Source: Acidobacteriota bacterium (GTDB lineage Bacteria; Acidobacteriota; CAIWXX01). From it: a stretch of DNA of 62,244 nt. The notes under the pieces were generated by a model. The model saw only the letters and a list, made by a program, of their open reading frames with translations, was not told where the DNA came from and searched no databases. A program made the translations under genes and the position numbers. The first letter of the stretch is position 1; each line of letters begins with the position of its first letter. Positions 1 through 62,244 of the stretch are shown here, piece by piece. The stretch spans positions 1 through 62,244 of the forward strand of contig JACPPM010000304.1 in assembly GCA_016191015.1 (NCBI GenBank), read 5' to 3'.

Positions 1-112
1 CACTATGCTCATTCGACGGCTGCGCCTTGAATGAGGGGCTCGCTCCGCTCGCAGCCGAGATCCGCAATACCACCAAGTCACCAAGACACTAGGACCCACC
101 AAGCGGATCGCT

Positions 113-177
113 TTGCCCCTTGGTGCGGCTTGGTGCCTTCGTGTCTTGGTGGTTTGGACGCCGGTTCCCTCACCCCG
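113..177. repeat. Dispersed intergenic repeat, copy 1
   Basis: This GC-rich, CACCAAGACAC-type sequence closely resembles positions 55833-55895. Both copies contain CCCCTTGGTG, then a GTCTTGGTGGT-like core, then TGGACGCC and CCTCACCCC in the same order and orientation. An inverted partner of the core lies just upstream at 69-93 (ACCAAGACACTAGG against the complement of CCTTCGTGTCTTGGT), so this copy can fold into a hairpin. Both copies sit just past the stop codon of a minus-strand gene. Positions 1-68 hold no gene that I can support. Confidence 0.6.
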
Positions 178-222
178 GCTGACAACATGTTGGTAAGAGT
201 CGAGCGCTAAGGCGCCTAGACA

Positions 223-2538
223 CTACTGGCGATGTCGCCTCTCCCTCTCCGCCAGCACGAATCCGGTGAGGAGTGCGAGCAGGCCGACAGCCACCACAGA
301 GATGGCCCACCGCGGGTCATCGAACCATTCGCGATGATCCGCGATGAGCCACAGAGCCGCACCCGCGTTGACGATGCCGGCGTAGTAGAAGCTCCTCCGT
401 TGCCTCTGATGGCTGAGGAGGGTGATGGACAGCGCGGCAGACAGGTAGAACCAGTCCAGTCCCCGCGAGTAATCGCCGGTCTTGCACAAGTACGCGAGAG
501 GTTCCAAAGTTGCGAATGGTGAAATAATAAAGAGCCCAGAGGCGGCAGCCTTCATCAGATCCGAGCCCCGACGCTCCGCCGCCGTGGCGACGGCGTAGAA
601 AAGGAGGCCATTGATGGCCATCGCTGCGAGAGTGTCCAGGAGCAGCGGGTCGGACACCTCGGCGCTCTGGAATTGACGCATCGAGATGCCGAGATAGCCG
701 AAGGCGCGCCCGTCGTACGCTAGCATCTCAAGGACACACGCCAAAAGAAGCGTCGTCGCAAGATAGAGCGGCTTGGCGAACCACGGGCGCCGGATGCGCT
801 CGAGGAGATGGCCGAGCAGCCCGTAGAGAAGGACCAGCGGGGCGAGATGGATGGCCAGGAGGTCCAGGCGCACCTCGTCGACCCACCTCCTGAGGCCGAA
901 ATCCCCGAGGATAGCCAGCACGAGGAGCAGGAGGAGGGCGGCCGCGCAACTGCTGAGGGCGGCGGTGCGCGTCCGCAACGCCAAAAAGCCCGACCAGACT
1001 AATGCAAGCAGAATCGTGACCTGAAGCTGCCGGTTGGAGAGACTACCCCCGGTGAAGATTTGCCCGGGGGTGTCGGGTGGAACAACCCAAGTGTTTGTTT
1101 CATGCAGGACGATCATCATGAACAGTGGCAGCAGTCCTATCCCGGCAAGAAAAAAGGCAACTGCCACTGCCCGATGCTGCCTCCGATACAGGTATTCCGC
1201 GGCAGTGTTGAGACCCAGGAAGGGAAGTCCGAGCACGAGGAACGGCCGAACCACGCCGCGCACCGCGTCATAGAATCGATGCGCGCCGAAATAGAAGAGC
1301 GAACCGCAGACAAGGAAGAAGGCGCCCAGATAGAGAGCGATCTGCGAGAATGTCAGCAGCCGGCTCTCAACGATCCAGTCCTCGTCGCGAGCATCGAGTC
1401 GGCTGTAGGCCGAGCGCAGCGACTCAGCCTCGTGAGGATGGATGATCCGAAGCCGTGTCCACTCCTCGATCTGCCGCCGATGCGTGCGCAGTCGCTCGGC
1501 AAGCGTCGTCAGGTACCTCGACGGTCGCGCGAGAACAGGGCGCCCATCGAGGTACCGCTCGATGTCACGGGCCATCTCCATGGCGGACGGATACCGGGCC
1601 GCAGGATCCGCTTCCATGGCCTTCAGCGCGATCGCCTGCAGGGGCTCAGGAACCCCGGCAGAAACCTCGACTGGCAGCCGCGGCTGCGCTCGCTTGATGG
1701 CGGCGACTGTCTCTTGTGTGTCAGCGCCATCGTAGGGCAGGGCACCGCAGAGCATCTGATAGAGGATCGCGCCGAGCGCATACACGTCGGCGCGCGCATC
1801 GATTCTCTTGTCGGGATCGAGTTGTTCGGGGGCGAGGTACGGCACGGTTCCACGGAGGTGCCCCGTGCGGGGGTCGGCGCCGGCGAGGCCGAAGTCGAGG
1901 ATCCGCGGACTGAGGCGCTGGTCGAGCAGGATGTTCGAGGGCTTGAGATCGCGATGTTGGATTCCCAGTGAATGGGCCGTGTGAACGGCGGAGCAGATTT
2001 CCCTCAGGATGGATGCGCGTTGACGGTACTCGAGCGAAAAGGCGACCTCGTCGAGCGGAAATCCATCGACATACTCCATGATGATGACGGGGGGGTCCGC
2101 GTCGAGGCGACATTCATAGACCTGGACGACGCGCGGATCGTTGCAGAGCGCCAGATACCTGGCTTCGGCGAGGATGCCGGCCGCACCGGCAAGGGAGTCA
2201 CGTCGAATCACCTTCGCCGCCACAGGGCGGTTCAGGGTCGTATCGTGCATCTTGTAGACGACGCCCATGCCGCCCCGTCCAATCCGTTCGATCATTCGAA
2301 ATCCGTCCAGACTGGGCAGCGGTTCCGCTACTACAGTTGTAGAAGAACGACCCGACAGCGGCTCCGAGCCGTCCAGCTGTCGGCTCATGGCAAGATACCT
2401 CTCGATGAGCCGTCCGAGCGGGGCCACAAGCTCTGCGTGCCCGTGGCAGATCTCCTCGGGAGCCAGACATGTGCCGTCACGTTCGTGTTGTTCGACGAAG
2501 CGCGCCAGCAGCTCTTCCAGACTCTGCGATTCCATCAT
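223..2538 (-). CDS. Ser/Thr protein kinase with multi-pass membrane C-terminus
   Basis: A 771-residue protein. After about 80 N-terminal residues comes a Hanks-type kinase domain (roughly 80-335) with the glycine loop GRGGMGVVYK, catalytic HRDLKPSN and DFGLA, and the PYLAPEQ activation-segment end. The C-terminal half (about 390-765) is a long run of hydrophobic segments, probably ten or more membrane spans, so the kinase should face the cytoplasm from the inner membrane. The start ATG overlaps the TGA of the upstream ECF sigma gene, so the two are translationally coupled. That pairing suggests phosphorylation control of the sigma factor or its regulon. The signal sensed and the substrate are unknown. 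Confidence 0.9.
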   Translation of the reverse strand: MMESQSLEELLARFVEQHERDGTCLAPEEICHGHAELVAPLGRLIERYLAMSRQLDGSEPLSGRSSTTVVAEPLPSLDGFRMIERIGRGGMGVVYKMHDTTLNRPVAAKVIRRDSLAGAAGILAEARYLALCNDPRVVQVYECRLDADPPVIIMEYVDGFPLDEVAFSLEYRQRASILREICSAVHTAHSLGIQHRDLKPSNILLDQRLSPRILDFGLAGADPRTGHLRGTVPYLAPEQLDPDKRIDARADVYALGAILYQMLCGALPYDGADTQETVAAIKRAQPRLPVEVSAGVPEPLQAIALKAMEADPAARYPSAMEMARDIERYLDGRPVLARPSRYLTTLAERLRTHRRQIEEWTRLRIIHPHEAESLRSAYSRLDARDEDWIVESRLLTFSQIALYLGAFFLVCGSLFYFGAHRFYDAVRGVVRPFLVLGLPFLGLNTAAEYLYRRQHRAVAVAFFLAGIGLLPLFMMIVLHETNTWVVPPDTPGQIFTGGSLSNRQLQVTILLALVWSGFLALRTRTAALSSCAAALLLLLVLAILGDFGLRRWVDEVRLDLLAIHLAPLVLLYGLLGHLLERIRRPWFAKPLYLATTLLLACVLEMLAYDGRAFGYLGISMRQFQSAEVSDPLLLDTLAAMAINGLLFYAVATAAERRGSDLMKAAASGLFIISPFATLEPLAYLCKTGDYSRGLDWFYLSAALSITLLSHQRQRRSFYYAGIVNAGAALWLIADHREWFDDPRWAISVVAVGLLALLTGFVLAERERRHRQ

Positions 2539-3116
2539 GGTTCGTCTTTCAATCGAAGCGTGAGCGCGGCCATGGCGCGGGCAAAGAGCATACGGCAGGC
2601 ATCCTCGCTTTTCCCGAGGCGTGAGCCGATCTCCGGGAAGGTCCGCTCTTCCAGCTTCCGCAGGACGATGATCTCACGATGATGCACGGGTAGCTCCTCG
2701 AGTGCATGGACGAGCCTCGTCGATCGCTCATCGATCAGCATGCGGCTGAGCACCGATCTCGCCACGCCGGGCACACCCACCGCCGTATCCTCGATCGGCA
2801 CGTCGAGGGCCGCATCCCGCCGCTGCCTTCCGAAGTAGTCGGCACGATCGCGAATCTCGTTCTCGGCGATGCGTGCGAGCCATGACATGAGGGACTGCGA
2901 ATCCCGGCCGTCGAACTGCTCAAGACGCTCGAACGATCTCAGAAGAGCGGCTTGCAGGATATCACGGGATTCCAGCCGTGCACGTAGGCTGGGCCCCAGG
3001 CGGAGGCGGACGATGGCGAGCAGTTTTGCGGCGACGCGCCCATAGAGGGAATTCAGAGCCTCTCGCGAGCCCTGTCGCGCGCGAGCCAGCAGCGCCGTAC
3101 TGTCCTCGCGGTCCAT
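2535..3116 (-). CDS. ECF-type RNA polymerase sigma factor
   Basis: A 193-residue sigma-70-family protein. Region 2 lies at about residues 20-95 (RDILQAALLRSFERLEQF and the SWLARIAENEIRD helix). Region 4 lies at about 130-185, with the ELPVHHREIIVLRKLEE helix and a helix-turn-helix around FPEIGSRLGKSEDACRMLFARA. No C-terminal extension is seen. ATG at 3116 is preceded by GGAGAA. It shares an ATGA stop/start overlap with the downstream kinase, as in kinase-linked ECF groups described in Planctomycetes and Acidobacteria. No classical anti-sigma factor is adjacent, so the kinase is the likely regulator (inference). Confidence 0.9.
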   Translation of the reverse strand: MDREDSTALLARARQGSREALNSLYGRVAAKLLAIVRLRLGPSLRARLESRDILQAALLRSFERLEQFDGRDSQSLMSWLARIAENEIRDRADYFGRQRRDAALDVPIEDTAVGVPGVARSVLSRMLIDERSTRLVHALEELPVHHREIIVLRKLEERTFPEIGSRLGKSEDACRMLFARAMAALTLRLKDEP

Positions 3117-3247
3117 TTCTCCAGGACTCTATCACAGGCAGCGTACGAGCCGGGGAGCCGTAGAGGGAGGGTTCGCTTTGGCGGGGAAATGCCGTCTTCA
3201 TGAGCGAGGGCGCGAGAAAGCGACCCGCAAAAGCAAGGAGGAAAGCG

Positions 3248-3946
3248 ATGCGACAGATGATGAAGTTGGCGATTGCAGGGGTGGTGTCACTCCTGGTATT
3301 GACGACCGGGTGCTTTCGCCAGGAGACCCTGCACAGTCTCTACATCAGCCCATGTGGTGGCGTCCGCTGGATGATCGTGGAAAAGGATGTCCGATCAGAC
3401 GCCAGCGGAGAGGAGGCGCAGCGAAACGAAGAACAGCGATGGCTCGCGCAGACTCGGAACGGCGATCATCCGGTCGCGGAAGCCTTCCGGGCTCTCGGGC
3501 CGTCCTCAGTCACCTGGCGAATCGTCCGAGACACGCGCCCATTCGTGGTGGTGACCGAGGCAGAATTCGGTGGCATCGATGAACTGGGTCAATCCTTCCT
3601 CGATCAGCTGGGCATGAGGGGCCAGTCCGAGTTGGCTACGGCCGACGGCGGATTTCGATGGACCCTCACGGTTTTCCCGTCGGAGGACCAGCCGGAATCT
3701 GCTGATGACAGCCCCGTGACTCACCTGCTCGTCGACGCCGCTGAGTCGTACTGTATCATCGTGGAAGAGGGTCGGTTCATCGATGCCGTAGGGTTCGATC
3801 TCTCGGAGGGATCCACAGTGGCGCGCCCTGCTGAACGGAAGGAGTACCCCAAGGATGGCACCCCGCTGGTATTCTCCCTAACATGGAGGATCGCAGATGA
3901 GGGAGGAGCTGGGGGAGAGACCGTCGGCTTCAGTAGTCCAGTTTGA
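3248..3946 (+). CDS. Hypothetical lipoprotein
   Basis: About 232 residues. I place the start at the internal ATG at 3248 because AAGGAGG lies just upstream (about 3235-3241). The longer reading from 3200 adds only a basic extension. The N-terminus is a lipoprotein signal (MKLAIAGVVSLLVLTTGC), with the lipobox cysteine near residue 21. The rest is soluble and acidic, with no family I recognise. It stands alone, converging on the next minus-strand gene, and is probably attached to a membrane facing the periplasm. Confidence 0.75.
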   Translation: MRQMMKLAIAGVVSLLVLTTGCFRQETLHSLYISPCGGVRWMIVEKDVRSDASGEEAQRNEEQRWLAQTRNGDHPVAEAFRALGPSSVTWRIVRDTRPFVVVTEAEFGGIDELGQSFLDQLGMRGQSELATADGGFRWTLTVFPSEDQPESADDSPVTHLLVDAAESYCIIVEEGRFIDAVGFDLSEGSTVARPAERKEYPKDGTPLVFSLTWRIADEGGAGGETVGFSSPV

Positions 3947-4015
3947 ATGTGCTCGTTCTCAAGAATGGGATCAGAATGGACCTTTCCGCGTCCTCCGGTG
4001 TGGCGGACACGAGCG

Positions 4016-5710
4016 TCAGGGGCTCGGGCCGTCGCGAATGAGCGCGCCGGCCGCAGTGTACTCGTACGCCCCCACATCGAAGGCCGCTCCCTGCGGGCGT
4101 GCGATCCCGTCGTGATCGCGCGAGACGGACGTGGCGACACCTCGATCGATGGCGGGGCTCCCGGACTTGAGGTGATAGTCGGAGGCGCCGGCAAAGAGCG
4201 GATCCTCATTGATGCAGCTCTTATCCCACCCCGCGCACGGCCCTGCGCCGAAGACGAGGTTGTTGGCGGAAACGATGCTGGAGGAGCTGGAGCCGGCGTC
4301 GAGCTCGTAGTACTGCTGCCCCGCCTTCGCCACGATGATGTTGTTGCGGAGCGTGATGCGCTTGGCCCCGGCCCTCTCGAGGTAGAGCTGGGCGACCGCG
4401 TTTCCGTAGAGGGTATTGTTCTCGATGATGACCCTACCCTGGGGATCGTTCACTCGGAGCCCTTCGGCCGAGCGCGAGCCCGCGATGATGTTGCCGGTCA
4501 CGGTCACCGTGCCGAGGATCTCTGTTCCGCCGTCGCTTCCCCCGAGGACGATGTTGTTGAGCTCGCAACCGACCATCACGTTGTCGTGGATGACCAGCTT
4601 GTCGACCCTGTCCCCGGCGACGTGGCCGAAGACCTGCATGGAGCGTCCGCCCCGCCGGTTGCGGAGCTCGTTCCAGCCGACCTCGATGTCGCGGTTGATC
4701 CCGAACCCCTGGACGTAGATGTCGTAGGACTTGCCCGTGGGCGTGCCGTTCGAGCGCATGCGGTTGCCCAGAATCTTTATGGCGGATGTGTCGCCGAAGA
4801 CGCCGATCTTGTTGCCCTCGCCGCCGTTGGATAGGTCGTTGCCCACGATGCGCTGGCCGACGCCGGTGACGAGGATCGCCTCGTCCATCAGCCCGAAACG
4901 CATGTTGCCGATCACTATATGGGAGAGGGGACCCGAGTCCTGGTTGAGGTAGATCCCCCTCCGCGCTGAAGCGTTCTTGAAGAGGGGTGGCTTGCCGGGG
5001 TAGCCCAGGTAGGCGACGGGGGCCGACGCTGTCCCCGAGGCACAGAAACTGGTGTCCAGCATGAGGAGCGTGTCCCATCCCGGGGCGTCGGGGTCCATCT
5101 GGGTGAACGTGCCGCCGACCACGTACAAAATGTCGCCTGCCACCATGCTCTGACGGGGGCGCCAGATTGTCGCCCATGGCTGTGCGTAGGTCCCGGGGTT
5201 TCCGTCGTCGCCGGTCGCCGGGTTGAGGAAGTAGATGTTGCCCGCACGCACCGTGAAGGGCAGGGCGTTGCTGGCTTGCCCGCCTACCGTGACGACGATG
5301 TTGCCCGTGGCGGCCCCTGGCCCAGGCTGCACGACGATGCGGTCGAGACCGCGGGCGGCTTTGTTTTGCCCCCAGCTCGTCACCCCCGCCACGGGCCGGC
5401 CGCCGATCGTGACGGTCGAGCTACCCTGAGCGGCGCCGAAGCCTTCCCCGTAAATGGTGATGAAGGCCCCCAGGTTGTTTTGACCACCGCTACTCGGTCC
5501 CGACACGATGTCGGTGAAGAAGAGGCGAGGCCCAGCCGTCTGAGCTCGCGCAGGGATGATGCTCCCCACGAGCGTGACGGCGCACGCGAGAACGAGCAGT
5601 CGCGAGAAGCGCGACCGGGCGCCCGCCGCGGCTGCCGGCGTTTCGGTCACCACGCCGATACCGAGCCGTGCCATTCCGATGGTTACCTGGATCGTACGAA
5701 TCCTGTGCAC
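4016..5710 (-). CDS. Secreted IPT/TIG plus parallel beta-helix protein
   Basis: About 564 residues. An N-terminal hydrophobic segment ending near ARAQ is a signal peptide. An IPT/TIG immunoglobulin-like fold follows (LGAFITIYGEGFGAAQGSSTVTIGG, roughly residues 75-150), then a right-handed parallel beta-helix with repeated IVIGN, IRNNII and ITGNIIAG rungs to the C-terminus, ending FDVGAYEY. Such helices often bind or cleave polysaccharide; no catalytic residues can be assigned. I choose GTG at 5710: GGGGAG precedes it, and the paralog at 13213-15483 starts at exactly the corresponding ATG with GAGGAG. It lacks the PKD and CARDB-like tail of that paralog. Confidence 0.85.
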   Translation of the reverse strand: MHRIRTIQVTIGMARLGIGVVTETPAAAAGARSRFSRLLVLACAVTLVGSIIPARAQTAGPRLFFTDIVSGPSSGGQNNLGAFITIYGEGFGAAQGSSTVTIGGRPVAGVTSWGQNKAARGLDRIVVQPGPGAATGNIVVTVGGQASNALPFTVRAGNIYFLNPATGDDGNPGTYAQPWATIWRPRQSMVAGDILYVVGGTFTQMDPDAPGWDTLLMLDTSFCASGTASAPVAYLGYPGKPPLFKNASARRGIYLNQDSGPLSHIVIGNMRFGLMDEAILVTGVGQRIVGNDLSNGGEGNKIGVFGDTSAIKILGNRMRSNGTPTGKSYDIYVQGFGINRDIEVGWNELRNRRGGRSMQVFGHVAGDRVDKLVIHDNVMVGCELNNIVLGGSDGGTEILGTVTVTGNIIAGSRSAEGLRVNDPQGRVIIENNTLYGNAVAQLYLERAGAKRITLRNNIIVAKAGQQYYELDAGSSSSSIVSANNLVFGAGPCAGWDKSCINEDPLFAGASDYHLKSGSPAIDRGVATSVSRDHDGIARPQGAAFDVGAYEYTAAGALIRDGPSP

Positions 5711-5808
5711 CTCGATTCTCCCCATCCTGCTGCCGGATCCTGCCGGCGAACTGGGGTGGCCACCGATCCTCCTTTCAGGCCGGATGAAGAAGATCGTCGC
5801 CGCCACCC

Positions 5809-5852
5809 GCTCATACAGACCGCAGAGAGCGGAAATCATACCAGTGCGCCGC
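5809..5852 (-). promoter_or_regulatory. Conserved 44-bp upstream element, copy A
   Basis: On the minus strand this begins GCGGCGCACTGGTA and ends TCTGTATGAGC. The same arrangement, with exactly 30 bases between GCGGCGCACT and GAGC, recurs at 9239-9282 and 15566-15609, each time upstream of a secreted-protein gene. It could be an alternative-sigma promoter with a -35-like GCACTRGTA and a -10-like CGRTCTTAT about 16 bases apart. It ends about 99 bases from the GTG start at 5710. Confidence 0.55.
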
Positions 5853-5925
5853 ATCACACATCGGGTTGACGGTGACTACTCCCCGGTTCCCCGCCGCTCG
5901 TCCAGGACATCATGAGTCGCGCGCC

Positions 5926-7008
5926 TCATGGAATTTCTCGGAGGGTTTCGCAGTTCTGCGCCGCGTCCCAGCGGATCTGTGGTCCTCCGTGGCAATAGTC
6001 TCTTCCCGCACCACCATCCAGGGCGTCGTCGCCTTCCTCTCCGAAGAGCCCGTCGCGATGCTCCTCTCCGTAAAGGTGATCGTTCCCTGGTCCTCCCATC
6101 AAGGTGTCCATATCGGATCCTCCGTGCAGGTGGTCGACATCCGGACCGCCCAAGAGGAAATCGTCTCCGGCGTTGCCATAGAGGTGATCTACACCGAACC
6201 CGCCTTCCAAGCGGTCGTTGCCCGCCCCTCCCTCCAGTTGGTCGTTGCCATCGTCACCCAGCAGCATGTCGTCTCCATCCTCACCGAACGACCAATCGTC
6301 TCCGTCCTCACCGTGGAGGTCGTCATGTCCCGCCCCGCCCATCATGATGTCGTCGCCGCCGCCTCCATAGAGCTGATCATTGTAGCCGTCCCCGTCGGCT
6401 GCATCGCCGTAGAGGTGATCATCGCCATCGTCGCCGTACAGGACATCGTCGCCATTCATGCCATAGAGCCAGTCGTTATCGCCATCTCCGTGCAGGGTGT
6501 CCAAGTCGTCGCCGCCGTCGAGAAAATCGACACCGGAACCGCCATAGAGACGATCCGCCCCAGGACCCCCTTCCAGATGGTCATCTCCATTGTCGCCATA
6601 GAGATAGTCTTTCCCTTCATTGCCTTGCAGCACATCAGCACCACTCTCTCCCCGCAGGACATCGTCGCCATTGTTGCCATAGAGCTCATCATCACCGCCT
6701 CCACCAACCAACTTGTCGGCCCCCTCGCCCCCGAGGATCCGATCGTCTCCATCACCACCACAGATGAAATCAGAGCCCCCCAACCCATTGATGACATCGT
6801 TGCCGCCCAGACCGTAAATCACGTCATCGCCGGCCGTGCCGACGATCACGTCATCTCCTTCTGTGCCCTTGATCGTGGCCTTCCCCCCGTCGCATATCGA
6901 TGGTTCCGCGGGCATTGCCCACCTCAGTTGACACACCGTCAGGATTGCGACGGCCAACACGTAGCGGCCGTATTCGCACAGGACTGATCCAGTCGTGCTT
7001 GCGGTCAT
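5926..7008 (-). CDS. Secreted RTX-type calcium-binding repeat protein
   Basis: About 360 residues. After a signal peptide (hydrophobic VLAVAILTVC, cleavage near AMPAEP) almost the whole chain consists of glycine- and aspartate-rich nonapeptides of the GGxGxDxLxG type (for example GGDGDDRILGG, GGAGNDRLEGG, GGPGADRLYGG). These form calcium-binding parallel beta-rolls. No lipase, protease or adhesin domain is attached and no C-terminal type I secretion signal is obvious, so it is probably exported by Sec and serves as a calcium-stabilised surface protein. Start ATG 7008 is preceded by GGGAGG at seven bases. Long antisense reading frames over this gene follow from the repeat. Confidence 0.85.
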   Translation of the reverse strand: MTASTTGSVLCEYGRYVLAVAILTVCQLRWAMPAEPSICDGGKATIKGTEGDDVIVGTAGDDVIYGLGGNDVINGLGGSDFICGGDGDDRILGGEGADKLVGGGGDDELYGNNGDDVLRGESGADVLQGNEGKDYLYGDNGDDHLEGGPGADRLYGGSGVDFLDGGDDLDTLHGDGDNDWLYGMNGDDVLYGDDGDDHLYGDAADGDGYNDQLYGGGGDDIMMGGAGHDDLHGEDGDDWSFGEDGDDMLLGDDGNDQLEGGAGNDRLEGGFGVDHLYGNAGDDFLLGGPDVDHLHGGSDMDTLMGGPGNDHLYGEEHRDGLFGEEGDDALDGGAGRDYCHGGPQIRWDAAQNCETLREIP

Positions 7009-7168
7009 GGTTGAACCTCCCAGGGACCTACTTGGCCACCTCTGTGCACCCAAGCTCGCCCCTTTGCTTCTCTAGACACCGGGTTGAATAAATCCTACTA
7101 ACGCGTGTTTGCGTGTCTCTGCTCCGCCTGAGATGGGGGCTCGAAGCCGGGGTGCTCTTCTATGGCTG

Positions 7169-9070
7169 TCAATCATTGGTTCGCTTGACAAACACGCCAC
7201 CGCCGTCCGAGCCGGCGTAGTTGGCGGTGCCGATGATCAAGGCCATGATGCGCTTGTTCGAGAGGCCGGTGTTCACGGCCTTCCACTTCGCCCCGCTGTT
7301 CGTGCTCTGGTAGATGCCCGAACCGACGGTCCCGGCGTAGATGGTTCTCGGGTTAGAGGGGTCGACCACCAGTGCGTAAATGGTGCTTGCGGCGCTACCC
7401 ATGCCCGCACTCATCGCCTTCCAGCTCGCGCCGCTGTCCGAGCTCTTGAAGAGGCCGTTGCCCGTGCCGGCGTAGATGCTTCGGGGATTCGCAGGGTCGA
7501 TCGCCACCGCCATCACGTATGTAGTTGTGAAGCCTCCCTTCAAAAGGGTCCAGCCGCCGCCCGCGTTCGTGCTCTTGTAGAGACCCCCGTAGGTCCCCAC
7601 GTACAATGTGGCGGGAGTCACCGGATCGATCGCGAGAGCCCGCACGTTCCGGCTGCCATTCTGGCCGGTCAACCCCGTGTTCATGGCTTTCCAACTCGCT
7701 CCTCCGTTCGTACTCCTGAAGACGCCATCGCCTGCGAGACCGGCATAGACCGTGCTCGGAGCAGTGGGATCGACGGCCAAAGCGTACACCAGCGGCTGGG
7801 AGCCGATGTTCATGCCGTTCTTCATGGCCTTCCAGCCCAGGCCGCCGTTGGTTGTCTTGTAGGCTCCGTTGTAAGTCCCGGCGTAGAGGGTGCCCGGATT
7901 CGAAGGGTCGGCCGCGAGCGACATGACGAAGCCTGCGAAAAAGTGGCTCATTCCCTTGTTGACCGCGGCCCAGCTCGTTCCGCCATTCGTGCTCTTGAGG
8001 ATGCCCCCGCCGCTCGTGCCGGCGTATATCGTGTTTGTGGCCGTTGGATCTGCCGTCAGCGAACGCACGCTCGTCGCCGTCAGCCCGCGATTGCTCATCT
8101 TCCAGCTTCCGCCACGGTTGACACTCGTGAAGACACCCGCCCGCGTGCCCGCATAGATCGTACTCGGCGCTGCCGGATCGACGGCGATCGCGCCGAGAAC
8201 CTTGTTGGTGAGACTTCCGTTGGCGGGCTTCCAACTGGCTCCGCCATCCGTGCTCTTGTATACGCCGTTTCCATAAGTCCCGGCGTAGAGGGTGTTGGAC
8301 GTGTCGGGACTGACGGCGAGCGTTCGTGGGTCCTGTGCCGCCAATCCGCTGGTCGCCCAACTCTCCCCCGCATTCGTGCTCTTGTAGATGCCTGAACGGC
8401 TGACGGCATAGAGCGTGCCCGGCGAGCCCGACGCGATCGCGACCTGCAGGATGCCCTCGGTGCCTGGAAGCACCTTGGCGGTCCAGCTCGCACCACCATT
8501 CGTGCTTTTGAACACTCCCTTGCTCCAGCCAGCCGCGTAGATCGTTGCCGGGGCCGCCGGGTCAATGGCGATGCTGTCGATGTCGGTGTCCGTGAGGCCG
8601 GTGTTCATCGCCCGCCAGCTTGACCCTCCGTCCATGCTCTTGAGAACTCCGTCCCCCCATGTTCCGGCGTAGATCGTGCCGGTGCTCACAGGGTCGATCG
8701 CCACAGTGCTCACGTCCCGGCCCTGGATGCTTGTCATCTGTCTCCAGCTGGCACCCCCGTCGTCGCTCCTGAACACACCCCCAGGCCAGGCTGCAGCGTA
8801 CAGGATGGTTGGGCTGATCGGATCGATCACGATCCCATAGACGGACCGGGATGCGAGGCCGGTGTTGGCGGACTGCCAGTTAGCGCCGCGGTTAGTACTC
8901 TTGAAAACGCCCCCGTCGCCGGTGGCCACGTAGACAGTTCCCGAGCCGGACGGATCAACGGCCAGGCTCTGGATGCTACCGCCTTCCGGCCCGACGCTCC
9001 TCCAAGACAGCGCGCCATGCGAGAGGATCGGTACGGTCATCATCAACACTGTTCCGAGGAGTGTCCTCAT
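7169..9070 (-). CDS. Secreted Asp-box beta-propeller protein
   Basis: About 633 residues. A signal peptide (MRTLLGTVLMMTVPILSHG) is followed by about twelve repeats of the form YAGTxxGGVFKSTNGGASWxAMNTGL. The SxNxGxxW core is an Asp-box (BNR) motif, as in sialidase and VPS10/photosynthesis-stability-factor-like propellers. No glycosidase active-site arginines are apparent, so a binding or structural surface role is more likely than an enzymatic one. ATG 9070 has GGGAGGG upstream. It is followed on the same strand by the RTX protein and preceded by its paralog at 9307-11253. Confidence 0.85.
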   Translation of the reverse strand: MRTLLGTVLMMTVPILSHGALSWRSVGPEGGSIQSLAVDPSGSGTVYVATGDGGVFKSTNRGANWQSANTGLASRSVYGIVIDPISPTILYAAAWPGGVFRSDDGGASWRQMTSIQGRDVSTVAIDPVSTGTIYAGTWGDGVLKSMDGGSSWRAMNTGLTDTDIDSIAIDPAAPATIYAAGWSKGVFKSTNGGASWTAKVLPGTEGILQVAIASGSPGTLYAVSRSGIYKSTNAGESWATSGLAAQDPRTLAVSPDTSNTLYAGTYGNGVYKSTDGGASWKPANGSLTNKVLGAIAVDPAAPSTIYAGTRAGVFTSVNRGGSWKMSNRGLTATSVRSLTADPTATNTIYAGTSGGGILKSTNGGTSWAAVNKGMSHFFAGFVMSLAADPSNPGTLYAGTYNGAYKTTNGGLGWKAMKNGMNIGSQPLVYALAVDPTAPSTVYAGLAGDGVFRSTNGGASWKAMNTGLTGQNGSRNVRALAIDPVTPATLYVGTYGGLYKSTNAGGGWTLLKGGFTTTYVMAVAIDPANPRSIYAGTGNGLFKSSDSGASWKAMSAGMGSAASTIYALVVDPSNPRTIYAGTVGSGIYQSTNSGAKWKAVNTGLSNKRIMALIIGTANYAGSDGGGVFVKRTND

Positions 9071-9238
9071 CTCATCCCTCCCTGTATCTCTTGCGCTCCG
9101 CGGCGAGCACGGTATCGCCTGAACGATTGTGTTGTTGGCCTCGTGCGCCGCAGCGACCGCCCCGCCGAAACAACGGTCGCGATGATGTAGCGGCCGCAGG
9201 GTTCTGTTGCCGCTCTGCCTGTGAAGCTCATGCCCCTT

Positions 9239-9282
9239 GCTCAATAAGACCGCGTGGAGCGGGATATGTACTAGTGCGCCGC
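9239..9282 (-). promoter_or_regulatory. Conserved 44-bp upstream element, copy C
   Basis: On the minus strand it runs from GCGGCGCACTAGTA to GGTCTTATTGAGC. Spacing matches copies at 5809-5852 and 15566-15609. It lies in the gap between the two propeller genes and ends about 169 bases before the start at 9070, so the downstream propeller probably has its own promoter. Confidence 0.55.
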
Positions 9283-9306
9283 AGCACGCGCGCGCATCTT
9301 GTAGCT

Positions 9307-11253
9307 CTACTCACCGGCCGTGGTGAACACCCCGCTGCCGTATGTACCTGCATGAATCGTCTCGGTGTTCCGTGGGTCGATCGCGAGGGCATAGATCATC
9401 TTGCTGGTCAGGCCGTCGTTCATCGGGCTCCACGTGGAACCGCCGTTGGTGCTTTTGTAGACCCCCGTGTAGTAGGTCCCGGCGTAGAGGACCTGCGGAT
9501 TTGTCGCGTCAATGACCAGGCTGCGAGTGTAGCGATCAGGGCCTTTGATGCCCGCATTGACCGCCTTCCAATTGCCACCTCCGTTGGTGCTCTTATAGAC
9601 ACCGTTCCGCATCCCGGCGTAAAGGATGCTCGAGCTCTCTGGATCAACGGCCAGTGCGAAGACCAACGACGAAGCCTTTGGCAGGCCCTTGTTGACGGCT
9701 GCCCAACTGTCACCTGCGTTTGTGGTCTTGTAGACGCCTGCATAAGTTCCAACGTAGAGTGTGCGGGGGTCCTGAGGGTCCATGACGATGGCCAACCCAT
9801 ACCTGCTCTCAGTAGTGTCTAGGCCCGTGCTCGCTGCAGCCCAGCTGCCTCCAGCATTCGTGCTCTTGTACACACCCTCATAGGTGGCGATGTAGAGGGT
9901 GGACGGCTGTGAGGAATCGACTGCGATCGACCGCACGAACCGGGCACTGATGTTGTCGCTGATTCCTGTGCTCGATGACTTCCAACTGCCGCCCGAGCTC
10001 GTGCTCTTGTACACGCCGCTGTATGTCCCGGCATAGACCGTGCTCGATCGTTTGGGATCAACTGCAACGGAGTAGACAAGTGTGGGCAAGACACCACTGA
10101 TACCCTTCGAGCTTGATGTCCACTTCTGCCCGCCATTCGTTGTCTTGTAGATCCCACCGCCGTACGATCCGACATAGATCGTGCTCGGCGCTGACCTGGC
10201 GACGGCCAGGGCCTGGACTTGGGTGGCGACCAGACCACGGTTCACCGCGGTCCACTTGGCAGCACCGTTGGCGCTCTTGAACACGCCACCCCTCGTTCCC
10301 GCATACACGGTGTCAGGCGCGGTCGGGCTCACGACGAGCGACTCGACAACCGAGCTCTGGAGGCTCGTGTTGACGGCGCTCCAGGTACGTCCCCCATCGA
10401 CGCTTTTGAACACTCCCTGGCCATAATTGCCAGCGTAGACGATGTCTGGATTCGATGGATGGACCGCGATGGCACGCGGACTACTGGGGGGAACCCCACA
10501 CGCTGTCCAGCTTGTAGCTCCGTTCGTGCTCTTGAAGACTCCAGATTCACCTCCCGCGTACAGAATGGAGGGAGAGCTCGGCGCGATGGCAAGAGCCCTG
10601 GCGGGTTCTCCATCGGGTAGCGTCGATAGAGTCCAACTTCCTCCGCCGTTCGCACTCTTATAGACCCCCGCTTTCCAGTCGGCTGCATACACCGTGCTGG
10701 GTGTGGCGCGATCGACGAGCACGGAATGGGTTTGCAGGCCGGTCCGACCAGCCATGACGGTCTGCCAGCTTGCGCCGCCATCCGTGCTCTTGAAGACTCC
10801 CTTCTCCCAGGTCGCCGCGTACAGTGTGTTGGAGCTCGTTGGATCGACTCTCACTGCGCTCAAGCTCAGTCCGTCGAGATCGCGCGTCGCCTTTCTCCAG
10901 CTTGCTCCACCGTCGAGGCTCTTGAAGAGTCCACCGGGGTAGGTTCCTGCGTAGAGAGTGGCGGGCGCCAGGGCGTCGATCGCAACCGCGGTCACGGACT
11001 CACTGGCGAGGCCGCTGACTGCAGATTGCCAGCTCCTCCCTCCATCCGCACTCTTGAAGAGTCCGCCGGGACTCGTGAGAGCGTAGACGATCGACGCGTT
11101 GCCAGGGTCGATGGCTAGCTCCGGCACCTCGCCGCCCTCCGGCCCGTGGCTCGTCCATGGGACTGCGGCGTGCGCAAGGATTGGAGCAAGCAGCCAAAGC
11201 ACTTTCGCCACGGAGCGGGCCTTCACGCATTTTCGTCCCAGCGTTGTTTGCAT
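9307..11253 (-). CDS. Secreted Asp-box beta-propeller protein, tandem paralog
   Basis: About 648 residues with the same architecture as the product of 7169-9070. The N-terminal signal region ends LLAPILAHAAVPW, then PEGG and about twelve FKSTNGGxxW Asp-box repeats with intervening LAIDPxxPxTVYAGT strands. The two genes are adjacent and co-oriented, which suggests local duplication. The start at 11253 is supported by AAAGGAGG. The 44-bp element seen before its sibling is not found upstream of this gene. Function is unknown; a cell-surface or exported binding role is inferred. Confidence 0.85.
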   Translation of the reverse strand: MQTTLGRKCVKARSVAKVLWLLAPILAHAAVPWTSHGPEGGEVPELAIDPGNASIVYALTSPGGLFKSADGGRSWQSAVSGLASESVTAVAIDALAPATLYAGTYPGGLFKSLDGGASWRKATRDLDGLSLSAVRVDPTSSNTLYAATWEKGVFKSTDGGASWQTVMAGRTGLQTHSVLVDRATPSTVYAADWKAGVYKSANGGGSWTLSTLPDGEPARALAIAPSSPSILYAGGESGVFKSTNGATSWTACGVPPSSPRAIAVHPSNPDIVYAGNYGQGVFKSVDGGRTWSAVNTSLQSSVVESLVVSPTAPDTVYAGTRGGVFKSANGAAKWTAVNRGLVATQVQALAVARSAPSTIYVGSYGGGIYKTTNGGQKWTSSSKGISGVLPTLVYSVAVDPKRSSTVYAGTYSGVYKSTSSGGSWKSSSTGISDNISARFVRSIAVDSSQPSTLYIATYEGVYKSTNAGGSWAAASTGLDTTESRYGLAIVMDPQDPRTLYVGTYAGVYKTTNAGDSWAAVNKGLPKASSLVFALAVDPESSSILYAGMRNGVYKSTNGGGNWKAVNAGIKGPDRYTRSLVIDATNPQVLYAGTYYTGVYKSTNGGSTWSPMNDGLTSKMIYALAIDPRNTETIHAGTYGSGVFTTAGE

Positions 11254-11339
11254 TGCCTTCCTCCTTTCGTTGGTCCCGAAGATGGGCAACGGTCTCCGCC
11301 GATCAGGGGATCGATGCCGTCACGATGTTGTTCCCCTCG

Positions 11340-12791
11340 CTAGTCCCCGGCCTTTGCTAACTGACCCGATGCGGGTATTTCCACGGGCAGCCGCGCATCG
11401 AGCGTGGCGAGCCCACCGGTGGCAGTGTAGAAAGTGGTCATCGACAGGTAGCCTGGCTCCTTCGATGTGAAGTACTTTGCGACGAGGGAAAAAAAAGCAA
11501 ATTCAGCCGGAGTGAAGGCCTTGTTCTTGACCGCGATGAATGCGACGCGAAACTTCCGAGGTGATTGTTCCCAGGACGGCTCCCTCGGTCCGCCCTCGGC
11601 GTCCATCATCTGATCGATCGTATAGGTCTCCACTCTCTTCGCCGTAACACGGTCAGGGTTGGTGTAGTTGGGATTGATGAGCTTGTGAATGGGTGGAACC
11701 TCGCTTGCGGGGATCAGGCCCATCAAATAGAGATCGAGCGCCGAGTAAGGATCGTTGTCTCCGGGCTCACGCTCGATTCGCCAGGTCCCATCCCCGTTGT
11801 CGAAGAGATGGCCCGTTCGACCTCCCGGCGAGGAGACAAAGCTGGCCATCTGTCCGCCGATGTCGGTATTGTCGGCCCAGTGAGCGGTATCGGACTCCCC
11901 AATCCCGAGACTCCTGGCGAAATGCCAGGCGCTCCACGCGTGTCCCACTTCGTGATCGAGAATCTGGCCAGTGCCAAAGCTGTGGTAGACCATGCACCGC
12001 AACCGCCCCTTGGAGAAGAACCTGGCGCTGTTGTCGAAGATCTCCATGCCGATGTTCCGGATCTTGTTCTTCACGGGAACCGCATAGGGGACGTTCTCGC
12101 TGTAGTTGCGCGCGGGGTCAAAGATCTGGGCGGCAGGCATCACGATCACGATATCGAACATGTCCGGCAGAACAGAATAGAGCTTTTCGAAGGCCCCGAA
12201 GGCCGTGTCCCCGCACTTCACGGCCCCCAGAGGGATCTTGGCATCGAGGATCTTGCCGGATGGGTCCACGATGAAGAGGGCATACTGAGTCGCGAGAAGA
12301 TTCGTGCTAAATCGCTTGGTCTGGAATACCTGGGCCTTGTCCACGTACCCGATGCCGACCTCCCAGTTGGTCTCCACTTTCCCTGACTTTTTCACGATCT
12401 TCGTCTGGAATCCATACGTGGAATAGGTACCGCCGAAGGGCAGAGCGCGGTTTGTGATCCCCAGGGTGTCGGAGGTGATCTTGTTCAGGGTGTATGTACC
12501 GTCACCAGCGGTACTATCGCCGTGGGTGCCATCGTCGAAGAGCTCCACCCACGAGTCAGGGTACCCTTGAGCAACTGTCTGCAGCCAGACACTCACAACA
12601 TCCTTCTTTTCGGTGTAAATTCTCAGAGTCGTCTTCGACTTTGAATCGTTGTAGATCACCTGTGGATCGAACCAGAAATACAGAAATGACCCCACTCGAG
12701 CCGCGTTGGTGGGCGCTATGCTCGCTATCAGAATCGTGCACAGTGCAACTAGGGCGGCGGCCAGCGGGCGCGAGTACTTGTCGGCCATCAT
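11340..12791 (-). CDS. Secreted metzincin-like zinc metalloprotease
   Basis: About 483 residues. The signal peptide (ALVALCTILIASIAPTNAA) is followed by a beta-sandwich-like region containing FDDGTHGDSTAGDGTYT, the hallmark of choice-of-anchor-X domains. The C-terminal half holds HEVGHAWSAWH. This places zinc ligands at about H280, H284 and H290 and the catalytic E281 with metzincin spacing (HExxHxxGxxH), except that the usual glycine is serine. ATG 12791 has GGAGG five bases upstream; a second ATG follows immediately. It is probably an exported peptidase. The exact family cannot be fixed from motif alone. Confidence 0.7.
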   Translation of the reverse strand: MMADKYSRPLAAALVALCTILIASIAPTNAARVGSFLYFWFDPQVIYNDSKSKTTLRIYTEKKDVVSVWLQTVAQGYPDSWVELFDDGTHGDSTAGDGTYTLNKITSDTLGITNRALPFGGTYSTYGFQTKIVKKSGKVETNWEVGIGYVDKAQVFQTKRFSTNLLATQYALFIVDPSGKILDAKIPLGAVKCGDTAFGAFEKLYSVLPDMFDIVIVMPAAQIFDPARNYSENVPYAVPVKNKIRNIGMEIFDNSARFFSKGRLRCMVYHSFGTGQILDHEVGHAWSAWHFARSLGIGESDTAHWADNTDIGGQMASFVSSPGGRTGHLFDNGDGTWRIEREPGDNDPYSALDLYLMGLIPASEVPPIHKLINPNYTNPDRVTAKRVETYTIDQMMDAEGGPREPSWEQSPRKFRVAFIAVKNKAFTPAEFAFFSLVAKYFTSKEPGYLSMTTFYTATGGLATLDARLPVEIPASGQLAKAGD

Positions 12792-12896
12792 GCACCTCCT
12801 CTCAAATGTCTGGTGTTGGGAACAGACTTGCCAGTGGAATCCAGTCGCATCTGAGCACCTCCTCTTTCCGCCCATCCGGTCGAATTGGCAGGATCG

Positions 12897-13121
12897 TCAT
12901 CTACAAGGGACACCGCCGTGCAGAGAACGTACCAACGGGAGGCGCGCTGGTACCTCGCCCGCGCGCTCCTGCAGGACGGTCAGCCCGCAAAAGCGCTCGA
13001 ACAGCTCGTTTCGCTGAGTGTCGCGGTCCCTTGCTTCTCGACAGATCTTCTGAATCGAAGTCGCACCGACTGCCGCCAGGTAGCCGGCCACAGTGTATCT
13101 GGCCTGACACCAGGCGTGCAT
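12897..13121 (-). CDS. Small hypothetical protein, doubtful
   Basis: A 74-residue reading frame (MHAWCQARYTVAGYLAAVGATS...) with a good ribosome binding site, GAGGAG seven bases before ATG 13121. It lies between the beta-helix gene and the protease gene on the same strand. I recognise no family. The opposite strand of the same DNA encodes a TPR-like stretch, so one of the two readings is probably accidental. The 420-base gap from 12792 to 13212 holds nothing else that I can support. Confidence 0.3.
   Translation of the reverse strand: MHAWCQARYTVAGYLAAVGATSIQKICREARDRDTQRNELFERFCGLTVLQERAGEVPARLPLVRSLHGGVPCR
12909..13022 (+). pseudogene. Possible TPR-protein remnant
   Basis: Read on the plus strand this gives TYQREARWYLARALLQDGQPAKALEQL, a good fit to one and a half tetratricopeptide helices (xxWYLAxALLxxGxxxxALxxL). 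The similarity fades after about residue 35, and no start codon with a ribosome binding site or matching continuation is present. It may be debris of a TPR gene overlaid by the small minus-strand frame, or a chance resemblance. Confidence 0.3.
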
Positions 13122-13212
13122 CGCATTTCTCCTCTTCTTGGCCCAAGAGAGGGGCAGCCCGCAGTTTGACTTCGTTTTCTCCCCCCCTGTCATCGATACT
13201 GCGCGTCGGCGA

Positions 13213-15483
13213 TCACGGCAGCCGTCGAGCGATGGTGTTGTCGCTCTCGTCGTCTTCGAAGACTGCGTCGAGCGCATCCACCACCGCGATGATGTACTTG
13301 TGTTTGCTGGTCGGCGTGCCGCTCACCTTCAGCGCCACACTCGCACCTGCTGCGAGCGCGCCCACTGATTGGCTCTTGAACAGTGTGGATTTCGACCCGG
13401 CTGACGCCTTTCTCGAGAAATAGAACCGGATCATGAAGCTCCCGGCGGCGGCTGATCCGGTGTTCTGGCATGAGAAAGTCGCGTTGATCTTGCTTCCCTT
13501 CCTCGTGATTTTTGTCCAGGAGCCCGTGAGGTCGGCGCTGCCGGCGGCGCTGCCGATCCCGATCGTGCCGCTCTGACCGCATGCAACGGCCCCGGGCGCC
13601 GTCGTTGTCAGCGACCAGGGATAGGCACCGTCTGTCGCGTAGGCGTGTGTCGGGTTTTGCTCGCTCGACGTGCTCCCGTCTCCGAAATCCCACGCATACG
13701 AGACGCTCCCACCGGCACAGTCCAGGAGCGTCGCGCTCGATTGAAAGGACACCGTATCGCCGACGCCGGCGCTTGGCGGCACGGTTGCCGAGCAGCTCAC
13801 GCGACAGACCGGAACATGACTATAGTATTCGTAGGCGCCGATGTCGAAGGCCGCACCCTGAGGGCGCGGGATCCCGTCGTGGTCGCGCGAGACGGATGTG
13901 GCGACACCTTGGTCGATGGCGGGGCTCCCGGACTGCAGGTGGTAGTCGGAAGCGCCGGCAAAAAGCGGATCCTGGTTGATGCAGCCCGCGTCCCACGCGT
14001 CGCATGGCCCAGCGCCGAAGACAAGGTTGTTGGCGGGCGCAAAGCTCGCGGAACTAGATCCCGCGTCGAACTCGTAGTACTGCTGCCCGGCCTGCGCCAC
14101 GATGATGTTGTTGCGAAGCGTGATGCGCCCCGCCCCCGCCCGCTCGAGGTAGACCTGGGCCACGGCGTTTCCGTAGAACGTGTTGTTCTCTATGATCACC
14201 GTGCCCTGCGGGTCGTTGATCCGGAGCCCTTCCTGGGACGCCGAGCCCGCGATGATGTTGCCCGTCACCGTGACGGTGCCGAGGATCTCCGTTCCGCCGT
14301 CGCTGTTTCCCATGACGATGTTGTTGAGCTCGCTGCCGACGAGCTCGTTGTCGTGGATGCGGAGGTCCTCGACCCGGTCCCCGGCGACGTGACCAAAGAC
14401 CTGCATCGCGCGGCCGCCCTGCTGGTTCTTGATCTCGTTCCAGCCGACATCGATGTCGCGGTTGATGCCGAATCCCGCGATGTATATGGAGTACTCCTTG
14501 GTGGCCGGCGTGCCGTTGCTGTCGAAGAGGTTGCCGAGGATCTCGATGGCCGAGGTGTTTCCGAGCACTTCGATCCCGTTGCCCACTCCGCCGTTGGAGA
14601 AGTTGTTGCCCACGATGCGATGGCCGATGCCGCTCAGCGGTATCGCGTCCTCCGTCATGCCCGATCCAATCCGCACGTTGCCGATGACGATGTAGTTGAG
14701 GGGACCGGCATCCTGGTTGAAGTAGATCCCACGGCGCGACGCGTCGTTCTGGAAGAAGGGCGGGTTGCCTGGGTAGCCGAGATAGGCGATGGGGGCCGAA
14801 GCGGTTCCCGAGGAGCCCGCGCCCGCGTCGAGGAAGAGGAGGGTGTCCCAGCCGGGCGCGTAAGGATCCATTTGATTAAACGTGCCGCCGATCACGTAGA
14901 CAGTGTCGCCTGCCACCATCGCATCTCGGGCGTGCCAAATCGTCTTCCAGGGCTGTGCATAGGAGCCGGGGTTGCCATCGTTGCCGGTCGCCTGGTTGAC
15001 GAAGTAGATGTTGCCGGCGCGCACTGTGAAGGGCAGGCCGTTGCTAGCTTGCCCGCCAACGGTGACGACGATGTTGCCGGAGGCGGCGCCCGGCCCGGGT
15101 TGCACGACGATCCGGTCCAAATCGCGGGCGGCGTTGTCCTGACCCCAGCTCGTCACACTCGCGACGGGCTGGCCGCCGATCGTGACGGTGGAGCTGCCCT
15201 GCGTCGCGCCAAAGCCCTCGCCATAGATGCTGATGAACGCGCCCAGGTTGCTCTGACCACCGGTTTTCGGACCCGACTCGATGTCGGCGAACATCAGGCG
15301 AGGCCCTGCCATCTGCGCTCGCAGAGGGGCGTTCGTCCCCACGAGCATGATCGCGGCCGCGAGAACGAGCTTTCGCGACAAGCCCGGACGGGCCGCCGCG
15401 GCGGTCCTCATCGTTTCGATCGCCATGACGGCACCCAGCCATGCCATCCCGGCGGTAGCCTGGATCGTACGAATTCTGTGCAT
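13213..15483 (-). CDS. Secreted IPT/TIG, beta-helix, PKD, CARDB-like protein
   Basis: About 756 residues. Residues 1 to about 570 closely parallel the product of 4016-5710: signal peptide ending LRAQ, an IPT/TIG domain and a parallel beta-helix ending FDIGAYEYY. It then adds a PKD domain (SYAWDFGDGSTSSEQNPTHAY) and a CARDB-like beta-sandwich (ATFSCQNTG...IIAVVDALDAVFEDDESDN), usual adhesion or spacer modules. ATG 15483 has GAGGAG seven bases upstream. The pair shows a paralog family differing by loss or gain of the C-terminal modules. Polysaccharide binding is plausible but not shown. Confidence 0.85.
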   Translation of the reverse strand: MHRIRTIQATAGMAWLGAVMAIETMRTAAAARPGLSRKLVLAAAIMLVGTNAPLRAQMAGPRLMFADIESGPKTGGQSNLGAFISIYGEGFGATQGSSTVTIGGQPVASVTSWGQDNAARDLDRIVVQPGPGAASGNIVVTVGGQASNGLPFTVRAGNIYFVNQATGNDGNPGSYAQPWKTIWHARDAMVAGDTVYVIGGTFNQMDPYAPGWDTLLFLDAGAGSSGTASAPIAYLGYPGNPPFFQNDASRRGIYFNQDAGPLNYIVIGNVRIGSGMTEDAIPLSGIGHRIVGNNFSNGGVGNGIEVLGNTSAIEILGNLFDSNGTPATKEYSIYIAGFGINRDIDVGWNEIKNQQGGRAMQVFGHVAGDRVEDLRIHDNELVGSELNNIVMGNSDGGTEILGTVTVTGNIIAGSASQEGLRINDPQGTVIIENNTFYGNAVAQVYLERAGAGRITLRNNIIVAQAGQQYYEFDAGSSSASFAPANNLVFGAGPCDAWDAGCINQDPLFAGASDYHLQSGSPAIDQGVATSVSRDHDGIPRPQGAAFDIGAYEYYSHVPVCRVSCSATVPPSAGVGDTVSFQSSATLLDCAGGSVSYAWDFGDGSTSSEQNPTHAYATDGAYPWSLTTTAPGAVACGQSGTIGIGSAAGSADLTGSWTKITRKGSKINATFSCQNTGSAAAGSFMIRFYFSRKASAGSKSTLFKSQSVGALAAGASVALKVSGTPTSKHKYIIAVVDALDAVFEDDESDNTIARRLP

Positions 15484-15565
15484 CTCGGTTCTCCTCATCC
15501 CAGGGTACGTTGGTGTGCGGCTACTCACTCCGGATGCGTCGCGCCTCACGGGGTCCGTCGCCGTC

Positions 15566-15609
15566 GCTCCATAAGATCGCGCATGCTGGAGAACGTACCA
15601 GTGCGCCGC
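15566..15609 (-). promoter_or_regulatory. Conserved 44-bp upstream element, copy B
   Basis: On the minus strand it runs from GCGGCGCACTGGTA to GATCTTATGGAGC, with internal spacing identical to the copies at 5809-5852 and 9239-9282. It ends about 83 bases upstream of the beta-helix start at 15483. A CATCCGG shared with copy A lies between the element and the gene. Confidence 0.55.
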
Positions 15610-15713
15610 GTCACAGGATGGATCACCGGTGGGTTGATTCTGCCCCCTGGCACCCCGTGTACCGATCTGCCACAATATCCGAGGGACGCTTGGCGTCGTG
15701 GAGGTGGCTGAAA

Positions 15714-16382
15714 ATGAAAGGGCATCAGGGGTTGAGAACGAACGGAGGGATCCTCTGCCTCATCGCACTGCTCTTCCTGCGTGGATCCGCGGATGCGGAC
15801 CCTGCAGAACGGCACTTTCCGCCTGAATACTTCGAACGGCCGGAACGGGCATCATGGCAGAAACCGGATGAGGTTGTGGCGAAGCTCAACCTCAAGCCGG
15901 GAGACGCAGCCGCTGATATCGGCGCCGGCTCCGGGTATTTCACGCGCAGACTGGTCCGGGCGGTCGGAGACGGCGGCATCGTCTTCGCCGTGGACGTCGA
16001 CGAGAGCATGCTCCGGTACATTCACGGGCAGGCCGAGAAAGAGGGCATGCACAATATCGTCACGGTTCTCTGTCCACCCAATAACCCGATGCTCGCGCCC
16101 GCCACGGTCGATCTCATCTTCATCTGCGACACGATCCATCACATCAGCAACCGCAGCGACTACTATCGCCGGCTTCAGAGGTGCCTGAAGCCGGGCGGGC
16201 GCCTCGCCGTCGTTGACTTTCAAAAGATGAACCTGCCGATCAACGCGCCGCCGATGAGCACGAGGATCGCGAAAGAGGCATTGATCGAAGAAGCGGCGGC
16301 GGCACGCTTCGCATTGTCTCAAGATATAGACCTCCTTCCCTACCAGTACTTCCTGGTCTTCAGCATCAAGGCATCCCCATAG
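15714..16382 (+). CDS. Class I SAM-dependent methyltransferase with export signal
   Basis: About 222 residues. The fold is a class I Rossmann methyltransferase: motif I DIGAGSGYFTRRL near residue 70, an acidic end of strand 2 (FAVDVDE), motif IV-like LIFICDTIHHI, and LKPGGRLAVVDF. Before it lies a convincing signal peptide (GGILCLIALLFLRGSADA), and the segment PPEYFERPERASWQKP suggests export is real. The start at 15714 has GGAGG about nine bases upstream. A periplasmic SAM-dependent enzyme is puzzling because SAM is cytoplasmic. The substrate is unknown. It stands alone between divergent or unrelated neighbours. Confidence 0.8.
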   Translation: MKGHQGLRTNGGILCLIALLFLRGSADADPAERHFPPEYFERPERASWQKPDEVVAKLNLKPGDAAADIGAGSGYFTRRLVRAVGDGGIVFAVDVDESMLRYIHGQAEKEGMHNIVTVLCPPNNPMLAPATVDLIFICDTIHHISNRSDYYRRLQRCLKPGGRLAVVDFQKMNLPINAPPMSTRIAKEALIEEAAAARFALSQDIDLLPYQYFLVFSIKASP

Positions 16383-16439
16383 CGCCGTCCGCCCATCCAC
16401 AGGGAAGCGAACGGGTGATATGCCGGCCCAACTTTCCTC

Positions 16440-16498
16440 TTGACTCCAAATCCGGGTATATGGGATTATCATGATGATGAAAGTCAATGTCATTATCA
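16440..16498 (+). promoter_or_regulatory. Promoter with Fur-box-like operator
   Basis: TTGACT at 16440-16445 and GATTAT at 16464-16469 form a -35/-10 pair with an 18-base spacer. The AT-rich stretch from 16464 to 16498 contains overlapping GATNAT-like hexamers and ends TGTCATTATC, resembling tandem Fur half-sites (GATAAT). It is similar in form to the clearer box at 21397-21423. It lies directly before the outer-membrane protein gene that starts the FeoA/ATPase operon, suggesting iron repression. Confidence 0.55.
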
Positions 16499-16512
16499 AA
16501 AAGGAAGACCCA

Positions 16513-17379
16513 ATGAAAACTTTGTTATTTCGCGCACTTCTTTTGGGCACCATCGCGGCGGCGGCGCCGGGTGTCGATCCGGTCGCGCGCGCCGAGGAGG
16601 CCGTCAGTTCGGCTGGAAGCTCGACTGGGAAGTATCCCCAGGCCATCGAGGACAATTCGTATTTCATCGAGGAGGCGTACAACCAGGAGACCCGGGTTGT
16701 CCAACACATTTCCAACTTCACCTATTTCCGATCACCGGCGCGCACCCTCGGGTACAGCTTCACACAAGAGTGGCCCGTCCGGAGCCAACGACACCAGCTC
16801 AGCTACACGATCCCCTACATCACACAGGGCGACGGACTCGGAAACGGGATCGGCGACGTCTTGCTGAACTACCGGTATCAGCTATCGGGGCACGATGCGG
16901 CCGTGACGACGGCCCCGCGGGTCTCACTCGTTTTCGCCAGCGGCGACGAAGCGAAGGGGCTCGGCTGGGGAGCCAACGGCCTCCAGTTCAACTTTCCGAT
17001 GAGCAAGCGGCTGAGCGCGGGGCTCGTGGTTCATGCCAACGCCGGTGCGACCGTCCTGCTTGCGGCGAAGGGAGAGACGAGCGCCGGTGGAGAGATCAAG
17101 GAGAACCTCTGGACCTACAACGTTGGAGGGAGCGTGATCGGATTGCTCACGCCGAAATTCAACGTGATGCTCGAAGCCGTCTCGCTCTTCAGCGACGATT
17201 TCGACAATCAGGGACAGGTGAAGAGAAACACGGAAACTATCGTCAGCCCCGGATTCCGATACGCCGTCAATCGCGGATCTCTACAGATCGTTCCCGGCTT
17301 TGCCCTGCCCGTCAGTATCACATCGGAGAAGACGCGGGTTGGTGCCTTCTTCTACCTTTCGCTGGAGCATCCCTTCTAG
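16513..17379 (+). CDS. Outer-membrane beta-barrel, PF13557-like transporter
   Basis: About 288 residues. A signal peptide (MKTLLFRALLLGTIAAAAPG) leads to alternating amphipathic strands typical of the 'MetA-pathway of phenol degradation' outer-membrane family, including QLSYTIPYITQGDGLGNGIGDVLLNYRYQL and the C-terminal aromatic end LSLEHPF. ATG 16513 has AAAGGAAG upstream; an in-frame ATG at 16471 has no such site and lies inside the operator. It heads the metal-ATPase cluster, so passage of metal or a metal complex across the outer membrane is inferred from context only. Confidence 0.75.
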   Translation: MKTLLFRALLLGTIAAAAPGVDPVARAEEAVSSAGSSTGKYPQAIEDNSYFIEEAYNQETRVVQHISNFTYFRSPARTLGYSFTQEWPVRSQRHQLSYTIPYITQGDGLGNGIGDVLLNYRYQLSGHDAAVTTAPRVSLVFASGDEAKGLGWGANGLQFNFPMSKRLSAGLVVHANAGATVLLAAKGETSAGGEIKENLWTYNVGGSVIGLLTPKFNVMLEAVSLFSDDFDNQGQVKRNTETIVSPGFRYAVNRGSLQIVPGFALPVSITSEKTRVGAFFYLSLEHPF

Positions 17380-17645
17380 GACGACCGGCGGGAGGCGCCA
17401 GTCGAGGAACAATGCACGCGCGGAGGGGCGAATCAGTGCGACCGGACGGGCCGGGAACCGGAGGTTGGCCACGGGTGGTGGTGCCGTTGCTGGACAAAGA
17501 GGAAGAATCCCGGGTGCCAGCATCCCGGATGGCGGTGTCTCGGCCTCCCCGCACCTGCCACCATTCATCACCTGTGGATCCAGGGTTGCCTGGCCCCGGT
17601 CCGTCCCGTCGCACTCAGAGCCCCCCCGGGCGATGAGGCGTGGTC

Positions 17646-17813
17646 ATGGTTCCACTGGGACCGCTGCAGTTTGGCGACAGAGCGGAGGTCGTCGAGATCA
17701 TCCCGGGAGCGCGTCCGTTTGCGCGTGTCGAGGACATGGGATTCCGCGCAGGAAAAACGGTCGAGATCCGGACTAACGAAATCCGGGGCCCGCTTCTGGT
17801 GAGGATGGAATGA
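17646..17813 (+). CDS. feoA: Short FeoA-domain protein
   Basis: A 55-residue frame: MVPLGPLQFGDRAEVVEIIP, then RVEDMGFRAGKTVEIR and GPLLVRME. It fits the SH3-like FeoA fold of ferrous iron transport (xxGxxAxVxxI... LxxLGFxxGxxVxVxRxxxxxGPLLVRV) but stops before the last two strands (usual length about 75 residues), so it is either a minimal or a 3'-truncated FeoA. Its TGA overlaps the ATG of the P-type ATPase gene (17810), so they are translationally coupled. No FeoB is present in the window. The 266 bases before it (17380-17645) contain no gene that I can support. Confidence 0.75.
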   Translation: MVPLGPLQFGDRAEVVEIIPGARPFARVEDMGFRAGKTVEIRTNEIRGPLLVRME

Positions 17814-20002
17814 TGAACCTGTCGATGATGAAGCCGGGTGAGACTGGAAGAATGGCAAGCGTCGGACTGACGGGGTCCCGCCGGATGCCGCCAGGAAAAG
17901 AGCCGTCTTCGCCCACGGTTCAGCCTCGCGTCGTCAGCGAGATTCCCAAGCGGCTCAGAGTCGAGCTTCGGGTTCCAGGGGGCTGGGAGATCGATGTCTG
18001 CGAAGTGGAAAGGGCGCTGGCGCACAGCGGCACGGCCACGACGTTCGCGATCAGCCGACATACAGGCCGGATTCTTCTGCGTTATGACGGAGCTGCCGCT
18101 GAAAGGAACGCTCTCCTGGCTGCGCTGAGCCAGATGCCCTTGTCCATCGCCGCGCGCCGACGGGCGCCACGAAACGAGCTGGGCAGGCGGAAGAGGGCAG
18201 TCGTCAGATCGGTCGCGTCGCTCGTTCTCTCGCCTCTCCTCGCTCCGGGCGCGCGGACCGCCGTCACCATCTGCGGTGCTTTCCCGATTCTTCGGAAGGG
18301 ACTGACGGCGCTCTCGCGGAGGAGCCTCAACGTGGACGTCCTTGACGCTTCAGCGATATGCGCAGCCGTCGGCCTGCGCGAGCTCCGAACAGCAAGTCTC
18401 ATCACTCTGCTCCTGAAAGTCGGCGACTACCTCAGTGAATGGACGAAGGAGAAGTCGCGGAAGAGTCTCGGCCGGATGTTTTTTTCGGAAAGCAGTCACG
18501 CGTGGGTTCGCAGGAATGGTAAGGAGCTCGCCGTGGCACCGGAAGATCTGGCCGTTGGTGACATGGTGGTTGTGCGAGCTGGTTTCCGGATTCCCGTCGA
18601 TGGCGTCGTGGCGGAGGGCGACGCGATGGTGAATCAGTCATCGCTGACAGGCGAGGCGTTGCCGGTCGTGAAATGCGTCGGAATGCTGGTATACGCGGGG
18701 ACTATGGTGGAGTCCGGTCGTCTTGCTGTTCGAGCCGTCAAGGTCGGTGAAGACCGGCGCGTCGCTCGCATCATCCGGGTCATTGAGGAATCAGAAGGGG
18801 CGCGGGCCGAGGTGCAATCGCACGCCGAGAGGCTTGCAGACAGGATCGTGCCGTTTTCCTTCATCGTCAGCGGCCTCGCCTACGTGTTGACCGGCAACCT
18901 CACGAAAGCAGCCTCCGTCTTGTTGGTTGACTACTCCTGCGCGATCAAGCTGTCGACCCCCCTGGCCATCAAGGCCGGTATGATCCAAGCGGCCAAGCAT
19001 GGAGTTTTGATCAAGGGTGGGAGATTCCTCGAGAAGCTGTCGCGGGCGGATGTGTTCGTGATCGACAAGACCGGCACACTCACAGAGGCCTCCCCGCGGG
19101 TTCTGGACGTAGTTCCCTTTTGTGGGTGGAATCGGGAGCGATTGCTGCGAGACACGGCCTGCATCGAAGAGCATTTCCCTCATCCTGTTGCCAACGCGGT
19201 CGTGAGGCTGGCCAAGGAGGAGGGGATCGCACACGAGGAGGAACACGGTGAGGTGGACTATGTCGTCGCGCATGGGATCGTCTCCAGGATCAAGGGGCAG
19301 AGAATCATGGTCGGGAGCAGGCATTTCATCTCCGAGGACGAGGGGATCGACACGACGGTGGCCGATCCGATCATCGAGCAGTCCGCACGGCATGGACATT
19401 CGGCCATTTACGTTGCCATGGAAGATCGCCTGGTGGGAGTCATTCTTGTCGAAGACCCGCTGAGGAATTCGTCGAGGGAATTCCTGACCGGGCTGAAGGC
19501 AGCGGGCATCAGCAGGATCATTATGCTAACCGGTGATTGCGCGGAAGCGGCTACGAGCGTGGCCGAACGACTCGGCATCGGCGAATTCCTCGCCGAGGTG
19601 CTACCGGATGCGAAAACGGCGATCATCCGGAGGCTGAGAGACGAAGGCCATGTCATCGCGATGATCGGTGACGGCGCCAACGACTCGCCCGCACTGGCCG
19701 TCGCGGACGTCGGCATATCATTGAAGGAGGGCGCGGAAATAGCCAGGGAGGCCTGTGACATCCTTCTCCTCAACGGCAACCTTCTGGCCATCCTCGATGC
19801 GCATAGGGTCTCACGGCAAGCGATTGCGCTGGTGCGGAGGAACTTCCGCTACATTTTTGGTATCAACTCCCTGCTCATATTGCTCGGGCTGGCCGGCGCC
19901 TTTCCACCGGCTATCTCCGCGGTGGCGCATAACGGCACGACTTTGGTTTTCGCACTGAATAGCATCCGCGCGCTTCTCAAAGGCGTGGGCGGAAACGAGT
20001 AG
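17810..20002 (+). CDS. P1B-type heavy-metal-transporting ATPase
   Basis: A 730-residue P-type ATPase. An N-terminal HMA2-like domain (RLRVELRVPGGWEIDVCEVE...TGRILLRYD, about residues 45-100) precedes the membrane region. The actuator TGEALP, phosphorylation site DKTGTLT (about D419), nucleotide-domain HP (EEHFPHPVAN) and hinge GDGANDSPAL are all intact. The metal-site helix reads YSCAIKLSTP (about C377), not CPC, so copper is unlikely; manganese, zinc or iron are open. It is coupled to the short feoA and followed by an HMA2 protein and two small membrane proteins, an arrangement reminiscent of mycobacterial CtpC with its PacL partner. Efflux of metal across the inner membrane is the likely reaction. 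Confidence 0.9.
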   Translation: MMNLSMMKPGETGRMASVGLTGSRRMPPGKEPSSPTVQPRVVSEIPKRLRVELRVPGGWEIDVCEVERALAHSGTATTFAISRHTGRILLRYDGAAAERNALLAALSQMPLSIAARRRAPRNELGRRKRAVVRSVASLVLSPLLAPGARTAVTICGAFPILRKGLTALSRRSLNVDVLDASAICAAVGLRELRTASLITLLLKVGDYLSEWTKEKSRKSLGRMFFSESSHAWVRRNGKELAVAPEDLAVGDMVVVRAGFRIPVDGVVAEGDAMVNQSSLTGEALPVVKCVGMLVYAGTMVESGRLAVRAVKVGEDRRVARIIRVIEESEGARAEVQSHAERLADRIVPFSFIVSGLAYVLTGNLTKAASVLLVDYSCAIKLSTPLAIKAGMIQAAKHGVLIKGGRFLEKLSRADVFVIDKTGTLTEASPRVLDVVPFCGWNRERLLRDTACIEEHFPHPVANAVVRLAKEEGIAHEEEHGEVDYVVAHGIVSRIKGQRIMVGSRHFISEDEGIDTTVADPIIEQSARHGHSAIYVAMEDRLVGVILVEDPLRNSSREFLTGLKAAGISRIIMLTGDCAEAATSVAERLGIGEFLAEVLPDAKTAIIRRLRDEGHVIAMIGDGANDSPALAVADVGISLKEGAEIAREACDILLLNGNLLAILDAHRVSRQAIALVRRNFRYIFGINSLLILLGLAGAFPPAISAVAHNGTTLVFALNSIRALLKGVGGNE

Positions 20003-20071
20003 ATCCAATTGGACAGTCACGCTTTCTTGATCGGCGAATCGGAACGCAACAGATCCCATGGAGGACATAGA

Positions 20072-20464
20072 ATGGCACCCTTAAGCATTTTGCCGGGAAG
20101 AGTGAGGTTCGAATCACCCGACTTCCTCGGCCGCATCGATATGTGTGAGCGCGTGGAGAGCGAGCTCGGCCAGGTTGACGGCATCCTATGCGTTTCAGCG
20201 AATCACCGGACCGGTCGGCTGCTCGTCGAGTTTGACGGTGCACGCATGAGCGCGAGCAGCGCGACCTCTCATGTGGACCGCGCTCTCAAGCGGGCTGCTT
20301 CCAACTGTCGTTCGGCGGAGCAGGTGCGCGGTCGCGCAGTGCGCCATCGAAGATCGTCGTCGGAGGCCGTGCAGCGAGCCTTTGTCGATGTCATTGCGCA
20401 AGCCATCTTGCCAAGACCCATGAATGTCTTGCTCCGCGCGGCAATGAGCTCGTCAAAGGAATAG
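20072..20464 (+). CDS. HMA2-domain protein
   Basis: About 130 residues. SILPGRVRFESPDFLGR...VESELGQVDGILCVSANHRTGRLLVEFD matches the HMA2 type of metal-associated ferredoxin-like fold, which lacks the CxxC metal pair. The C-terminal third is basic. ATG 20072 has GGAGG seven bases upstream. The same fold forms the N-terminus of the ATPase encoded just before it, so this protein probably interacts with the pump or replaces its regulatory domain (inference). Confidence 0.75.
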   Translation: MAPLSILPGRVRFESPDFLGRIDMCERVESELGQVDGILCVSANHRTGRLLVEFDGARMSASSATSHVDRALKRAASNCRSAEQVRGRAVRHRRSSSEAVQRAFVDVIAQAILPRPMNVLLRAAMSSSKE

Positions 20465-20606
20465 AACATCCCGTGGCCGATCGCAATTGGCAGGCGCATG
20501 CTTCCTCGCGGGAGGGGAACGTCTCGGGGTTTCGCTTCCCGAGGCGGGAGGCGGGTCGAGCCAACAGAAAATCATCGTATCGCGAAATAGAGGAGGAGAC
20601 GATCGT

Positions 20607-21068
20607 ATGAGCACAGACAGACTCGGAACAGCAACGAATCGGGAACGTTACGGGGCGGGGCGAGGAAAGCCACACGGACAGGAAGTCGACGATGGCGAGC
20701 GCACGGCACTCGGATCGGCAGATACCGTGTTCCTCAGCACGAGCGGTTTCTGGCTGCTGGCCGGAGGGGCGCTCGGTGCACTGGCCGCGTTCGGCGCCGG
20801 GAAAGCCATGAACCGCTTCAGGCCGCAGGTCGTTGGCGCCGTGAAGGAGGGCTACGCCTTCAAGGAGTGGATCGCGTCGAAGGTGGAACGTGCGAAGGAG
20901 GATGTCGAGGACATCGCGGCCGAGGCGCGTCACGGATATCACAGTGATCTGGTCACGACCGTCGACTCAATCCGAAGGGAGCAGGAGATCTTGCGACGAG
21001 CCGAGGAGGCCATCGAGAAGAGAATGAAAAACCAACGATCCTCATCCGACACGGAACAGGAGGTCTAG
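20607..21068 (+). CDS. Small membrane protein of ATPase cluster, PacL-like
   Basis: About 153 residues. A polar N-terminus is followed by one glycine/alanine-rich membrane segment (WLLAGGALGALAAFGAGKAM, about residues 48-68). A long charged helix follows (EWIASKVERAKEDVEDIAAEAR) and a glutamate- and arginine-rich coiled tail. This topology (one span plus E/A-rich helix beside a P1B ATPase) resembles DUF1490/DUF5132 proteins such as mycobacterial PacL1, which scaffolds CtpC. The PacL1 metal motif is not evident. The start is set by GGAGGAG eight bases before ATG 20607. Confidence 0.65.
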   Translation: MSTDRLGTATNRERYGAGRGKPHGQEVDDGERTALGSADTVFLSTSGFWLLAGGALGALAAFGAGKAMNRFRPQVVGAVKEGYAFKEWIASKVERAKEDVEDIAAEARHGYHSDLVTTVDSIRREQEILRRAEEAIEKRMKNQRSSSDTEQEV

Positions 21069-21073
21069 GAGCC

Positions 21074-21283
21074 ATGGGCGGAATGAACAGGTATTTCAAT
21101 CCATTCTTGAAGGTCGCGCTGGGAGCCGGCGCCGTGGTTGGAGGAGCCTACGTGCTTTCGCGGATAAAGGACAAGCGAGACAGCGAGACGCGGCTCGAGC
21201 GAGTCGAGCAAATTGTCGAACAGATTCTGACGCCGGCGGAAACGCGGACAGAGCCGGACGCCGCGAAGGCCACGGAAGAATAG
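21074..21283 (+). CDS. Very small membrane protein
   Basis: A 69-residue protein. One glycine-rich span (FLKVALGAGAVVGGAYVLSRI, about residues 10-30) is followed by a charged amphipathic helix (SETRLERVEQIVEQILTPAET). It begins five bases after the preceding gene stops, so it belongs to the same operon. Like its neighbour it looks like an accessory or scaffold subunit of the ATPase, but no named family can be assigned. Confidence 0.65.
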   Translation: MGGMNRYFNPFLKVALGAGAVVGGAYVLSRIKDKRDSETRLERVEQIVEQILTPAETRTEPDAAKATEE

Positions 21284-21373
21284 CCGGGCGGATCGGCTCT
21301 TTCCCCGGTGTCGGCGCCGGCCGGTCACGAGCCGAGGCGCCGGCGCCGGAGTCAACCGGTGAAAAGAAATCTC

Positions 21374-21423
21374 TTGACCGAGGTATCGTTCTCGCCGATA
21401 ATGATAATGAGAGTCAGTATCAT
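21374..21423 (+). promoter_or_regulatory. Promoter with Fur box
   Basis: TTGACC at 21374-21379 and GATAAT at 21397-21402 are spaced by exactly 17 bases. The -10 is the first half of a strong Fur box running to 21423 (GATAATGATAATGAGAG then TCAGTATCAT), where GATAAT-type hexamers repeat. Fur-iron bound here would cover the -10 and start site. It drives the chelatase-receptor gene at 21596. Confidence 0.8.
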
Positions 21424-21472
21424 CTTAGTCGCCGTGCAACGAAGATGATGATCTCGAAGCGATGACAAGGAA

Positions 21473-21573
21473 GCCCGCCGGGCGTTGGCGCGCTCGGCGG
21501 GCCGGTATCGAACCCGTAACAGACAAGAGCCCCGAGTTCGACCTTTCCATTATAAAGGTTGTGCACCGGGCTC
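21473..21573 (+). promoter_or_regulatory. Structured 5' leader of the chelatase-receptor gene
   Basis: The transcript should carry about 180 untranslated bases. They contain an 8-bp perfect stem (21473-21480 with 21495-21502). A second, nested hairpin pairs GAGCCC at 21527-21532 with GGGCTC at 21568-21573, and contains a 6-bp inner stem (ACCTTT 21541-21546 with AAAGGT 21554-21559) closing a 7-base loop. The outer stem ends 11 bases before the GGAGGAG ribosome site (21584-21590). It does not show a B12 box. A regulatory leader is possible, type unknown. Confidence 0.4.
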
Positions 21574-21595
21574 CTCAAGAAATGGAGGAGTGAAC

Positions 21596-24301
21596 GTGAT
21601 CAGTCGATTCTGGAATTTGATCATAGCCCTCATGGCATTCGCCGGAGCGGCGTCAGTTGGTGCCGAAGAGGCCCGGCCTTCTGTGACTTCCGGGCCGGCC
21701 ATTCTCGCCATCGCGCACGGAGGCAGCGAGGACTGGAACCGGCAGGTGAAGGAGGCGGTAGCCGAGCTCAAGGGTCACTGCCTGGCAGAGGTGGGATTCC
21801 TTATGGGCGTACCGGACCGGCGCCCAGAGGAAGCGTACAGGGCGCTGATCGATGCGGGCGCGGCGGAGGTCGTGATCGTGCCCTTGTTCGTGAGCTCGCA
21901 CAGCGATCACTATGAGCAGGTCAGGTTTCTGGCCGGCCTGCGAGCGGACTACCCGCACGCTGAGCACATGCAGCTGCAACGGCTCGTGGGGCCTGCTAAG
22001 GTTCTCGGTGTCACATCCGCACTGGACGACAATCCGCATCTTGAACGGATTCTCAACGACCGTGCGCGTGCGCTGTCCGCGGAGGCCCGAGGCGAGCGCC
22101 TCATTCTCGTTGCCCATGGCCCCAACGACGACGAAACGGCGGCGATCTGGATCGCGAATCTCGACCGCGTGGCAGCCGGTGTTCAGGAGCGGCTTGGGCT
22201 CGCGGCAGCAGAGGTCCGGCTGCTTCGGGACGACGCCCCGCCGGAAGTGAAGGACGTGGCACTCGCTCAGCTCCGGGGCGCCGTCGCCACATCGCGGGAA
22301 CGGGTCCTCGTGGTGCCCGTGCTTCTCGCCACGGGCAAGGTCCTGTTCCAGATTCCCGAGGTTCTCAAAGGACTCAGCTATGCGTGGGACGGGACGCCAC
22401 TCATCCCCCACCCGGCACTGGCCGAGTGGATCGAACAGCAAGCTCGCGAGCTGGCGGCGGGGAGGAGCACGACACAGATGCGGCCGCACGAGGACGTGAT
22501 TGTGACGGCCACGCGCACCAGGCACAGTCAGACGGACTCGGCGGTCGAGACGACGCTCGTCTCCTCAAGAGAGATCGAAGCCGCTCAGCCACGATCCGTG
22601 GCCGACATCATCAGCCGCCAGGTCGGCCTCGACGCAGTGCCGACTCTTGGTGGACAGGGGATCAGAATCCAGGGGTTCTCGCCACGGCACGTGCTGCTGC
22701 TGGTAGACGGAGTCGAGGTGTGCGGCAAGATCGGGAGCAGCGTCGACGCTTCCACTCTAACCGCGGAAGGTGTCGATCACATTGAAGTCGTGCGCGGCGC
22801 CACGTCGGCCCTATACGGCTCCGAAGCGCTCGGCGGTGTCATCAACGTGATAACGAAGTCCCCGCAGAGTCGTCTGTCGACCGCCATGACGACGGCATTT
22901 GAGTCCAATGGGGGACGATCGTTCTCGGGGGAGATCGGGAGCAAACGCGAGGCCTGGGACGCTGTTGGACATTTCGGATTGCGGCACCGGGACTCCTACG
23001 ATCTGACGCCTGAGGACCCCGGCACTACCGGCGGGAGGTTTGACCGGTACCACGGAGACATGAAGGTCAGCCGTGCCTTAGGGGGGAGCAACCGAATCAG
23101 CTTCTCTTCTCGCTTCTATGACGAAGAGGCCCGTGACATCACTCTTGGGCGTGGCGCTCTCTACGATGACCGAACCGGGGACAGGCGCGTCACAAACAGC
23201 GTCGGAATCGAGCTGAAGCCGACGGCCCTGTCGGACCTTTCGATGAGAGTCAGCCACGGCCGCTTCTGGCACACTTTCGAGCGCACGACATCGGCCGCGG
23301 CTGTTTTGAGCACCGACCGCGATCGCCAGGATTTGACCGAAATCGTGGCGCAATACACGACGATCGTGGGATCGCACGGGGTTAGCGTCGGAGGGGAGCT
23401 GGAGCGCGCCTCGATTTCGGCGAGCCGCGTCCCAGGTTCCTCCCGCCGGCTGGAAACCGCCGTCGCATTCGCTCAGGACGAAGTCACTCTCGGGAGCCGT
23501 CTCATGATCGCAGGCGGTCTCCGCTACGACGCCAACTCGGTCTATGGCGGCGTCCTGTCTCCAAGGATCGCCGTCGGAGTGCGTGCGACTCCCAACATCA
23601 TCGTTCGTGCGGCGTATGGTCAGGGGTTCAAGGCTCCGGACTTCAAAGAACTGTACATCGACTTCGGCAACCGTGCGGCGGGATACAAGATCGTGGGCAA
23701 CCCCGACCTTGACCCGGAGACATCAAGAAGCTTCTCGTCCTCATTGTGGATCAATGCCGGCGGCGGGACCGATCTGCGGGTCAGCGCCTTTCGCCATCGC
23801 ATCAGCAACCTCATTGACTCGTATTTCGTCCGATTTGATCCTGCCTCTTCGACGAGCATCTTCAGCTATCGGAACACGGCGAGCGCCACGCTGAGCGGGG
23901 TGGAGGTCGAAGGAAACCACACTATTGGCGGCGCTTTCAGCATCGGCGGGGGCTACATGTTTCTGCGGGCTCGCGATGGACTCACCGGTTACGACCTCCT
24001 GCAAAGACCCGTTCACCGCGGCGTCGTCAAGCTGTTCTACGAAAACCCCAAGAGCGCGGCCCAGGTTACTATTCGCGCCGCCGGACGCCAAGGGTTCTCG
24101 GACACCAATGGTGATGGCGAGGCCGACGAGCTAGCGCCGTCGAACGTATTCGTCGACCTTCGTGTGGCGCGCCGGATCTTCGGGGGCTTCGAATCGTTTG
24201 CCGGTATCGAGAATCTCCTTGACCACAACCATCCGCGCTATCTTCCGATCGAGGGGCGTCGCATCTATGCCGGGGTCACCTACACGTTCGACGGGGAGTG
24301 A
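21596..24301 (+). CDS. CbiX-type chelatase fused to TonB-dependent receptor
   Basis: About 901 residues. Start GTG 21596 is chosen because GGAGGAG precedes it and the product begins with a clean signal peptide (FWNLIIALMAFAGAASVGA). Residues about 35-290 form two CbiX/sirohydrochlorin-chelatase halves. The first has AHGG (H41) and SSHSDHYEQ (H102, H105), the paired-histidine metal site. The second has VAHG (H174), but its second site reads ATGKV, without histidine. From about 300 (VIVTATRTR) there is a TonB plug, with RGATSALYGSEALGGVINV, then a barrel ending in FD-GE. A chelatase exported to the periplasm and tethered to an outer-membrane receptor suggests import of a metal-tetrapyrrole or metal complex coupled to metal insertion or removal. 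Confidence 0.85.
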   Translation: MISRFWNLIIALMAFAGAASVGAEEARPSVTSGPAILAIAHGGSEDWNRQVKEAVAELKGHCLAEVGFLMGVPDRRPEEAYRALIDAGAAEVVIVPLFVSSHSDHYEQVRFLAGLRADYPHAEHMQLQRLVGPAKVLGVTSALDDNPHLERILNDRARALSAEARGERLILVAHGPNDDETAAIWIANLDRVAAGVQERLGLAAAEVRLLRDDAPPEVKDVALAQLRGAVATSRERVLVVPVLLATGKVLFQIPEVLKGLSYAWDGTPLIPHPALAEWIEQQARELAAGRSTTQMRPHEDVIVTATRTRHSQTDSAVETTLVSSREIEAAQPRSVADIISRQVGLDAVPTLGGQGIRIQGFSPRHVLLLVDGVEVCGKIGSSVDASTLTAEGVDHIEVVRGATSALYGSEALGGVINVITKSPQSRLSTAMTTAFESNGGRSFSGEIGSKREAWDAVGHFGLRHRDSYDLTPEDPGTTGGRFDRYHGDMKVSRALGGSNRISFSSRFYDEEARDITLGRGALYDDRTGDRRVTNSVGIELKPTALSDLSMRVSHGRFWHTFERTTSAAAVLSTDRDRQDLTEIVAQYTTIVGSHGVSVGGELERASISASRVPGSSRRLETAVAFAQDEVTLGSRLMIAGGLRYDANSVYGGVLSPRIAVGVRATPNIIVRAAYGQGFKAPDFKELYIDFGNRAAGYKIVGNPDLDPETSRSFSSSLWINAGGGTDLRVSAFRHRISNLIDSYFVRFDPASSTSIFSYRNTASATLSGVEVEGNHTIGGAFSIGGGYMFLRARDGLTGYDLLQRPVHRGVVKLFYENPKSAAQVTIRAAGRQGFSDTNGDGEADELAPSNVFVDLRVARRIFGGFESFAGIENLLDHNHPRYLPIEGRRIYAGVTYTFDGE

Positions 24302-24306
24302 AGGAA

Positions 24307-24519
24307 ATGGAAAATGAAGTATTGTCTACTGGAAGCAGATCCGACCGACTGGTTACGCGTTGCCCGCATGGGTGCATTCATCTGACGTGGGGCGATGTCT
24401 CCATACGATTCGGTCCCGCCGACTTCGAAATCTTTGTCGAGATGGCGCGGGAGGCCGTCAGCAACATCGAGCCATCCACCGATCCTCGGCTCCCGAGTGA
24501 GTTGCCCGTGGTTCACTAG
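24307..24519 (+). CDS. Small CPHGCIHL-motif protein
   Basis: About 70 residues. ATG 24307 follows the receptor stop by five bases, with GGGGAG eight bases upstream. The core, CPHGCIHLTWGDVSIRF followed by a short helix, is short and compact, with one cysteine pair and two histidines that could bind metal or heme. It resembles small proteins annotated only as conserved hypothetical. Being the last gene of the receptor transcript, it probably acts in the same uptake process (inference). Confidence 0.6.
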   Translation: MENEVLSTGSRSDRLVTRCPHGCIHLTWGDVSIRFGPADFEIFVEMAREAVSNIEPSTDPRLPSELPVVH

Positions 24520-24599
24520 TGGCGTGTACCGGTCGAGGCGGTGGTGGAACACTATTCCAATCGTATCGCTGCCCCTACCGAACCCCTTGCTACAAGTCG

Positions 24600-25124
24600 C
24601 TAGCCCCGATTTCGGGCCGTCGTTTTCCTGCGTGCCCGTCGAACCTCTCTCTCGATATCCCCGGTGGCGGTTGCCGTGGCACGGCATTGCCGGCAGAGCC
24701 CGCCCACCTCCAGGCGAGCCACTCGCACTTTGAATCTCCTCTGACGGGATATCTGAGTCTTCAGACGGCCGAACAACGGGCTTTCGAATTCTTCGATCCG
24801 CCCGCACTGAAGGCAGGCCAGGTGCACATGATCGACGTTGGGTTTCGCCTCATAGAAGTGCTTCTCACCATCGAGATGCATGAGATCAAGCTCGTCGATC
24901 AAGCGGAGACTTTTCAGCAAGTCCAACGTCCGGTAGACGGTCGCCCGATTGATCCGGCTGTCACGATCCCGCGCGAGCGCCAGGAGAGTAGCGGCATCGA
25001 GGTGACCTTCGGATTCCTGCATTATTTCGATGAGGGTTTTTCGCTGGGCGGTGATGCGAATCCCCCGATGCCTGAGATCCTGCAGCAACAGATGACGTTC
25101 CGGAGCTTTTGATCTTATCCTCAT
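24600..25124 (-). CDS. Fur-family metalloregulator
   Basis: About 174 residues. The winged helix (RGIRITAQRKTLIEIMQ ... RATVYRTLDLLKSLRLI) is followed by the Fur dimerisation and metal domain: HFYEAKPNVDHVHLACLQCGRIEEF and a second CxxC (CRQC). The tail is about 30 residues longer than usual. I place the start at ATG 25124. Upstream starts at 25145/25148 would lie within the predicted operator and at the transcription start. No strong ribosome site is visible for any choice. It follows the FTR1/P19 operon and faces the chelatase-receptor genes, making it the likely local iron regulator, though PerR or Zur activity cannot be excluded. Confidence 0.85.
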   Translation of the reverse strand: MRIRSKAPERHLLLQDLRHRGIRITAQRKTLIEIMQESEGHLDAATLLALARDRDSRINRATVYRTLDLLKSLRLIDELDLMHLDGEKHFYEAKPNVDHVHLACLQCGRIEEFESPLFGRLKTQISRQRRFKVRVARLEVGGLCRQCRATATATGDIEREVRRARRKTTARNRG

Positions 25125-25129
25125 CGTGC

Positions 25130-25178
25130 TGCGACGTGCTCGCATCAATAGTGGACCCGATCAGCCGGGCGATGTCAA
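25130..25178 (-). promoter_or_regulatory. Regulator promoter with degenerate operator
   Basis: On the minus strand TTGACA (25173-25178), a 17-base spacer, and a weak -10 TCCACT (25150-25155) are followed by TGCGACGTGCTCGCA as read on the plus strand (25130-25144). Its outer five bases on each side match the perfect palindrome of the FTR1 promoter (33128-33146), and so does the layout around it, including the spacer end ATCGGGT and an ATTG after the -10. Autoregulation is inferred. Confidence 0.45.
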
Positions 25179-25256
25179 GCGGAACATCCCGCCTTCAGAA
25201 TGGAGTGAGTCGAGTCACACCCGGGCCGGGATCGGTGGAGCCTGCGACCTGGCCGG

Positions 25257-25979
25257 TCAAGTGCCAACCGCCGTGAGGCTGGGCTCGGCGACCATCGGGG
25301 ATGCCGCGCATCGCCTCGTGCCTCGCGTGCCGCCGGAGGCCAGGCGCCCATGGCTGAGCACGACCACGGTGTCCGCGTGCCGCGCGATCTCTGGGTTGTG
25401 AGTGACGAGCACGATGGTGCGCCCCTGCGCGTGGCACTCACGAAGGAGATCAAGGACAACCTCCTCGTTCTTCCGATCGAGGTTCCCGGTCGGCTCGTCC
25501 GCCAGCAGGATCGCGGGATCGTTGATGAGAGCCCGTGCAATGCAGACCCTCTGCTGCTCTCCGCCGGAGAGCTGGGAGGGCTTGTGCCGCGCTCGATCCC
25601 CCATCCCTATCGCATCGAGAGCGCCTCTGGCCTCCCTTATGTTGGCCATGCTGTGGAAGTGCTGGGCGAGCATCACGTTCTCGAGAGCGGAGAGATAGGG
25701 CACGAGGTGAAACTGCTGGAAGATGAACCCGATCCTCTCCCGGCGAATGGCCGCCAGCTCATTGGCGCTGAATCGCGCCACGTCCTGCCCGTCGACGACG
25801 ATGCTTCCCGAAGTCGGCACGTCGAGGCAGCCCAGAAGATTGAGCAACGTGGTCTTGCCCGAACCCGACGGGCCCATGATGGCGACCCACTCGCCCTGCT
25901 CGATTTCGAGGTCGATGCCATCAAGCGCCTTGACCGCGCCATACTTCTTTACGACATTTGTCACTTTGACCATACTCAT
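25257..25979 (-). CDS. ABC transporter ATPase of the P19/Fet-type iron system
   Basis: A 240-residue ATPase of the LolD/MacB type: Walker [11 protein letters not shown]-loop [13 protein letters not shown], signature LSGGEQQR, Walker [13 protein letters not shown] and the H-loop VTHNPEIA. The C-terminus carries about 30 extra weakly conserved residues. It would energise the two FtsX-type permeases encoded immediately upstream in the same transcript. In Campylobacter and E. coli the equivalent gene belongs to the P19/FetMP cluster, where it is thought to drive an exporter or mechanotransmission step supporting iron uptake. Confidence 0.9.
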
Positions 25980-26006
25980 GAAACTTAGCTCCCAGGCCTT
26001 GCGGCC

Positions 26007-27140
26007 TCATTCTCCCTTCAGCACCATGGCTGGCGGGATGCCGGCGACTCTTTTCAGCGGAATCACAGCACCGGCGAGTGTGATGATAAGTGAGGAAGCG
26101 AGCACGGGTACCGCGAGCCAGCCGTGGATCGTGACGGCGGTCCCGAAGATAGTGCGCGCCATGAGGTGCGCCAAGCCGTAGCCGGCCACCAGTCCGCAGA
26201 GACCTCCCACGAGACCCGTGACCATCACCTCGGCCAGGAAGTGAACCCCCACCGTGCGATCGGCGGCACCCAACGCCTTCATCAGGGCAGCCTCCTTCCG
26301 ACGCTCCGACACTGTTGCCATGAGCGAGATCAGGAGGCAGACGAAAGTGGAGAGGACGATGAAGGCGACGACCACGTACACCACGGAGCCGATGGTCGTC
26401 AGGACCTCCCCTTCAGAGCGGGAGAGCTTTCGGATCGGCTCGGCCCGGCACCTGCGCACGCGCTGCTCCACTTCGCGCGCGAAGCGATCTGCCTGCGCGA
26501 CATCGCCGACGATGCTCGCGGCGAGCAGATCGATCTCACCAGGCCGCGCGAACAGGGCCCGTGCCGCCTCAATCGGCAGGAACACCTGCTCGTCCTCGGC
26601 GCCGCCCGTCTCGACGATGGCCGCAACCGTCGGCCGTTGCGCCCGCCCATCGTGCTCGACCGCGAGCTCACCCCCGATCTCGATGCGAAGCCTCCCCGCG
26701 ACGTCCTTGCCGAGCAGGCACGCTCCCGTCGCCGCACCTCCTGGGATAGCCCCGGAAGCGACCTGCCAGAACGGGGTGGTCGCCTCGATGCTGTCGAAGT
26801 CGATCCCCACGATCACGATACGAACGTCCTTCAGCGTGCCGGCGCCGTAGACGAGCCGCTGTGCTCCGACCAGCCGCTCGACAGGGATCACCGCGCGCAG
26901 CGCGGCCAGGGCATCGTCATGCAGACTGACTTCCGGGGCCGCGCTTTTCACCACGAAGTTGGCGCCGTAGGCGCGGAGCTCCCGGCTCATCTTCGTCTCG
27001 ACATCCGAGTAGAGCGTCACGAAGGCTGCGACGACCGATGTTCCGAGGGCGACGGTGAGCATCGAGACGATGATACGCGCCTTGCGCTCGATCAGCGACC
27101 GCGAAAGCAGGGTCCAGAAGTAGGAACGTGGTCCTCGCAT
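26007..27140 (-). CDS. FtsX-type ABC permease, second of pair
   Basis: About 377 residues. One N-terminal span (ARIIVSMLTVALGTSVVAAF), a large periplasmic MacB-like domain and three C-terminal spans (YVVVAFIVLSTFVCLLISL, AEVMVTGLVGGLCGLVAGY, VPVLASSLIITLAGAVIPL) with the ERRKEAALMKALGA coupling loop. Start 27140 has AGGGAG seven bases upstream. An alternative ATG at 27158 overlaps the stop of the preceding gene as ATGA; the choice adds six residues. Longer upstream readings overlap the previous gene and are rejected. Confidence 0.85.
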   Translation of the reverse strand: MRGPRSYFWTLLSRSLIERKARIIVSMLTVALGTSVVAAFVTLYSDVETKMSRELRAYGANFVVKSAAPEVSLHDDALAALRAVIPVERLVGAQRLVYGAGTLKDVRIVIVGIDFDSIEATTPFWQVASGAIPGGAATGACLLGKDVAGRLRIEIGGELAVEHDGRAQRPTVAAIVETGGAEDEQVFLPIEAARALFARPGEIDLLAASIVGDVAQADRFAREVEQRVRRCRAEPIRKLSRSEGEVLTTIGSVVYVVVAFIVLSTFVCLLISLMATVSERRKEAALMKALGAADRTVGVHFLAEVMVTGLVGGLCGLVAGYGLAHLMARTIFGTAVTIHGWLAVPVLASSLIITLAGAVIPLKRVAGIPPAMVLKGE

Positions 27141-27154
27141 GTGTGTGCTCCCTG

Positions 27155-28444
27155 TCATTCCCCGGAGAGTGTGACTGACGGCTCGACCCGCAGGATCAAC
27201 CGCGCCGGGATCAAGCTCCCGGTCAGGCTCACGACAATGGAGAGGAGACCCACGACGGGAACGGTCCCGAGCTTCACCGACGCCCACGCGCCGAAGAGTT
27301 TTTGGCTGATCCCTTCGCAGACTCCGATCCCGAGGCACATTCCGAGGACACCGCCGACGAGCCCGGCCAGTGCGATTTCGGCGAGGAACATCAGCATGAC
27401 TTGCCCGTTTCCGGCCCCGAGTGCCTTGCACAGGCCTATCTCCTTTTTCCTGTCGGCGATCATCGTACCCGCCAGGCTGAAGACGCCGAGGGCCGAGCAC
27501 GACAGCGCAACCACGGTGACAACGGCCATGAGGAACTGGATCTTGCGGATCACTACGCCTTCGGACTCGGTGATCTGCCGTATGGGCTTCACCCGCGCCC
27601 CGGGGATAACCTCCTCAATTTGGTACGCCACGGCGTCGACGAAGGGCGAGCAGTACCAGACGTCGTACTCGCGGGTGGCGAGCGTCTCGCGGGCGTGCCG
27701 CGCCCTCCGGGCAAGATCGTTGTCGGGCATGGTGAGGGCGCTCACAAGCACTCTGTCCACCAGGTCATCGTGCCGCCCGAGCAGGCTCGCCACTTCGAGC
27801 GGCACGAAGACGCGCTCGTCTTCGTCCGCGCCTGTTCTCACGACACCGCACACGGCGAGGTTCACGGTCTCGCCGCCGTCGAGTGGGATCACGGGCAGCA
27901 CGTCACCAGGTCCCACGCTGAGCTTGCGAGCCACCTCGGCGCCCAGGACGGTCCCCCGCGGGTCGGCCGCGTCGTCGGGCCATCGGCCGGACATCGGCCA
28001 CAAGGGGTACACCCGAGCGATCCCCGCACGGAACTCATCGTCCGCCGCCACGGGGTAAGCCCTGTCGAACCAGGTCCCGACGATCGTGACGACATCGCCG
28101 CCCTTCGTCTTGGCGCGGGACTCGAGCAGAGGCGCGAAGGAGACGATATTGTGCTGCCAGAAGATCTCCTTGATGCGGGGCAGGCTCGCGAGGGGTATCC
28201 CATCTCGCTTCCGGAGAGGATCGTCGTCCAGGCCGCCCAGTCGCAGCGGCCCGTCGGTCGAGCGGGGGACGACGACCAGGTTGGCGCCGAAGCCTCGCAG
28301 CTCCTGGTTCATCTTGTCCCCGATGTCGAGGCTGAGGTTCAGGAGCGCTGTCGCGAGAGTTGTGCCGAGCGCGACGTTGAGCACCGCATAACTCTTGCGC
28401 CGCCGGTCGTGCCAGAGGGAGGCCCAGAGGAGGCGCGCGATCAT
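27155..28444 (-). CDS. FtsX-type ABC permease, first of pair
   Basis: About 429 residues with the same topology as the next gene's product: an N-terminal span (SYAVLNVALGTTLATALLNL), a long extracytoplasmic domain, then three spans with the DRKKEIGLCKALGA loop and a C-terminal LILRVEPSVTLSGE. Its ATG overlaps the TGA of the DUF2318 gene (ATGA), showing tight operon packing. The two different permeases presumably form a heterodimer with the ATPase. They correspond in order to cj1661/cj1662 of the Campylobacter p19 cluster (family knowledge). Confidence 0.85.
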   Translation of the reverse strand: MIARLLWASLWHDRRRKSYAVLNVALGTTLATALLNLSLDIGDKMNQELRGFGANLVVVPRSTDGPLRLGGLDDDPLRKRDGIPLASLPRIKEIFWQHNIVSFAPLLESRAKTKGGDVVTIVGTWFDRAYPVAADDEFRAGIARVYPLWPMSGRWPDDAADPRGTVLGAEVARKLSVGPGDVLPVIPLDGGETVNLAVCGVVRTGADEDERVFVPLEVASLLGRHDDLVDRVLVSALTMPDNDLARRARHARETLATREYDVWYCSPFVDAVAYQIEEVIPGARVKPIRQITESEGVVIRKIQFLMAVVTVVALSCSALGVFSLAGTMIADRKKEIGLCKALGAGNGQVMLMFLAEIALAGLVGGVLGMCLGIGVCEGISQKLFGAWASVKLGTVPVVGLLSIVVSLTGSLIPARLILRVEPSVTLSGE

Positions 28445-29688
28445 CGGTGATTCCCGTCGCCGTGGCGGAACGCGTCGGCGCCATCCCCGTGGAGCAGCGT
28501 GTCCACGGTGACGACCAATTCTCCTTCGGAGATGGCATACACGAGCGGTATGGGGTTGCAGCCGCCCTCGCGCCCCACGGTCGGGGCGTAGATCGCCGCT
28601 CCACACGCAAGACAGATCAGCTCCTTCCCACGCTTGAGATAACCTTCGTCGCCGCACATGAGGCAGGCGTCGTACGCCGCCCGGACCCTGCCGCTCTCGT
28701 CCTTGAAGACGATGAACCGAATCTCCTGGTTCTTCTCGTCGGAGTATGCGTAGCGGTGAAACTCCTCGGGCTTGAATCCCTCGACCGGGATGACGAGACG
28801 GCCCTGCCTCGCCTCCACGCGCTCGGCGGGCGAAAGCCGCGGGGGTTGGCTCGCGTACAGCTTGTAGTAGAGCGTGCCGACCATGGCCGCGCTCGCGACG
28901 CCGAGAAATGTCACACCGTATCTCCACTGCCTGCGTATGCCCCACAGGTACTTCCTCCGTCCCGCCGGGCTGAGATTATCGGCCCGCTCCCTGCGCGGCT
29001 TCTCGCGGTGCACATGACACCAGATGCCGAAGACGGTAGCGAGGCCCATCTGGCCGTAGCCGAACCAACGGATGCGGTTGATGACCGATGAGACGGTCGT
29101 GAAGAGGCTCTCTGGAAGCGACACCCAGCCGTGGAGGACCAAGGCGTAGTAGCCCCACGAGACGTGTTCGGAGACAAGGAGCGCGGTCGCCGCAACGGCC
29201 ACGGCCCTGCCGGCCGGCGCGCCACTCTGGGCCGAGAGCCGCGAGAGTGTCGCGCCGGCGGTCGCGAGGAGGGCAACGCCAAGGATGATCCCCCCGTGGA
29301 ACAGCAGGAACTCGCTGTTGAGGACGTCCACGCGATCCTGTGATCTGGAGACCACGAACGCGAGGAGCGCGGCAGAGCGTTGGGCCGTGAGGAGGAATGC
29401 GGCCAGGCGCCAGGCAGTCTCTAGAGGTCGCGCTCCCGCGAGCGAGAAGGGCACGAGCTGGGCGGCGAGGAACAGAGCCGTCGCGAGCATGACCAGCGGC
29501 TCGACGGGGGTGCGCACGTCGCGGAGCACATATAGGACCGCAAGGGCGACGCCGCCTGCGATCCCCCCGGCGAATGGAGACCACGGATGCCGGGGCCTCT
29601 CGCCGCCCCTCCCGCGGGCCGCGGGGAGGATCACCAACAAGACGACCGCGATGCCGTAGCGGATGGTCTCGAAGAACGACTCAGTCAC
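28441..29688 (-). CDS. DUF2318 iron-transport membrane protein
   Basis: A 415-residue protein. Eight or nine hydrophobic spans occupy about residues 10-290. A C-terminal cysteine domain follows: DACLMCGDEGYL, ELICLACGAAIYAP and EGGCNPIPL. These are the CxxC pairs and GGCNPI motif of DUF2318, a presumed Fe-S or iron-binding redox module. The start is GTG 29688, 18 bases after the porin gene's stop; no strong ribosome site is seen. The equivalent protein (Cj1660 type) follows P19 in Campylobacter; here a porin gene separates them. Confidence 0.85.
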   Translation of the reverse strand: MTESFFETIRYGIAVVLLVILPAARGRGGERPRHPWSPFAGGIAGGVALAVLYVLRDVRTPVEPLVMLATALFLAAQLVPFSLAGARPLETAWRLAAFLLTAQRSAALLAFVVSRSQDRVDVLNSEFLLFHGGIILGVALLATAGATLSRLSAQSGAPAGRAVAVAATALLVSEHVSWGYYALVLHGWVSLPESLFTTVSSVINRIRWFGYGQMGLATVFGIWCHVHREKPRRERADNLSPAGRRKYLWGIRRQWRYGVTFLGVASAAMVGTLYYKLYASQPPRLSPAERVEARQGRLVIPVEGFKPEEFHRYAYSDEKNQEIRFIVFKDESGRVRAAYDACLMCGDEGYLKRGKELICLACGAAIYAPTVGREGGCNPIPLVYAISEGELVVTVDTLLHGDGADAFRHGDGNHR

Positions 29689-29706
29689 GGAGGCTGCGTC
29701 CTCTGG

Positions 29707-31146
29707 TCAGAAGTCGATTTGGGTGCGCAGCGCGAAAACGAAGTAGTCGTCTGCCTCGCCGATGCCCCCCGGGCGATGGATGTACTGAATGTCCGGGCTC
29801 AGCCGCAGGTGCCGCTCCAAGAAGTAGCTGTAGTACGCCTCGAAGAAGGTCTCTCCGCCGGAGACCTCAACTCCGTCGAGGTCATAGGATACCTTGCCGT
29901 AGCTCCTGCTCGCGCGCGCGAATCCGGTGGCCAGGCCGAGGATATCACCGCCACGGCTCCAGCGGTTGCCCACAATGCGGGCGCCCAGCGTCACAACGTG
30001 GTCGAATCGGTTCACCGCGGGGTCCTGGAAACCGTACCGTCCGAAGAGCGTGAGGTCACCGGAAAGCTGGTGATCGAGGCTCATCCCGACTCCCCAGTTC
30101 TCCTTCTGCCGATTCGTCGAGATGTTCTCGTAGTCAAGATGGTCCGCCAGATTCGTCCAGGCATAGAGCCGGTACTTGCGCTGCAGTCCGTAGGCGCGGC
30201 GGCTCACGTCGATCTCGCCGATGACGAACGGGCCGCCGAAAGATTGGAGCGGGTCGCCACCGACCTCGAACACGCCGACCTGTGCCTCGACTTTCAGGTT
30301 CTGGTTGTAGATGGAAGTGAACCTGTACCCGAGTCGCGCTCCCAGGCCATATCCGTTCTCGTCCCCACCCCAGTCGACGGCGAGGTTATTGACAAACGTG
30401 TCCGCCATAAACTGCTGCCGTTGGTTGTTTGCGACGTCGTTGGCGTCGAAGAAGCGTCTGGGGTCCATCTTGCCAACTGTGATAGCGACGCGCTTATCGA
30501 TCACTGTCGGGAATGGCAGTTCGGTCTGGTACCACAGCTCCACGATGGAGGCACCGTCATCATGTCTCTCGAGGTCGGCATTGGGGCCGGAGAAGACAGG
30601 CGGAAGCGCGCCCGCCACCCCCCTTCCCTGACCGACCAAGGCTCGCGCATAGGCCCCGCCGTATGTCCCGAGCGGGACCTCGACGGCCAAGTCGCCGGAG
30701 AAACTCGCGTCCGTCCCCTTGCCCTCTCCGAAGGCATCCGATCTCCCGCCGCCGACCCCCTGCACGAAGGTGGTTACGGCACCGCTCACGCTGATTCCAT
30801 CGAGGCCATCCAACACACTCGCGCCCTCGCGCTGCGCGTAGCCGAGCCGGTCGACCTCGTCGGCGATCGCATCCACACGCTCCTGCAACGGCACCTCGTC
30901 AAGGACGCTCGCCTGTTCCGAGGGCGCCACCTCTGTGGCTGCAGCTTCGACCTGCCCGTTGCGATGCAGAGCCTCCTCCAGCTCTCGTACCCGTTCCTTC
31001 AACAGCTCGATCTCCTGCCTCAGATCACCGTCTGCACCCTCGGCCGACACGACCCGGCCAGGGAGACCGACAAGCAGAGTGAGAGCCCCGATCGCGACGG
31101 CGCGCCTCCCTGATGACAATCTCTTCTCGCAAAAGTCCCGCCTCAT
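29707..31146 (-). CDS. OprB-type outer-membrane porin
   Basis: About 479 residues. A signal peptide (VAIGALTLLVGLPGRVVSA) is followed by a coiled coil (LRQEIELLKERVRELEEAL, about residues 40-65). The remainder is a barrel with the carbohydrate-porin signature: GKMDPRRFFDANDVANNQRQQFM, DENGYGLGARLGYRF and the terminal FVFALRTQIDF. ATG 31146 overlaps the P19 stop. OprB-family members pass sugars, yet this one lies inside an iron operon, so it may be an iron- or ligand-permeable pore. The long readings extending upstream of 31146 belong to overlapping frames. Confidence 0.85.
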   Translation of the reverse strand: MRRDFCEKRLSSGRRAVAIGALTLLVGLPGRVVSAEGADGDLRQEIELLKERVRELEEALHRNGQVEAAATEVAPSEQASVLDEVPLQERVDAIADEVDRLGYAQREGASVLDGLDGISVSGAVTTFVQGVGGGRSDAFGEGKGTDASFSGDLAVEVPLGTYGGAYARALVGQGRGVAGALPPVFSGPNADLERHDDGASIVELWYQTELPFPTVIDKRVAITVGKMDPRRFFDANDVANNQRQQFMADTFVNNLAVDWGGDENGYGLGARLGYRFTSIYNQNLKVEAQVGVFEVGGDPLQSFGGPFVIGEIDVSRRAYGLQRKYRLYAWTNLADHLDYENISTNRQKENWGVGMSLDHQLSGDLTLFGRYGFQDPAVNRFDHVVTLGARIVGNRWSRGGDILGLATGFARASRSYGKVSYDLDGVEVSGGETFFEAYYSYFLERHLRLSPDIQYIHRPGGIGEADDYFVFALRTQIDF

Positions 31147-31688
31147 CAGAATCCCCGCCCCTTCCCGAGTCCGAGGAACTTGAACTCCCAGTCGAGGGTG
31201 AAGGTTGGAAACCACGGCCGCACGCCGGTGGCCTTGTCGGTGTGGCGGCCGAAGTGGTTCTTCTGTGGGTTCTCGATTGTGTACTCGACCTTGTAGCGGC
31301 CGATTCCCGGCATCTGCACGTTGTCTCCGTAATGCGGTCCGTCCGCGGCGACCATCGGCATCATGGTTCCCTCCACCGTCTTGCCGTTGTCGAGGTTCGT
31401 AAGCTTGTAGGTGACGGTGAGGTATGGGATCCACTCGCCCTCGCCGAAGCCGTTGGGGTTTTGGCTGCTGCCGCGAATGTCGGCCTCGAGGTGAATGTCG
31501 GCCTTCTCCTCCTTCTCCTTCGACATCGGCGGGTCCATCGTGACGGGCTGGAAGTAGACGGCGGTGATCTCCATTCCGTGGCGGACGAGCGGAAGGCCGA
31601 TGGGGTACTCGGTGAAAGCCAGCGCCCCGCTCGCACAAAGCAGGAGGCCGGCGACGGAGGCGGGAGCGATGAGTCTTCTTTGGGTCAT
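31146..31688 (-). CDS. P19/FetP-type periplasmic iron-binding protein
   Basis: A 180-residue protein. Signal peptide LIAPASVAGLLLCASGALA, then the P19 immunoglobulin-like fold. Candidate metal ligands are in the family positions: H37 and E40 (RHGMEI), M109-M112 (TMMPM), H119 (GPHYG) and H145/H149 (NHFGRH). P19 proteins bind copper and iron(II/III) and pass iron to FTR1. The start is marked by AAGGAG before ATG 31688. Its ATG overlaps the FTR1 stop, so both are made from one transcript and likely in fixed ratio. Confidence 0.9.
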   Translation of the reverse strand: MTQRRLIAPASVAGLLLCASGALAFTEYPIGLPLVRHGMEITAVYFQPVTMDPPMSKEKEEKADIHLEADIRGSSQNPNGFGEGEWIPYLTVTYKLTNLDNGKTVEGTMMPMVAADGPHYGDNVQMPGIGRYKVEYTIENPQKNHFGRHTDKATGVRPWFPTFTLDWEFKFLGLGKGRGF

Positions 31689-33103
31689 GAGTTTCTCCTT
31701 GGTACGTTTGATGGTAGGGGTGATGAATCGAGCAGGCTGGCCGCTCGCGCGCGCCGGATGAATCGGGCCGCCACGAGGACCAGTGCGACGATGAAAAGAA
31801 CCTGGACGGCAACGCCCTCGACGGACGGGAAGATTCCCAGGAGCTCGACGTGGGGGGCGAGGGAGAGGCGCGTCTCGCCGACGATGCCGCCCTCTTGGAG
31901 CTCGTGGATCCCCTTCCCTGCGAAAACGAAGGCGAGAAAGTAGAGGAAGCAACTTGTGACGGCGAAGAACGGCCCCGCCGGGAGTCTTCCCACCACCCCC
32001 CGGAAGAGGGCGAACACCAGCAGGAGGAGTGCGGAGCCCGCCACAAAACCCGCCAGGATCTGGCCGGCGGCCTCGGTCATTGCGGCATGCAGCGCCTGGT
32101 AGAAAAGCACAGTCTCCGCTCCTTCGCGGTAAACGGCGAGGAACGCCACGGTTCCCAACGCCATCATGCGTCTTCCGCCCAGGGCGGCGTCCACCTTCCC
32201 CTGGATGTACGCCTGCCAGCGCCGGCTCTCGCTCTTGCTGATGAGCCAGTAGCTCACGTAGAAAAGGACGGCCGATGCGAGCAGCATGGTGAGCCCCTCG
32301 ATCACCTCCTGGCGCGCGGGTGAGACGGCGAGGACCCGATTAAGGCCGATCGCCGTGAGCAGGCTGGCCGCGACCGCCGCGGCGGCCGCCAGGTAGATCA
32401 CGCGAATCTCCGCCCGCCTGCCGGCGCGCCCGACGTAGGCGACCAGTGCCGCAAGCAACAGGATCGCTTCAAACCCTTCCCTGAGGATTATGAGGAGCGC
32501 TTGTGCAAACGCGCCGCCGTGGTCGAGCCTGGTCGTCCCGGCAGCTTCCTGCTTCCCTGTCCCGCTCGCCTCATCACCTCCCCCGGCGAAAAACTCCTCC
32601 TTCCCGCGGCCCCGCAGCGCTCTCACGTCCTCATGAAGCACCATTCGGAGCTGATTCGCCTGCGCTTCGAGATCTGACGGGGAGGCTTTGGCGTTGACGA
32701 GGAGCCGAAGGTTGCGAAACATCTTCTCGATCTCGTAGTTGCGCTTCGCCGAGATGAACTGCCTGACTGCGATCTCGAGCCCGCTCGCCTCGTAGGCGAC
32801 AAAGTAGGCGTCCGAGAAGTGCTGGTCGGCGACTTCGGCATTCCCGGCGCGGTAGGCTTCGAGGCCATTTTCGAGATGACTCTCGATCTGCGCAAGACCC
32901 TCCTCCCATGGCGTCGCCGCGCGCACCGGCGTCGCATGGAGCAGTAGGGCACAACAAGCCAGGAGCCCTCCAAGCAACGCCGGTAGAGGGCCGGCATCGA
33001 GACGACGCCGGAGTTGCCGGGTTGTCTCGTTGAGGGGTCTTCGCTGCCCTGTCGCGTGAACCCACCGCCGCGAGAGCTCCTGCAGCCGTGTATGACGTTT
33101 CAA
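31685..33103 (-). CDS. FTR1-family iron permease
   Basis: A 472-residue protein. An N-terminal hydrophobic leader is followed by about 120 periplasmic residues (helical, PWEEGLAQIESHLENGLEAYRAG) and a seven-span FTR1 core. The two REXXE iron-coordinating motifs are intact: REGFE at 208-212 and REGAE at 326-330. A start at TTG 33103 is set by GGGAG about ten bases upstream and by position just downstream of the promoter/operator. The protein would carry iron across the inner membrane with P19 as the periplasmic partner (FetM-FetP relation in E. coli). Confidence 0.9.
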   Translation of the reverse strand: MKRHTRLQELSRRWVHATGQRRPLNETTRQLRRRLDAGPLPALLGGLLACCALLLHATPVRAATPWEEGLAQIESHLENGLEAYRAGNAEVADQHFSDAYFVAYEASGLEIAVRQFISAKRNYEIEKMFRNLRLLVNAKASPSDLEAQANQLRMVLHEDVRALRGRGKEEFFAGGGDEASGTGKQEAAGTTRLDHGGAFAQALLIILREGFEAILLLAALVAYVGRAGRRAEIRVIYLAAAAAVAASLLTAIGLNRVLAVSPARQEVIEGLTMLLASAVLFYVSYWLISKSESRRWQAYIQGKVDAALGGRRMMALGTVAFLAVYREGAETVLFYQALHAAMTEAAGQILAGFVAGSALLLLVFALFRGVVGRLPAGPFFAVTSCFLYFLAFVFAGKGIHELQEGGIVGETRLSLAPHVELLGIFPSVEGVAVQVLFIVALVLVAARFIRRARAASLLDSSPLPSNVPRRNS

Positions 33104-33127
33104 TGTTCTTGATCTCCCTTTCTTCTA

Positions 33128-33182
33128 GTTGCGACTAAGTCGCAACAACAATGATTACACCCGATTCGCCGCGCCTTGTCAA
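33128..33182 (-). promoter_or_regulatory. FTR1 operon promoter with 7-1-7 palindromic operator
   Basis: On the minus strand TTGACA (33177-33182), a spacer of exactly 17 bases, and TGTAAT (33154-33159) form a near-consensus promoter. Just downstream lies a perfect 19-bp palindrome (33128-33146), GTTGCGACT-A-AGTCGCAAC. Its core TGCGACT-A-AGTCGCA has the 7-1-7 form of Fur-family boxes but a different sequence from the GATAAT boxes at 16464 and 21397. A repressor there would block early elongation or initiation of the iron operon. Confidence 0.8.
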
Positions 33183-33260
33183 GCGAAAAAGTGCGCTTCG
33201 GGTAAGGCATCAGTGATCGGGGGCGCGCCATTTCCCTGACCTCGGGCGTCTTGGTAGTGG

Positions 33261-33404
33261 CCATTAGCTTTAGCTCTTAGCTGTTAGCCCGGGAAGGGAT
33301 CGCTGCTGCGGTCGGCCACCGATCAGCCGGGAACAGCCCCCCTCACAATTCGCGCCGGTCGGCCGTTCGGAGCTAAAGGCTAAGAGCTAACGGCTAAGGG
33401 CTGG
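33261..33404. repeat. Inverted TTAGC-rich repeat
   Basis: TTAGCTCTTAGC-type sequence at 33261-33290 is complementary to GCTAAGAGCTAACGGCTAAG-type sequence at 33371-33404. About 80 bases lie between, including CGGTCGGCC twice. The arms could form a long stem. It fills most of the 33183-33671 gap between the FTR1 promoter and the next gene. No reading frame is convincing here. Confidence 0.5.
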
Positions 33405-33671
33405 CAATCTGAATCGCCCCGCTCCACTGAGGCATGACCGCTTCGGTCCCGCCGACGTGCAGGCCCCAGCGATGTTGGATCCGGACCGCGGATGTGACCG
33501 TGCCGTCACCTTGGAGAGGGATGTGAGATGCTCGAGGCCTGCGGGGCGGCTTTCGGTGACGCTGCTCACAAATCCGTCCCGCCTGCGGCGTCGCGGGGCG
33601 TGTTTGGTGATCTGCGTCGAGAGGAGTTGCACGTCGATCACGTCCCTTACTCCCAGGAGGTTGAGACTGAA

Positions 33672-35147
33672 ATGAAAATAGACGGGATTGGGACGTACAC
33701 GGGACAGGTCGGGTTTGTTACGGAGAAGGATGGGAGCGCTCAGGCCTCGCGGAAGTCGAGTGATGTGGGAGTCACCGCGAGCAAAGCGACGCAGGCAAGC
33801 CCGCCGCAGCAGATCAGTTCCTTCACCAGGGGCGGTCCAACGGACAGCATCTTTGATCAACGGCCGGCTCTGCCGGATCCGCGGTTGCAGACTGCGTCTG
33901 TTCCTGCCGACCGCCTTCTTCCGAGACTTGGAATCACCGGCCCGGACTCCGGCAAGTCCGATGCAGGTGGCGGAGGTGTTCTGAGTAACCCCTTCGGCGA
34001 TGATGGGCAAACGCCCAGGGTCGGGGAGTGGAAGAGGGACGAGCGACACCCCGCGCCGGACTCTCCGGATACGTTGACGAAAGCAAAGCCTTTCGAATCC
34101 GAAGAAGCGCGCATGAAGAGGGATCTGGATCGCCGGGCGGGTCAGTTCAACGACGGCGTTCGGCGGGGATTGGAAGAGAAGGGGCTGGACGCCAGCCTCG
34201 GCAGTCGCTGGTCGATGCGCGGCGGCGCGCCGCGGCCTCGTGCAAGCGAGGACGTCCTCACTCATTCGCGCGGGCCGGGCCAGGCCGGCGCGAACGATCT
34301 CGACCTGCTCAAGCAGCTACGGCCAGATCCCCAGGCACCCGAGGGTGCGTTCGGAGATCTGCCGGCAGTCAAGGATCCGAGGTCATACGGAAATGCCACC
34401 GAATTCCGCAACTCCATGGCCTCCTCTGAGCCCGACCGCGTGGGACCGATTTTTCATTACCGTGACCACTCGACGGGACTGGCAGCGGATGTCCAGTACG
34501 ATTCCGAAGGGCTGCCCCATCTGGACATGGTGAGAGGCGAGAAGGTCCGCTCACGCCTTCACGACGACGGTACCTTCGATGCGATCGTCAAGCACGATGG
34601 CGTTGGTTACAACATTCACTACAATCCGAATGCCGAAGGCTCCAAGGTGACTGTCCTGACGATCGGCAAGGATCCCAACCAGACCAAGAAGCAGGGGAGC
34701 GGGTCAGGGTCCAGCGGTGCCGTCGGGAGCCAGACGACGAGCGCGCCTGGGGGGAAATCCAAAGGCGAATCGAAGCCATCGAAGAAACCGAGTGGAGGCA
34801 GCGAGCATCCAGACCCGGATCGGGTGGATCGCACGGATGCCGGCGATGTCACGGTCACTCCGATGCGGGAGAGGTTGACGAATCCGGCCGAGCCGAATGC
34901 GCGGCCCTTCGACATCGAACGGCTGATCGGGAAAACGGTCGTCCTGGCGATGAGCCGGGTCAATCCCAGCCCGCTCGACGGCCCTCATTCACGGGAACCA
35001 CTCGTATCGCCAAAGAACCCCGTGGCCGACCCGGTCGACGTGCCGACGTCCCACGTGAAGGTTCGCCCTCCGCGGCCCGACGGAGTCGGACCCGTCCGCG
35101 GCGACGTCACGGATTCCGCGGGGCAGGATGGGAGCCAAGAGGGGTGA
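33672..35147 (+). CDS. Unrecognised low-complexity protein
   Basis: About 491 residues without signal peptide or membrane span. ATG 33672 is preceded at 11 bases by AGGAGG; an upstream in-frame ATG gives a leader with no protein-like character. Rich in G, S, P and D. A moderately structured central part (about residues 240-345, SSEPDRVGPIFHYRDHSTGLAADVQYDSEG...VKHDGVGYNIHYNP) could be a small beta domain. The rest is probably disordered, especially the KKQGSGSGSSG linker and the proline-rich end. I do not recognise it. The 127-base gap after it shows nothing clear. Confidence 0.65.
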   Translation: MKIDGIGTYTGQVGFVTEKDGSAQASRKSSDVGVTASKATQASPPQQISSFTRGGPTDSIFDQRPALPDPRLQTASVPADRLLPRLGITGPDSGKSDAGGGGVLSNPFGDDGQTPRVGEWKRDERHPAPDSPDTLTKAKPFESEEARMKRDLDRRAGQFNDGVRRGLEEKGLDASLGSRWSMRGGAPRPRASEDVLTHSRGPGQAGANDLDLLKQLRPDPQAPEGAFGDLPAVKDPRSYGNATEFRNSMASSEPDRVGPIFHYRDHSTGLAADVQYDSEGLPHLDMVRGEKVRSRLHDDGTFDAIVKHDGVGYNIHYNPNAEGSKVTVLTIGKDPNQTKKQGSGSGSSGAVGSQTTSAPGGKSKGESKPSKKPSGGSEHPDPDRVDRTDAGDVTVTPMRERLTNPAEPNARPFDIERLIGKTVVLAMSRVNPSPLDGPHSREPLVSPKNPVADPVDVPTSHVKVRPPRPDGVGPVRGDVTDSAGQDGSQEG

Positions 35148-35274
35148 TGATGTGACTCGGGGCATCAGGCCTGTCAGATGCGCACTCGAGGCGCAGATAC
35201 CGCACTCTACGGCGGGGTAGTCGAGCCGGGAGCAGGAGCGGGCGCACCTCAGCGAACCCTGTTCGCGAGAGGGC

Positions 35275-36609
35275 CTACTTGCACGGCGTCGCCGTCACGG
35301 CGGTTGCCGTCGCGGTTTTCGCCTTGGTGCCTTTGACAGTGGGCTTGACGAGACCGGTGACGAAGGTGGTATCCCAGATGGTCGTCGCGGGAGTTGCGGG
35401 CCGTCGTGAGAAGCTCTTGGCGAATTTCGTGCACGTCGAGATTGTGCCGCTCGCCGACAACCGGATCGCGAGACCCTGATCGTCACCGCCGGTGAACGAC
35501 GGACTGGTCCCCGCGAGGATGAAGCCGGCATCTCGTGTCGGCTGCACCGCCGATGCTCCTTCGTCCCAGGTACCGCCGTATCGGCGGGCCCAGAGGATGT
35601 TTCCCAGCTTGTCGATCTTGATTCCCGTGAAATCTTCGTCGTATCCGGAGCCATAGGAGGAGGTCGTGCCGGCCAAGATGAATCCGTCAGACGTCTCGCG
35701 CACCGCACTCAGTCTGTCGAGTGTCTTGCCGATCCTTCTCTGCCAGAGCAACGCACCGGCCGAATCCAGCCTCACGAACCACGCCCCTCCATCCGTAGAA
35801 AACAGACGCCGCGTGAAGCCGGCGGCGAGGTAGCCGCCGTCATCGGCCGGGCGGAGAGCGTAGAACCCGTCGTCGTGGTCGGTTCCACCGTCGTAGGACT
35901 TCACCCACTCGAGCGTCCCGGAGGAGTTGGTCTTCGCGAGCCACGCATCCATCCCCGTCGTCTCCGCCGTATCGGACCAGCCGACGAAGGCGAACCCGCC
36001 GTCAGCGGCCTGGACGACCGAAAACGCGGCGTCGGGATAGATTCCGCCGTAAGACCTTTCCCAGACCAGACCGCCGGTCGAATTGATTCGGACGCACCAT
36101 GCATCCTGGCCCGTCGCCGGAGTCACATCCTCCGCTCGTCCAACGAGTATGAACCCGCCGTCGCTTGTCTGCTCCGCCGAGTACAACCATTCTTCGTTCT
36201 TCCCGCCGTAGCTCTTCTGCCACTTCACCTTGCCGTTGGAATCCAGCCTGACGCACCAGAAATCGCCGTCCGGGTCCGCAAAGGACTTGGTGACGCCAGC
36301 GAGAAGGAAGCCGCCATCCGTTGTCCGCCTCAGCACGGTCGCCTCGTCGTCCGCGTTCCCGCCGTAAGACTTCTGCCAGAGCAGGGCGCCGTTGGTATCG
36401 AGCTTTGCGATCCACGCGTCCCTGTCTACGGTGGAACAATCCTCCACCCAGCCGGCCAGCACGTAGCCGCCGTCCGAGGTCTGTTCGACCGAGCGCACAC
36501 CGAACTCGCAGAAACCGTCGTCCACGCCGAGTGTCCTGACCCACTGCGGATCAGCACCCGCCACGGCGGCGTGCATGAGCAACGCAAGAGCGGCAACAAT
36601 GGCTCGCAT
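35275..36609 (-). CDS. Secreted WQKSYGG-repeat beta-propeller
   Basis: About 444 residues. Signal peptide (RAIVAALALLMHAAVAGA), then about seven blades with the pattern LWQKSYGGxxDDxAxSVxQTSDGGFILAGxT and DAWxxKLDxxGxxxW. This is common in secreted delta-60/PQQ-like propellers of Gram-negative environmental bacteria. The C-terminal 60 residues are threonine- and lysine-rich and end in cysteine. ATG 36609 follows a G-rich ribosome site (AGGGGGTGGG). It is probably exported; ligand unknown. Confidence 0.8.
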   Translation of the reverse strand: MRAIVAALALLMHAAVAGADPQWVRTLGVDDGFCEFGVRSVEQTSDGGYVLAGWVEDCSTVDRDAWIAKLDTNGALLWQKSYGGNADDEATVLRRTTDGGFLLAGVTKSFADPDGDFWCVRLDSNGKVKWQKSYGGKNEEWLYSAEQTSDGGFILVGRAEDVTPATGQDAWCVRINSTGGLVWERSYGGIYPDAAFSVVQAADGGFAFVGWSDTAETTGMDAWLAKTNSSGTLEWVKSYDGGTDHDDGFYALRPADDGGYLAAGFTRRLFSTDGGAWFVRLDSAGALLWQRRIGKTLDRLSAVRETSDGFILAGTTSSYGSGYDEDFTGIKIDKLGNILWARRYGGTWDEGASAVQPTRDAGFILAGTSPSFTGGDDQGLAIRLSASGTISTCTKFAKSFSRRPATPATTIWDTTFVTGLVKPTVKGTKAKTATATAVTATPCK

Positions 36610-36762
36610 ACCCACCCCCTGCTATGAGATCAGTGTAGGACCCGCGCAGGGGCGCGTCAAGCCGCGGTGAGCTCGTTGTCTCCTGTCTGTGGACGAGCCA
36701 ACCGAAGCGCAGGTAGCCGGCGTGCGGATCGGATGATCAACCGGGGCGTCCGGGTCGATGAG

Positions 36763-38856
36763 TCACGTCATGTGTGAGCTGAGGTAGGCGCGGAGGTCCA
36801 TGGCCAATTCCGCTGCTGACTGATAGCGCTCATCGGGGCGCCTTCGCAGAAGCTTCGAAATGATGTTGTCCAACGGCGCCGGGCAGCTCCTGAGAATCTC
36901 GCCGGCCTCCAGCGGCCGTGACCCATCTCCTCCGTTTGGGCTCAGACCGGAAGAATCCGACGCCCATGGACGATCTCCTGTCAGCATTTCGCAGAAAATC
37001 ACGCCCAGGGCAAAGAGATCGCTCCGGCCGTCCGAGGGTCTGCCTTCGATGACCTCCGGGGACACGTAGTGGGCCGTTCCGAGGAAGAACCGCTCGGTTG
37101 TGAGCGGCTCGAACCTGAGCGCCCGTGCGATCCCGTAATCCATCACCTTCACGCCGAGTCGTTCGGAGAGCATGATGTTGCTTGGCTTGAGGTCGCGGTG
37201 AATGACGCCTTTCAGGTGGGCGTAGTCGAGCGCCTCGGCGACGTGGCCGATGATCTCGGCGGCACGTCGAGGTTCGAGTGTTTCCTCGCGCGACAGCAGC
37301 GCGCGAAGCGTCTCTCCGTCGATCAGCTCCATGGCGAAATAGGGAACGCCGTTGACCGCGCCGTGGTCAACGACGCGGATGATGTTGGGATGATGGAGTG
37401 TCCTTCCGATCTCGGCTTCGCGTAGAAAGCGCGCCACGTAATTCGGTTCATCCATAACCGCGGGCAGCGGCCGCTTGATGGCGAACAGCTCTCCGCGCTT
37501 GTCCGCCTTGTACACAATCGCCATCCCACCCTTTCCGAGCACCTCCAGAAGGCGATACTCCCCAAACACCTCCGGGGTCGAACCTCCGGCAAGCGGGGCA
37601 CCGACGACCCTCGTCGGAGGCGCGGGGCTCGTTTCGGAGGGCAGCTCGATCAGGGTGGACTGCGTGCCGCCGCGGCGGAGTGCCCTCCGGCCAAGCAGCA
37701 GGAGGAGACAGGCCAGTGCCGCGACGACCAACGTCGATACGTAGACTCCGGTGCGGTCGCGAGCATCGGTTGGCAGCGGCGGTAGTGTTACCGGGAACAG
37801 ATTTGGCTCACCCGGAATCACCGTGACCAGATCCGAGTATTCCTGATGCTCTGAAAGCGACATTCTCAAGCGATGAAGCCCCGGTTGGACATCGCGCAGG
37901 ATAAGTCGGCCGGTGGTCATCCCTGTCACCCCGATGGGCTCGTCGTCCAGATAGACGGTTGCGCCGGGTGGCACGGAGATGAAGACCGCTCTGATCGGCT
38001 CCCTCGTCTGTGGCGCGTTGACACCGTCTGCCGGCAGCGGCTTCGTGGACGGGACGAGAACCCGGTGCTGCCGGATCCGTTCCCTCGCCCTCACCCGAGC
38101 TGTGAAGGAGTCATCCTCCATGCCCGATGAGCGGATAAGGAATCGGTAGGTTCCGGCTGAAAGCTTGACCTCGAGGGGGGTGGTGCCCAGGTAGCGTCCC
38201 GATAGCAGAACGGTAGCGTCCGAGGGTGTGCTCTCGATCACGAGGATCCCGAGAGTGCTCGACTCGACCTGTTGCCGCGGCGGTTCCGCTGGAGGTGGCG
38301 CGGGTCGTTCCTCGGCCACGGCTTTCACGGCTGAGACGGACTTTTGCGTTTGAGTGGCCGCCTGCCTACTCGCGATCGCTGTATTCTCGGCCTGGGCGAT
38401 CAGTGCCACTATCCGGTGTCGCTCCGGTGCGGGCTCCTTACCTATCGCAACGGACTGCAGGAGAGTCCCGCGGGCTGCATCGAGCTGCCCGAGCATGACC
38501 TGGGCCTCCGCCAACCGGAGGTATGGATGATAGTGCTCGATCGAGTTTGTTCCGTATGTCAGCAGATGCTCACCCGGATCGGGGCGCTTCTTGATGGCTC
38601 TCTGGAAGCAGCTTGTCGCCTTGGCCGCCTCGTGGTTTCCGAGTGCTCTTATGCCGTCGTAGTACTCGTCATACCACTGGGCGCCTCGCAGTGGTGCGGC
38701 CCAGGCGATCGAGAGGAGCACAAGGATGAGGAGATCGTAAGAGCGACGTCGTATCGTCGATTTGAGGAGAGTGCCGCGAGATCGCTCCTCAATCTCCACT
38801 CCGATGTGCGCGGCATCGAGCGCCTGGCCGCGGCCGATCTCCGGGCATCTGCCCAT
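36763..38856 (-). CDS. Membrane Ser/Thr kinase with PEGA domains
   Basis: About 697 residues in an unusual order. An N-terminal hydrophobic segment (LLILVLLSIAWAAPLRG) and a TPR-like region (YYDGIRALGNHEAAKATSCFQRAI) lead to two PEGA domains (LVIESTPSDATVLLSGRYLGTTPLEVKL and VFISVPPGATVYLDDEPIGVTG). One span follows (VYVSTLVVAALACLLLLL), then a C-terminal kinase domain with GKGGMAIVYK, HRDLKPSN and MDYGIA. Here MDYG replaces the usual DFG with its aspartate kept. PEGA domains outside and kinase inside imply envelope sensing. The start is uncertain: ATG 38856 or GTG 38883. Confidence 0.85.
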   Translation of the reverse strand: MGRCPEIGRGQALDAAHIGVEIEERSRGTLLKSTIRRRSYDLLILVLLSIAWAAPLRGAQWYDEYYDGIRALGNHEAAKATSCFQRAIKKRPDPGEHLLTYGTNSIEHYHPYLRLAEAQVMLGQLDAARGTLLQSVAIGKEPAPERHRIVALIAQAENTAIASRQAATQTQKSVSAVKAVAEERPAPPPAEPPRQQVESSTLGILVIESTPSDATVLLSGRYLGTTPLEVKLSAGTYRFLIRSSGMEDDSFTARVRARERIRQHRVLVPSTKPLPADGVNAPQTREPIRAVFISVPPGATVYLDDEPIGVTGMTTGRLILRDVQPGLHRLRMSLSEHQEYSDLVTVIPGEPNLFPVTLPPLPTDARDRTGVYVSTLVVAALACLLLLLGRRALRRGGTQSTLIELPSETSPAPPTRVVGAPLAGGSTPEVFGEYRLLEVLGKGGMAIVYKADKRGELFAIKRPLPAVMDEPNYVARFLREAEIGRTLHHPNIIRVVDHGAVNGVPYFAMELIDGETLRALLSREETLEPRRAAEIIGHVAEALDYAHLKGVIHRDLKPSNIMLSERLGVKVMDYGIARALRFEPLTTERFFLGTAHYVSPEVIEGRPSDGRSDLFALGVIFCEMLTGDRPWASDSSGLSPNGGDGSRPLEAGEILRSCPAPLDNIISKLLRRRPDERYQSAAELAMDLRAYLSSHMT

Positions 38857-38891
38857 GATTTCCCGCCTGCGATTTGCCAGCACTCTGCGAG

Positions 38892-40370
38892 CTAATCCCC
38901 CCCACCGAAGATCCGCCTGAGGAACCCTTTGATGGGATCATTCCCGCGGTCAAAGCGGTAGATCAGGGACACGACAACTCGCGTAACACGGACTTTTTCT
39001 GAGAGAAGATCCGATGGCGGAACAGGCAAGACGTTGCCCTCCAGATCGTAGATGAGGCCAACGATTCCCTCGCTCTCTCGCCTTTCACCGGCGACGTCGA
39101 GGACCAGGTGCTGGAAATTCAGGCCCGATCCGAATGTCCATCCCTTAATCGGCCTGCCGGTCGGGTTGCTCAGGTCGTAGAAGGGGGATCGATCGCGATA
39201 GTGGCCGGCACGGATCGGAACGACGACTTTCGGGAGGACGAGGAGATATTCGACGCCGGCGCGCCAGAGGCTGTTATCGGCCGTTTGAGTCTCGGCCGCG
39301 GGTTGGAGATCGAAATAGTTCAGATCGGAGTATTGAGCGGGATCCTTCTGGGGCGTGAGGAAAACACCGCTCCGAACGTTTTCGACTGTCGTCTCGGACC
39401 AGTTTGTCCTGATGAAATCCGCAGCGACCGTAAGCCCGCCGAACGGACGAATGGCGATTCCGAGTCCGGCACTACGCGGCCAATGGAGCTTGGACCGCGT
39501 CTGCGCATAGAAGTAGTACGGAATCTCGCCCTCAGGGACTTCGTAGACGGTTCCCGAGTCCTCTTCGGTGAGATGGAGCGTCGCGTTCAGAGGGGCACGA
39601 AGGACGCCACCCACGTTGATCCAATCATGCTGGACCAGGAATCCGAAGGACCCGTTGATACCTCGCAGTTTCGCATCGATGCCCGTCGAAAGCGCCCCCA
39701 GATAGTAGACCTCAGCGGGCCGATCGGTCGGGGCGAGGAGCAGATCAGACTGCGCGGCCGAAGACCAGGCACCGATCCAGTAGTTGAAGGCAGCCCCGAC
39801 GGAGAGGAACTCGGTGAGCTGATAGCCTCCGGCAAGACTAATTGTGTGAAACGCCCCTGCTTGCGAGGACTGCGAAAGATAGCTGACATCCCAGCTGCCG
39901 GTGGGCGATTCGGGATCATCGTAGCGATAGTCCTGGAGGGCACTGGCCACTCCATGGATATCGGCCACGCGCTGATATGACACTTGGAGGGTAAGGTTTC
40001 GTGACGCCACTTCGAACGGAACGGCAGCGCCGGCGAAGTCGGGGGCTTGATCGGTGAGGGTCAGCGACGTGAGCCGATCGGGTGCGATCACTCGACCGCT
40101 CAGCGATGCGCTTTGCGAGCTCCTGAAGGCGACAAGGGCGACTTCGGTGCTGCGCAGGCTGGCGAGCCCGGCAGGGTTGAAGGTGGCCGCCGTTCCATCG
40201 TCGGCAACCGCGATGAAGGCTCCTCCCATTCCCAGCCCACGGGCACCGGAACCGACAGGACTGAAGCCTGTCCGGACGCTGGGAATCAGGAGAACCTCGG
40301 CCGTCTCCGTCCTCGACGGGATTCCTGGCAGCAGCGAGATCAGAACGAGCGCTCTCAGTGATCGGGACAC
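38892..40370 (-). CDS. FadL/OmpP1-type outer-membrane protein
   Basis: About 492 residues. I choose GTG 40370, with AGGGGG six bases upstream, giving the signal peptide SRSLRALVLISLLPG. The FadL-type N-terminal hatch (GARGLGMGGAFIAVADDGTAATFNPAGLASL) is followed by barrel strands ending VVSLIYRFDRGNDPIKGFLRRIFGGGD. FadL proteins import hydrophobic compounds across the outer membrane. It ends about 36 bases before the PEGA kinase start on the same strand, so the two may be co-transcribed. Confidence 0.8.
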   Translation of the reverse strand: MSRSLRALVLISLLPGIPSRTETAEVLLIPSVRTGFSPVGSGARGLGMGGAFIAVADDGTAATFNPAGLASLRSTEVALVAFRSSQSASLSGRVIAPDRLTSLTLTDQAPDFAGAAVPFEVASRNLTLQVSYQRVADIHGVASALQDYRYDDPESPTGSWDVSYLSQSSQAGAFHTISLAGGYQLTEFLSVGAAFNYWIGAWSSAAQSDLLLAPTDRPAEVYYLGALSTGIDAKLRGINGSFGFLVQHDWINVGGVLRAPLNATLHLTEEDSGTVYEVPEGEIPYYFYAQTRSKLHWPRSAGLGIAIRPFGGLTVAADFIRTNWSETTVENVRSGVFLTPQKDPAQYSDLNYFDLQPAAETQTADNSLWRAGVEYLLVLPKVVVPIRAGHYRDRSPFYDLSNPTGRPIKGWTFGSGLNFQHLVLDVAGERRESEGIVGLIYDLEGNVLPVPPSDLLSEKVRVTRVVVSLIYRFDRGNDPIKGFLRRIFGGGD

Positions 40371-40558
40371 AACCGGCCCCCTTTGTGAAACTCTGCCTAT
40401 CTGCCATCTGATACTAGCGTCCCACGAAACCGAATTCAATGTCAGTCGCCGCCGATTCTACGGGACGCCAATGATGTCTGAGAGGGAGTTTGTCTGCTCA
40501 CCCTGGGGCGACCGGTGGACCGTCGCCGCTTCGCTCCGCGCGGCGCAGCGAGCGGCGC

Positions 40559-41032
40559 TCACCGCCCGATCGCGCGTCGGAGCTGAACGAGCTTCATGTA
40601 CTTGTCTCCGCGAGTCGGTGCCAGGATGCCGCCCACACCGTACTCGTTCCACGCGTAGATGATGAACGCCTGGACGCGTGGTTCAAGCGAGATCTGTCCA
40701 ACCTGCGGATTGGCGCCGAGCTCGGCTGCGAGCCTTCGGACCGCCTCGCACCATTGTCGGCTCGTGGGGAAGCGGAAGAACTCTCGTGGATCCTGCCACG
40801 GACGCGCATCGAGCCCCTCCATCAACGCAGGCACAAACGGAATGGCGTCGACAGCATGATGATGCAAAACCGTGTTCGAGAGTTCCTCCAGAGTCGCGTA
40901 AGGGTAGGGCCGCTTCCGGGTTTTCAAGTCGGGGATTCGGGAAGACGTCCGCCTCACGGACAGCCACGAATAGGTGCGTGGGTCTCGGAGAAGAGGTATC
41001 CGGGAATCGAATATCTGCGGGACGGGGTCGCC
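40559..41032 (-). pseudogene. 5'-truncated C-terminal fragment of a glycoside-hydrolase-like gene
   Basis: An open frame of about 157 codons begins directly after the sortase stop codon (TGA 41033-41035), in the same frame, and has no start codon with a ribosome site. It reads PRTYSWLSVRRTSS...AIPFVPALMEGLDARPW...VQAFIIYAWNEYGVGGILAPTRGDKYMKLVQLRRAIG. This looks like the end of large alpha/beta-barrel glycan-active proteins (WNExxEGGxLxPxxG-type). The front two thirds is missing. It probably marks a deletion or rearrangement junction behind the sortase gene. Confidence 0.55.
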
Positions 41033-41608
41033 TCAGCTTCTCGCCAGTTCGGCCGTGACGACGTAGCGGAGCGGACCGCCGGGCACGAGCGCGTCGAGTG
41101 GGTAGCAGGTGAGCAGGGTCAGGCGATGCTCATCGGTCGGTTCCAGCACACTCGTCTCTCGTTCGTGCACGATCCGCCGGTCGATCACGTCATAGCGGTA
41201 GACCGTGCCCGCAGGCGTCTCCAGGAAGAGCTCGTCGCCAATCTGGATGTTCCTCAGGAAGCGGAATTGCGTATCACGGTGGGCGCTGATGACGCAGTTG
41301 CCGGGCCCGCCCGGGAGTGCGGTGCCGTCCATGTGACCCGGACCAAACGCCAGCGAGCGGCCGCTGATCCCGGCGAGCACGTAGAAGTCGGCGTCGTGAC
41401 GCGGTGCGTAAAGGCGGGCGACAGGCCACGTGTCCGCCCATGGCCACGGCTTGACCTGCCGCTCGCCGGCGACTGTCCGATCCCACGCCTGCTCGATCAG
41501 GAGCTGCGCCACCTGCGCTTTTCCATAGATCCAGGTTCCTTTGCCGAAGAGCGCCACGCCTGCAGCGAGCTTGACGACGATCAGCATTCCGATCACCCTG
41601 CGGCGCAT
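41033..41608 (-). CDS. Class GN sortase
   Basis: A 191-residue sortase. One N-terminal span (VIGMLIVVKLAAGVALF), then the beta-barrel with catalytic H110 (SAHRDTQF), C168 (LLTCYP) and R181 (PLRYVV). The class GN (marine proteobacterial) pattern is clear. ATG 41608 has AGGGGA upstream and overlaps the end of the substrate gene by 16 bases. It would cleave the LPQTA signal of the neighbouring vWA protein at the inner membrane. Confidence 0.9.
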   Translation of the reverse strand: MRRRVIGMLIVVKLAAGVALFGKGTWIYGKAQVAQLLIEQAWDRTVAGERQVKPWPWADTWPVARLYAPRHDADFYVLAGISGRSLAFGPGHMDGTALPGGPGNCVISAHRDTQFRFLRNIQIGDELFLETPAGTVYRYDVIDRRIVHERETSVLEPTDEHRLTLLTCYPLDALVPGGPLRYVVTAELARS

Positions 41609-43668
41609 GGGCTGTCCCCTTTTCGCTCTCGCGCATGCGCGCATGCTCGGCGATGGGCGAGGCCGAGGATCCACCAGCATGCGACGGATGATGTGATCAG
41701 GGCCAGGCCGAGCAGCAAGTAGAGCGGTCCCGGGGTCGCGGTCTGCGGGAGGGTCCCGAAGACCTTGTCGTACTTCCAGCCGCTCGGGAGATTCGCGGGG
41801 ATCTTGTGCGTCTGAGTGTCGGCGCCCTGAGGCGCCGTCGGCGTCACGTCCACCGCCACGAGGCTCGTGTACTTCGAGACGAGGTGATGCTGCAGGGCGA
41901 CTGCGACAACTTCCGGACGCACCTTCTCTTCCTCAGCTCCCTCACTCAGCGTGTCCATCAGCGCCTCGATCTTGTGCCTCGCCCAAAGAGCGCCGATGCC
42001 GGACCCGCGCGCTTCAGAATCGAACCGCAAGGACTGCTGCCAGGGCTCGCCCCCGATCCTCCCAAAAACCTCGACACCGTCGACCGACGTTGTGGCGGCC
42101 GCCACAACCACAGGCTCGCCGAGATAGAGATCGGGCACCTTGTCGGGCCACGCCTCGACCGCGGCCCCGCTCCATGCTATCCGCACGTCGCTCAGGACCG
42201 GGCTTTCGAGCTTGGCGAAGAGCGCGCCCATCTTCGCGCTGACCTCGGAGAGGTCTCCGACGTAGGTGAACGTGCCTCGTCCGAACTCGGCCGCTTTCCG
42301 CATGAAGTAGGAGTTCGGTGCAGAACCGATTCCGACCGTGAAGAGTCGGCTGGCGCCCAGCCCTCCGGTGATCGCCCGGAAGAGCTCATCCTCGTTGCTC
42401 ACGCAGCCGTCGGTGATGAAGATGACCTGGCGCACATCGCGCTGCTCGCCCGTGTCCCGCAGCGCGGCCTGGAGCGCTGGAAGCATTTCGGTGCCGCCAT
42501 CGGCATTCAGGTGAGCGACGTATTCCTTGGCTTTCGCCACTGTCTCAGGCAACGCGGGAACGCTCGCCGGGAACAGGCGGCTCATGTAGCTGTTGAACTG
42601 GATCACGTTAAAACTGTCTTCGGGCTGGAGATTGCCGAGGGCGAGGGTGAGTGCTTGTCTGGCTTGATCGATCGAGGTGTTGGCCATCGAGCCTGATGTA
42701 TCGATGACGAAGATCGTTTCACGAGACAGTCGCACCAGTCCCGCGGTGTCCGGCCGAGGTGGAATCAGTAACAGAAGGAAGTACTTCATCCCTTCCGTCT
42801 CCTCCGAGAAGACGGCGGCCTGCGGGAGGCGGCCCGGCTGAGGCGCCCACTCGAGGACGAAATCGCGATCTGCCGGTACCGCACCGGGTTTCAGTGAGAC
42901 AACGTGGGTCGATGCGCGACCGCGCACGATCTTGATTTCGTGCGAAGGACTTCGGAGCACGCCGGTGGCGAAGCCGGGGTCGATGTCGATACGAAGTCGG
43001 ACTGGGTTGATCGGCCCTGCACTGGGGTGGAGGACAGCTTGAGTCGTGTGAATCTGCGGGACGGCCGGGTCCCCGGCCATTCCAGGGGTATATCGCGGCC
43101 CGACGACCATCGGGAAACGGAGGCTGAAGACGCCCTGGTCGTAGTGGATCGTCTCCTGGTAGACGATCGTCACCTCGATGTCTTCACCGGGGCCTATGTT
43201 CGCCGCCCACGTTGTGAACACGTTCGGGCGCTCCTGCTCGACCAGCGCCGCCTTCTTCCCATCCAGTTTCGCCTGCTCGTACGTTTTCTTGGCCGCCTCC
43301 TTTTCCTGGATCTGCCCTTCGATGATCCGGTGGCCGATCGTCATCCTGAGATGATCCACGGCAGCCTTTTCGGGCAGCGGGAATGCGTAGACGGCTTCGA
43401 CCCATTCTTGCGAAGGATTGTGAAACCGTTGCGCGACCTCGGCCCGAGCCACGATGCCGGTGACCACGATCTTCACATCGGTCGCCACCGTCGGCGCGAG
43501 CACGAACTTGCTCGGCTGATCCGTTTTGATCAGAAGGCTTCCCTGGCCGACCTGGTCGATCTGCACGACGGGAATGGGCTCGGGGTTGATCGCAGAGTGC
43601 GCCGATGCGGCCCACAGGCAGGTGGCCGCAGCGAGAACTCGGTGGATCCACTTTTTCAGGCTGAACAT
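41593..43668 (-). CDS. Sortase substrate with VIT and vWA domains
   Basis: A 691-residue protein. Signal peptide (VLAAATCLWAASAHS), a VIT domain (about residues 40-170, HNPSQEWVEAVYAFPLPEKAAVDHLRM), then a vWA domain with the MIDAS motif DTSGSM. The C-terminus is a textbook sorting signal: LPQTA at 640-644, a hydrophobic span (LYLLLGLALITSSVACWWIL) and basic residues. It matches the proteobacterial sortase target family normally paired with a GN sortase, as here. ATG 43668 has GAGGAGG about nine bases upstream. Role: a metal-dependent adhesion or binding protein anchored in the envelope. Confidence 0.9.
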   Translation of the reverse strand: MFSLKKWIHRVLAAATCLWAASAHSAINPEPIPVVQIDQVGQGSLLIKTDQPSKFVLAPTVATDVKIVVTGIVARAEVAQRFHNPSQEWVEAVYAFPLPEKAAVDHLRMTIGHRIIEGQIQEKEAAKKTYEQAKLDGKKAALVEQERPNVFTTWAANIGPGEDIEVTIVYQETIHYDQGVFSLRFPMVVGPRYTPGMAGDPAVPQIHTTQAVLHPSAGPINPVRLRIDIDPGFATGVLRSPSHEIKIVRGRASTHVVSLKPGAVPADRDFVLEWAPQPGRLPQAAVFSEETEGMKYFLLLLIPPRPDTAGLVRLSRETIFVIDTSGSMANTSIDQARQALTLALGNLQPEDSFNVIQFNSYMSRLFPASVPALPETVAKAKEYVAHLNADGGTEMLPALQAALRDTGEQRDVRQVIFITDGCVSNEDELFRAITGGLGASRLFTVGIGSAPNSYFMRKAAEFGRGTFTYVGDLSEVSAKMGALFAKLESPVLSDVRIAWSGAAVEAWPDKVPDLYLGEPVVVAAATTSVDGVEVFGRIGGEPWQQSLRFDSEARGSGIGALWARHKIEALMDTLSEGAEEEKVRPEVVAVALQHHLVSKYTSLVAVDVTPTAPQGADTQTHKIPANLPSGWKYDKVFGTLPQTATPGPLYLLLGLALITSSVACWWILGLAHRRACAHARERKGDSPCAAG

Positions 43669-43841
43669 CTGAAGCTACCTCCTCGCTCATGCACTGTTCA
43701 CACCTCGAATATGGATCTCCGGTGTGGCGGTGGGAGGAGACGTTGCGGGAAAGTTTCGTCAGAGCTGTGGCGGAGTTGTGGCCGCTTGCCGGCTGGCTGC
43801 TGCGGCAACGCGCGTCGCAAGACTTCGGGCGTCAGCTTCGA

Positions 43842-46193
43842 CTACGGTTGAAACTTCATGGCCTCGATGAGCCGGAGGAAGCGTGGATCGCCGCGCAGCT
43901 CGTCGAATCGTGGATCCACCTTGATCCAGGTGAGCCCGGGGGTTCGCTCGGCATATGCCTGCTCGAGGTAACGCATGGCATCGTCCTTCTGCCCCAGCTG
44001 CAGAACCAGGTACGCCAGCTCGAACGCGGTCGCCGGGCTCGCATCTTCTCTACGATTCCGGGCTGCTTTCAGAAGCGTTTCCCAGTAGCCTCTGCCTCCG
44101 TCGCGGATGTAGGCCTCGCGGAGCTCCCGGATGCTGTGTGGATCGGCGTTGGACACGGCGGCGGATTGTTCGATTTCGCCGATTGCCTGCTCGAACATGC
44201 CTTTCTCTTCATAGACCACCCGAAGCTCGGCATGAGCGAGCGGGAAGGACGGATCCATGTTGATCGTCTTCTTCAACTGGTCGATCGCCGCCTGCTCTCG
44301 CCGTGCGAGCCTCAGAAGGAGGCCGTGATCTGTGTTGATGATCAGAGACAACGGGTCCAGCTCTTCTGCCTTCTCGATTTCGGCAAGCCCTTCCGGGATG
44401 CGCCCCACCGACACCAGAAAGATGGCGTACCAGTGATGGGTCGTCGGATAGTTGGGGTTCAGATCCAAACTGCGCCGGAATTCCGTCTCCGCCCGCGTCC
44501 AGTCCCAATCGTGGGAGGAGGAGGCGAGTGCGAGCGGGGTCCAGGCTTCCGCGAGAGCGTTGTCGATGGCGAGAGCGTTCTGAGCAGCGGCCTTGGCTTT
44601 AGGGTAGGCGTCGCGGGGATTCATGAACCCGTAGCCGCCCAGGACGATGTAGGAATCGGCGAGCCCGGCGTAAGCGAGGGCGAAGCCGGGATCGTTCTCG
44701 ATGGCCTTTTCGAAGAAACCGATCCCGCGCACCAGCTCCTCCGGGGTCCTCTTGTTCCAGGAATAGCGCCCCTTCAGATAGAGTTGAAACGCCTCTCGAT
44801 CGTCGGTGTAGTGTCGTGTGACGCGTCTCTGTTCTGCACCGCTCAACCTCAACCTCAAGGCCTCGCTGATCTCCTTCGAAATCTCCTCCTGCAGAGCGAG
44901 GATGTCGGCGGCTTGGCGAGTGTATTGCTGACCCCAGAGCTGCGAGCCGTCAGAAAGATCGACCAGCTCCGCCCGGATCAGAAGCGCCCCTCCGCGCACC
45001 GCGACTCGACCCGTGAGAATCGCTCCAACATGGAGCTCCTTCCCGATCTGCCGCGGGTCGCTCTGTTTCCCCTTGTAATGGAACACGGTGCTTTGCGCCA
45101 TGACGCGCAGTCCGGGAGCTTGTGAAAGGTTGTTAATGAGGCTCTCAGTCAGTCCGTCACAGAGATACTCAATCTCTTGTTCACGGCCCTCGTTGACGAA
45201 AGGGAGGACGGCGACGGAGTGGATCGAGTCCGTGCGACGAGGGAAGATCGCGTATGCGGTGATGCCGATGACAGCCGCGAGGATCGGGATCGCTGCCAGG
45301 TGCCAGCGCCGATGGCGCCGGAGCTGTGGGAACGCCGAGGAGAGCTGAACAGTCTGGGAGGCGCTCGAAAGCAGTCTCAGTGCCAGCGCGAGGTCTCGCG
45401 CGGACTGAATCCGGTCCGCCCGTTTCTTCTCCAGGCAGCGCCGGATCAGCACCGCCAACTCCGGCGATGCCTTCGTGAGACCTTCGTCATCTTCGGAGAC
45501 GTCCTCTTTGAGAATGGATGCGAGCGTGTCGGCGGCCGTCTTGCGAGCATGAGGCGGCTTCCGCGCCACCATCTCATAGAGGATGCAGCCGAGTGAGTAG
45601 AGGTCCGTGCGCGCGTCGAGCGTCTCGCCTCTGGCTTGCTCGGGTGACATGTAATTCACGGTGCCGACGACACTCCCGGAGATCGTTTCCCGTGTCTCGT
45701 CCGATGCCTCGATCGTGCCGGAGAGAGCGAGCCCGAAGTCGAGAATCTTCACGCCACCATCCTCGGTCAGGAAGACGTTTTCGGGCTTGAGATCCCGGTG
45801 GACGATCCCCCTGGAATGCGCTGCAGAGAGACCTTCCGCGATGGCGACCCCGATTCGGATGGCCTTGGAGGGCATGACCGGGCCACGCTGAACCAAGCCG
45901 CGCACGGTTTCGCCGCGCAGAAGCTCGGTGACGGCGAAGTGAATCCCGTCTTCCTTCCGGAAATCGTGGATGGACAGAATGTTCGGATGGGAAAGCGAAG
46001 CCAGGATCTTGGCCTCGATCTCGAACTGATTCAGCGAGGATCCATCTCGCGCCAGGTTCTCCGGCAGGACCTTGATGGCAACGTCACGCTCGAGGCGCGT
46101 GTCTCGCGCTCGATAGACCTCGCCCATCCCTCCTTCGCCGAGGGGTGAGAGGATCTCATAGGGCCCGAGCCGCCTGCCAAGATCCAGAACCAT
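43842..46193 (-). CDS. Ser/Thr kinase with TolB-like and TPR domains
   Basis: A 783-residue protein. Kinase domain about residues 10-270 (GEGGMGEVYRARDTRLERDVAIKVL, HRDLKPENVFL, DFGLALSG), a span at about 290-312 (LAAIPILAAVIGITAYAIF), a FlgO/TolB-like domain (SVAVLPFVNEGREQEIEYLCDGLTESLINNLSQ...) and about six TPRs to the C-terminus. This layout is very common in Acidobacteriota. The start at ATG 46193 has AGAGGCGAG upstream. The signal is unknown. No obvious substrate gene is adjacent. The 195 bases upstream (46194-46388) show nothing clear. Confidence 0.9.
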   Translation of the reverse strand: MVLDLGRRLGPYEILSPLGEGGMGEVYRARDTRLERDVAIKVLPENLARDGSSLNQFEIEAKILASLSHPNILSIHDFRKEDGIHFAVTELLRGETVRGLVQRGPVMPSKAIRIGVAIAEGLSAAHSRGIVHRDLKPENVFLTEDGGVKILDFGLALSGTIEASDETRETISGSVVGTVNYMSPEQARGETLDARTDLYSLGCILYEMVARKPPHARKTAADTLASILKEDVSEDDEGLTKASPELAVLIRRCLEKKRADRIQSARDLALALRLLSSASQTVQLSSAFPQLRRHRRWHLAAIPILAAVIGITAYAIFPRRTDSIHSVAVLPFVNEGREQEIEYLCDGLTESLINNLSQAPGLRVMAQSTVFHYKGKQSDPRQIGKELHVGAILTGRVAVRGGALLIRAELVDLSDGSQLWGQQYTRQAADILALQEEISKEISEALRLRLSGAEQRRVTRHYTDDREAFQLYLKGRYSWNKRTPEELVRGIGFFEKAIENDPGFALAYAGLADSYIVLGGYGFMNPRDAYPKAKAAAQNALAIDNALAEAWTPLALASSSHDWDWTRAETEFRRSLDLNPNYPTTHHWYAIFLVSVGRIPEGLAEIEKAEELDPLSLIINTDHGLLLRLARREQAAIDQLKKTINMDPSFPLAHAELRVVYEEKGMFEQAIGEIEQSAAVSNADPHSIRELREAYIRDGGRGYWETLLKAARNRREDASPATAFELAYLVLQLGQKDDAMRYLEQAYAERTPGLTWIKVDPRFDELRGDPRFLRLIEAMKFQP

Positions 46194-46388
46194 TTGCTCG
46201 CCTCTTCACTTCGGCGAAAACTGAGGTGGACAAGAAACGAGCTCATGGGGCGAAGCCCGGGTTTCCATGGCGCTTGATTGTACCCGGCTTCTCTCTCGAC
46301 GACAACGGCGGATCTGCGGGATTCGTCGGTGATGGGACGCCTGTGCGTGGCGTCAGAAGGGGCGCTCCTCGCGCCCGATCAGAGAGTA

Positions 46389-47351
46389 CTACGAATAGCC
46401 TGCGAGTGCATGGCGGAGCTGATCGATCGTGACGTTCCCCCCGCTCAGGACCAGCGCCACCGTCTTTCCCGCGAGCCGTTCCCGCACCTTCAGCGCCGCG
46501 GCGAGCGACGCCGCCCCGGCACCTTCGGCGAGCGTGTGCGCCTTGTCGATGTAGATCGCGATGGCTCTCTCCATCTCTTCGTCGCTCACGAGTAGGAAGT
46601 CATCGAGATACCGCCAGAGGATGCGTTGCGTCATCTCGAACGCGACGCGCGTCGCAAGACCTTCGGCGATGGTCTCCATCTTGTCAGTGAGGAGCTGCTT
46701 CGCCCTCCACGACTTGCAGGCTGCGGGCGCGCGTTCGGATTGAACCCCGATGACCTGGATCGCCGGATTCATGGTCTTGGCGGTGAGGCAGGCACCCGCC
46801 GCGCCGCTTCCTCCACCGACCGGGACGATGATCACGTCGACATCGGGGGCCTCCTCGAGAATCTCGAGAGCGGTCGTGGCGACGCCGGCTACGAGGAGTG
46901 GCTCGTTGCCCGGGTGGACGTAGCGCAAACCGCCTTCGCGCGCCAGTGCCTCACAGCGCTCACGGGCGGCGTCAAAGTCGGCGCCATGGAAGAGGACCTC
47001 GGCCCCCATGTCACGCATCGCCGCGACCTTGACCGGATTGGCGTTTTCGGGAACCACGACGGTGGCACGGACGCCGAAAAGGCGAGCAGAGTATGCGACC
47101 GACTGGCCGTGGTTGCCCGTCGAAGCGGAAATGACCCCTCGGGACCGTTCCTCCGCCGAGAGGCGCGCCATCAGGTTCACTCCGCCGCGCACCTTGAAAG
47201 CGCCTACCGGCTGATGGTTCTCATGCTTGACCAGGACCCGCGTCCCGACGAGCTCGTCCAGAGGCGGGTAGTTGATCAGAGGCGTGCGCGATAGGTAGCG
47301 CGAGACCACCTGCCTCGCGCGAAGCACATCCGTGAAATCGGGCATTTGCAT
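46389..47351 (-). CDS. PLP-dependent threonine dehydratase-type ammonia-lyase
   Basis: About 320 residues of fold type II. The PLP lysine is K53 in NHQPVGAFKVRGG. The asparagine loop SASTGNHGQSVAY and the phosphate-binding glycine loop VPVGGGSGAAGA are intact. It lacks the ACT regulatory domain, as in catabolic or short biosynthetic enzymes that turn threonine or serine into 2-oxo acid and ammonia. ATG 47351 has AGGA seven bases upstream; ATG 47345 is a possible alternative. It converges on nothing relevant and appears to be monocistronic. Confidence 0.85.
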   Translation of the reverse strand: MQMPDFTDVLRARQVVSRYLSRTPLINYPPLDELVGTRVLVKHENHQPVGAFKVRGGVNLMARLSAEERSRGVISASTGNHGQSVAYSARLFGVRATVVVPENANPVKVAAMRDMGAEVLFHGADFDAARERCEALAREGGLRYVHPGNEPLLVAGVATTALEILEEAPDVDVIIVPVGGGSGAAGACLTAKTMNPAIQVIGVQSERAPAACKSWRAKQLLTDKMETIAEGLATRVAFEMTQRILWRYLDDFLLVSDEEMERAIAIYIDKAHTLAEGAGAASLAAALKVRERLAGKTVALVLSGGNVTIDQLRHALAGYS

Positions 47352-47645
47352 CAACTCATCCTTTGTCTGCGGACCCAGCCGAATCAGTCTCTCTGTTCAT
47401 CCGGGTCGAATCCCGGTGCCGCCACTGTAGCTTACAGCAATACGGCGCCGCCGGCCGAAGTGAAGTCCGTCGGTATCTTCTTCACGGGCTCCGAACCTTT
47501 CGACGGTATCACGATCACTGAGAAACAGTGATGCGCTGGGCGCTCCATACTACATCGCACGGCGTGCTCTTCTGCGCCCTTCCCGGCAGCCATCGCGACG
47601 ATTCGGAAGCCCGGCGAAATCCGCCAATCCCAGTCGACGGAGCTC

Positions 47646-47892
47646 GAGACACACGGGTGTTCGCCGTCATATGTGAGTCGGTGGAAGCGTCGGTTTGTCG
47701 AAGGTTGGCTTGCGGGTCTATATGCGCGCTACAAGGGCCCGCGACCGTCCGTTCTCACCTTCGAACTCGAGGCCGAGATCCTGGCTAGAACCCGGGGGAA
47801 TCCTCGCGACTGATCGACGCACTGGAGCACTCGCAAGTTGGCACGTATCCTGGGGATAAACCATATGCTGGTCGCACGGGCCTGGGCTCACG
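47646..47892 (+). mobile_element. Decayed IS630-type transposase fragment
   Basis: The plus-strand frame containing 47652-47654 reads GCSPSYVSRWKRRFVEGW, then LAGLYARYKGPRPSVLTFEL, EAEILARTRGNPRD, a TGA stop at 47811-47813, and continues in the same frame THWSTRKLARILGINHMLVARAWA. This is the paired helix-turn-helix N-terminus of IS630/Tc1-type transposases, with THWSTRKLA the usual second-domain start. A stop breaks it in the middle, and it ends abruptly at the rlmN 3' end. No catalytic DDE part and no terminal repeats are seen. The 290 bases before it (47355-47645) show no other gene. Confidence 0.65.
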
Positions 47893-48913
47893 CGCGGCGC
47901 AGCGCCAACTGTCCGCAGGCTGCGGCGATCTCCTGGCCGCGCGGCTGCCGGATGAGACAGCGCACGCCGCCTGAGTGCACCACGGCCTGGAAGCGGCTCA
48001 CGACACTGGGTGGAGGCGGGCGCAGCGGGTTGCCCTCGAAGGGGTTGTGTGGAATGAGATTGACGTGGGCATCGAGGCCGTCGAGCAGCGTGACCAGGCG
48101 CCTCGCGTCGGCTTCGCTGTCATTGACGCCCTCCCACAGGACGTACTCGACGAAATAGTACCGGCCCGATCCGCGGCGCTGATCTTCGCGCAGCGCCTCC
48201 AGCAGATCGCCAATCGGCCAGTTGCGGTTGTGCGGCATCAGCGCCTCACGCGCGGCGTCGGTCGTGGCGTTCAGCGACAGCGCCAAGTGCCCGCGGCCTT
48301 CGCGCAGGAATCGCTTGATCCCCGGCAAGACGCCCGCCGTCGACACAGTGATGTGACCGGCACCCACGCGCGGGAGCGGTGGCTCGAGGAGGCGGTCCAC
48401 GGCGCTCATCACTTCGTCGAGGTTGTCCATGGGCTCACCCATCCCCATGAAGACGACATTGCGCGCGGGGACGTGCGCCGGGGCCTCGCTCTGCGCGACG
48501 AGGTACTGGAGCACCATCTCGCCGGCCTTCAGTTGTCGGTGGAAACCAACAGTGGCCGTCGCGCAGAACCCGCAGCTCCGGCTGCAGCCCGACTGGCTCG
48601 ACACACAAACCGTGCTGCGCGCCGCGGCCGGGATGAAAACCGTCTCAATCGTGGCGCCCGCGACATCCATGGAGTACTTGACCGTTCCGTCGACGGCGAG
48701 TTGGCGCCCGAGAAGCCTCCACTGCGGAAGCGCCGTCGCGGCCCGCAGACGCTCCCATCCGGCGGCCGCGACGCCGTCGATGCGGTCGGGAAGATAGGTC
48801 GGCACTGGTATGCACGAGTAGAGCCAGCGGCGCACGGCGTGCGCGCGCGTGCGGCTGCCGAGGATCTCGCCCAACGCCGCGAGAGGCAGGTCGGTGAGGG
48901 AGAGGGTCGTCAT
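47888..48913 (-). CDS. rlmN: 23S rRNA/tRNA adenine-C2 methyltransferase, radical SAM
   Basis: About 341 residues. The radical-SAM cluster is C110, C114 and C117 (GCSRSCGFC). The methyl-carrying cysteine is C333 in the family-diagnostic AACGQL near the C-terminus. FMGMGEPMDN and STAGVLPGI are conserved RlmN segments. The start at ATG 48913 (MTTLSLTDLPLAALG) lacks a strong ribosome site. RlmN methylates A2503 of 23S rRNA and A37 of some tRNAs. The CLIRQPRG stretch departs slightly from the usual VRxxRG. Its 3' end is the junction of the IS630 remnant. Confidence 0.85.
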   Translation of the reverse strand: MTTLSLTDLPLAALGEILGSRTRAHAVRRWLYSCIPVPTYLPDRIDGVAAAGWERLRAATALPQWRLLGRQLAVDGTVKYSMDVAGATIETVFIPAAARSTVCVSSQSGCSRSCGFCATATVGFHRQLKAGEMVLQYLVAQSEAPAHVPARNVVFMGMGEPMDNLDEVMSAVDRLLEPPLPRVGAGHITVSTAGVLPGIKRFLREGRGHLALSLNATTDAAREALMPHNRNWPIGDLLEALREDQRRGSGRYYFVEYVLWEGVNDSEADARRLVTLLDGLDAHVNLIPHNPFEGNPLRPPPPSVVSRFQAVVHSGGVRCLIRQPRGQEIAAACGQLALRRA

Positions 48914-49223
48914 CGCCTGACGCGCCTGAGACGCCCGCGAGCGAGGGTAGTCGTGGTCCAAACAGATTCCCGATCGTCTGCGGCCACGTCTACCTCCACG
49001 TTTAGTCACTCCCTAAGAAGTCGAATGTTTGCACGAAATGGCAAAACTTTCCATGGGGCGAGATATTCCGAACCCCTCTCAGGAAAGCATGAAGGGAAAA
49101 ATGCGGGAACGGATCCGTCACCCCGGACATTGGGGGTGCACGGAACGAGCTCACACGCGGCGGAGACGCGGCCTGTCTGGTTGCCGCCCCGCTGCGCTGG
49201 GAGGTGAGAGCAAATGATGAGAC
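48914..49223. other. Intergenic region without recognised features
   Basis: About 310 bases between the rlmN start and the stop of the M50 protease gene. I see no protein-like frame, RNA gene, long repeat or clear terminator. It should contain the rlmN promoter, but no -35/-10 pair stands out. Confidence 0.5.
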
Positions 49224-49781
49224 CTATCGTCGTCGCACGCGCAGCCGTTTGTTCCGCCAGGCCAGGGCGCGTTGAAGCAGGATTGGGAATAGGCCCCAGG
49301 CGATAGCGCCGTCCAAAGGTGGAGTAGGAAGCAGGTTGAAGATCGCGACGCCGATGCTGAAGAAACCCATGATTGCCAGCACGGCATTCAGTGGATCGTA
49401 CGGAGTGTAGCCGAAGACGACGACCCAGGCGATGAGAGGAATCGCGACCACCAATTGGGCGAGGACACCGCCCCAGGCGATCACACGGTGGTCGAACCGG
49501 GACCATGGCATCTGGAATCTCGTAATCCCGAGTATCGGGTAGATTTCGATGGAGTAGACTCGGCAGCCTCTTCGCCGAGCCGCAACCAGATGGCCGCATT
49601 CGTGAAGTGTCAACACTCCGAGATAGGAGAATAGAGCTACCAGAGTCAGCACTGGCTTTTGCCGGGCATTAGCGAGAACTACCGGCACAATGAGAATCAT
49701 CGACCAGTGTATGTAGATGCCGACGCCTCTGATCCGCGTGATCAGTGTAGGTTTCCCAAGTCTCAGCGACATGGTGTTCAT
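49224..49781 (-). CDS. Site-2-type M50 membrane metalloprotease
   Basis: A 185-residue protein with four to five spans. HECGH (H60, E61, H64) is the zinc-binding motif, and NLLPTPPLDG (about 150-160) supplies the aspartate third ligand. This is the compact rhomboid-like M50B form without PDZ or CBS domains. It acts inside the inner membrane, typically clipping anti-sigma factors or other membrane proteins, but no partner is adjacent. The start is uncertain (ATG 49781 or 49772). Confidence 0.8.
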   Translation of the reverse strand: MNTMSLRLGKPTLITRIRGVGIYIHWSMILIVPVVLANARQKPVLTLVALFSYLGVLTLHECGHLVAARRRGCRVYSIEIYPILGITRFQMPWSRFDHRVIAWGGVLAQLVVAIPLIAWVVVFGYTPYDPLNAVLAIMGFFSIGVAIFNLLPTPPLDGAIAWGLFPILLQRALAWRNKRLRVRRR

Positions 49782-50014
49782 GCAGCTTGGGACCAGCTCC
49801 CATTCCAGATGCAGTCGTACTCCGGAGCATCCTATCCCATGTCGCGGTGGGATCGTAATCCGTTGCGACTCCTTGAACCAGCTCTCCGGATCCTCCAGCG
49901 CTTCGTTCGCGTACCTGCCAAAGGCCCGCGCACGGGCCCCCCAACTGGGATGCTCGGCTCCTCGAACTGGCCGGCGAGTTGAAGTAAGATTCTTCTTGGT
50001 GAGGAAGAAAGCGA

Positions 50015-50539
50015 GTGTCCATCAATATCAAAGAGACCATTAATACTATCAATCAAATGCAGACTGATGGTGTCATTGATCGGTATGCCATCGGCGGCGC
50101 CGTGGGGGCCACGTTCTATCTTGAACCAGCCGATACGCGGGATCTCGACATCTTCGTAGCCCTCGAACCTCCCGCCGAACGCTCGATCATCTCCATCGCT
50201 CCAATCTACGAGTATCTGAGGGGGCGGGGATGCGGATTCGAAGGAGAGTATGTCGTCATCTCCGGTTGGCCTGTCCAGTTTCTTCCGGCCAGCAGCCCGT
50301 TACTCAGAGAAGCTCTGGAGCAGAGCGTCGAAAAGGAGATCGACGGTACTCCCACTCGAGTCTTCAGCGCTGAGCACCTCGCCGCCATAGCATTCGAGCT
50401 AGGACGCCCCAAAGATCGGCTCCGCGTGATACAGTTCCTGGAAGCGCGGGCCATAGATGAATCACGCTTCGGCGCGATTCTTGAACGGCACGGCTTGCTC
50501 GATCGCTGGACTTCTTTCAAGAGACAACTGGGTGGCTAG
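50015..50539 (+). CDS. Nucleotidyltransferase-fold protein
   Basis: A 174-residue protein starting at GTG 50015, with GAGGA upstream. The pattern YAIGGAVGATFYLEPADTRDLDIFV (GG at 27-28, DxD at D43/D45) is that of the MNT/AbiEii-like nucleotidyltransferase superfamily. The remainder is helical (LAAIAFELGRPKDRLRVIQFLE), as in these proteins. It ends two bases before the giant STAND gene starts, so the pair is an operon. It could be a toxin, a sensor-modifying enzyme or an immunity partner. No AbiEi-like antitoxin is visible. Confidence 0.75.
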   Translation: MSINIKETINTINQMQTDGVIDRYAIGGAVGATFYLEPADTRDLDIFVALEPPAERSIISIAPIYEYLRGRGCGFEGEYVVISGWPVQFLPASSPLLREALEQSVEKEIDGTPTRVFSAEHLAAIAFELGRPKDRLRVIQFLEARAIDESRFGAILERHGLLDRWTSFKRQLGG

Positions 50540-50541
50540 AG

Positions 50542-53500
50542 ATGGACCCGGGTTGGCAGCCGGTAGTCAAGAGCAAACGCGAGTATCGTCGCAAGCTCGC
50601 CACCCTCCCTCCAGCCGAGAAGCTGCGCATTCTCGACGAGCTGCGTAGCCGCGCCCGTGAGCTGGAAGGGTCCGGTCGGTCAGCGCCACCAGCTCCGTCA
50701 CCCACAGTCTACCACCGTGAGCCTGCCCCGCCATCTGCGGATTCAACTGGAGCACGAAGGGCCAGCTCGTCTCGCCTGACGGCGGCGTCCCAGCGTTATG
50801 GCGGTCGCGCTACTGCGGGTGGAGTGAACTACGAGGGCTGCGTTGCCGCCTTCGTCGCAGTGAAGATGCTCTCGGGTAGCCAATGCTCGGTCTGGGACGG
50901 GATCGATGGCGCGGACATATCAGCGGTCACGATGCAGGCGCCCGAGCCGGTCGACGACGTTGTTGCGAGCTTGCGCGGCGACGACAACGCGCGCGTCTTC
51001 ATCTCGGCGAAAGATCGCGGCAGAACAGTCGGGCTGACAGCAAGGAGTCCAGCGTTCGCGGAGACTGTGGACGCCTTTGTCCGCCAGTTCCTGAAGCTCT
51101 CCTCTACGGCGCGCTCCAGAAGTCGGCTAGTCTGGGCGATTCCCTCCTCTGCGGGTCGAGCCGCAGCGCAGGAATTGCCCCGTGTTCTCGATTCGCATCG
51201 CATGGATTCCGGCGACGCCCCTCTTGCCGAGTTCCTGCTTGGTCGGCGGACTGGAGAGAGTAAGGCCTTGGAAGCCCTGCTGACGGTGGCGAAGGATGGT
51301 TGGGAGAAGCAAAAGGGTAGCTCGCCGACGGATGATGAACTGCGGTGTTTCCTCCGGAAGGTATACGTGGAGGTCTACGATTTCGAGCGCGGTCAACGGA
51401 ATGAACGCGAGGCGGAGAGTGACATCCGCAGCCACGTTGTAACGGATCCCAAGCTGGCGCATCGCGCATGGGAGAAGCTGCGGCACCTTTTCTCGAGAGT
51501 AGATCAATACGGCGTGCGCGTCACTGCGGCATCATTGCGTCACCTGCTCGCCAATGATGGCATGGCGCTCAAGTCACCCCCCGATTACGCCGCTGACGTC
51601 GCCCGCCTGAGGACACTGACGCTTCGCAATCTCACCGCCCTAAAGGAACACGCAACGCTGCACTTCGGCCCGAAGCCAGGTGATGCCGTGCATGTCCCAC
51701 GTACCGAGAAGCTCACCGCACTGGTCGCGGCGGCGAAATCCGGTCACCTTCTCATCACGGGCGAACCAGGCTGCGGGAAGAGTGGGCTGATCTACTCACT
51801 CGTGGAGAAGCTGCGGAAGGAGCATTTCCCTGTCATTCTGCTGCTGGCCGATGAGATCTCGGCCCGGGATTGGAAGGGCTCGGCAACCCTCCCAGGCTTC
51901 GTGCACGCGCTTGATGAAATCCTTTCCAACTGGCCCGACGCTGCCCGGGGGTTTCTCATTACGGACGCGCTCGACGCGGTGCGCGATGTTGAGACCCAGG
52001 GGATGCTCCGGCGCTTGATCCGCGATGTGCGGGAAGGACAGTCCGGCTGGAAGGTAATTGCGAGCGTGCGGGAGTTCGACCTGAAGCACGGACGGGAGCT
52101 GCGTGAGCTATTTCCAGGAGACGGTGTCTGTGGCCACTCCTCGGACGAATTCAGGGGCGTGGCACACTTCTACCTCGCGGGCCTGTCCGAGGCCCAATTG
52201 GACGACCTCGCGGCCCGGCGGGCGGAAATCCGCCCGTTCGTCGAAAGCGCTCGTAAGAACACGAAGTCCGGCGCGACGCATCGCTCGCCTTTCTACCTGC
52301 GGCTCGCGGCCGAGTTGTTACGCGAGGGTGAGAATCCTTCGCGGCTGGCGGACTGGAATAGCCCTGCCGTGCTCATGAGGAAATTCTGGGAAATCCGCGT
52401 CAAGGAAGGCGACGGAGCGCATGAACGTGAAGTTACCCTTAGGGCAATCTGCCGTCGGATGGTCGACCTGCGCGCAATGAGAGTCTCGCTAAAGGAGCTT
52501 TCCCTGTGTGCGGCGGAACTCAGTTCTGTCGACGAACTTCGCAGTGGTGGCATTCTCCAGGCACCCAAGCTTCGGCGTGGGACGTCTGTGGGCGGTGATG
52601 AAATCCGATTCACACATCATCTGTTGCACGACTATGCAATCGCTCGCTCGCTCATACCAGAGACACCCGGACCTTTCTATGATTTTGCTCTTCGTGAATC
52701 AGTTCTGCCAATCTTCTACCGGCAGAGCTTCATCTTCGCACTGGAAGAGCTCTGGGATGCTGACCCGCAGCGTGAGGAGTTCTGGGAATGCGCGCTCCAG
52801 TTGGAGAGCGTGACGAAGCTGTACGGCATCACGCGCATCCTTGCCCCGATTCTGGCTGCTCGCCGTGTTGAATCGCCCGCAGACTTGCAGCCGCTGCTTA
52901 GGTCTCTAGGACCTGCCACCGACAGTGACTCCCCTGGGCAGCAGGCTCTGCGACACCTTGCTTCAGGCGTACAAGACGCCGATGACAATGCGATACGCGT
53001 CGGGGCAGCCGGTTGGTGCGCGTTTGCGAGGGAGCTTGCTGGTCTGCTTTCCGCTAATGCGTCCATCGAGGGGCCGCTGGTTCACATTCTTGCTCGACTA
53101 AATACGATCGTTGCCACAGACGATGCGATCCAGCGTCTGACTTTGAACGCCGTCGGGCGAAGACTGTTGGCCCACCATGTCGCCAAGCCTGTGCCGAAGG
53201 GCTGGCCCTATGCTGTACAGGTTGGCGTCGAAGCCATCTGCCGGACGTTCAAAAACGCTCCCGCTGAAAGCGAACGCGCGTTGCTGACACTCCTCACGCC
53301 GGAACGTGTGGCGAAGTTCCCCCACGACGACCTCCGCGTCCTTGCCGACAACCTCAAACGTCTCGACGCGGGCGGTGACGCCGTGGTGATCCGGCTGTTT
53401 GAAGCGGCGTTCGCGGGTGAGCCACAAACCGGCCAATGGGAGCGGATCGGCACGCCTATCATCCCGATTGCGGCGCAAACCAGCGACCAGTGGAAAACTC

Positions 53501-55785
53501 TCCACTATGAGCTGGCGGGCTACTACGCGGCGCGCACCGGCGAAAACGCGGCGCTGATGACCGAAGCTGCATGCATCGCATGGAACGCCGCCGCCCGCCG
53601 GCAGGAAGGCCAAATGAGCCGCGAGCCACGCGTGGTGGCAACCATTCAATTCCGCGGCGTGTCCTGCGAACTGGTGGAAGACTACTCCCATATCTGGGGG
53701 CGTGAATTCGAGCACGAGGAAAACAGCATCCTCCGCCACTTCGAGAAACTGCTGCGCGAGTGGGCCGCAAGCAGCGATGCAACCCGACTGAGCACGGCCC
53801 TCGACTGCTTCGCCCGGCGGAATCGCACTTCTCTTATGTGGACCGTGTTCATGGAAGTCGCCGCTGAGCATCCTTCGACGCTGGGCGTCCAACTGGAAGG
53901 CGGCTTAAGCGAACCGCTGTTCCTCACGCATCCAGACTACTATCCTGCTGCCGTCTCACTGTTCAGCTCGCTGCATAGGTCGGGAGATGCTGCTCAGCGC
54001 GAACGGTTAGAGAAGCTCGTCCTAGATCTACCGAAGAACGTCCGGTTGCGGGAGGGGGAAAAGGGCGACCCGATGCCTTCATGGGTCATGCATGCGCAGA
54101 ACAGACTGCTTGGTGCGCTTGAGGAACCGAACATACTGAGCGGGGCAGTTCGGGATTTGTGGCGCGAGCGGAGAATCGCGGACGCATTCCCGGCCAACCA
54201 GGAATCGAGGCGATCTGATGCAGGGGTTGTCTGGAGCGTAGGAGTTGCACGGCGCGATAGTGAACTCAAGAAACCTGCCAACAAAGAATTGCTTCATTTG
54301 CGTGAGGCGCTCGGGCCGTTCCTCGTGTGTGACGACAAGAAGTTTGACATCGCGGCGGTCGAACGCCATTGGCCGGTGATTCGGCTTTGCGAGCGGGCGG
54401 TGAAACGCACCGCAAAGCGTCAGCCGGAGATGGCGCGAGAGCTTTGGGGCCATCTCGTCGGTGCATGCGAGAACGTCGCATTCCACGCCAATTGGCCTGA
54501 AACGAGCGACCGCTGGAAGACCGTTCGGCGAATCCTCCTCAAGGCTGCAGATGACCCTCTACCTCAAGCGGACAGCGACGGAGCCACCAAGGAAGACAGC
54601 CGGCCTAGCTGGAGGTGGCCTTCGCCGCGGCTCGATGCAGCTTGCGGTCTGCCCTATCTCGCCCATCGTCTCGGACGAGCGGACAAACCCGTTGCCGCGG
54701 CCATTCGGCGGTTATGCTGCGACAAGTCGCGTGCCGTGCGGTTCAACCTCGCATTAGGGCTTGCGGTGTTGCAGCGACCAGCGGCCGACCTGATGTGGGA
54801 ATTGATCGATTGGTTTATCGCCAACGAGCGGAAGTTTTCAGTGCTCGATGCCTTGGCTGAGTCTGCAGACCAGCTGTGGCGAACAGCGCCCGAGAAGGTG
54901 AAACCGCTACTTAGGCTCATTGCCGACCGCGCCACGCAGAGCGCTCCTGCCGACAACCACATCCACAAAACCTTGGCGCAGACTCATCTGTTTCAGTTCT
55001 TGAGGACCGGCGATCCAGACTGTGGAGCGTTCATCGCTAGCTTCATTGCGGCGTGTGACAGCCCACGGGCGAGCGACCCTCTCGGTGCGCTGCTGCACGC
55101 TTGCCGAGAAGACGGCTGCCTAACTGCTGGTGAGGCTGCCGGACCAGACACGCGCGCTGATCCGGTTCGAGCGCGAACGTGGGGATTCTTTTCCAAACTG
55201 CTGATCACAGCCCAGGCTAGATTGCAGCAGCACCGCGAGGCACGGCGCCAACTCAATGAGCAGGGTCAAGTGGATGATGAAGTCACCAAGCCCTTGCAGG
55301 AGAACCTCGATCGGGCGGCCCGATTGGTGGATGGAATCGCGATGCAACTCTACTTCGCTTCCGGGGCGTTCGATGAGTGGAGTCACAAGGACAAGGCACT
55401 GTTAACTCGCGCACAGTTGTGCCGATTCTGGCAGGAGGCTGCACCGCTGCTCCGCGCTCTGGCGACCGAGCCTCACCCGCACACGGTTCATCAGACCGTC
55501 CAAACGCTGCGACACCTGCTGCGATGCGCGCCCAGCGAAATCTTCGTGCTCGCGACCCAGTCCGTTCTCAGTGGAAGTAAAGCGGGGTTCCAGTATGAGT
55601 CGCTGGCCCGTGACGACGTCGTGGAGCTCATCCAACGTGCCATAGCCGATCATCGTGAGATCTTCCAGGGCGACACCGGGCAAGATTGCGTGGAAGCGCT
55701 CCTTCAAGTTCTCGACCTATCTGTAGAAGCTGGGTGGCCCGAGGCGCGCCAGCTCACACATCGGCTGGAAGAGATCTACCGCTGA
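50542..55785 (+). CDS. Giant STAND NTPase with nuclease-like N-terminus
   Basis: A 1747-residue protein. After a low-complexity leader, residues about 94-180 look like a Cap4/Mrr-like PD-(D/E)xK fold: NYEG (E98), VDDVV (D138, D139) and FISAK (K157), with S-A-K in place of the usual (E/Q)xK. The central P-loop is GEPGCGKS (K413), with Walker B GFLITDALD and the FTHHLLHDYAIARS segment (about 690) typical of STAND NTPases of the Avs type. About 1000 helical, repeat-like C-terminal residues probably form the sensor. This architecture (effector-NTPase-sensor) is that of phage-triggered defence proteins; the role is inferred, not shown. Confidence 0.8.
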   Translation: MDPGWQPVVKSKREYRRKLATLPPAEKLRILDELRSRARELEGSGRSAPPAPSPTVYHREPAPPSADSTGARRASSSRLTAASQRYGGRATAGGVNYEGCVAAFVAVKMLSGSQCSVWDGIDGADISAVTMQAPEPVDDVVASLRGDDNARVFISAKDRGRTVGLTARSPAFAETVDAFVRQFLKLSSTARSRSRLVWAIPSSAGRAAAQELPRVLDSHRMDSGDAPLAEFLLGRRTGESKALEALLTVAKDGWEKQKGSSPTDDELRCFLRKVYVEVYDFERGQRNEREAESDIRSHVVTDPKLAHRAWEKLRHLFSRVDQYGVRVTAASLRHLLANDGMALKSPPDYAADVARLRTLTLRNLTALKEHATLHFGPKPGDAVHVPRTEKLTALVAAAKSGHLLITGEPGCGKSGLIYSLVEKLRKEHFPVILLLADEISARDWKGSATLPGFVHALDEILSNWPDAARGFLITDALDAVRDVETQGMLRRLIRDVREGQSGWKVIASVREFDLKHGRELRELFPGDGVCGHSSDEFRGVAHFYLAGLSEAQLDDLAARRAEIRPFVESARKNTKSGATHRSPFYLRLAAELLREGENPSRLADWNSPAVLMRKFWEIRVKEGDGAHEREVTLRAICRRMVDLRAMRVSLKELSLCAAELSSVDELRSGGILQAPKLRRGTSVGGDEIRFTHHLLHDYAIARSLIPETPGPFYDFALRESVLPIFYRQSFIFALEELWDADPQREEFWECALQLESVTKLYGITRILAPILAARRVESPADLQPLLRSLGPATDSDSPGQQALRHLASGVQDADDNAIRVGAAGWCAFARELAGLLSANASIEGPLVHILARLNTIVATDDAIQRLTLNAVGRRLLAHHVAKPVPKGWPYAVQVGVEAICRTFKNAPAESERALLTLLTPERVAKFPHDDLRVLADNLKRLDAGGDAVVIRLFEAAFAGEPQTGQWERIGTPIIPIAAQTSDQWKTLHYELAGYYAARTGENAALMTEAACIAWNAAARRQEGQMSREPRVVATIQFRGVSCELVEDYSHIWGREFEHEENSILRHFEKLLREWAASSDATRLSTALDCFARRNRTSLMWTVFMEVAAEHPSTLGVQLEGGLSEPLFLTHPDYYPAAVSLFSSLHRSGDAAQRERLEKLVLDLPKNVRLREGEKGDPMPSWVMHAQNRLLGALEEPNILSGAVRDLWRERRIADAFPANQESRRSDAGVVWSVGVARRDSELKKPANKELLHLREALGPFLVCDDKKFDIAAVERHWPVIRLCERAVKRTAKRQPEMARELWGHLVGACENVAFHANWPETSDRWKTVRRILLKAADDPLPQADSDGATKEDSRPSWRWPSPRLDAACGLPYLAHRLGRADKPVAAAIRRLCCDKSRAVRFNLALGLAVLQRPAADLMWELIDWFIANERKFSVLDALAESADQLWRTAPEKVKPLLRLIADRATQSAPADNHIHKTLAQTHLFQFLRTGDPDCGAFIASFIAACDSPRASDPLGALLHACREDGCLTAGEAAGPDTRADPVRARTWGFFSKLLITAQARLQQHREARRQLNEQGQVDDEVTKPLQENLDRAARLVDGIAMQLYFASGAFDEWSHKDKALLTRAQLCRFWQEAAPLLRALATEPHPHTVHQTVQTLRHLLRCAPSEIFVLATQSVLSGSKAGFQYESLARDDVVELIQRAIADHREIFQGDTGQDCVEALLQVLDLSVEAGWPEARQLTHRLEEIYR

Positions 55786-55832
55786 TGCGAGGCAGGATGG
55801 ATCTCGGGTCCAGATCGCCCACGAGGATTCCT

Positions 55833-55895
55833 TGGCCCCTTGGTGTGGCTTCGTGTCGTTGTCTCTTGGTGGTCTGGACGCCTGCCACCTCACCC
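55833..55895. repeat. Dispersed intergenic repeat, copy 2
   Basis: Nearly collinear with positions 113-177: CCCCTTGGTGTGGCTTCGTG, then TCTCTTGGTGGT, TGGACGCC and CCTCACCCC. It lies between the STAND gene and the stop of the TonB-receptor gene. The inverted partner seen at copy 1 (69-93) is absent here. Confidence 0.6.
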
Positions 55896-55915
55896 CAGCG
55901 CGCGGGAGCGGACGA

Positions 55916-58108
55916 CTAGAACTCGCCGCTCAGGACGATCGTGGCGCTGCGGCCGGGGGCGTTCACGGCGGTGCTGTCGGAGGTGGCTGGGTAGGTGCGG
56001 TCCAGGATGTTGCGCAGGAGAAGCTGCGCTTCAAGCCCTCTGCGGAACGACATCCCGGCCGAGAAATCGAGAGTCGTATACCCCGGCGTCCTTATCTCGG
56101 TCGGTCCCGCGGCACTATCGGCGGCATACGCCGCCAGCCGAGATCTCCACCAGACCCGGTGATTGGCCTGGTGGTGCAGGGTCAGGCTGATGCTGTGGGG
56201 AGGAATGTCCGCTGCAGGCGAGTCGTCATCGAGGACTCGCCCACGTGCGACGCCTGCCGCGATGCGCAGAGAGAGATTTTTCCTCAGCGGGCCGTCGATC
56301 TCGAGCTCGGCGCCGCGAATCTCGACTTCACCGCGATTCCTGAAGTAGAAATCCTCGCCGCTCATATATCGTTCGATGAGATCGCTGATCCTGTACACGT
56401 ACCCGTACGCGGCAGCGTGGACCGGGCCCAAACTCGCCCGAATTGCGAGATCGAACTGGTCCGAAGTCTCCGGCGTCAGCGTTGGATTGCCGACGACGAA
56501 CCCGCGGCCCGAGACGCCGCGGAAGTAGCGCTCCGAGAGCAGCGGGTCCCGGAATCCGCGCGCGTACTGGAGCGTCGTGCTGAGGTCCGCGCGCGGAAAA
56601 ACGGTGAAGGCCGCAAAGCCGGACACGGCGCTCGATCTCGTCGAGATGTCTCCGAAATAGCCCCCCTTGTTTGTCGTCGAGACGACATCGCCGCGCAGAC
56701 CGGCGGCCAACTTCAGGCGACTCGAGAGGAGCACCCGCTCCGACTCGACAAACAGACCCGCGTCGATCCGCCTCGCCGATGAGATGGCGCTTTCCTCTTT
56801 CCGGCTCCAGATCTCATCTGTCGTGTCGTAGTCCAAGAAGCGGTTGATGGCACTCAACCCGAATCGTCCGTTCAGATCGACGCCGATGCAGATCTCGCCC
56901 TGCGGCAGAGCCCTTCGTGCACTGACGCGAAGGGATGCGTCATCGGCGGCGATGTCGGACTGCGACAGGCGGCGAGTCGTCTCCTCTGCCGGGAGCCGTT
57001 CCCGATTGGTGATGAGCCGATCGGCGCCGACAAACGACCTCACCTCGATCGAGTCGAATCCCAACCTTCCCGGCAGATCGGCGCCGAAGGTGAAGCGGCT
57101 GGAGCTCTCCTCGGGATAGTAAGCCCGCGTGACGTTCGAGTCTGTCGCCGGTTTGCCCATGTCGCGGACCCGGTCGAGCTGGAGTCCGAAGAAGAGGCGA
57201 GATGACCCGGCGGGGAAGAGTCCTCGAACGAGCAGCCCGCGGTCCCGGGACGCCGAGTTGTCGACCGGCCCGGAAGGCGCGTCGTAGTCACCGAAGAATC
57301 GCTGATGGTACTGGATCAGGAATGCATCCGGCCCGACCGGGATGTTCGTTTCGATTCCTCCGGACGCGCCGTTCTCGCCGATTCCCCCGGCCAGCTCGAG
57401 ACGCAACCCGAAATCGTCCAGGCGCGGCAGCGGCGTGCGCGCATGGATGACGCCGCCCAGCGCATCCGACCCGTATGCGACAGAGCCGGGCCCGCGCACA
57501 ACCTCGATGTTTTCGACGCTGAATGGGTCCAGGAACCCCGCGGACGCTCCCGCCCGCCGCTCAGCCGTCACCCGCGCGTCATCGAGGAGGAGCAGAGTTC
57601 GGGATCGGGCGAGCCCCCGAATCGACGGAACGATCGAGTGGCCTTCCTCGAGCCGCCCCGCGCCCGGGATGTCGGCGAGCGCGTCGCCGAGCTGGGCCGG
57701 GCGTTGCTGCAGGACTTCCTCCTTGGACAACACCGATGATGCGGACGCCGGTGGTGCTGCCGTCGACGGTGACACGCCGGCGATGACAGTGACCGAGACC
57801 TCCTCGGGTGCCGGCAGCCTGATTTCATTGGGACGATCGGCGGACAAAGTCTCTACGCGCACCAGCCCCTTCCACGCCCCACGCTCATCCGCGACCGCAA
57901 CGTCGAACGGCACAGGCGGAAGCGGAACCAGTGAGAACATTCCGTCACGATCGGTCGCAACCGAGCCCTGTGAGCCGACGACCGACACTCGCGCATTTGC
58001 CACCGGAAATCCGGAGGAGTCGACCAGACGGAATATCGTCTGCTGCGCCGCCGTCGCCGTGCCGGCAAACGAAGTGAGGAGCGCCAGAATGCATGATCGA
58101 AGTATCTT
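55916..58108 (-). CDS. TonB-dependent outer-membrane receptor
   Basis: About 730 residues. Signal peptide (ILRSCILALLTSFAGTATA), a carboxypeptidase-regulatory-like domain (about 25-95, FRLVDSSGFPVANARVSVVGSQG), the plug (EEVLQQRPAQLGDALADIPG, RGPGSVAYGSDALGGVIH) and a 22-strand barrel ending in TIVLSGEF. The start is GTG 58108 or 58123; both are near GAG-rich sequence, with 58108 better placed. No iron box is visible upstream. Plug features do not identify the ligand. Downstream neighbours do not form an obvious uptake system. Confidence 0.85.
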   Translation of the reverse strand, partial: KILRSCILALLTSFAGTATAAQQTIFRLVDSSGFPVANARVSVVGSQGSVATDRDGMFSLVPLPPVPFDVAVADERGAWKGLVRVETLSADRPNEIRLPAPEEVSVTVIAGVSPSTAAPPASASSVLSKEEVLQQRPAQLGDALADIPGAGRLEEGHSIVPSIRGLARSRTLLLLDDARVTAERRAGASAGFLDPFSVENIEVVRGPGSVAYGSDALGGVIHARTPLPRLDDFGLRLELAGGIGENGASGGIETNIPVGPDAFLIQYHQRFFGDYDAPSGPVDNSASRDRGLLVRGLFPAGSSRLFFGLQLDRVRDMGKPATDSNVTRAYYPEESSSRFTFGADLPGRLGFDSIEVRSFVGADRLITNRERLPAEETTRRLSQSDIAADDASLRVSARRALPQGEICIGVDLNGRFGLSAINRFLDYDTTDEIWSRKEESAISSARRIDAGLFVESERVLLSSRLKLAAGLRGDVVSTTNKGGYFGDISTRSSAVSGFAAFTVFPRADLSTTLQYARGFRDPLLSERYFRGVSGRGFVVGNPTLTPETSDQFDLAIRASLGPVHAAAYGYVYRISDLIERYMSGEDFYFRNRGEVEIRGAELEIDGPLRKNLSLRIAAGVARGRVLDDDSPAADIPPHSISLTLHHQANHRVWWRSRLAAYAADSAAGPTEIRTPGYTTLDFSAGMSFRRGLEAQLLLRNILDRTYPATSDSTAVNAPGRSATIVLSGEF

Positions 58109-58186
58109 CACAGATTCTCTCACTCCAGCCGTCTCTCTCCCACCTCAATCTACGGAGCAGCCGCGCCCAAAGTTTCCCTTGGCGCT

Positions 58187-59071
58187 TCAGATCAGCACAT
58201 CTGCCGCCGGTCCGACCTTGACGAGATCGATCTTGTTCGTTTCCCACACTCCCAGTGCGTGCTTCTCGCCCGCGACGCGGACGTGCTTCGCCAGCTGAGC
58301 CAGCGGGCGATCTTCACCGAAATAGACACGGCGCCTGGCCTCCAAGACCTTAACCCCGACCGTGTCGATTGCAACGGGATCGGTCGACAGGAAAATGCCC
58401 TTGTACGGCCAGACGAAGCGGGGGTCGAAGTGGTGCGGGCCGCGCGTGTAGAACTGAGGTGTGAGTGCGACGAGAATGTTCAGTTTCACCTTGTCCTTCA
58501 GGATCGGCAGCTTCCAGAGTGTCGCAAGATCGACGCACATGTCGGGGTGATAGTACTCGGGCTTCTCGGCGAACATGATCGGGTTCTTGATGCATCCGCC
58601 GATCCCGGCCCAATGATGGGTGCGAAGGGGGCGTGCGTTGACCAGAGCCGTGCAGGCAGCCAGTGTGCGGCGGGCCCCGCGGTCATCCACCCGCATCCGG
58701 CTCTCCGGAATTCCGATCTCAGCCATGCGACGCTTGATGCCGGCCTCGACCGAGGCCGGTGTCGGGAGGTACTCCCAGACATTCGTCTTGATTCCGGTGA
58801 TTCCGGCGGGATCGAAGAGGCGGCGCCACCCTTCGGCCGGCTGCTTGACGCCGAGCAACTCGACGATGCCACGATCGAGCATTCGTTGGATGACATCAGG
58901 CCTGGGCCGACCGCTCGCATCGAGACATTCGTCGTCGCGGATCAGGACGACCCGGGATCGCTTCGCTGTCTCTCCTCTCATGGTCACGGGGTTTGCGACA
59001 GCTGCGATCGCAGCGCCCGATACGCTGACCACAAACTCGCGACGAGTCATGCCTGCGCGCGAATCGGTCAT
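58187..59071 (-). CDS. DUF362 protein with Tat signal
   Basis: About 294 residues. The N-terminus is a twin-arginine leader (MTRREFVVSVSGAAIAA). The DUF362 body follows (IKTNVWEYLPTPASVEAGIKRRM, WAGIGGCIKNPIMF and FLSTDPVAIDTVG). Many DUF362 proteins carry ferredoxin-like clusters, but no CxxCxxC set appears here. ATG 59071 has GGAGGG six bases upstream and overlaps the preceding gene's stop as ATGA. It is exported folded to the periplasm; its reaction is unknown. Confidence 0.8.
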   Translation of the reverse strand: MTDSRAGMTRREFVVSVSGAAIAAVANPVTMRGETAKRSRVVLIRDDECLDASGRPRPDVIQRMLDRGIVELLGVKQPAEGWRRLFDPAGITGIKTNVWEYLPTPASVEAGIKRRMAEIGIPESRMRVDDRGARRTLAACTALVNARPLRTHHWAGIGGCIKNPIMFAEKPEYYHPDMCVDLATLWKLPILKDKVKLNILVALTPQFYTRGPHHFDPRFVWPYKGIFLSTDPVAIDTVGVKVLEARRRVYFGEDRPLAQLAKHVRVAGEKHALGVWETNKIDLVKVGPAADVLI

Positions 59072-59970
59072 TTCATACCCTCCAGCTTCCGGGCCGCCCG
59101 CGCCAGCAGCGCCTCGGCTTGCGATCTTGTTGTGTTGTCGAACGCGGCTAGGAGCACCCGGCCCGCGATCTGCGCACCGGTCCATCTGCCGTCCTGCTTT
59201 TGAGCGTAGCCGTCCTTGTCGAGGGCTGGAGTGGAGCCGCGGGCAAGAGAGGCGAGCGCACGGGCGGACGCGTCTTCTGTCGGGTAGCGTATCACCACCA
59301 GTCGGGCCGAGCCTGCGTCAGTCCTGTAGGAAGCCAGCAGTCCCTCGGTGGACTCGCCGAGCCCGAGTAGATTCTGATCTCCGATGGGATAGTGGTATAT
59401 GAGGCAAAACGGAGTGTGGAAATACCGGACCGTATTCCGCTGCAGGCCCTCGTCGGGCAGGATCGCGAGTATCCCGGGCCTGTCGCCCTGCTCGCCGATG
59501 GCCCCCGAAATCGCCTTGCCGATTTCGATGACGGCGGACTGCGACTCGGGCGTCTCGGCTTCTGCGGAAACACAGACAAAGAACCGGCCTTTCCAGAAGC
59601 GCAAGAGCCCGGCGGCGTATTCCGAGTCCAGTCCGATGCCGACGCTCTCATCTTCGCGCTCGAAGCTGAAGATGCCGAACGCTTCTTCGCTGGTACCCAT
59701 ATCGAAGAGCTGTGCTGTGATGCGCGGCGCTTCGACCCGGGCATACTCGCGGACGAGTACCTCTCGGAAACCGTACTGAAGGTACACCTCGCCCGCGCCA
59801 TCGATATACCGAAAAATCGTCGTGCGATCGTAGCGCAGGTCTTCGCCGGCGGCCCGCCAGCCTGAAATTTCGGCGGGTACGAGCGCGGCGGGATTCATGT
59901 CGCCTTTCCTGGCGCTGCACGCAGCAACGCTCAGCACACAGATGAGAGCCCCGGCCTTGAGGGACCTCAT
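59068..59970 (-). CDS. DUF6599-like lipoprotein
   Basis: About 300 residues. Lipoprotein signal RSLKAGALICVLSVAAC with lipid-modified C18. The body begins PAEISGWRAAGEDLRYDRTTIFRYIDGAGEVYLQYGF, a pattern of DUF6599-type proteins. It continues with VEAPRITAQLFDMGTSEEAFGIFSFERE. The start is ATG 59970; the earlier in-frame ATG is inside the heptamer repeat and is less likely. It is translationally coupled to the DUF362 gene, so both probably act together on the periplasmic side. No enzyme activity can be assigned. Confidence 0.75.
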   Translation of the reverse strand: MRSLKAGALICVLSVAACSARKGDMNPAALVPAEISGWRAAGEDLRYDRTTIFRYIDGAGEVYLQYGFREVLVREYARVEAPRITAQLFDMGTSEEAFGIFSFEREDESVGIGLDSEYAAGLLRFWKGRFFVCVSAEAETPESQSAVIEIGKAISGAIGEQGDRPGILAILPDEGLQRNTVRYFHTPFCLIYHYPIGDQNLLGLGESTEGLLASYRTDAGSARLVVIRYPTEDASARALASLARGSTPALDKDGYAQKQDGRWTGAQIAGRVLLAAFDNTTRSQAEALLARAARKLEGMK

Positions 59971-59993
59971 GACTGACTTCGGCGGGCCATGGT

Positions 59994-60027
59994 GTTCAAA
60001 GTTCAAAGTTCAAAGTTCAAAGCTCAA
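59994..60027. repeat. GTTCAAA heptamer tandem repeat
   Basis: Four exact copies of GTTCAAA are followed by GCTCAAG, just upstream of the lipoprotein start at 59970. The tract is short and perfect, so copy number may vary by slippage. It lies within the likely 5' region of that gene. Confidence 0.7.
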
Positions 60028-60167
60028 GGGAACCTGGCAGCTCGAGAATCATCCTTGCATTGAATCTGAGACATAAGGAAAGTGTAGGAGTGCGCGGGGG
60101 CGGAAGTCAATTTTGTTTGCTCTCCGCCGTGTGGGAGGTGTATGTCTTATCTCTACGGGAGGTAGTC

Positions 60168-62093
60168 ATGCGGAAACGGATCCTTGCACTCTTCTTGCTG
60201 GCGGCTGCCGGAGCGGCGACGGCGCAGGAGCCGGAGCTCACGAGTCTCGCCCGACCCGACGCGCTCCCGTTCACGATCGAGCAGCTGTACAACACCCGGA
60301 CAATCGGCTCGGCCTGTTGGTCGCCTGACGGAACGACCGTCGCATTCATATCCAACATCTCGGGACGTTTGAACATCTGGACCGTTCCGTCGGCTGGTGG
60401 GTGGCCCACGCAACTGACGGTGTCGGAAGAGGAGCAGAGCGAGCTGGCGTGGTCACCGGACGGCAAGCTGCTCGCCTATGTCTCCGATTACGGAGGCGAT
60501 GAGCAGTACGACATATTCATCATCTCTCCGGAGACGGCGCAGACGGTCAACCTCACGAACACCAGACTGGTATCCGAGGAGTCGGTGATCTGGTCGGCCG
60601 ATGGCAAGGCGGTCGCGTTCGCCAGAAAGCCCAAGGAGGCGAGCAACTACGAGGTGTGCACGAGGAGCCTGAGCGAGCCGCGTGTCCTGTCGCTGACGTC
60701 GGGAACACCGCCTGATCTCTCCAGCTGGCCCATCTCGTTTTCCTCCGATGGCAAGGCGTTGCTTTACAACCAGGTGCGTGTCGACGAGAAGGATTCGAAT
60801 GTCTTCATCGTGGACATGGCCACGGCGAAATCCCGCAACTTGACCCCACACGAAGGCGAGGCGGTCTACAGCGCGACGGCGCTCTCCCCCGATGGCACCA
60901 AAGTGCTCATGACATCGAATGCCGCGAACGGGTTCATGAATGCGGCGCTCCTGGAAGTGGCCACAGGCAAGATCGAGTGGCTCACATCGGACACAGGGCA
61001 GACGACAAGCGGGGCGTTCTCACCTGACGGGAGATCGGTGACATGGACATCGAATATCGACGGCAACAGCGATGTGCACGTGCGCGAGCTCGCGGGCGCA
61101 AAGATAACGACGGTTCCGATGAACAAAGGCGTCAACTCGGAGGCGGCGGCGCTGGCGTTCTCGGCGGACGGAACGAGGTTGCTTATCCGGCACAGCGGCC
61201 CCGACTCGCCGAGCGATCTCTGGGTGCACGATCTTGCGGCGGGCAAACCGCACGCGATCACGAGCTCGCTTGTGGGCGGCCTCCGCGCCTCGGACTTCGT
61301 CGAACCATACATGGTGCACTACCACAGCTATGACGACCGTCAGATTTCCGCGTTGCTCTATATTCCCCACAACATCAGACGCTCGGCAAGCGCCCCGGGC
61401 ATCGTCTGGATCCACGGCGGTCCGACATCGCAGAGCGTGAACGGATTCAACCGGGGGATTCAGTTCTTCGTCAACAAGGGCTATGTCGTCATCGCGCCCA
61501 ACTATCGTGGCAGCACGGGCTACGGCAAGGAGTTCGAGAATCTGAACCGATTCGACATGGGCGGCGGTGATCTCATGGATGCGCTCTACGCCGCACAATT
61601 CCTCGTGAAGAAGACCGGCTACGTCGATCCGAAGAAGCTCATCGCCTACGGCGGAAGCTATGGCGGCTATCTCACGATGATGGCCGTCACGAAAAGCCCG
61701 GACGTGTGGGCGGCCGGGGTGAACCTTTACGGTTTCGTGAACTGGTTCACGGAAATGGAGAATGAAGACCCGCTGTTGCGCCAGTACGATCTCGCGACGA
61801 TGGGCGACCCCGTCAAGGACAAGGCCCGCTTCGAAGAGCGTTCGCCGATCAACTTCGTCGATAAGATCCGCGCTCCGCTGCTCGTGATGGTGGGCAGCAA
61901 CGACCCGCGTTGTCCGAAAAGCGAATCGGACCAGATCGTCGAAGCTATTCGGAACAAGGGCGGCATCGTCGAGTACAAGATTTTCGAAGGCGAGGGTCAC
62001 GGATTCGCCAAGCGCGAGAACCAGATCGATGCCATCAAACGAGCCGTGGATTTCCTCGACGCTCAAGTCAAGAACCGCCAGGCAGCGCAATAG
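60168..62093 (+). CDS. S9-family prolyl oligopeptidase-like peptidase
   Basis: About 641 residues. Signal peptide (RILALFLLAAAGAATAQ), an N-terminal WD40/PD40 propeller (repeats of SPDGxxVAFxS type, about 50-380) and a C-terminal alpha/beta hydrolase. The nucleophile motif is GGSYGGYL, with acid VGSNDPRCP and histidine in EGHGFAKREN. It cleaves peptides, often after proline, in the periplasm. ATG 60168 has GGGAGG five bases upstream. The 151 bases after its stop show only a weak potential hairpin. Confidence 0.9.
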   Translation: MRKRILALFLLAAAGAATAQEPELTSLARPDALPFTIEQLYNTRTIGSACWSPDGTTVAFISNISGRLNIWTVPSAGGWPTQLTVSEEEQSELAWSPDGKLLAYVSDYGGDEQYDIFIISPETAQTVNLTNTRLVSEESVIWSADGKAVAFARKPKEASNYEVCTRSLSEPRVLSLTSGTPPDLSSWPISFSSDGKALLYNQVRVDEKDSNVFIVDMATAKSRNLTPHEGEAVYSATALSPDGTKVLMTSNAANGFMNAALLEVATGKIEWLTSDTGQTTSGAFSPDGRSVTWTSNIDGNSDVHVRELAGAKITTVPMNKGVNSEAAALAFSADGTRLLIRHSGPDSPSDLWVHDLAAGKPHAITSSLVGGLRASDFVEPYMVHYHSYDDRQISALLYIPHNIRRSASAPGIVWIHGGPTSQSVNGFNRGIQFFVNKGYVVIAPNYRGSTGYGKEFENLNRFDMGGGDLMDALYAAQFLVKKTGYVDPKKLIAYGGSYGGYLTMMAVTKSPDVWAAGVNLYGFVNWFTEMENEDPLLRQYDLATMGDPVKDKARFEERSPINFVDKIRAPLLVMVGSNDPRCPKSESDQIVEAIRNKGGIVEYKIFEGEGHGFAKRENQIDAIKRAVDFLDAQVKNRQAAQ

Positions 62094-62244
62094 GCGACAC
62101 GAGGCCCAGATCCGGCGATAAGGGGCATCTGCGGCGTCGCCTTCGTCGCTGCGGTGCTCACATAGCACGGTGTATGCTGCGCGTCACCCGCCGGTGCCTC
62201 GCTCCTCGGCTCCTTGCACCTGCACCCTTCTCGCCGGCCTGGGC

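Follow-up and report, generated by a model that had tools for sequence, protein, structure and literature searches.

One open reading frame of an Acidobacteriota bacterium joins an exported chelatase of the CbiX type to a complete TonB-dependent receptor. It lies in a stretch of 62,244 nucleotides, which was analyzed as a whole and is called the window here. With even chances of being right, the fusion is read as an iron-regulated importer of heme or of a similar metal-tetrapyrrole, in which a periplasmic CbiX-type class II domain would remove the iron. The computational observations behind this reading are the domain architecture, the predicted fold, the conservation of the fusion, the co-occurrence of the family with HmuY, TonB receptors, and iron importers, and Fur-type boxes.

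The gene starts with a GTG codon preceded by a GGAGG ribosome-binding site and runs through 901 aa without interruption (Table 1). The earlier note had read it as one frame joining a signal peptide, two CbiX halves, a plug, and a barrel, and the open reading frame, Pfam, and the fold agree on this. Pfam recognizes CbiX (PF01903) at residues 45-142 with 39.8 bits against a cut-off of 22, the plug (PF07715) at residues 313-415 with 68.4 bits, and the barrel (PF00593) at residues 469-874 with 134.1 bits, the latter two also above cut-off. The second CbiX half of the window protein has no separate Pfam match; it repeats the pattern of the first half as LILVAHGPN at about residues 169-177, and both halves together are predicted to form one class II chelatase fold. 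Judging by the signal peptide, the CbiX part is exported, unlike the cytoplasmic location that is usual for CbiX and other class II chelatases, albeit not strictly defining for them. A cytoplasmic enzyme of cobalamin or siroheme synthesis was rejected on account of the signal peptide and the fusion to a barrel. The candidate TonB box follows a linker of low confidence in the structure model, and its residues E299 and R307 are invariant in five aligned fusions. Its position between CbiX and the plug suggests that the chelatase takes the place of the signalling or CarboxypepD domains of other receptors: FecA- and FpvA-type receptors likewise carry an extra N-terminal periplasmic domain before the TonB box, but this is a signalling domain where the fusion has a chelatase. 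The fusion is the sole CbiX match in its 6.4-Mb genome, which has 12 plug domains. A second TonB receptor of the window, at 55916-58123 on the reverse strand, consists of plug and barrel with a CarboxypepD_reg match below cut-off and is not of the fused type.

Table 1. Coordinates of the fusion gene, its parts, and neighboring features in the window
Feature	Position	Strand	Basis
Overlapping Fur-type boxes TGATAATGAGAGTCA (at 21402) and TGAGAGTCAGTATCA (at 21408), upstream of the fusion	21397-21422		Motif match
Fusion gene: signal peptide, CbiX-CbiX, TonB box, plug, barrel; 901 aa	21596-24301	+	ORF, Pfam, seven further genomes
Signal peptide, residues 1-23, cleavage ALMAFAGAASVGA/EEA, without lipobox cysteine	21596-21664	+	Sequence reading
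CbiX half 1, about residues 34-161	21695-22078	+	Pfam CbiX, conservation, AF2 model
H41 codon, CbiX half 1	21716-21718	+	Conservation
H105 codon, CbiX half 1	21908-21910	+	Conservation
DYPHAEHM loop, residues 118-125, CbiX half 1	21947-21970	+	Conservation
CbiX half 2, about residues 165-287; RDDA motif at 211-214	22088-22456	+	Alignments, two-lobed SirB/CbiX/CbiK/HemH fold match
H174 codon, CbiX half 2	22115-22117	+	Alignments
Candidate TonB box EDVIVTATR, residues 299-307, between CbiX and plug	22490-22516	+	Motif only
TonB receptor plug	22532-22840	+	Pfam PF07715
TonB-dependent beta-barrel with FKAP...GNPDL motif	23000-24298	+	Pfam PF00593; Foldseek BtuB, Cir, ChuA, PhuR
Small cysteine protein, 70 aa, CPHGCIHLTWG; possible accessory protein	24307-24519	+	Recurs beside relatives
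Fur-family regulator	24600-25148	-	Pfam FUR, 92.1 bits
FTR1-P19-type iron import cluster	25257-33103	-	Pfam, NCBIfam
ABC ATPase of the cluster	25257-25979	-	Pfam, NCBIfam
MacB/FtsX-type permeases of the cluster	within 25257-33103	-	Pfam, NCBIfam
FtrD-like protein of the cluster	28441-29688	-	Pfam, NCBIfam
P19/Iron_transport protein of the cluster	31146-31952	-	Pfam, NCBIfam
FTR1 of the cluster	31685-33103	-	Pfam, NCBIfam

The chelatase fold postulated for the N-terminal region is found in an AlphaFold2 model of residues 25-300, which was computed from this part of the window protein together with 34 family members and reaches a pLDDT of 93.4 and a pTM of 0.90. A Foldseek search against the PDB places SirB on top (8.6e-12), followed by DR2241, CbiK, CbiX, FetB, ferrochelatases, CfbA, and periplasmic CbiK, and a profile comparison yields CfbA (1.5e-11) and SirB, with FetB as a weak match (0.029). 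SirB and the long form of CbiX share the two-lobed architecture of the fusion but are cytoplasmic sirohydrochlorin chelatases, whereas the fusion is exported, carries a His/Met loop, and has an altered second histidine. In an alignment of 75 distinct family members (L055 being omitted as a duplicate of L035), H41 and H174 are invariant in 75 of 75, and W47, W185, R211, and D213 are near-universal. The claim of a retained histidine pair in the first half thus stands for H41 but only in part for H102, which is present in the window protein and replaced by F or T in three of the eight fusions; for the second half, the description of a kept H174 with the histidine-free partner site ATGKV is borne out. 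A further histidine, H105, located three residues after H102, is invariant in the fusions and is there the candidate partner of H41 instead of H102; it is present in 17 of 20 Gemmatimonadota sequences and absent in Bacteroidota. Each of the two pseudo-symmetric halves therefore retains one histidine throughout the family, while the second half is without the standard partner. Most members feature a His-rich or His/Met-rich loop after the H105 position—DYPHAEHM in the fusions, HHLHM in Gemmatimonadota, and MPLMHH or MDHSHG types elsewhere—that aligns with the His-rich loop of Methanocaldococcus jannaschii CfbA. From this conservation, H41, H174, the loop, and the RDDA motif are candidate ligands of a metal or ring.

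Bacteroidota relatives lack the canonical second histidine, the fusions have it displaced to H105, and the second half has lost it, so that catalysis could be gone. The CbiX part would then be a noncatalytic tetrapyrrole-binding domain, a tethered periplasmic carrier that accepts heme or another ring at the barrel, holds it, and hands it over. This alternative is unlikely. In its favor, besides the lost and variable partner sites, one histidine per half is always kept, the hemophore HmuY is a frequent neighbor in two phyla, and periplasmic binding proteins have a fold similar to that of class II chelatases (PMC12583661). The loop aligned with that of CfbA and the near-invariant R211 and D213, however, suggest a handling of metal that goes beyond holding, and the free-iron importers FTR1 and FeoB next to family members fit a release of iron better than a carriage of intact heme.

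The search for further fusions and their neighbors that the earlier note had proposed yielded seven more. Among 396 Acidobacteriota genomes, the fusion was found in four besides that of the window, with open frames of 927-1028 aa, and a scan of GTDB genomes added L053, L054, and L056; the set thus comprises eight fusions including the window, with L055 duplicating L035. The CbiX parts are 46-52% identical to that of the window protein. Type I fusions (window, L033, L034, L036, and L054) lack a CarboxypepD_reg-like stretch, whereas type II fusions have one between CbiX and the plug (L035 as assigned by Pfam, L053 and L056 as assigned by length and sequence). In the tree of CbiX parts, all eight fusions form one clade (99/97). 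In the receptor tree, they split: type I forms one clade (100/98), and type II nests within a clade (100/100) of receptors that are encoded separately beside unfused CbiX. L037, an unfused member of this latter clade, lies in G174, a genome that also carries a type I fusion. One CbiX clade with two receptor groups indicates that the fused CbiX module was joined to two receptor types, which, going by the trees, would have been acquired either through two fusions or through a receptor swap. No fusion was found among 297 Bacteroidota or 200 Gemmatimonadota genomes. A CbiX frame of 746 aa in L140 was rejected as a fusion because it overlaps a receptor lying in another frame, and a viral origin was rejected as a scan of viral contigs gave no relative. 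The assembly error that the earlier note had considered is excluded by the presence of the same architecture in seven further Acidobacteriota genomes. That the fusion is an annotation or assembly artefact, or a degenerate protein devoid of function, is barely conceivable, since the eight fusions come from divergent genomes, have open frames, and share conserved motifs, and since iron-type boxes stand upstream of family members.

Unfused exported double-CbiX proteins of about 300-350 aa occur in five phyla: Acidobacteriota, Bacteroidota, Gemmatimonadota, Verrucomicrobiota, and Elusimicrobiota. This form, found in up to 40 of the 297 genomes of Bacteroidota and up to 51 of the 200 of Gemmatimonadota if partial and weak matches are counted, is far commoner than the fusion, which is one form of a wider system of receptor and exported CbiX. 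Gene context was compared for 67 unfused loci. Those from Bacteroidota and Gemmatimonadota are high-scoring matches rather than randomly drawn ones, and loci that are related to each other do not count as independent. A TonB receptor lies on the same strand within 3 kb of CbiX in 30 of the 67 loci (13 of 27 in Acidobacteriota and others, 10 of 20 in Bacteroidota, and 7 of 20 in Gemmatimonadota). The density of receptors near CbiX exceeds that further out in the same loci about 20-fold, 9-fold, and 3-fold, respectively. HmuY is found within the same distance and on the same strand in 1 of 27, 10 of 20, and 6 of 20 loci of these groups, and Pfam confirms it in all ten neighbor proteins tested. 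The typical gene order is receptor-HmuY-CbiX in Bacteroidota and HmuY-receptor-CbiX in Gemmatimonadota. In L043, receptor and CbiX are followed by ferrochelatase, HemA-like, kinase-like, and URO-D genes, in this order. FTR1 lies downstream of CbiX in L061 and L102, and likewise behind the type II fusion of L053; FeoB neighbors CbiX in L064; and DtxR and ferritin stand beside CbiX in L033, L037, L053, L056, and L064. Many standalone relatives have neither receptor nor HmuY nearby. Overall, genome context strongly supports a coupling of exported CbiX to heme or iron uptake.

Several loci depart from these arrangements. In L049, a standalone exported CbiX whose loop is rich in His and Met is immediately preceded by a P1B ATPase with YHS and heavy-metal-binding domains (5727-9424); some family members may accordingly handle a metal other than iron. 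In L102, an additional short exported CbiX-like protein (9172-9783, reverse strand; GHGAPAKDFP) separates HmuY from the double CbiX, and behind the latter comes an FTR1 protein of 653 aa with a cytochrome c domain. The exported protein of 567 aa at 6588-8291 on the reverse strand of L050 adjoins a TonB receptor and apparently bears duplicated, four-lobed CbiX-like regions; forms of 560-600 aa resembling it occur in Bacteroidota. L058, labelled Bacillota, is nearly identical in content to the Terriglobia locus L057 and is probably a mislabelled or contaminated bin.

A call of the ligand from the receptor sequence failed, as the receptor matches families for hemin, B12, Cir, and siderophores alike, short of the curated cut-offs (TonB-hemin 192.6 of 316.9 bits and TonB-B12 189.1 of 599.7, for instance). 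The receptor part features FKAP and GNPDL motifs with no histidine between them, unlike the FRAP-His-NPNL of classic heme receptors. It shares plug, barrel, and TonB box with BtuB, CirA, and ChuA, which lack a chelatase domain. PepSY_TM proteins are often linked to ferric-siderophore reduction, and such proteins neighbor CbiX in L043 and L067. Together with the receptor part being closest to Cir and BtuB by both sequence and fold, this could point to another iron or cobalt chelate as ligand, a siderophore or a corrinoid, from which the domain would release the metal or salvage corrinoids. We consider this very unlikely: HmuY and genes of heme biosynthesis neighbor the relatives, no genes for B12 biosynthesis or BtuCDF were seen beside the fusions, and the FecCD locus of the genome lies on another contig with a receptor of its own. 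The HmuY neighbors rather suggest heme or a heme-like ring.

Upstream of the fusion, the box at 21408 is an exact 7-1-7 palindrome, TGANANTNANTNTCA, and the overlapping one at 21402 deviates by one mismatch. The site matches the Fur consensus at 16 of 19 positions, and the best of ten shuffles reaches 15 of 19. Over the upstream regions of 34 family loci (20.4 kb in total), TGANANTNANTNTCA has nine exact copies where 0.41 would be expected—about 20-fold, with the expectation derived from the same loci, of which all 552 kb hold only 11 exact copies. An exact box is found in only three of the eight fusions in the upstream stretch scanned. With the Fur-family gene next to the fusion, these boxes tie the system to iron and suggest iron as the prize. 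No pair of sigma and anti-sigma factors was recognized among the neighbors examined. A second exact box, TGAAAGTCAATGTCA, lies at 16478-16492, just upstream of the likely start of 16513-17379 (forward strand, within the open reading frame 16471-17379), which encodes an apparently exported protein without a Pfam family; by its box, this protein may also be iron-regulated.

Characterized class II chelatases are insertases, and the CbiX domain could thus insert or exchange metal in imported porphyrins. It would then act as a ferrochelatase or transmetallase of the periplasm, a role that has been put forward for its fold neighbor FetB. According to a review, the latter inserts manganese in Porphyromonas gingivalis and so yields Mn-protoporphyrin IX (PMC13402209). 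The genome of the window, whose completeness is given as 100%, has a HemB match and no match to ferrochelatase (PF00762) or the Ahb type (PF17805), so that a terminal chelatase is missing; by the same token, the organism may depend on external heme. Such a role is nevertheless quite unlikely, since Fur-type boxes and free-iron importers imply expression in iron shortage, when an extracytoplasmic insertion of iron makes little sense, and no manganese genes were seen beside CbiX. For the insertion or removal of metal that the earlier note proposed for the entering ligand, iron-type regulation and neighboring free-iron importers favor removal; a binding-only role is conceivable but less likely.

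The FTR1-P19 cluster of the window is convergent with the fusion and not part of the same operon; by its proximity, it is a candidate importer of periplasmic iron. A search for HmuY in this genome, made without a positive control, found none. Homologs of the small cysteine protein directly follow the fusion in L034 and L054, and similar small proteins, with weak profile similarity, stand beside CbiX in L047, L066, and L065 and in the Bacteroidota loci L114, L116, L119, and L120 (DUF6686-like). Upstream of the fusion, the forward strand of 17810-21065 encodes first a P1B-type metal ATPase without a recognized metal-binding domain, and then a protein with an HMA_2 domain and an orphan. ATPases of a similar kind are also found close to CbiX in L049 and L060.

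FetB/IhtB of P. gingivalis is a CbiK-like lipoprotein linked to the TonB receptor IhtA. The comparison drawn in the earlier note is apt, as both systems combine an exported class II chelatase fold with a link to heme uptake (FetB, 9b86, matches the fold with an E value of 2.6e-5). FetB/IhtB is, however, a separate lipoprotein of the CbiK type, whereas the fusion is of the CbiX type, lacks a lipobox, and is joined to the receptor; PF06180 (CbiK) has no match in the window protein and a marginal one in L034 (26.7 against 26.2 bits). The periplasmic CbiK of Desulfovibrio vulgaris (2xvx and 2xvz) is also an exported class II chelatase, but of the CbiK type, with a fold E value of about 2e-4 to the CbiX part of the window, and we know of no receptor fusion for it. 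HmuS, a class I chelatase, removes iron from heme in Bacteroides, the direct evidence dating only from 2025 (PMC12583661), and periplasmic iron released from heme depends on FeoAB for its import (PMC6460266). Like relatives of the fusion, HmuS adjoins HmuY and a TonB receptor, and the same extracytoplasmic removal of iron is proposed; its Met-rich insert has a counterpart in the His/Met-rich loop of the CbiX family. HmuS is large, membrane-bound, and CobN-like, whereas the class II domain of the fusion is small, and neither Pfam nor fold comparison gave a CobN-like class I match in the window protein.

For the removal of iron from an imported ring, the following course is conceivable. The ligand would enter through the barrel and pass to the CbiX domain in the periplasm, which would strip the iron from the ring with H41 and H174, one per half, as candidate ligands. 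The FTR1 and FeoB neighbors suggest that iron is delivered free in the periplasm, from where a separate inner-membrane permease would import it—FTR1/P19 next door here, and FeoB or FTR1 in relatives. In this simplest reading, a TonB receptor would supply a de-chelatase of class II in the periplasm, the counterpart of HmuS in that class. In this course, we infer the identity of the ligand, catalysis, its direction, and channelling.

The system proposed here, akin to a heme de-chelatase, would be a member of the CbiX fold family outside both HmuS and the CbiK-like lipoproteins. No report of a CbiX-TonB receptor fusion was found in the open-access literature searched, which is no proof of absence, and no paper interpreting a linkage of hmuY and cbiX was found there; a gene list of Rhodothermus marinus shows cbiX beside hmuY as an incidental mention, matched by gene name (PMC6987092). 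With somewhat less than an even chance, exported CbiX-type class II heme de-chelatases are a widespread family that fills the role of HmuS for iron-regulated heme uptake in at least three phyla and are, in some Acidobacteriota, built into the TonB receptor to split ring and metal at the barrel exit. How iron is obtained from heme without opening of the ring is largely open beyond gut Bacteroidota. If the proposal holds, soil and aquatic phyla would use a second, structurally different class of chelatase for this task and so a new enzymatic route, the single polypeptide would let uptake and processing be tested together, and the annotation 'cobalamin biosynthesis protein CbiX' would be corrected for the exported members of the family.
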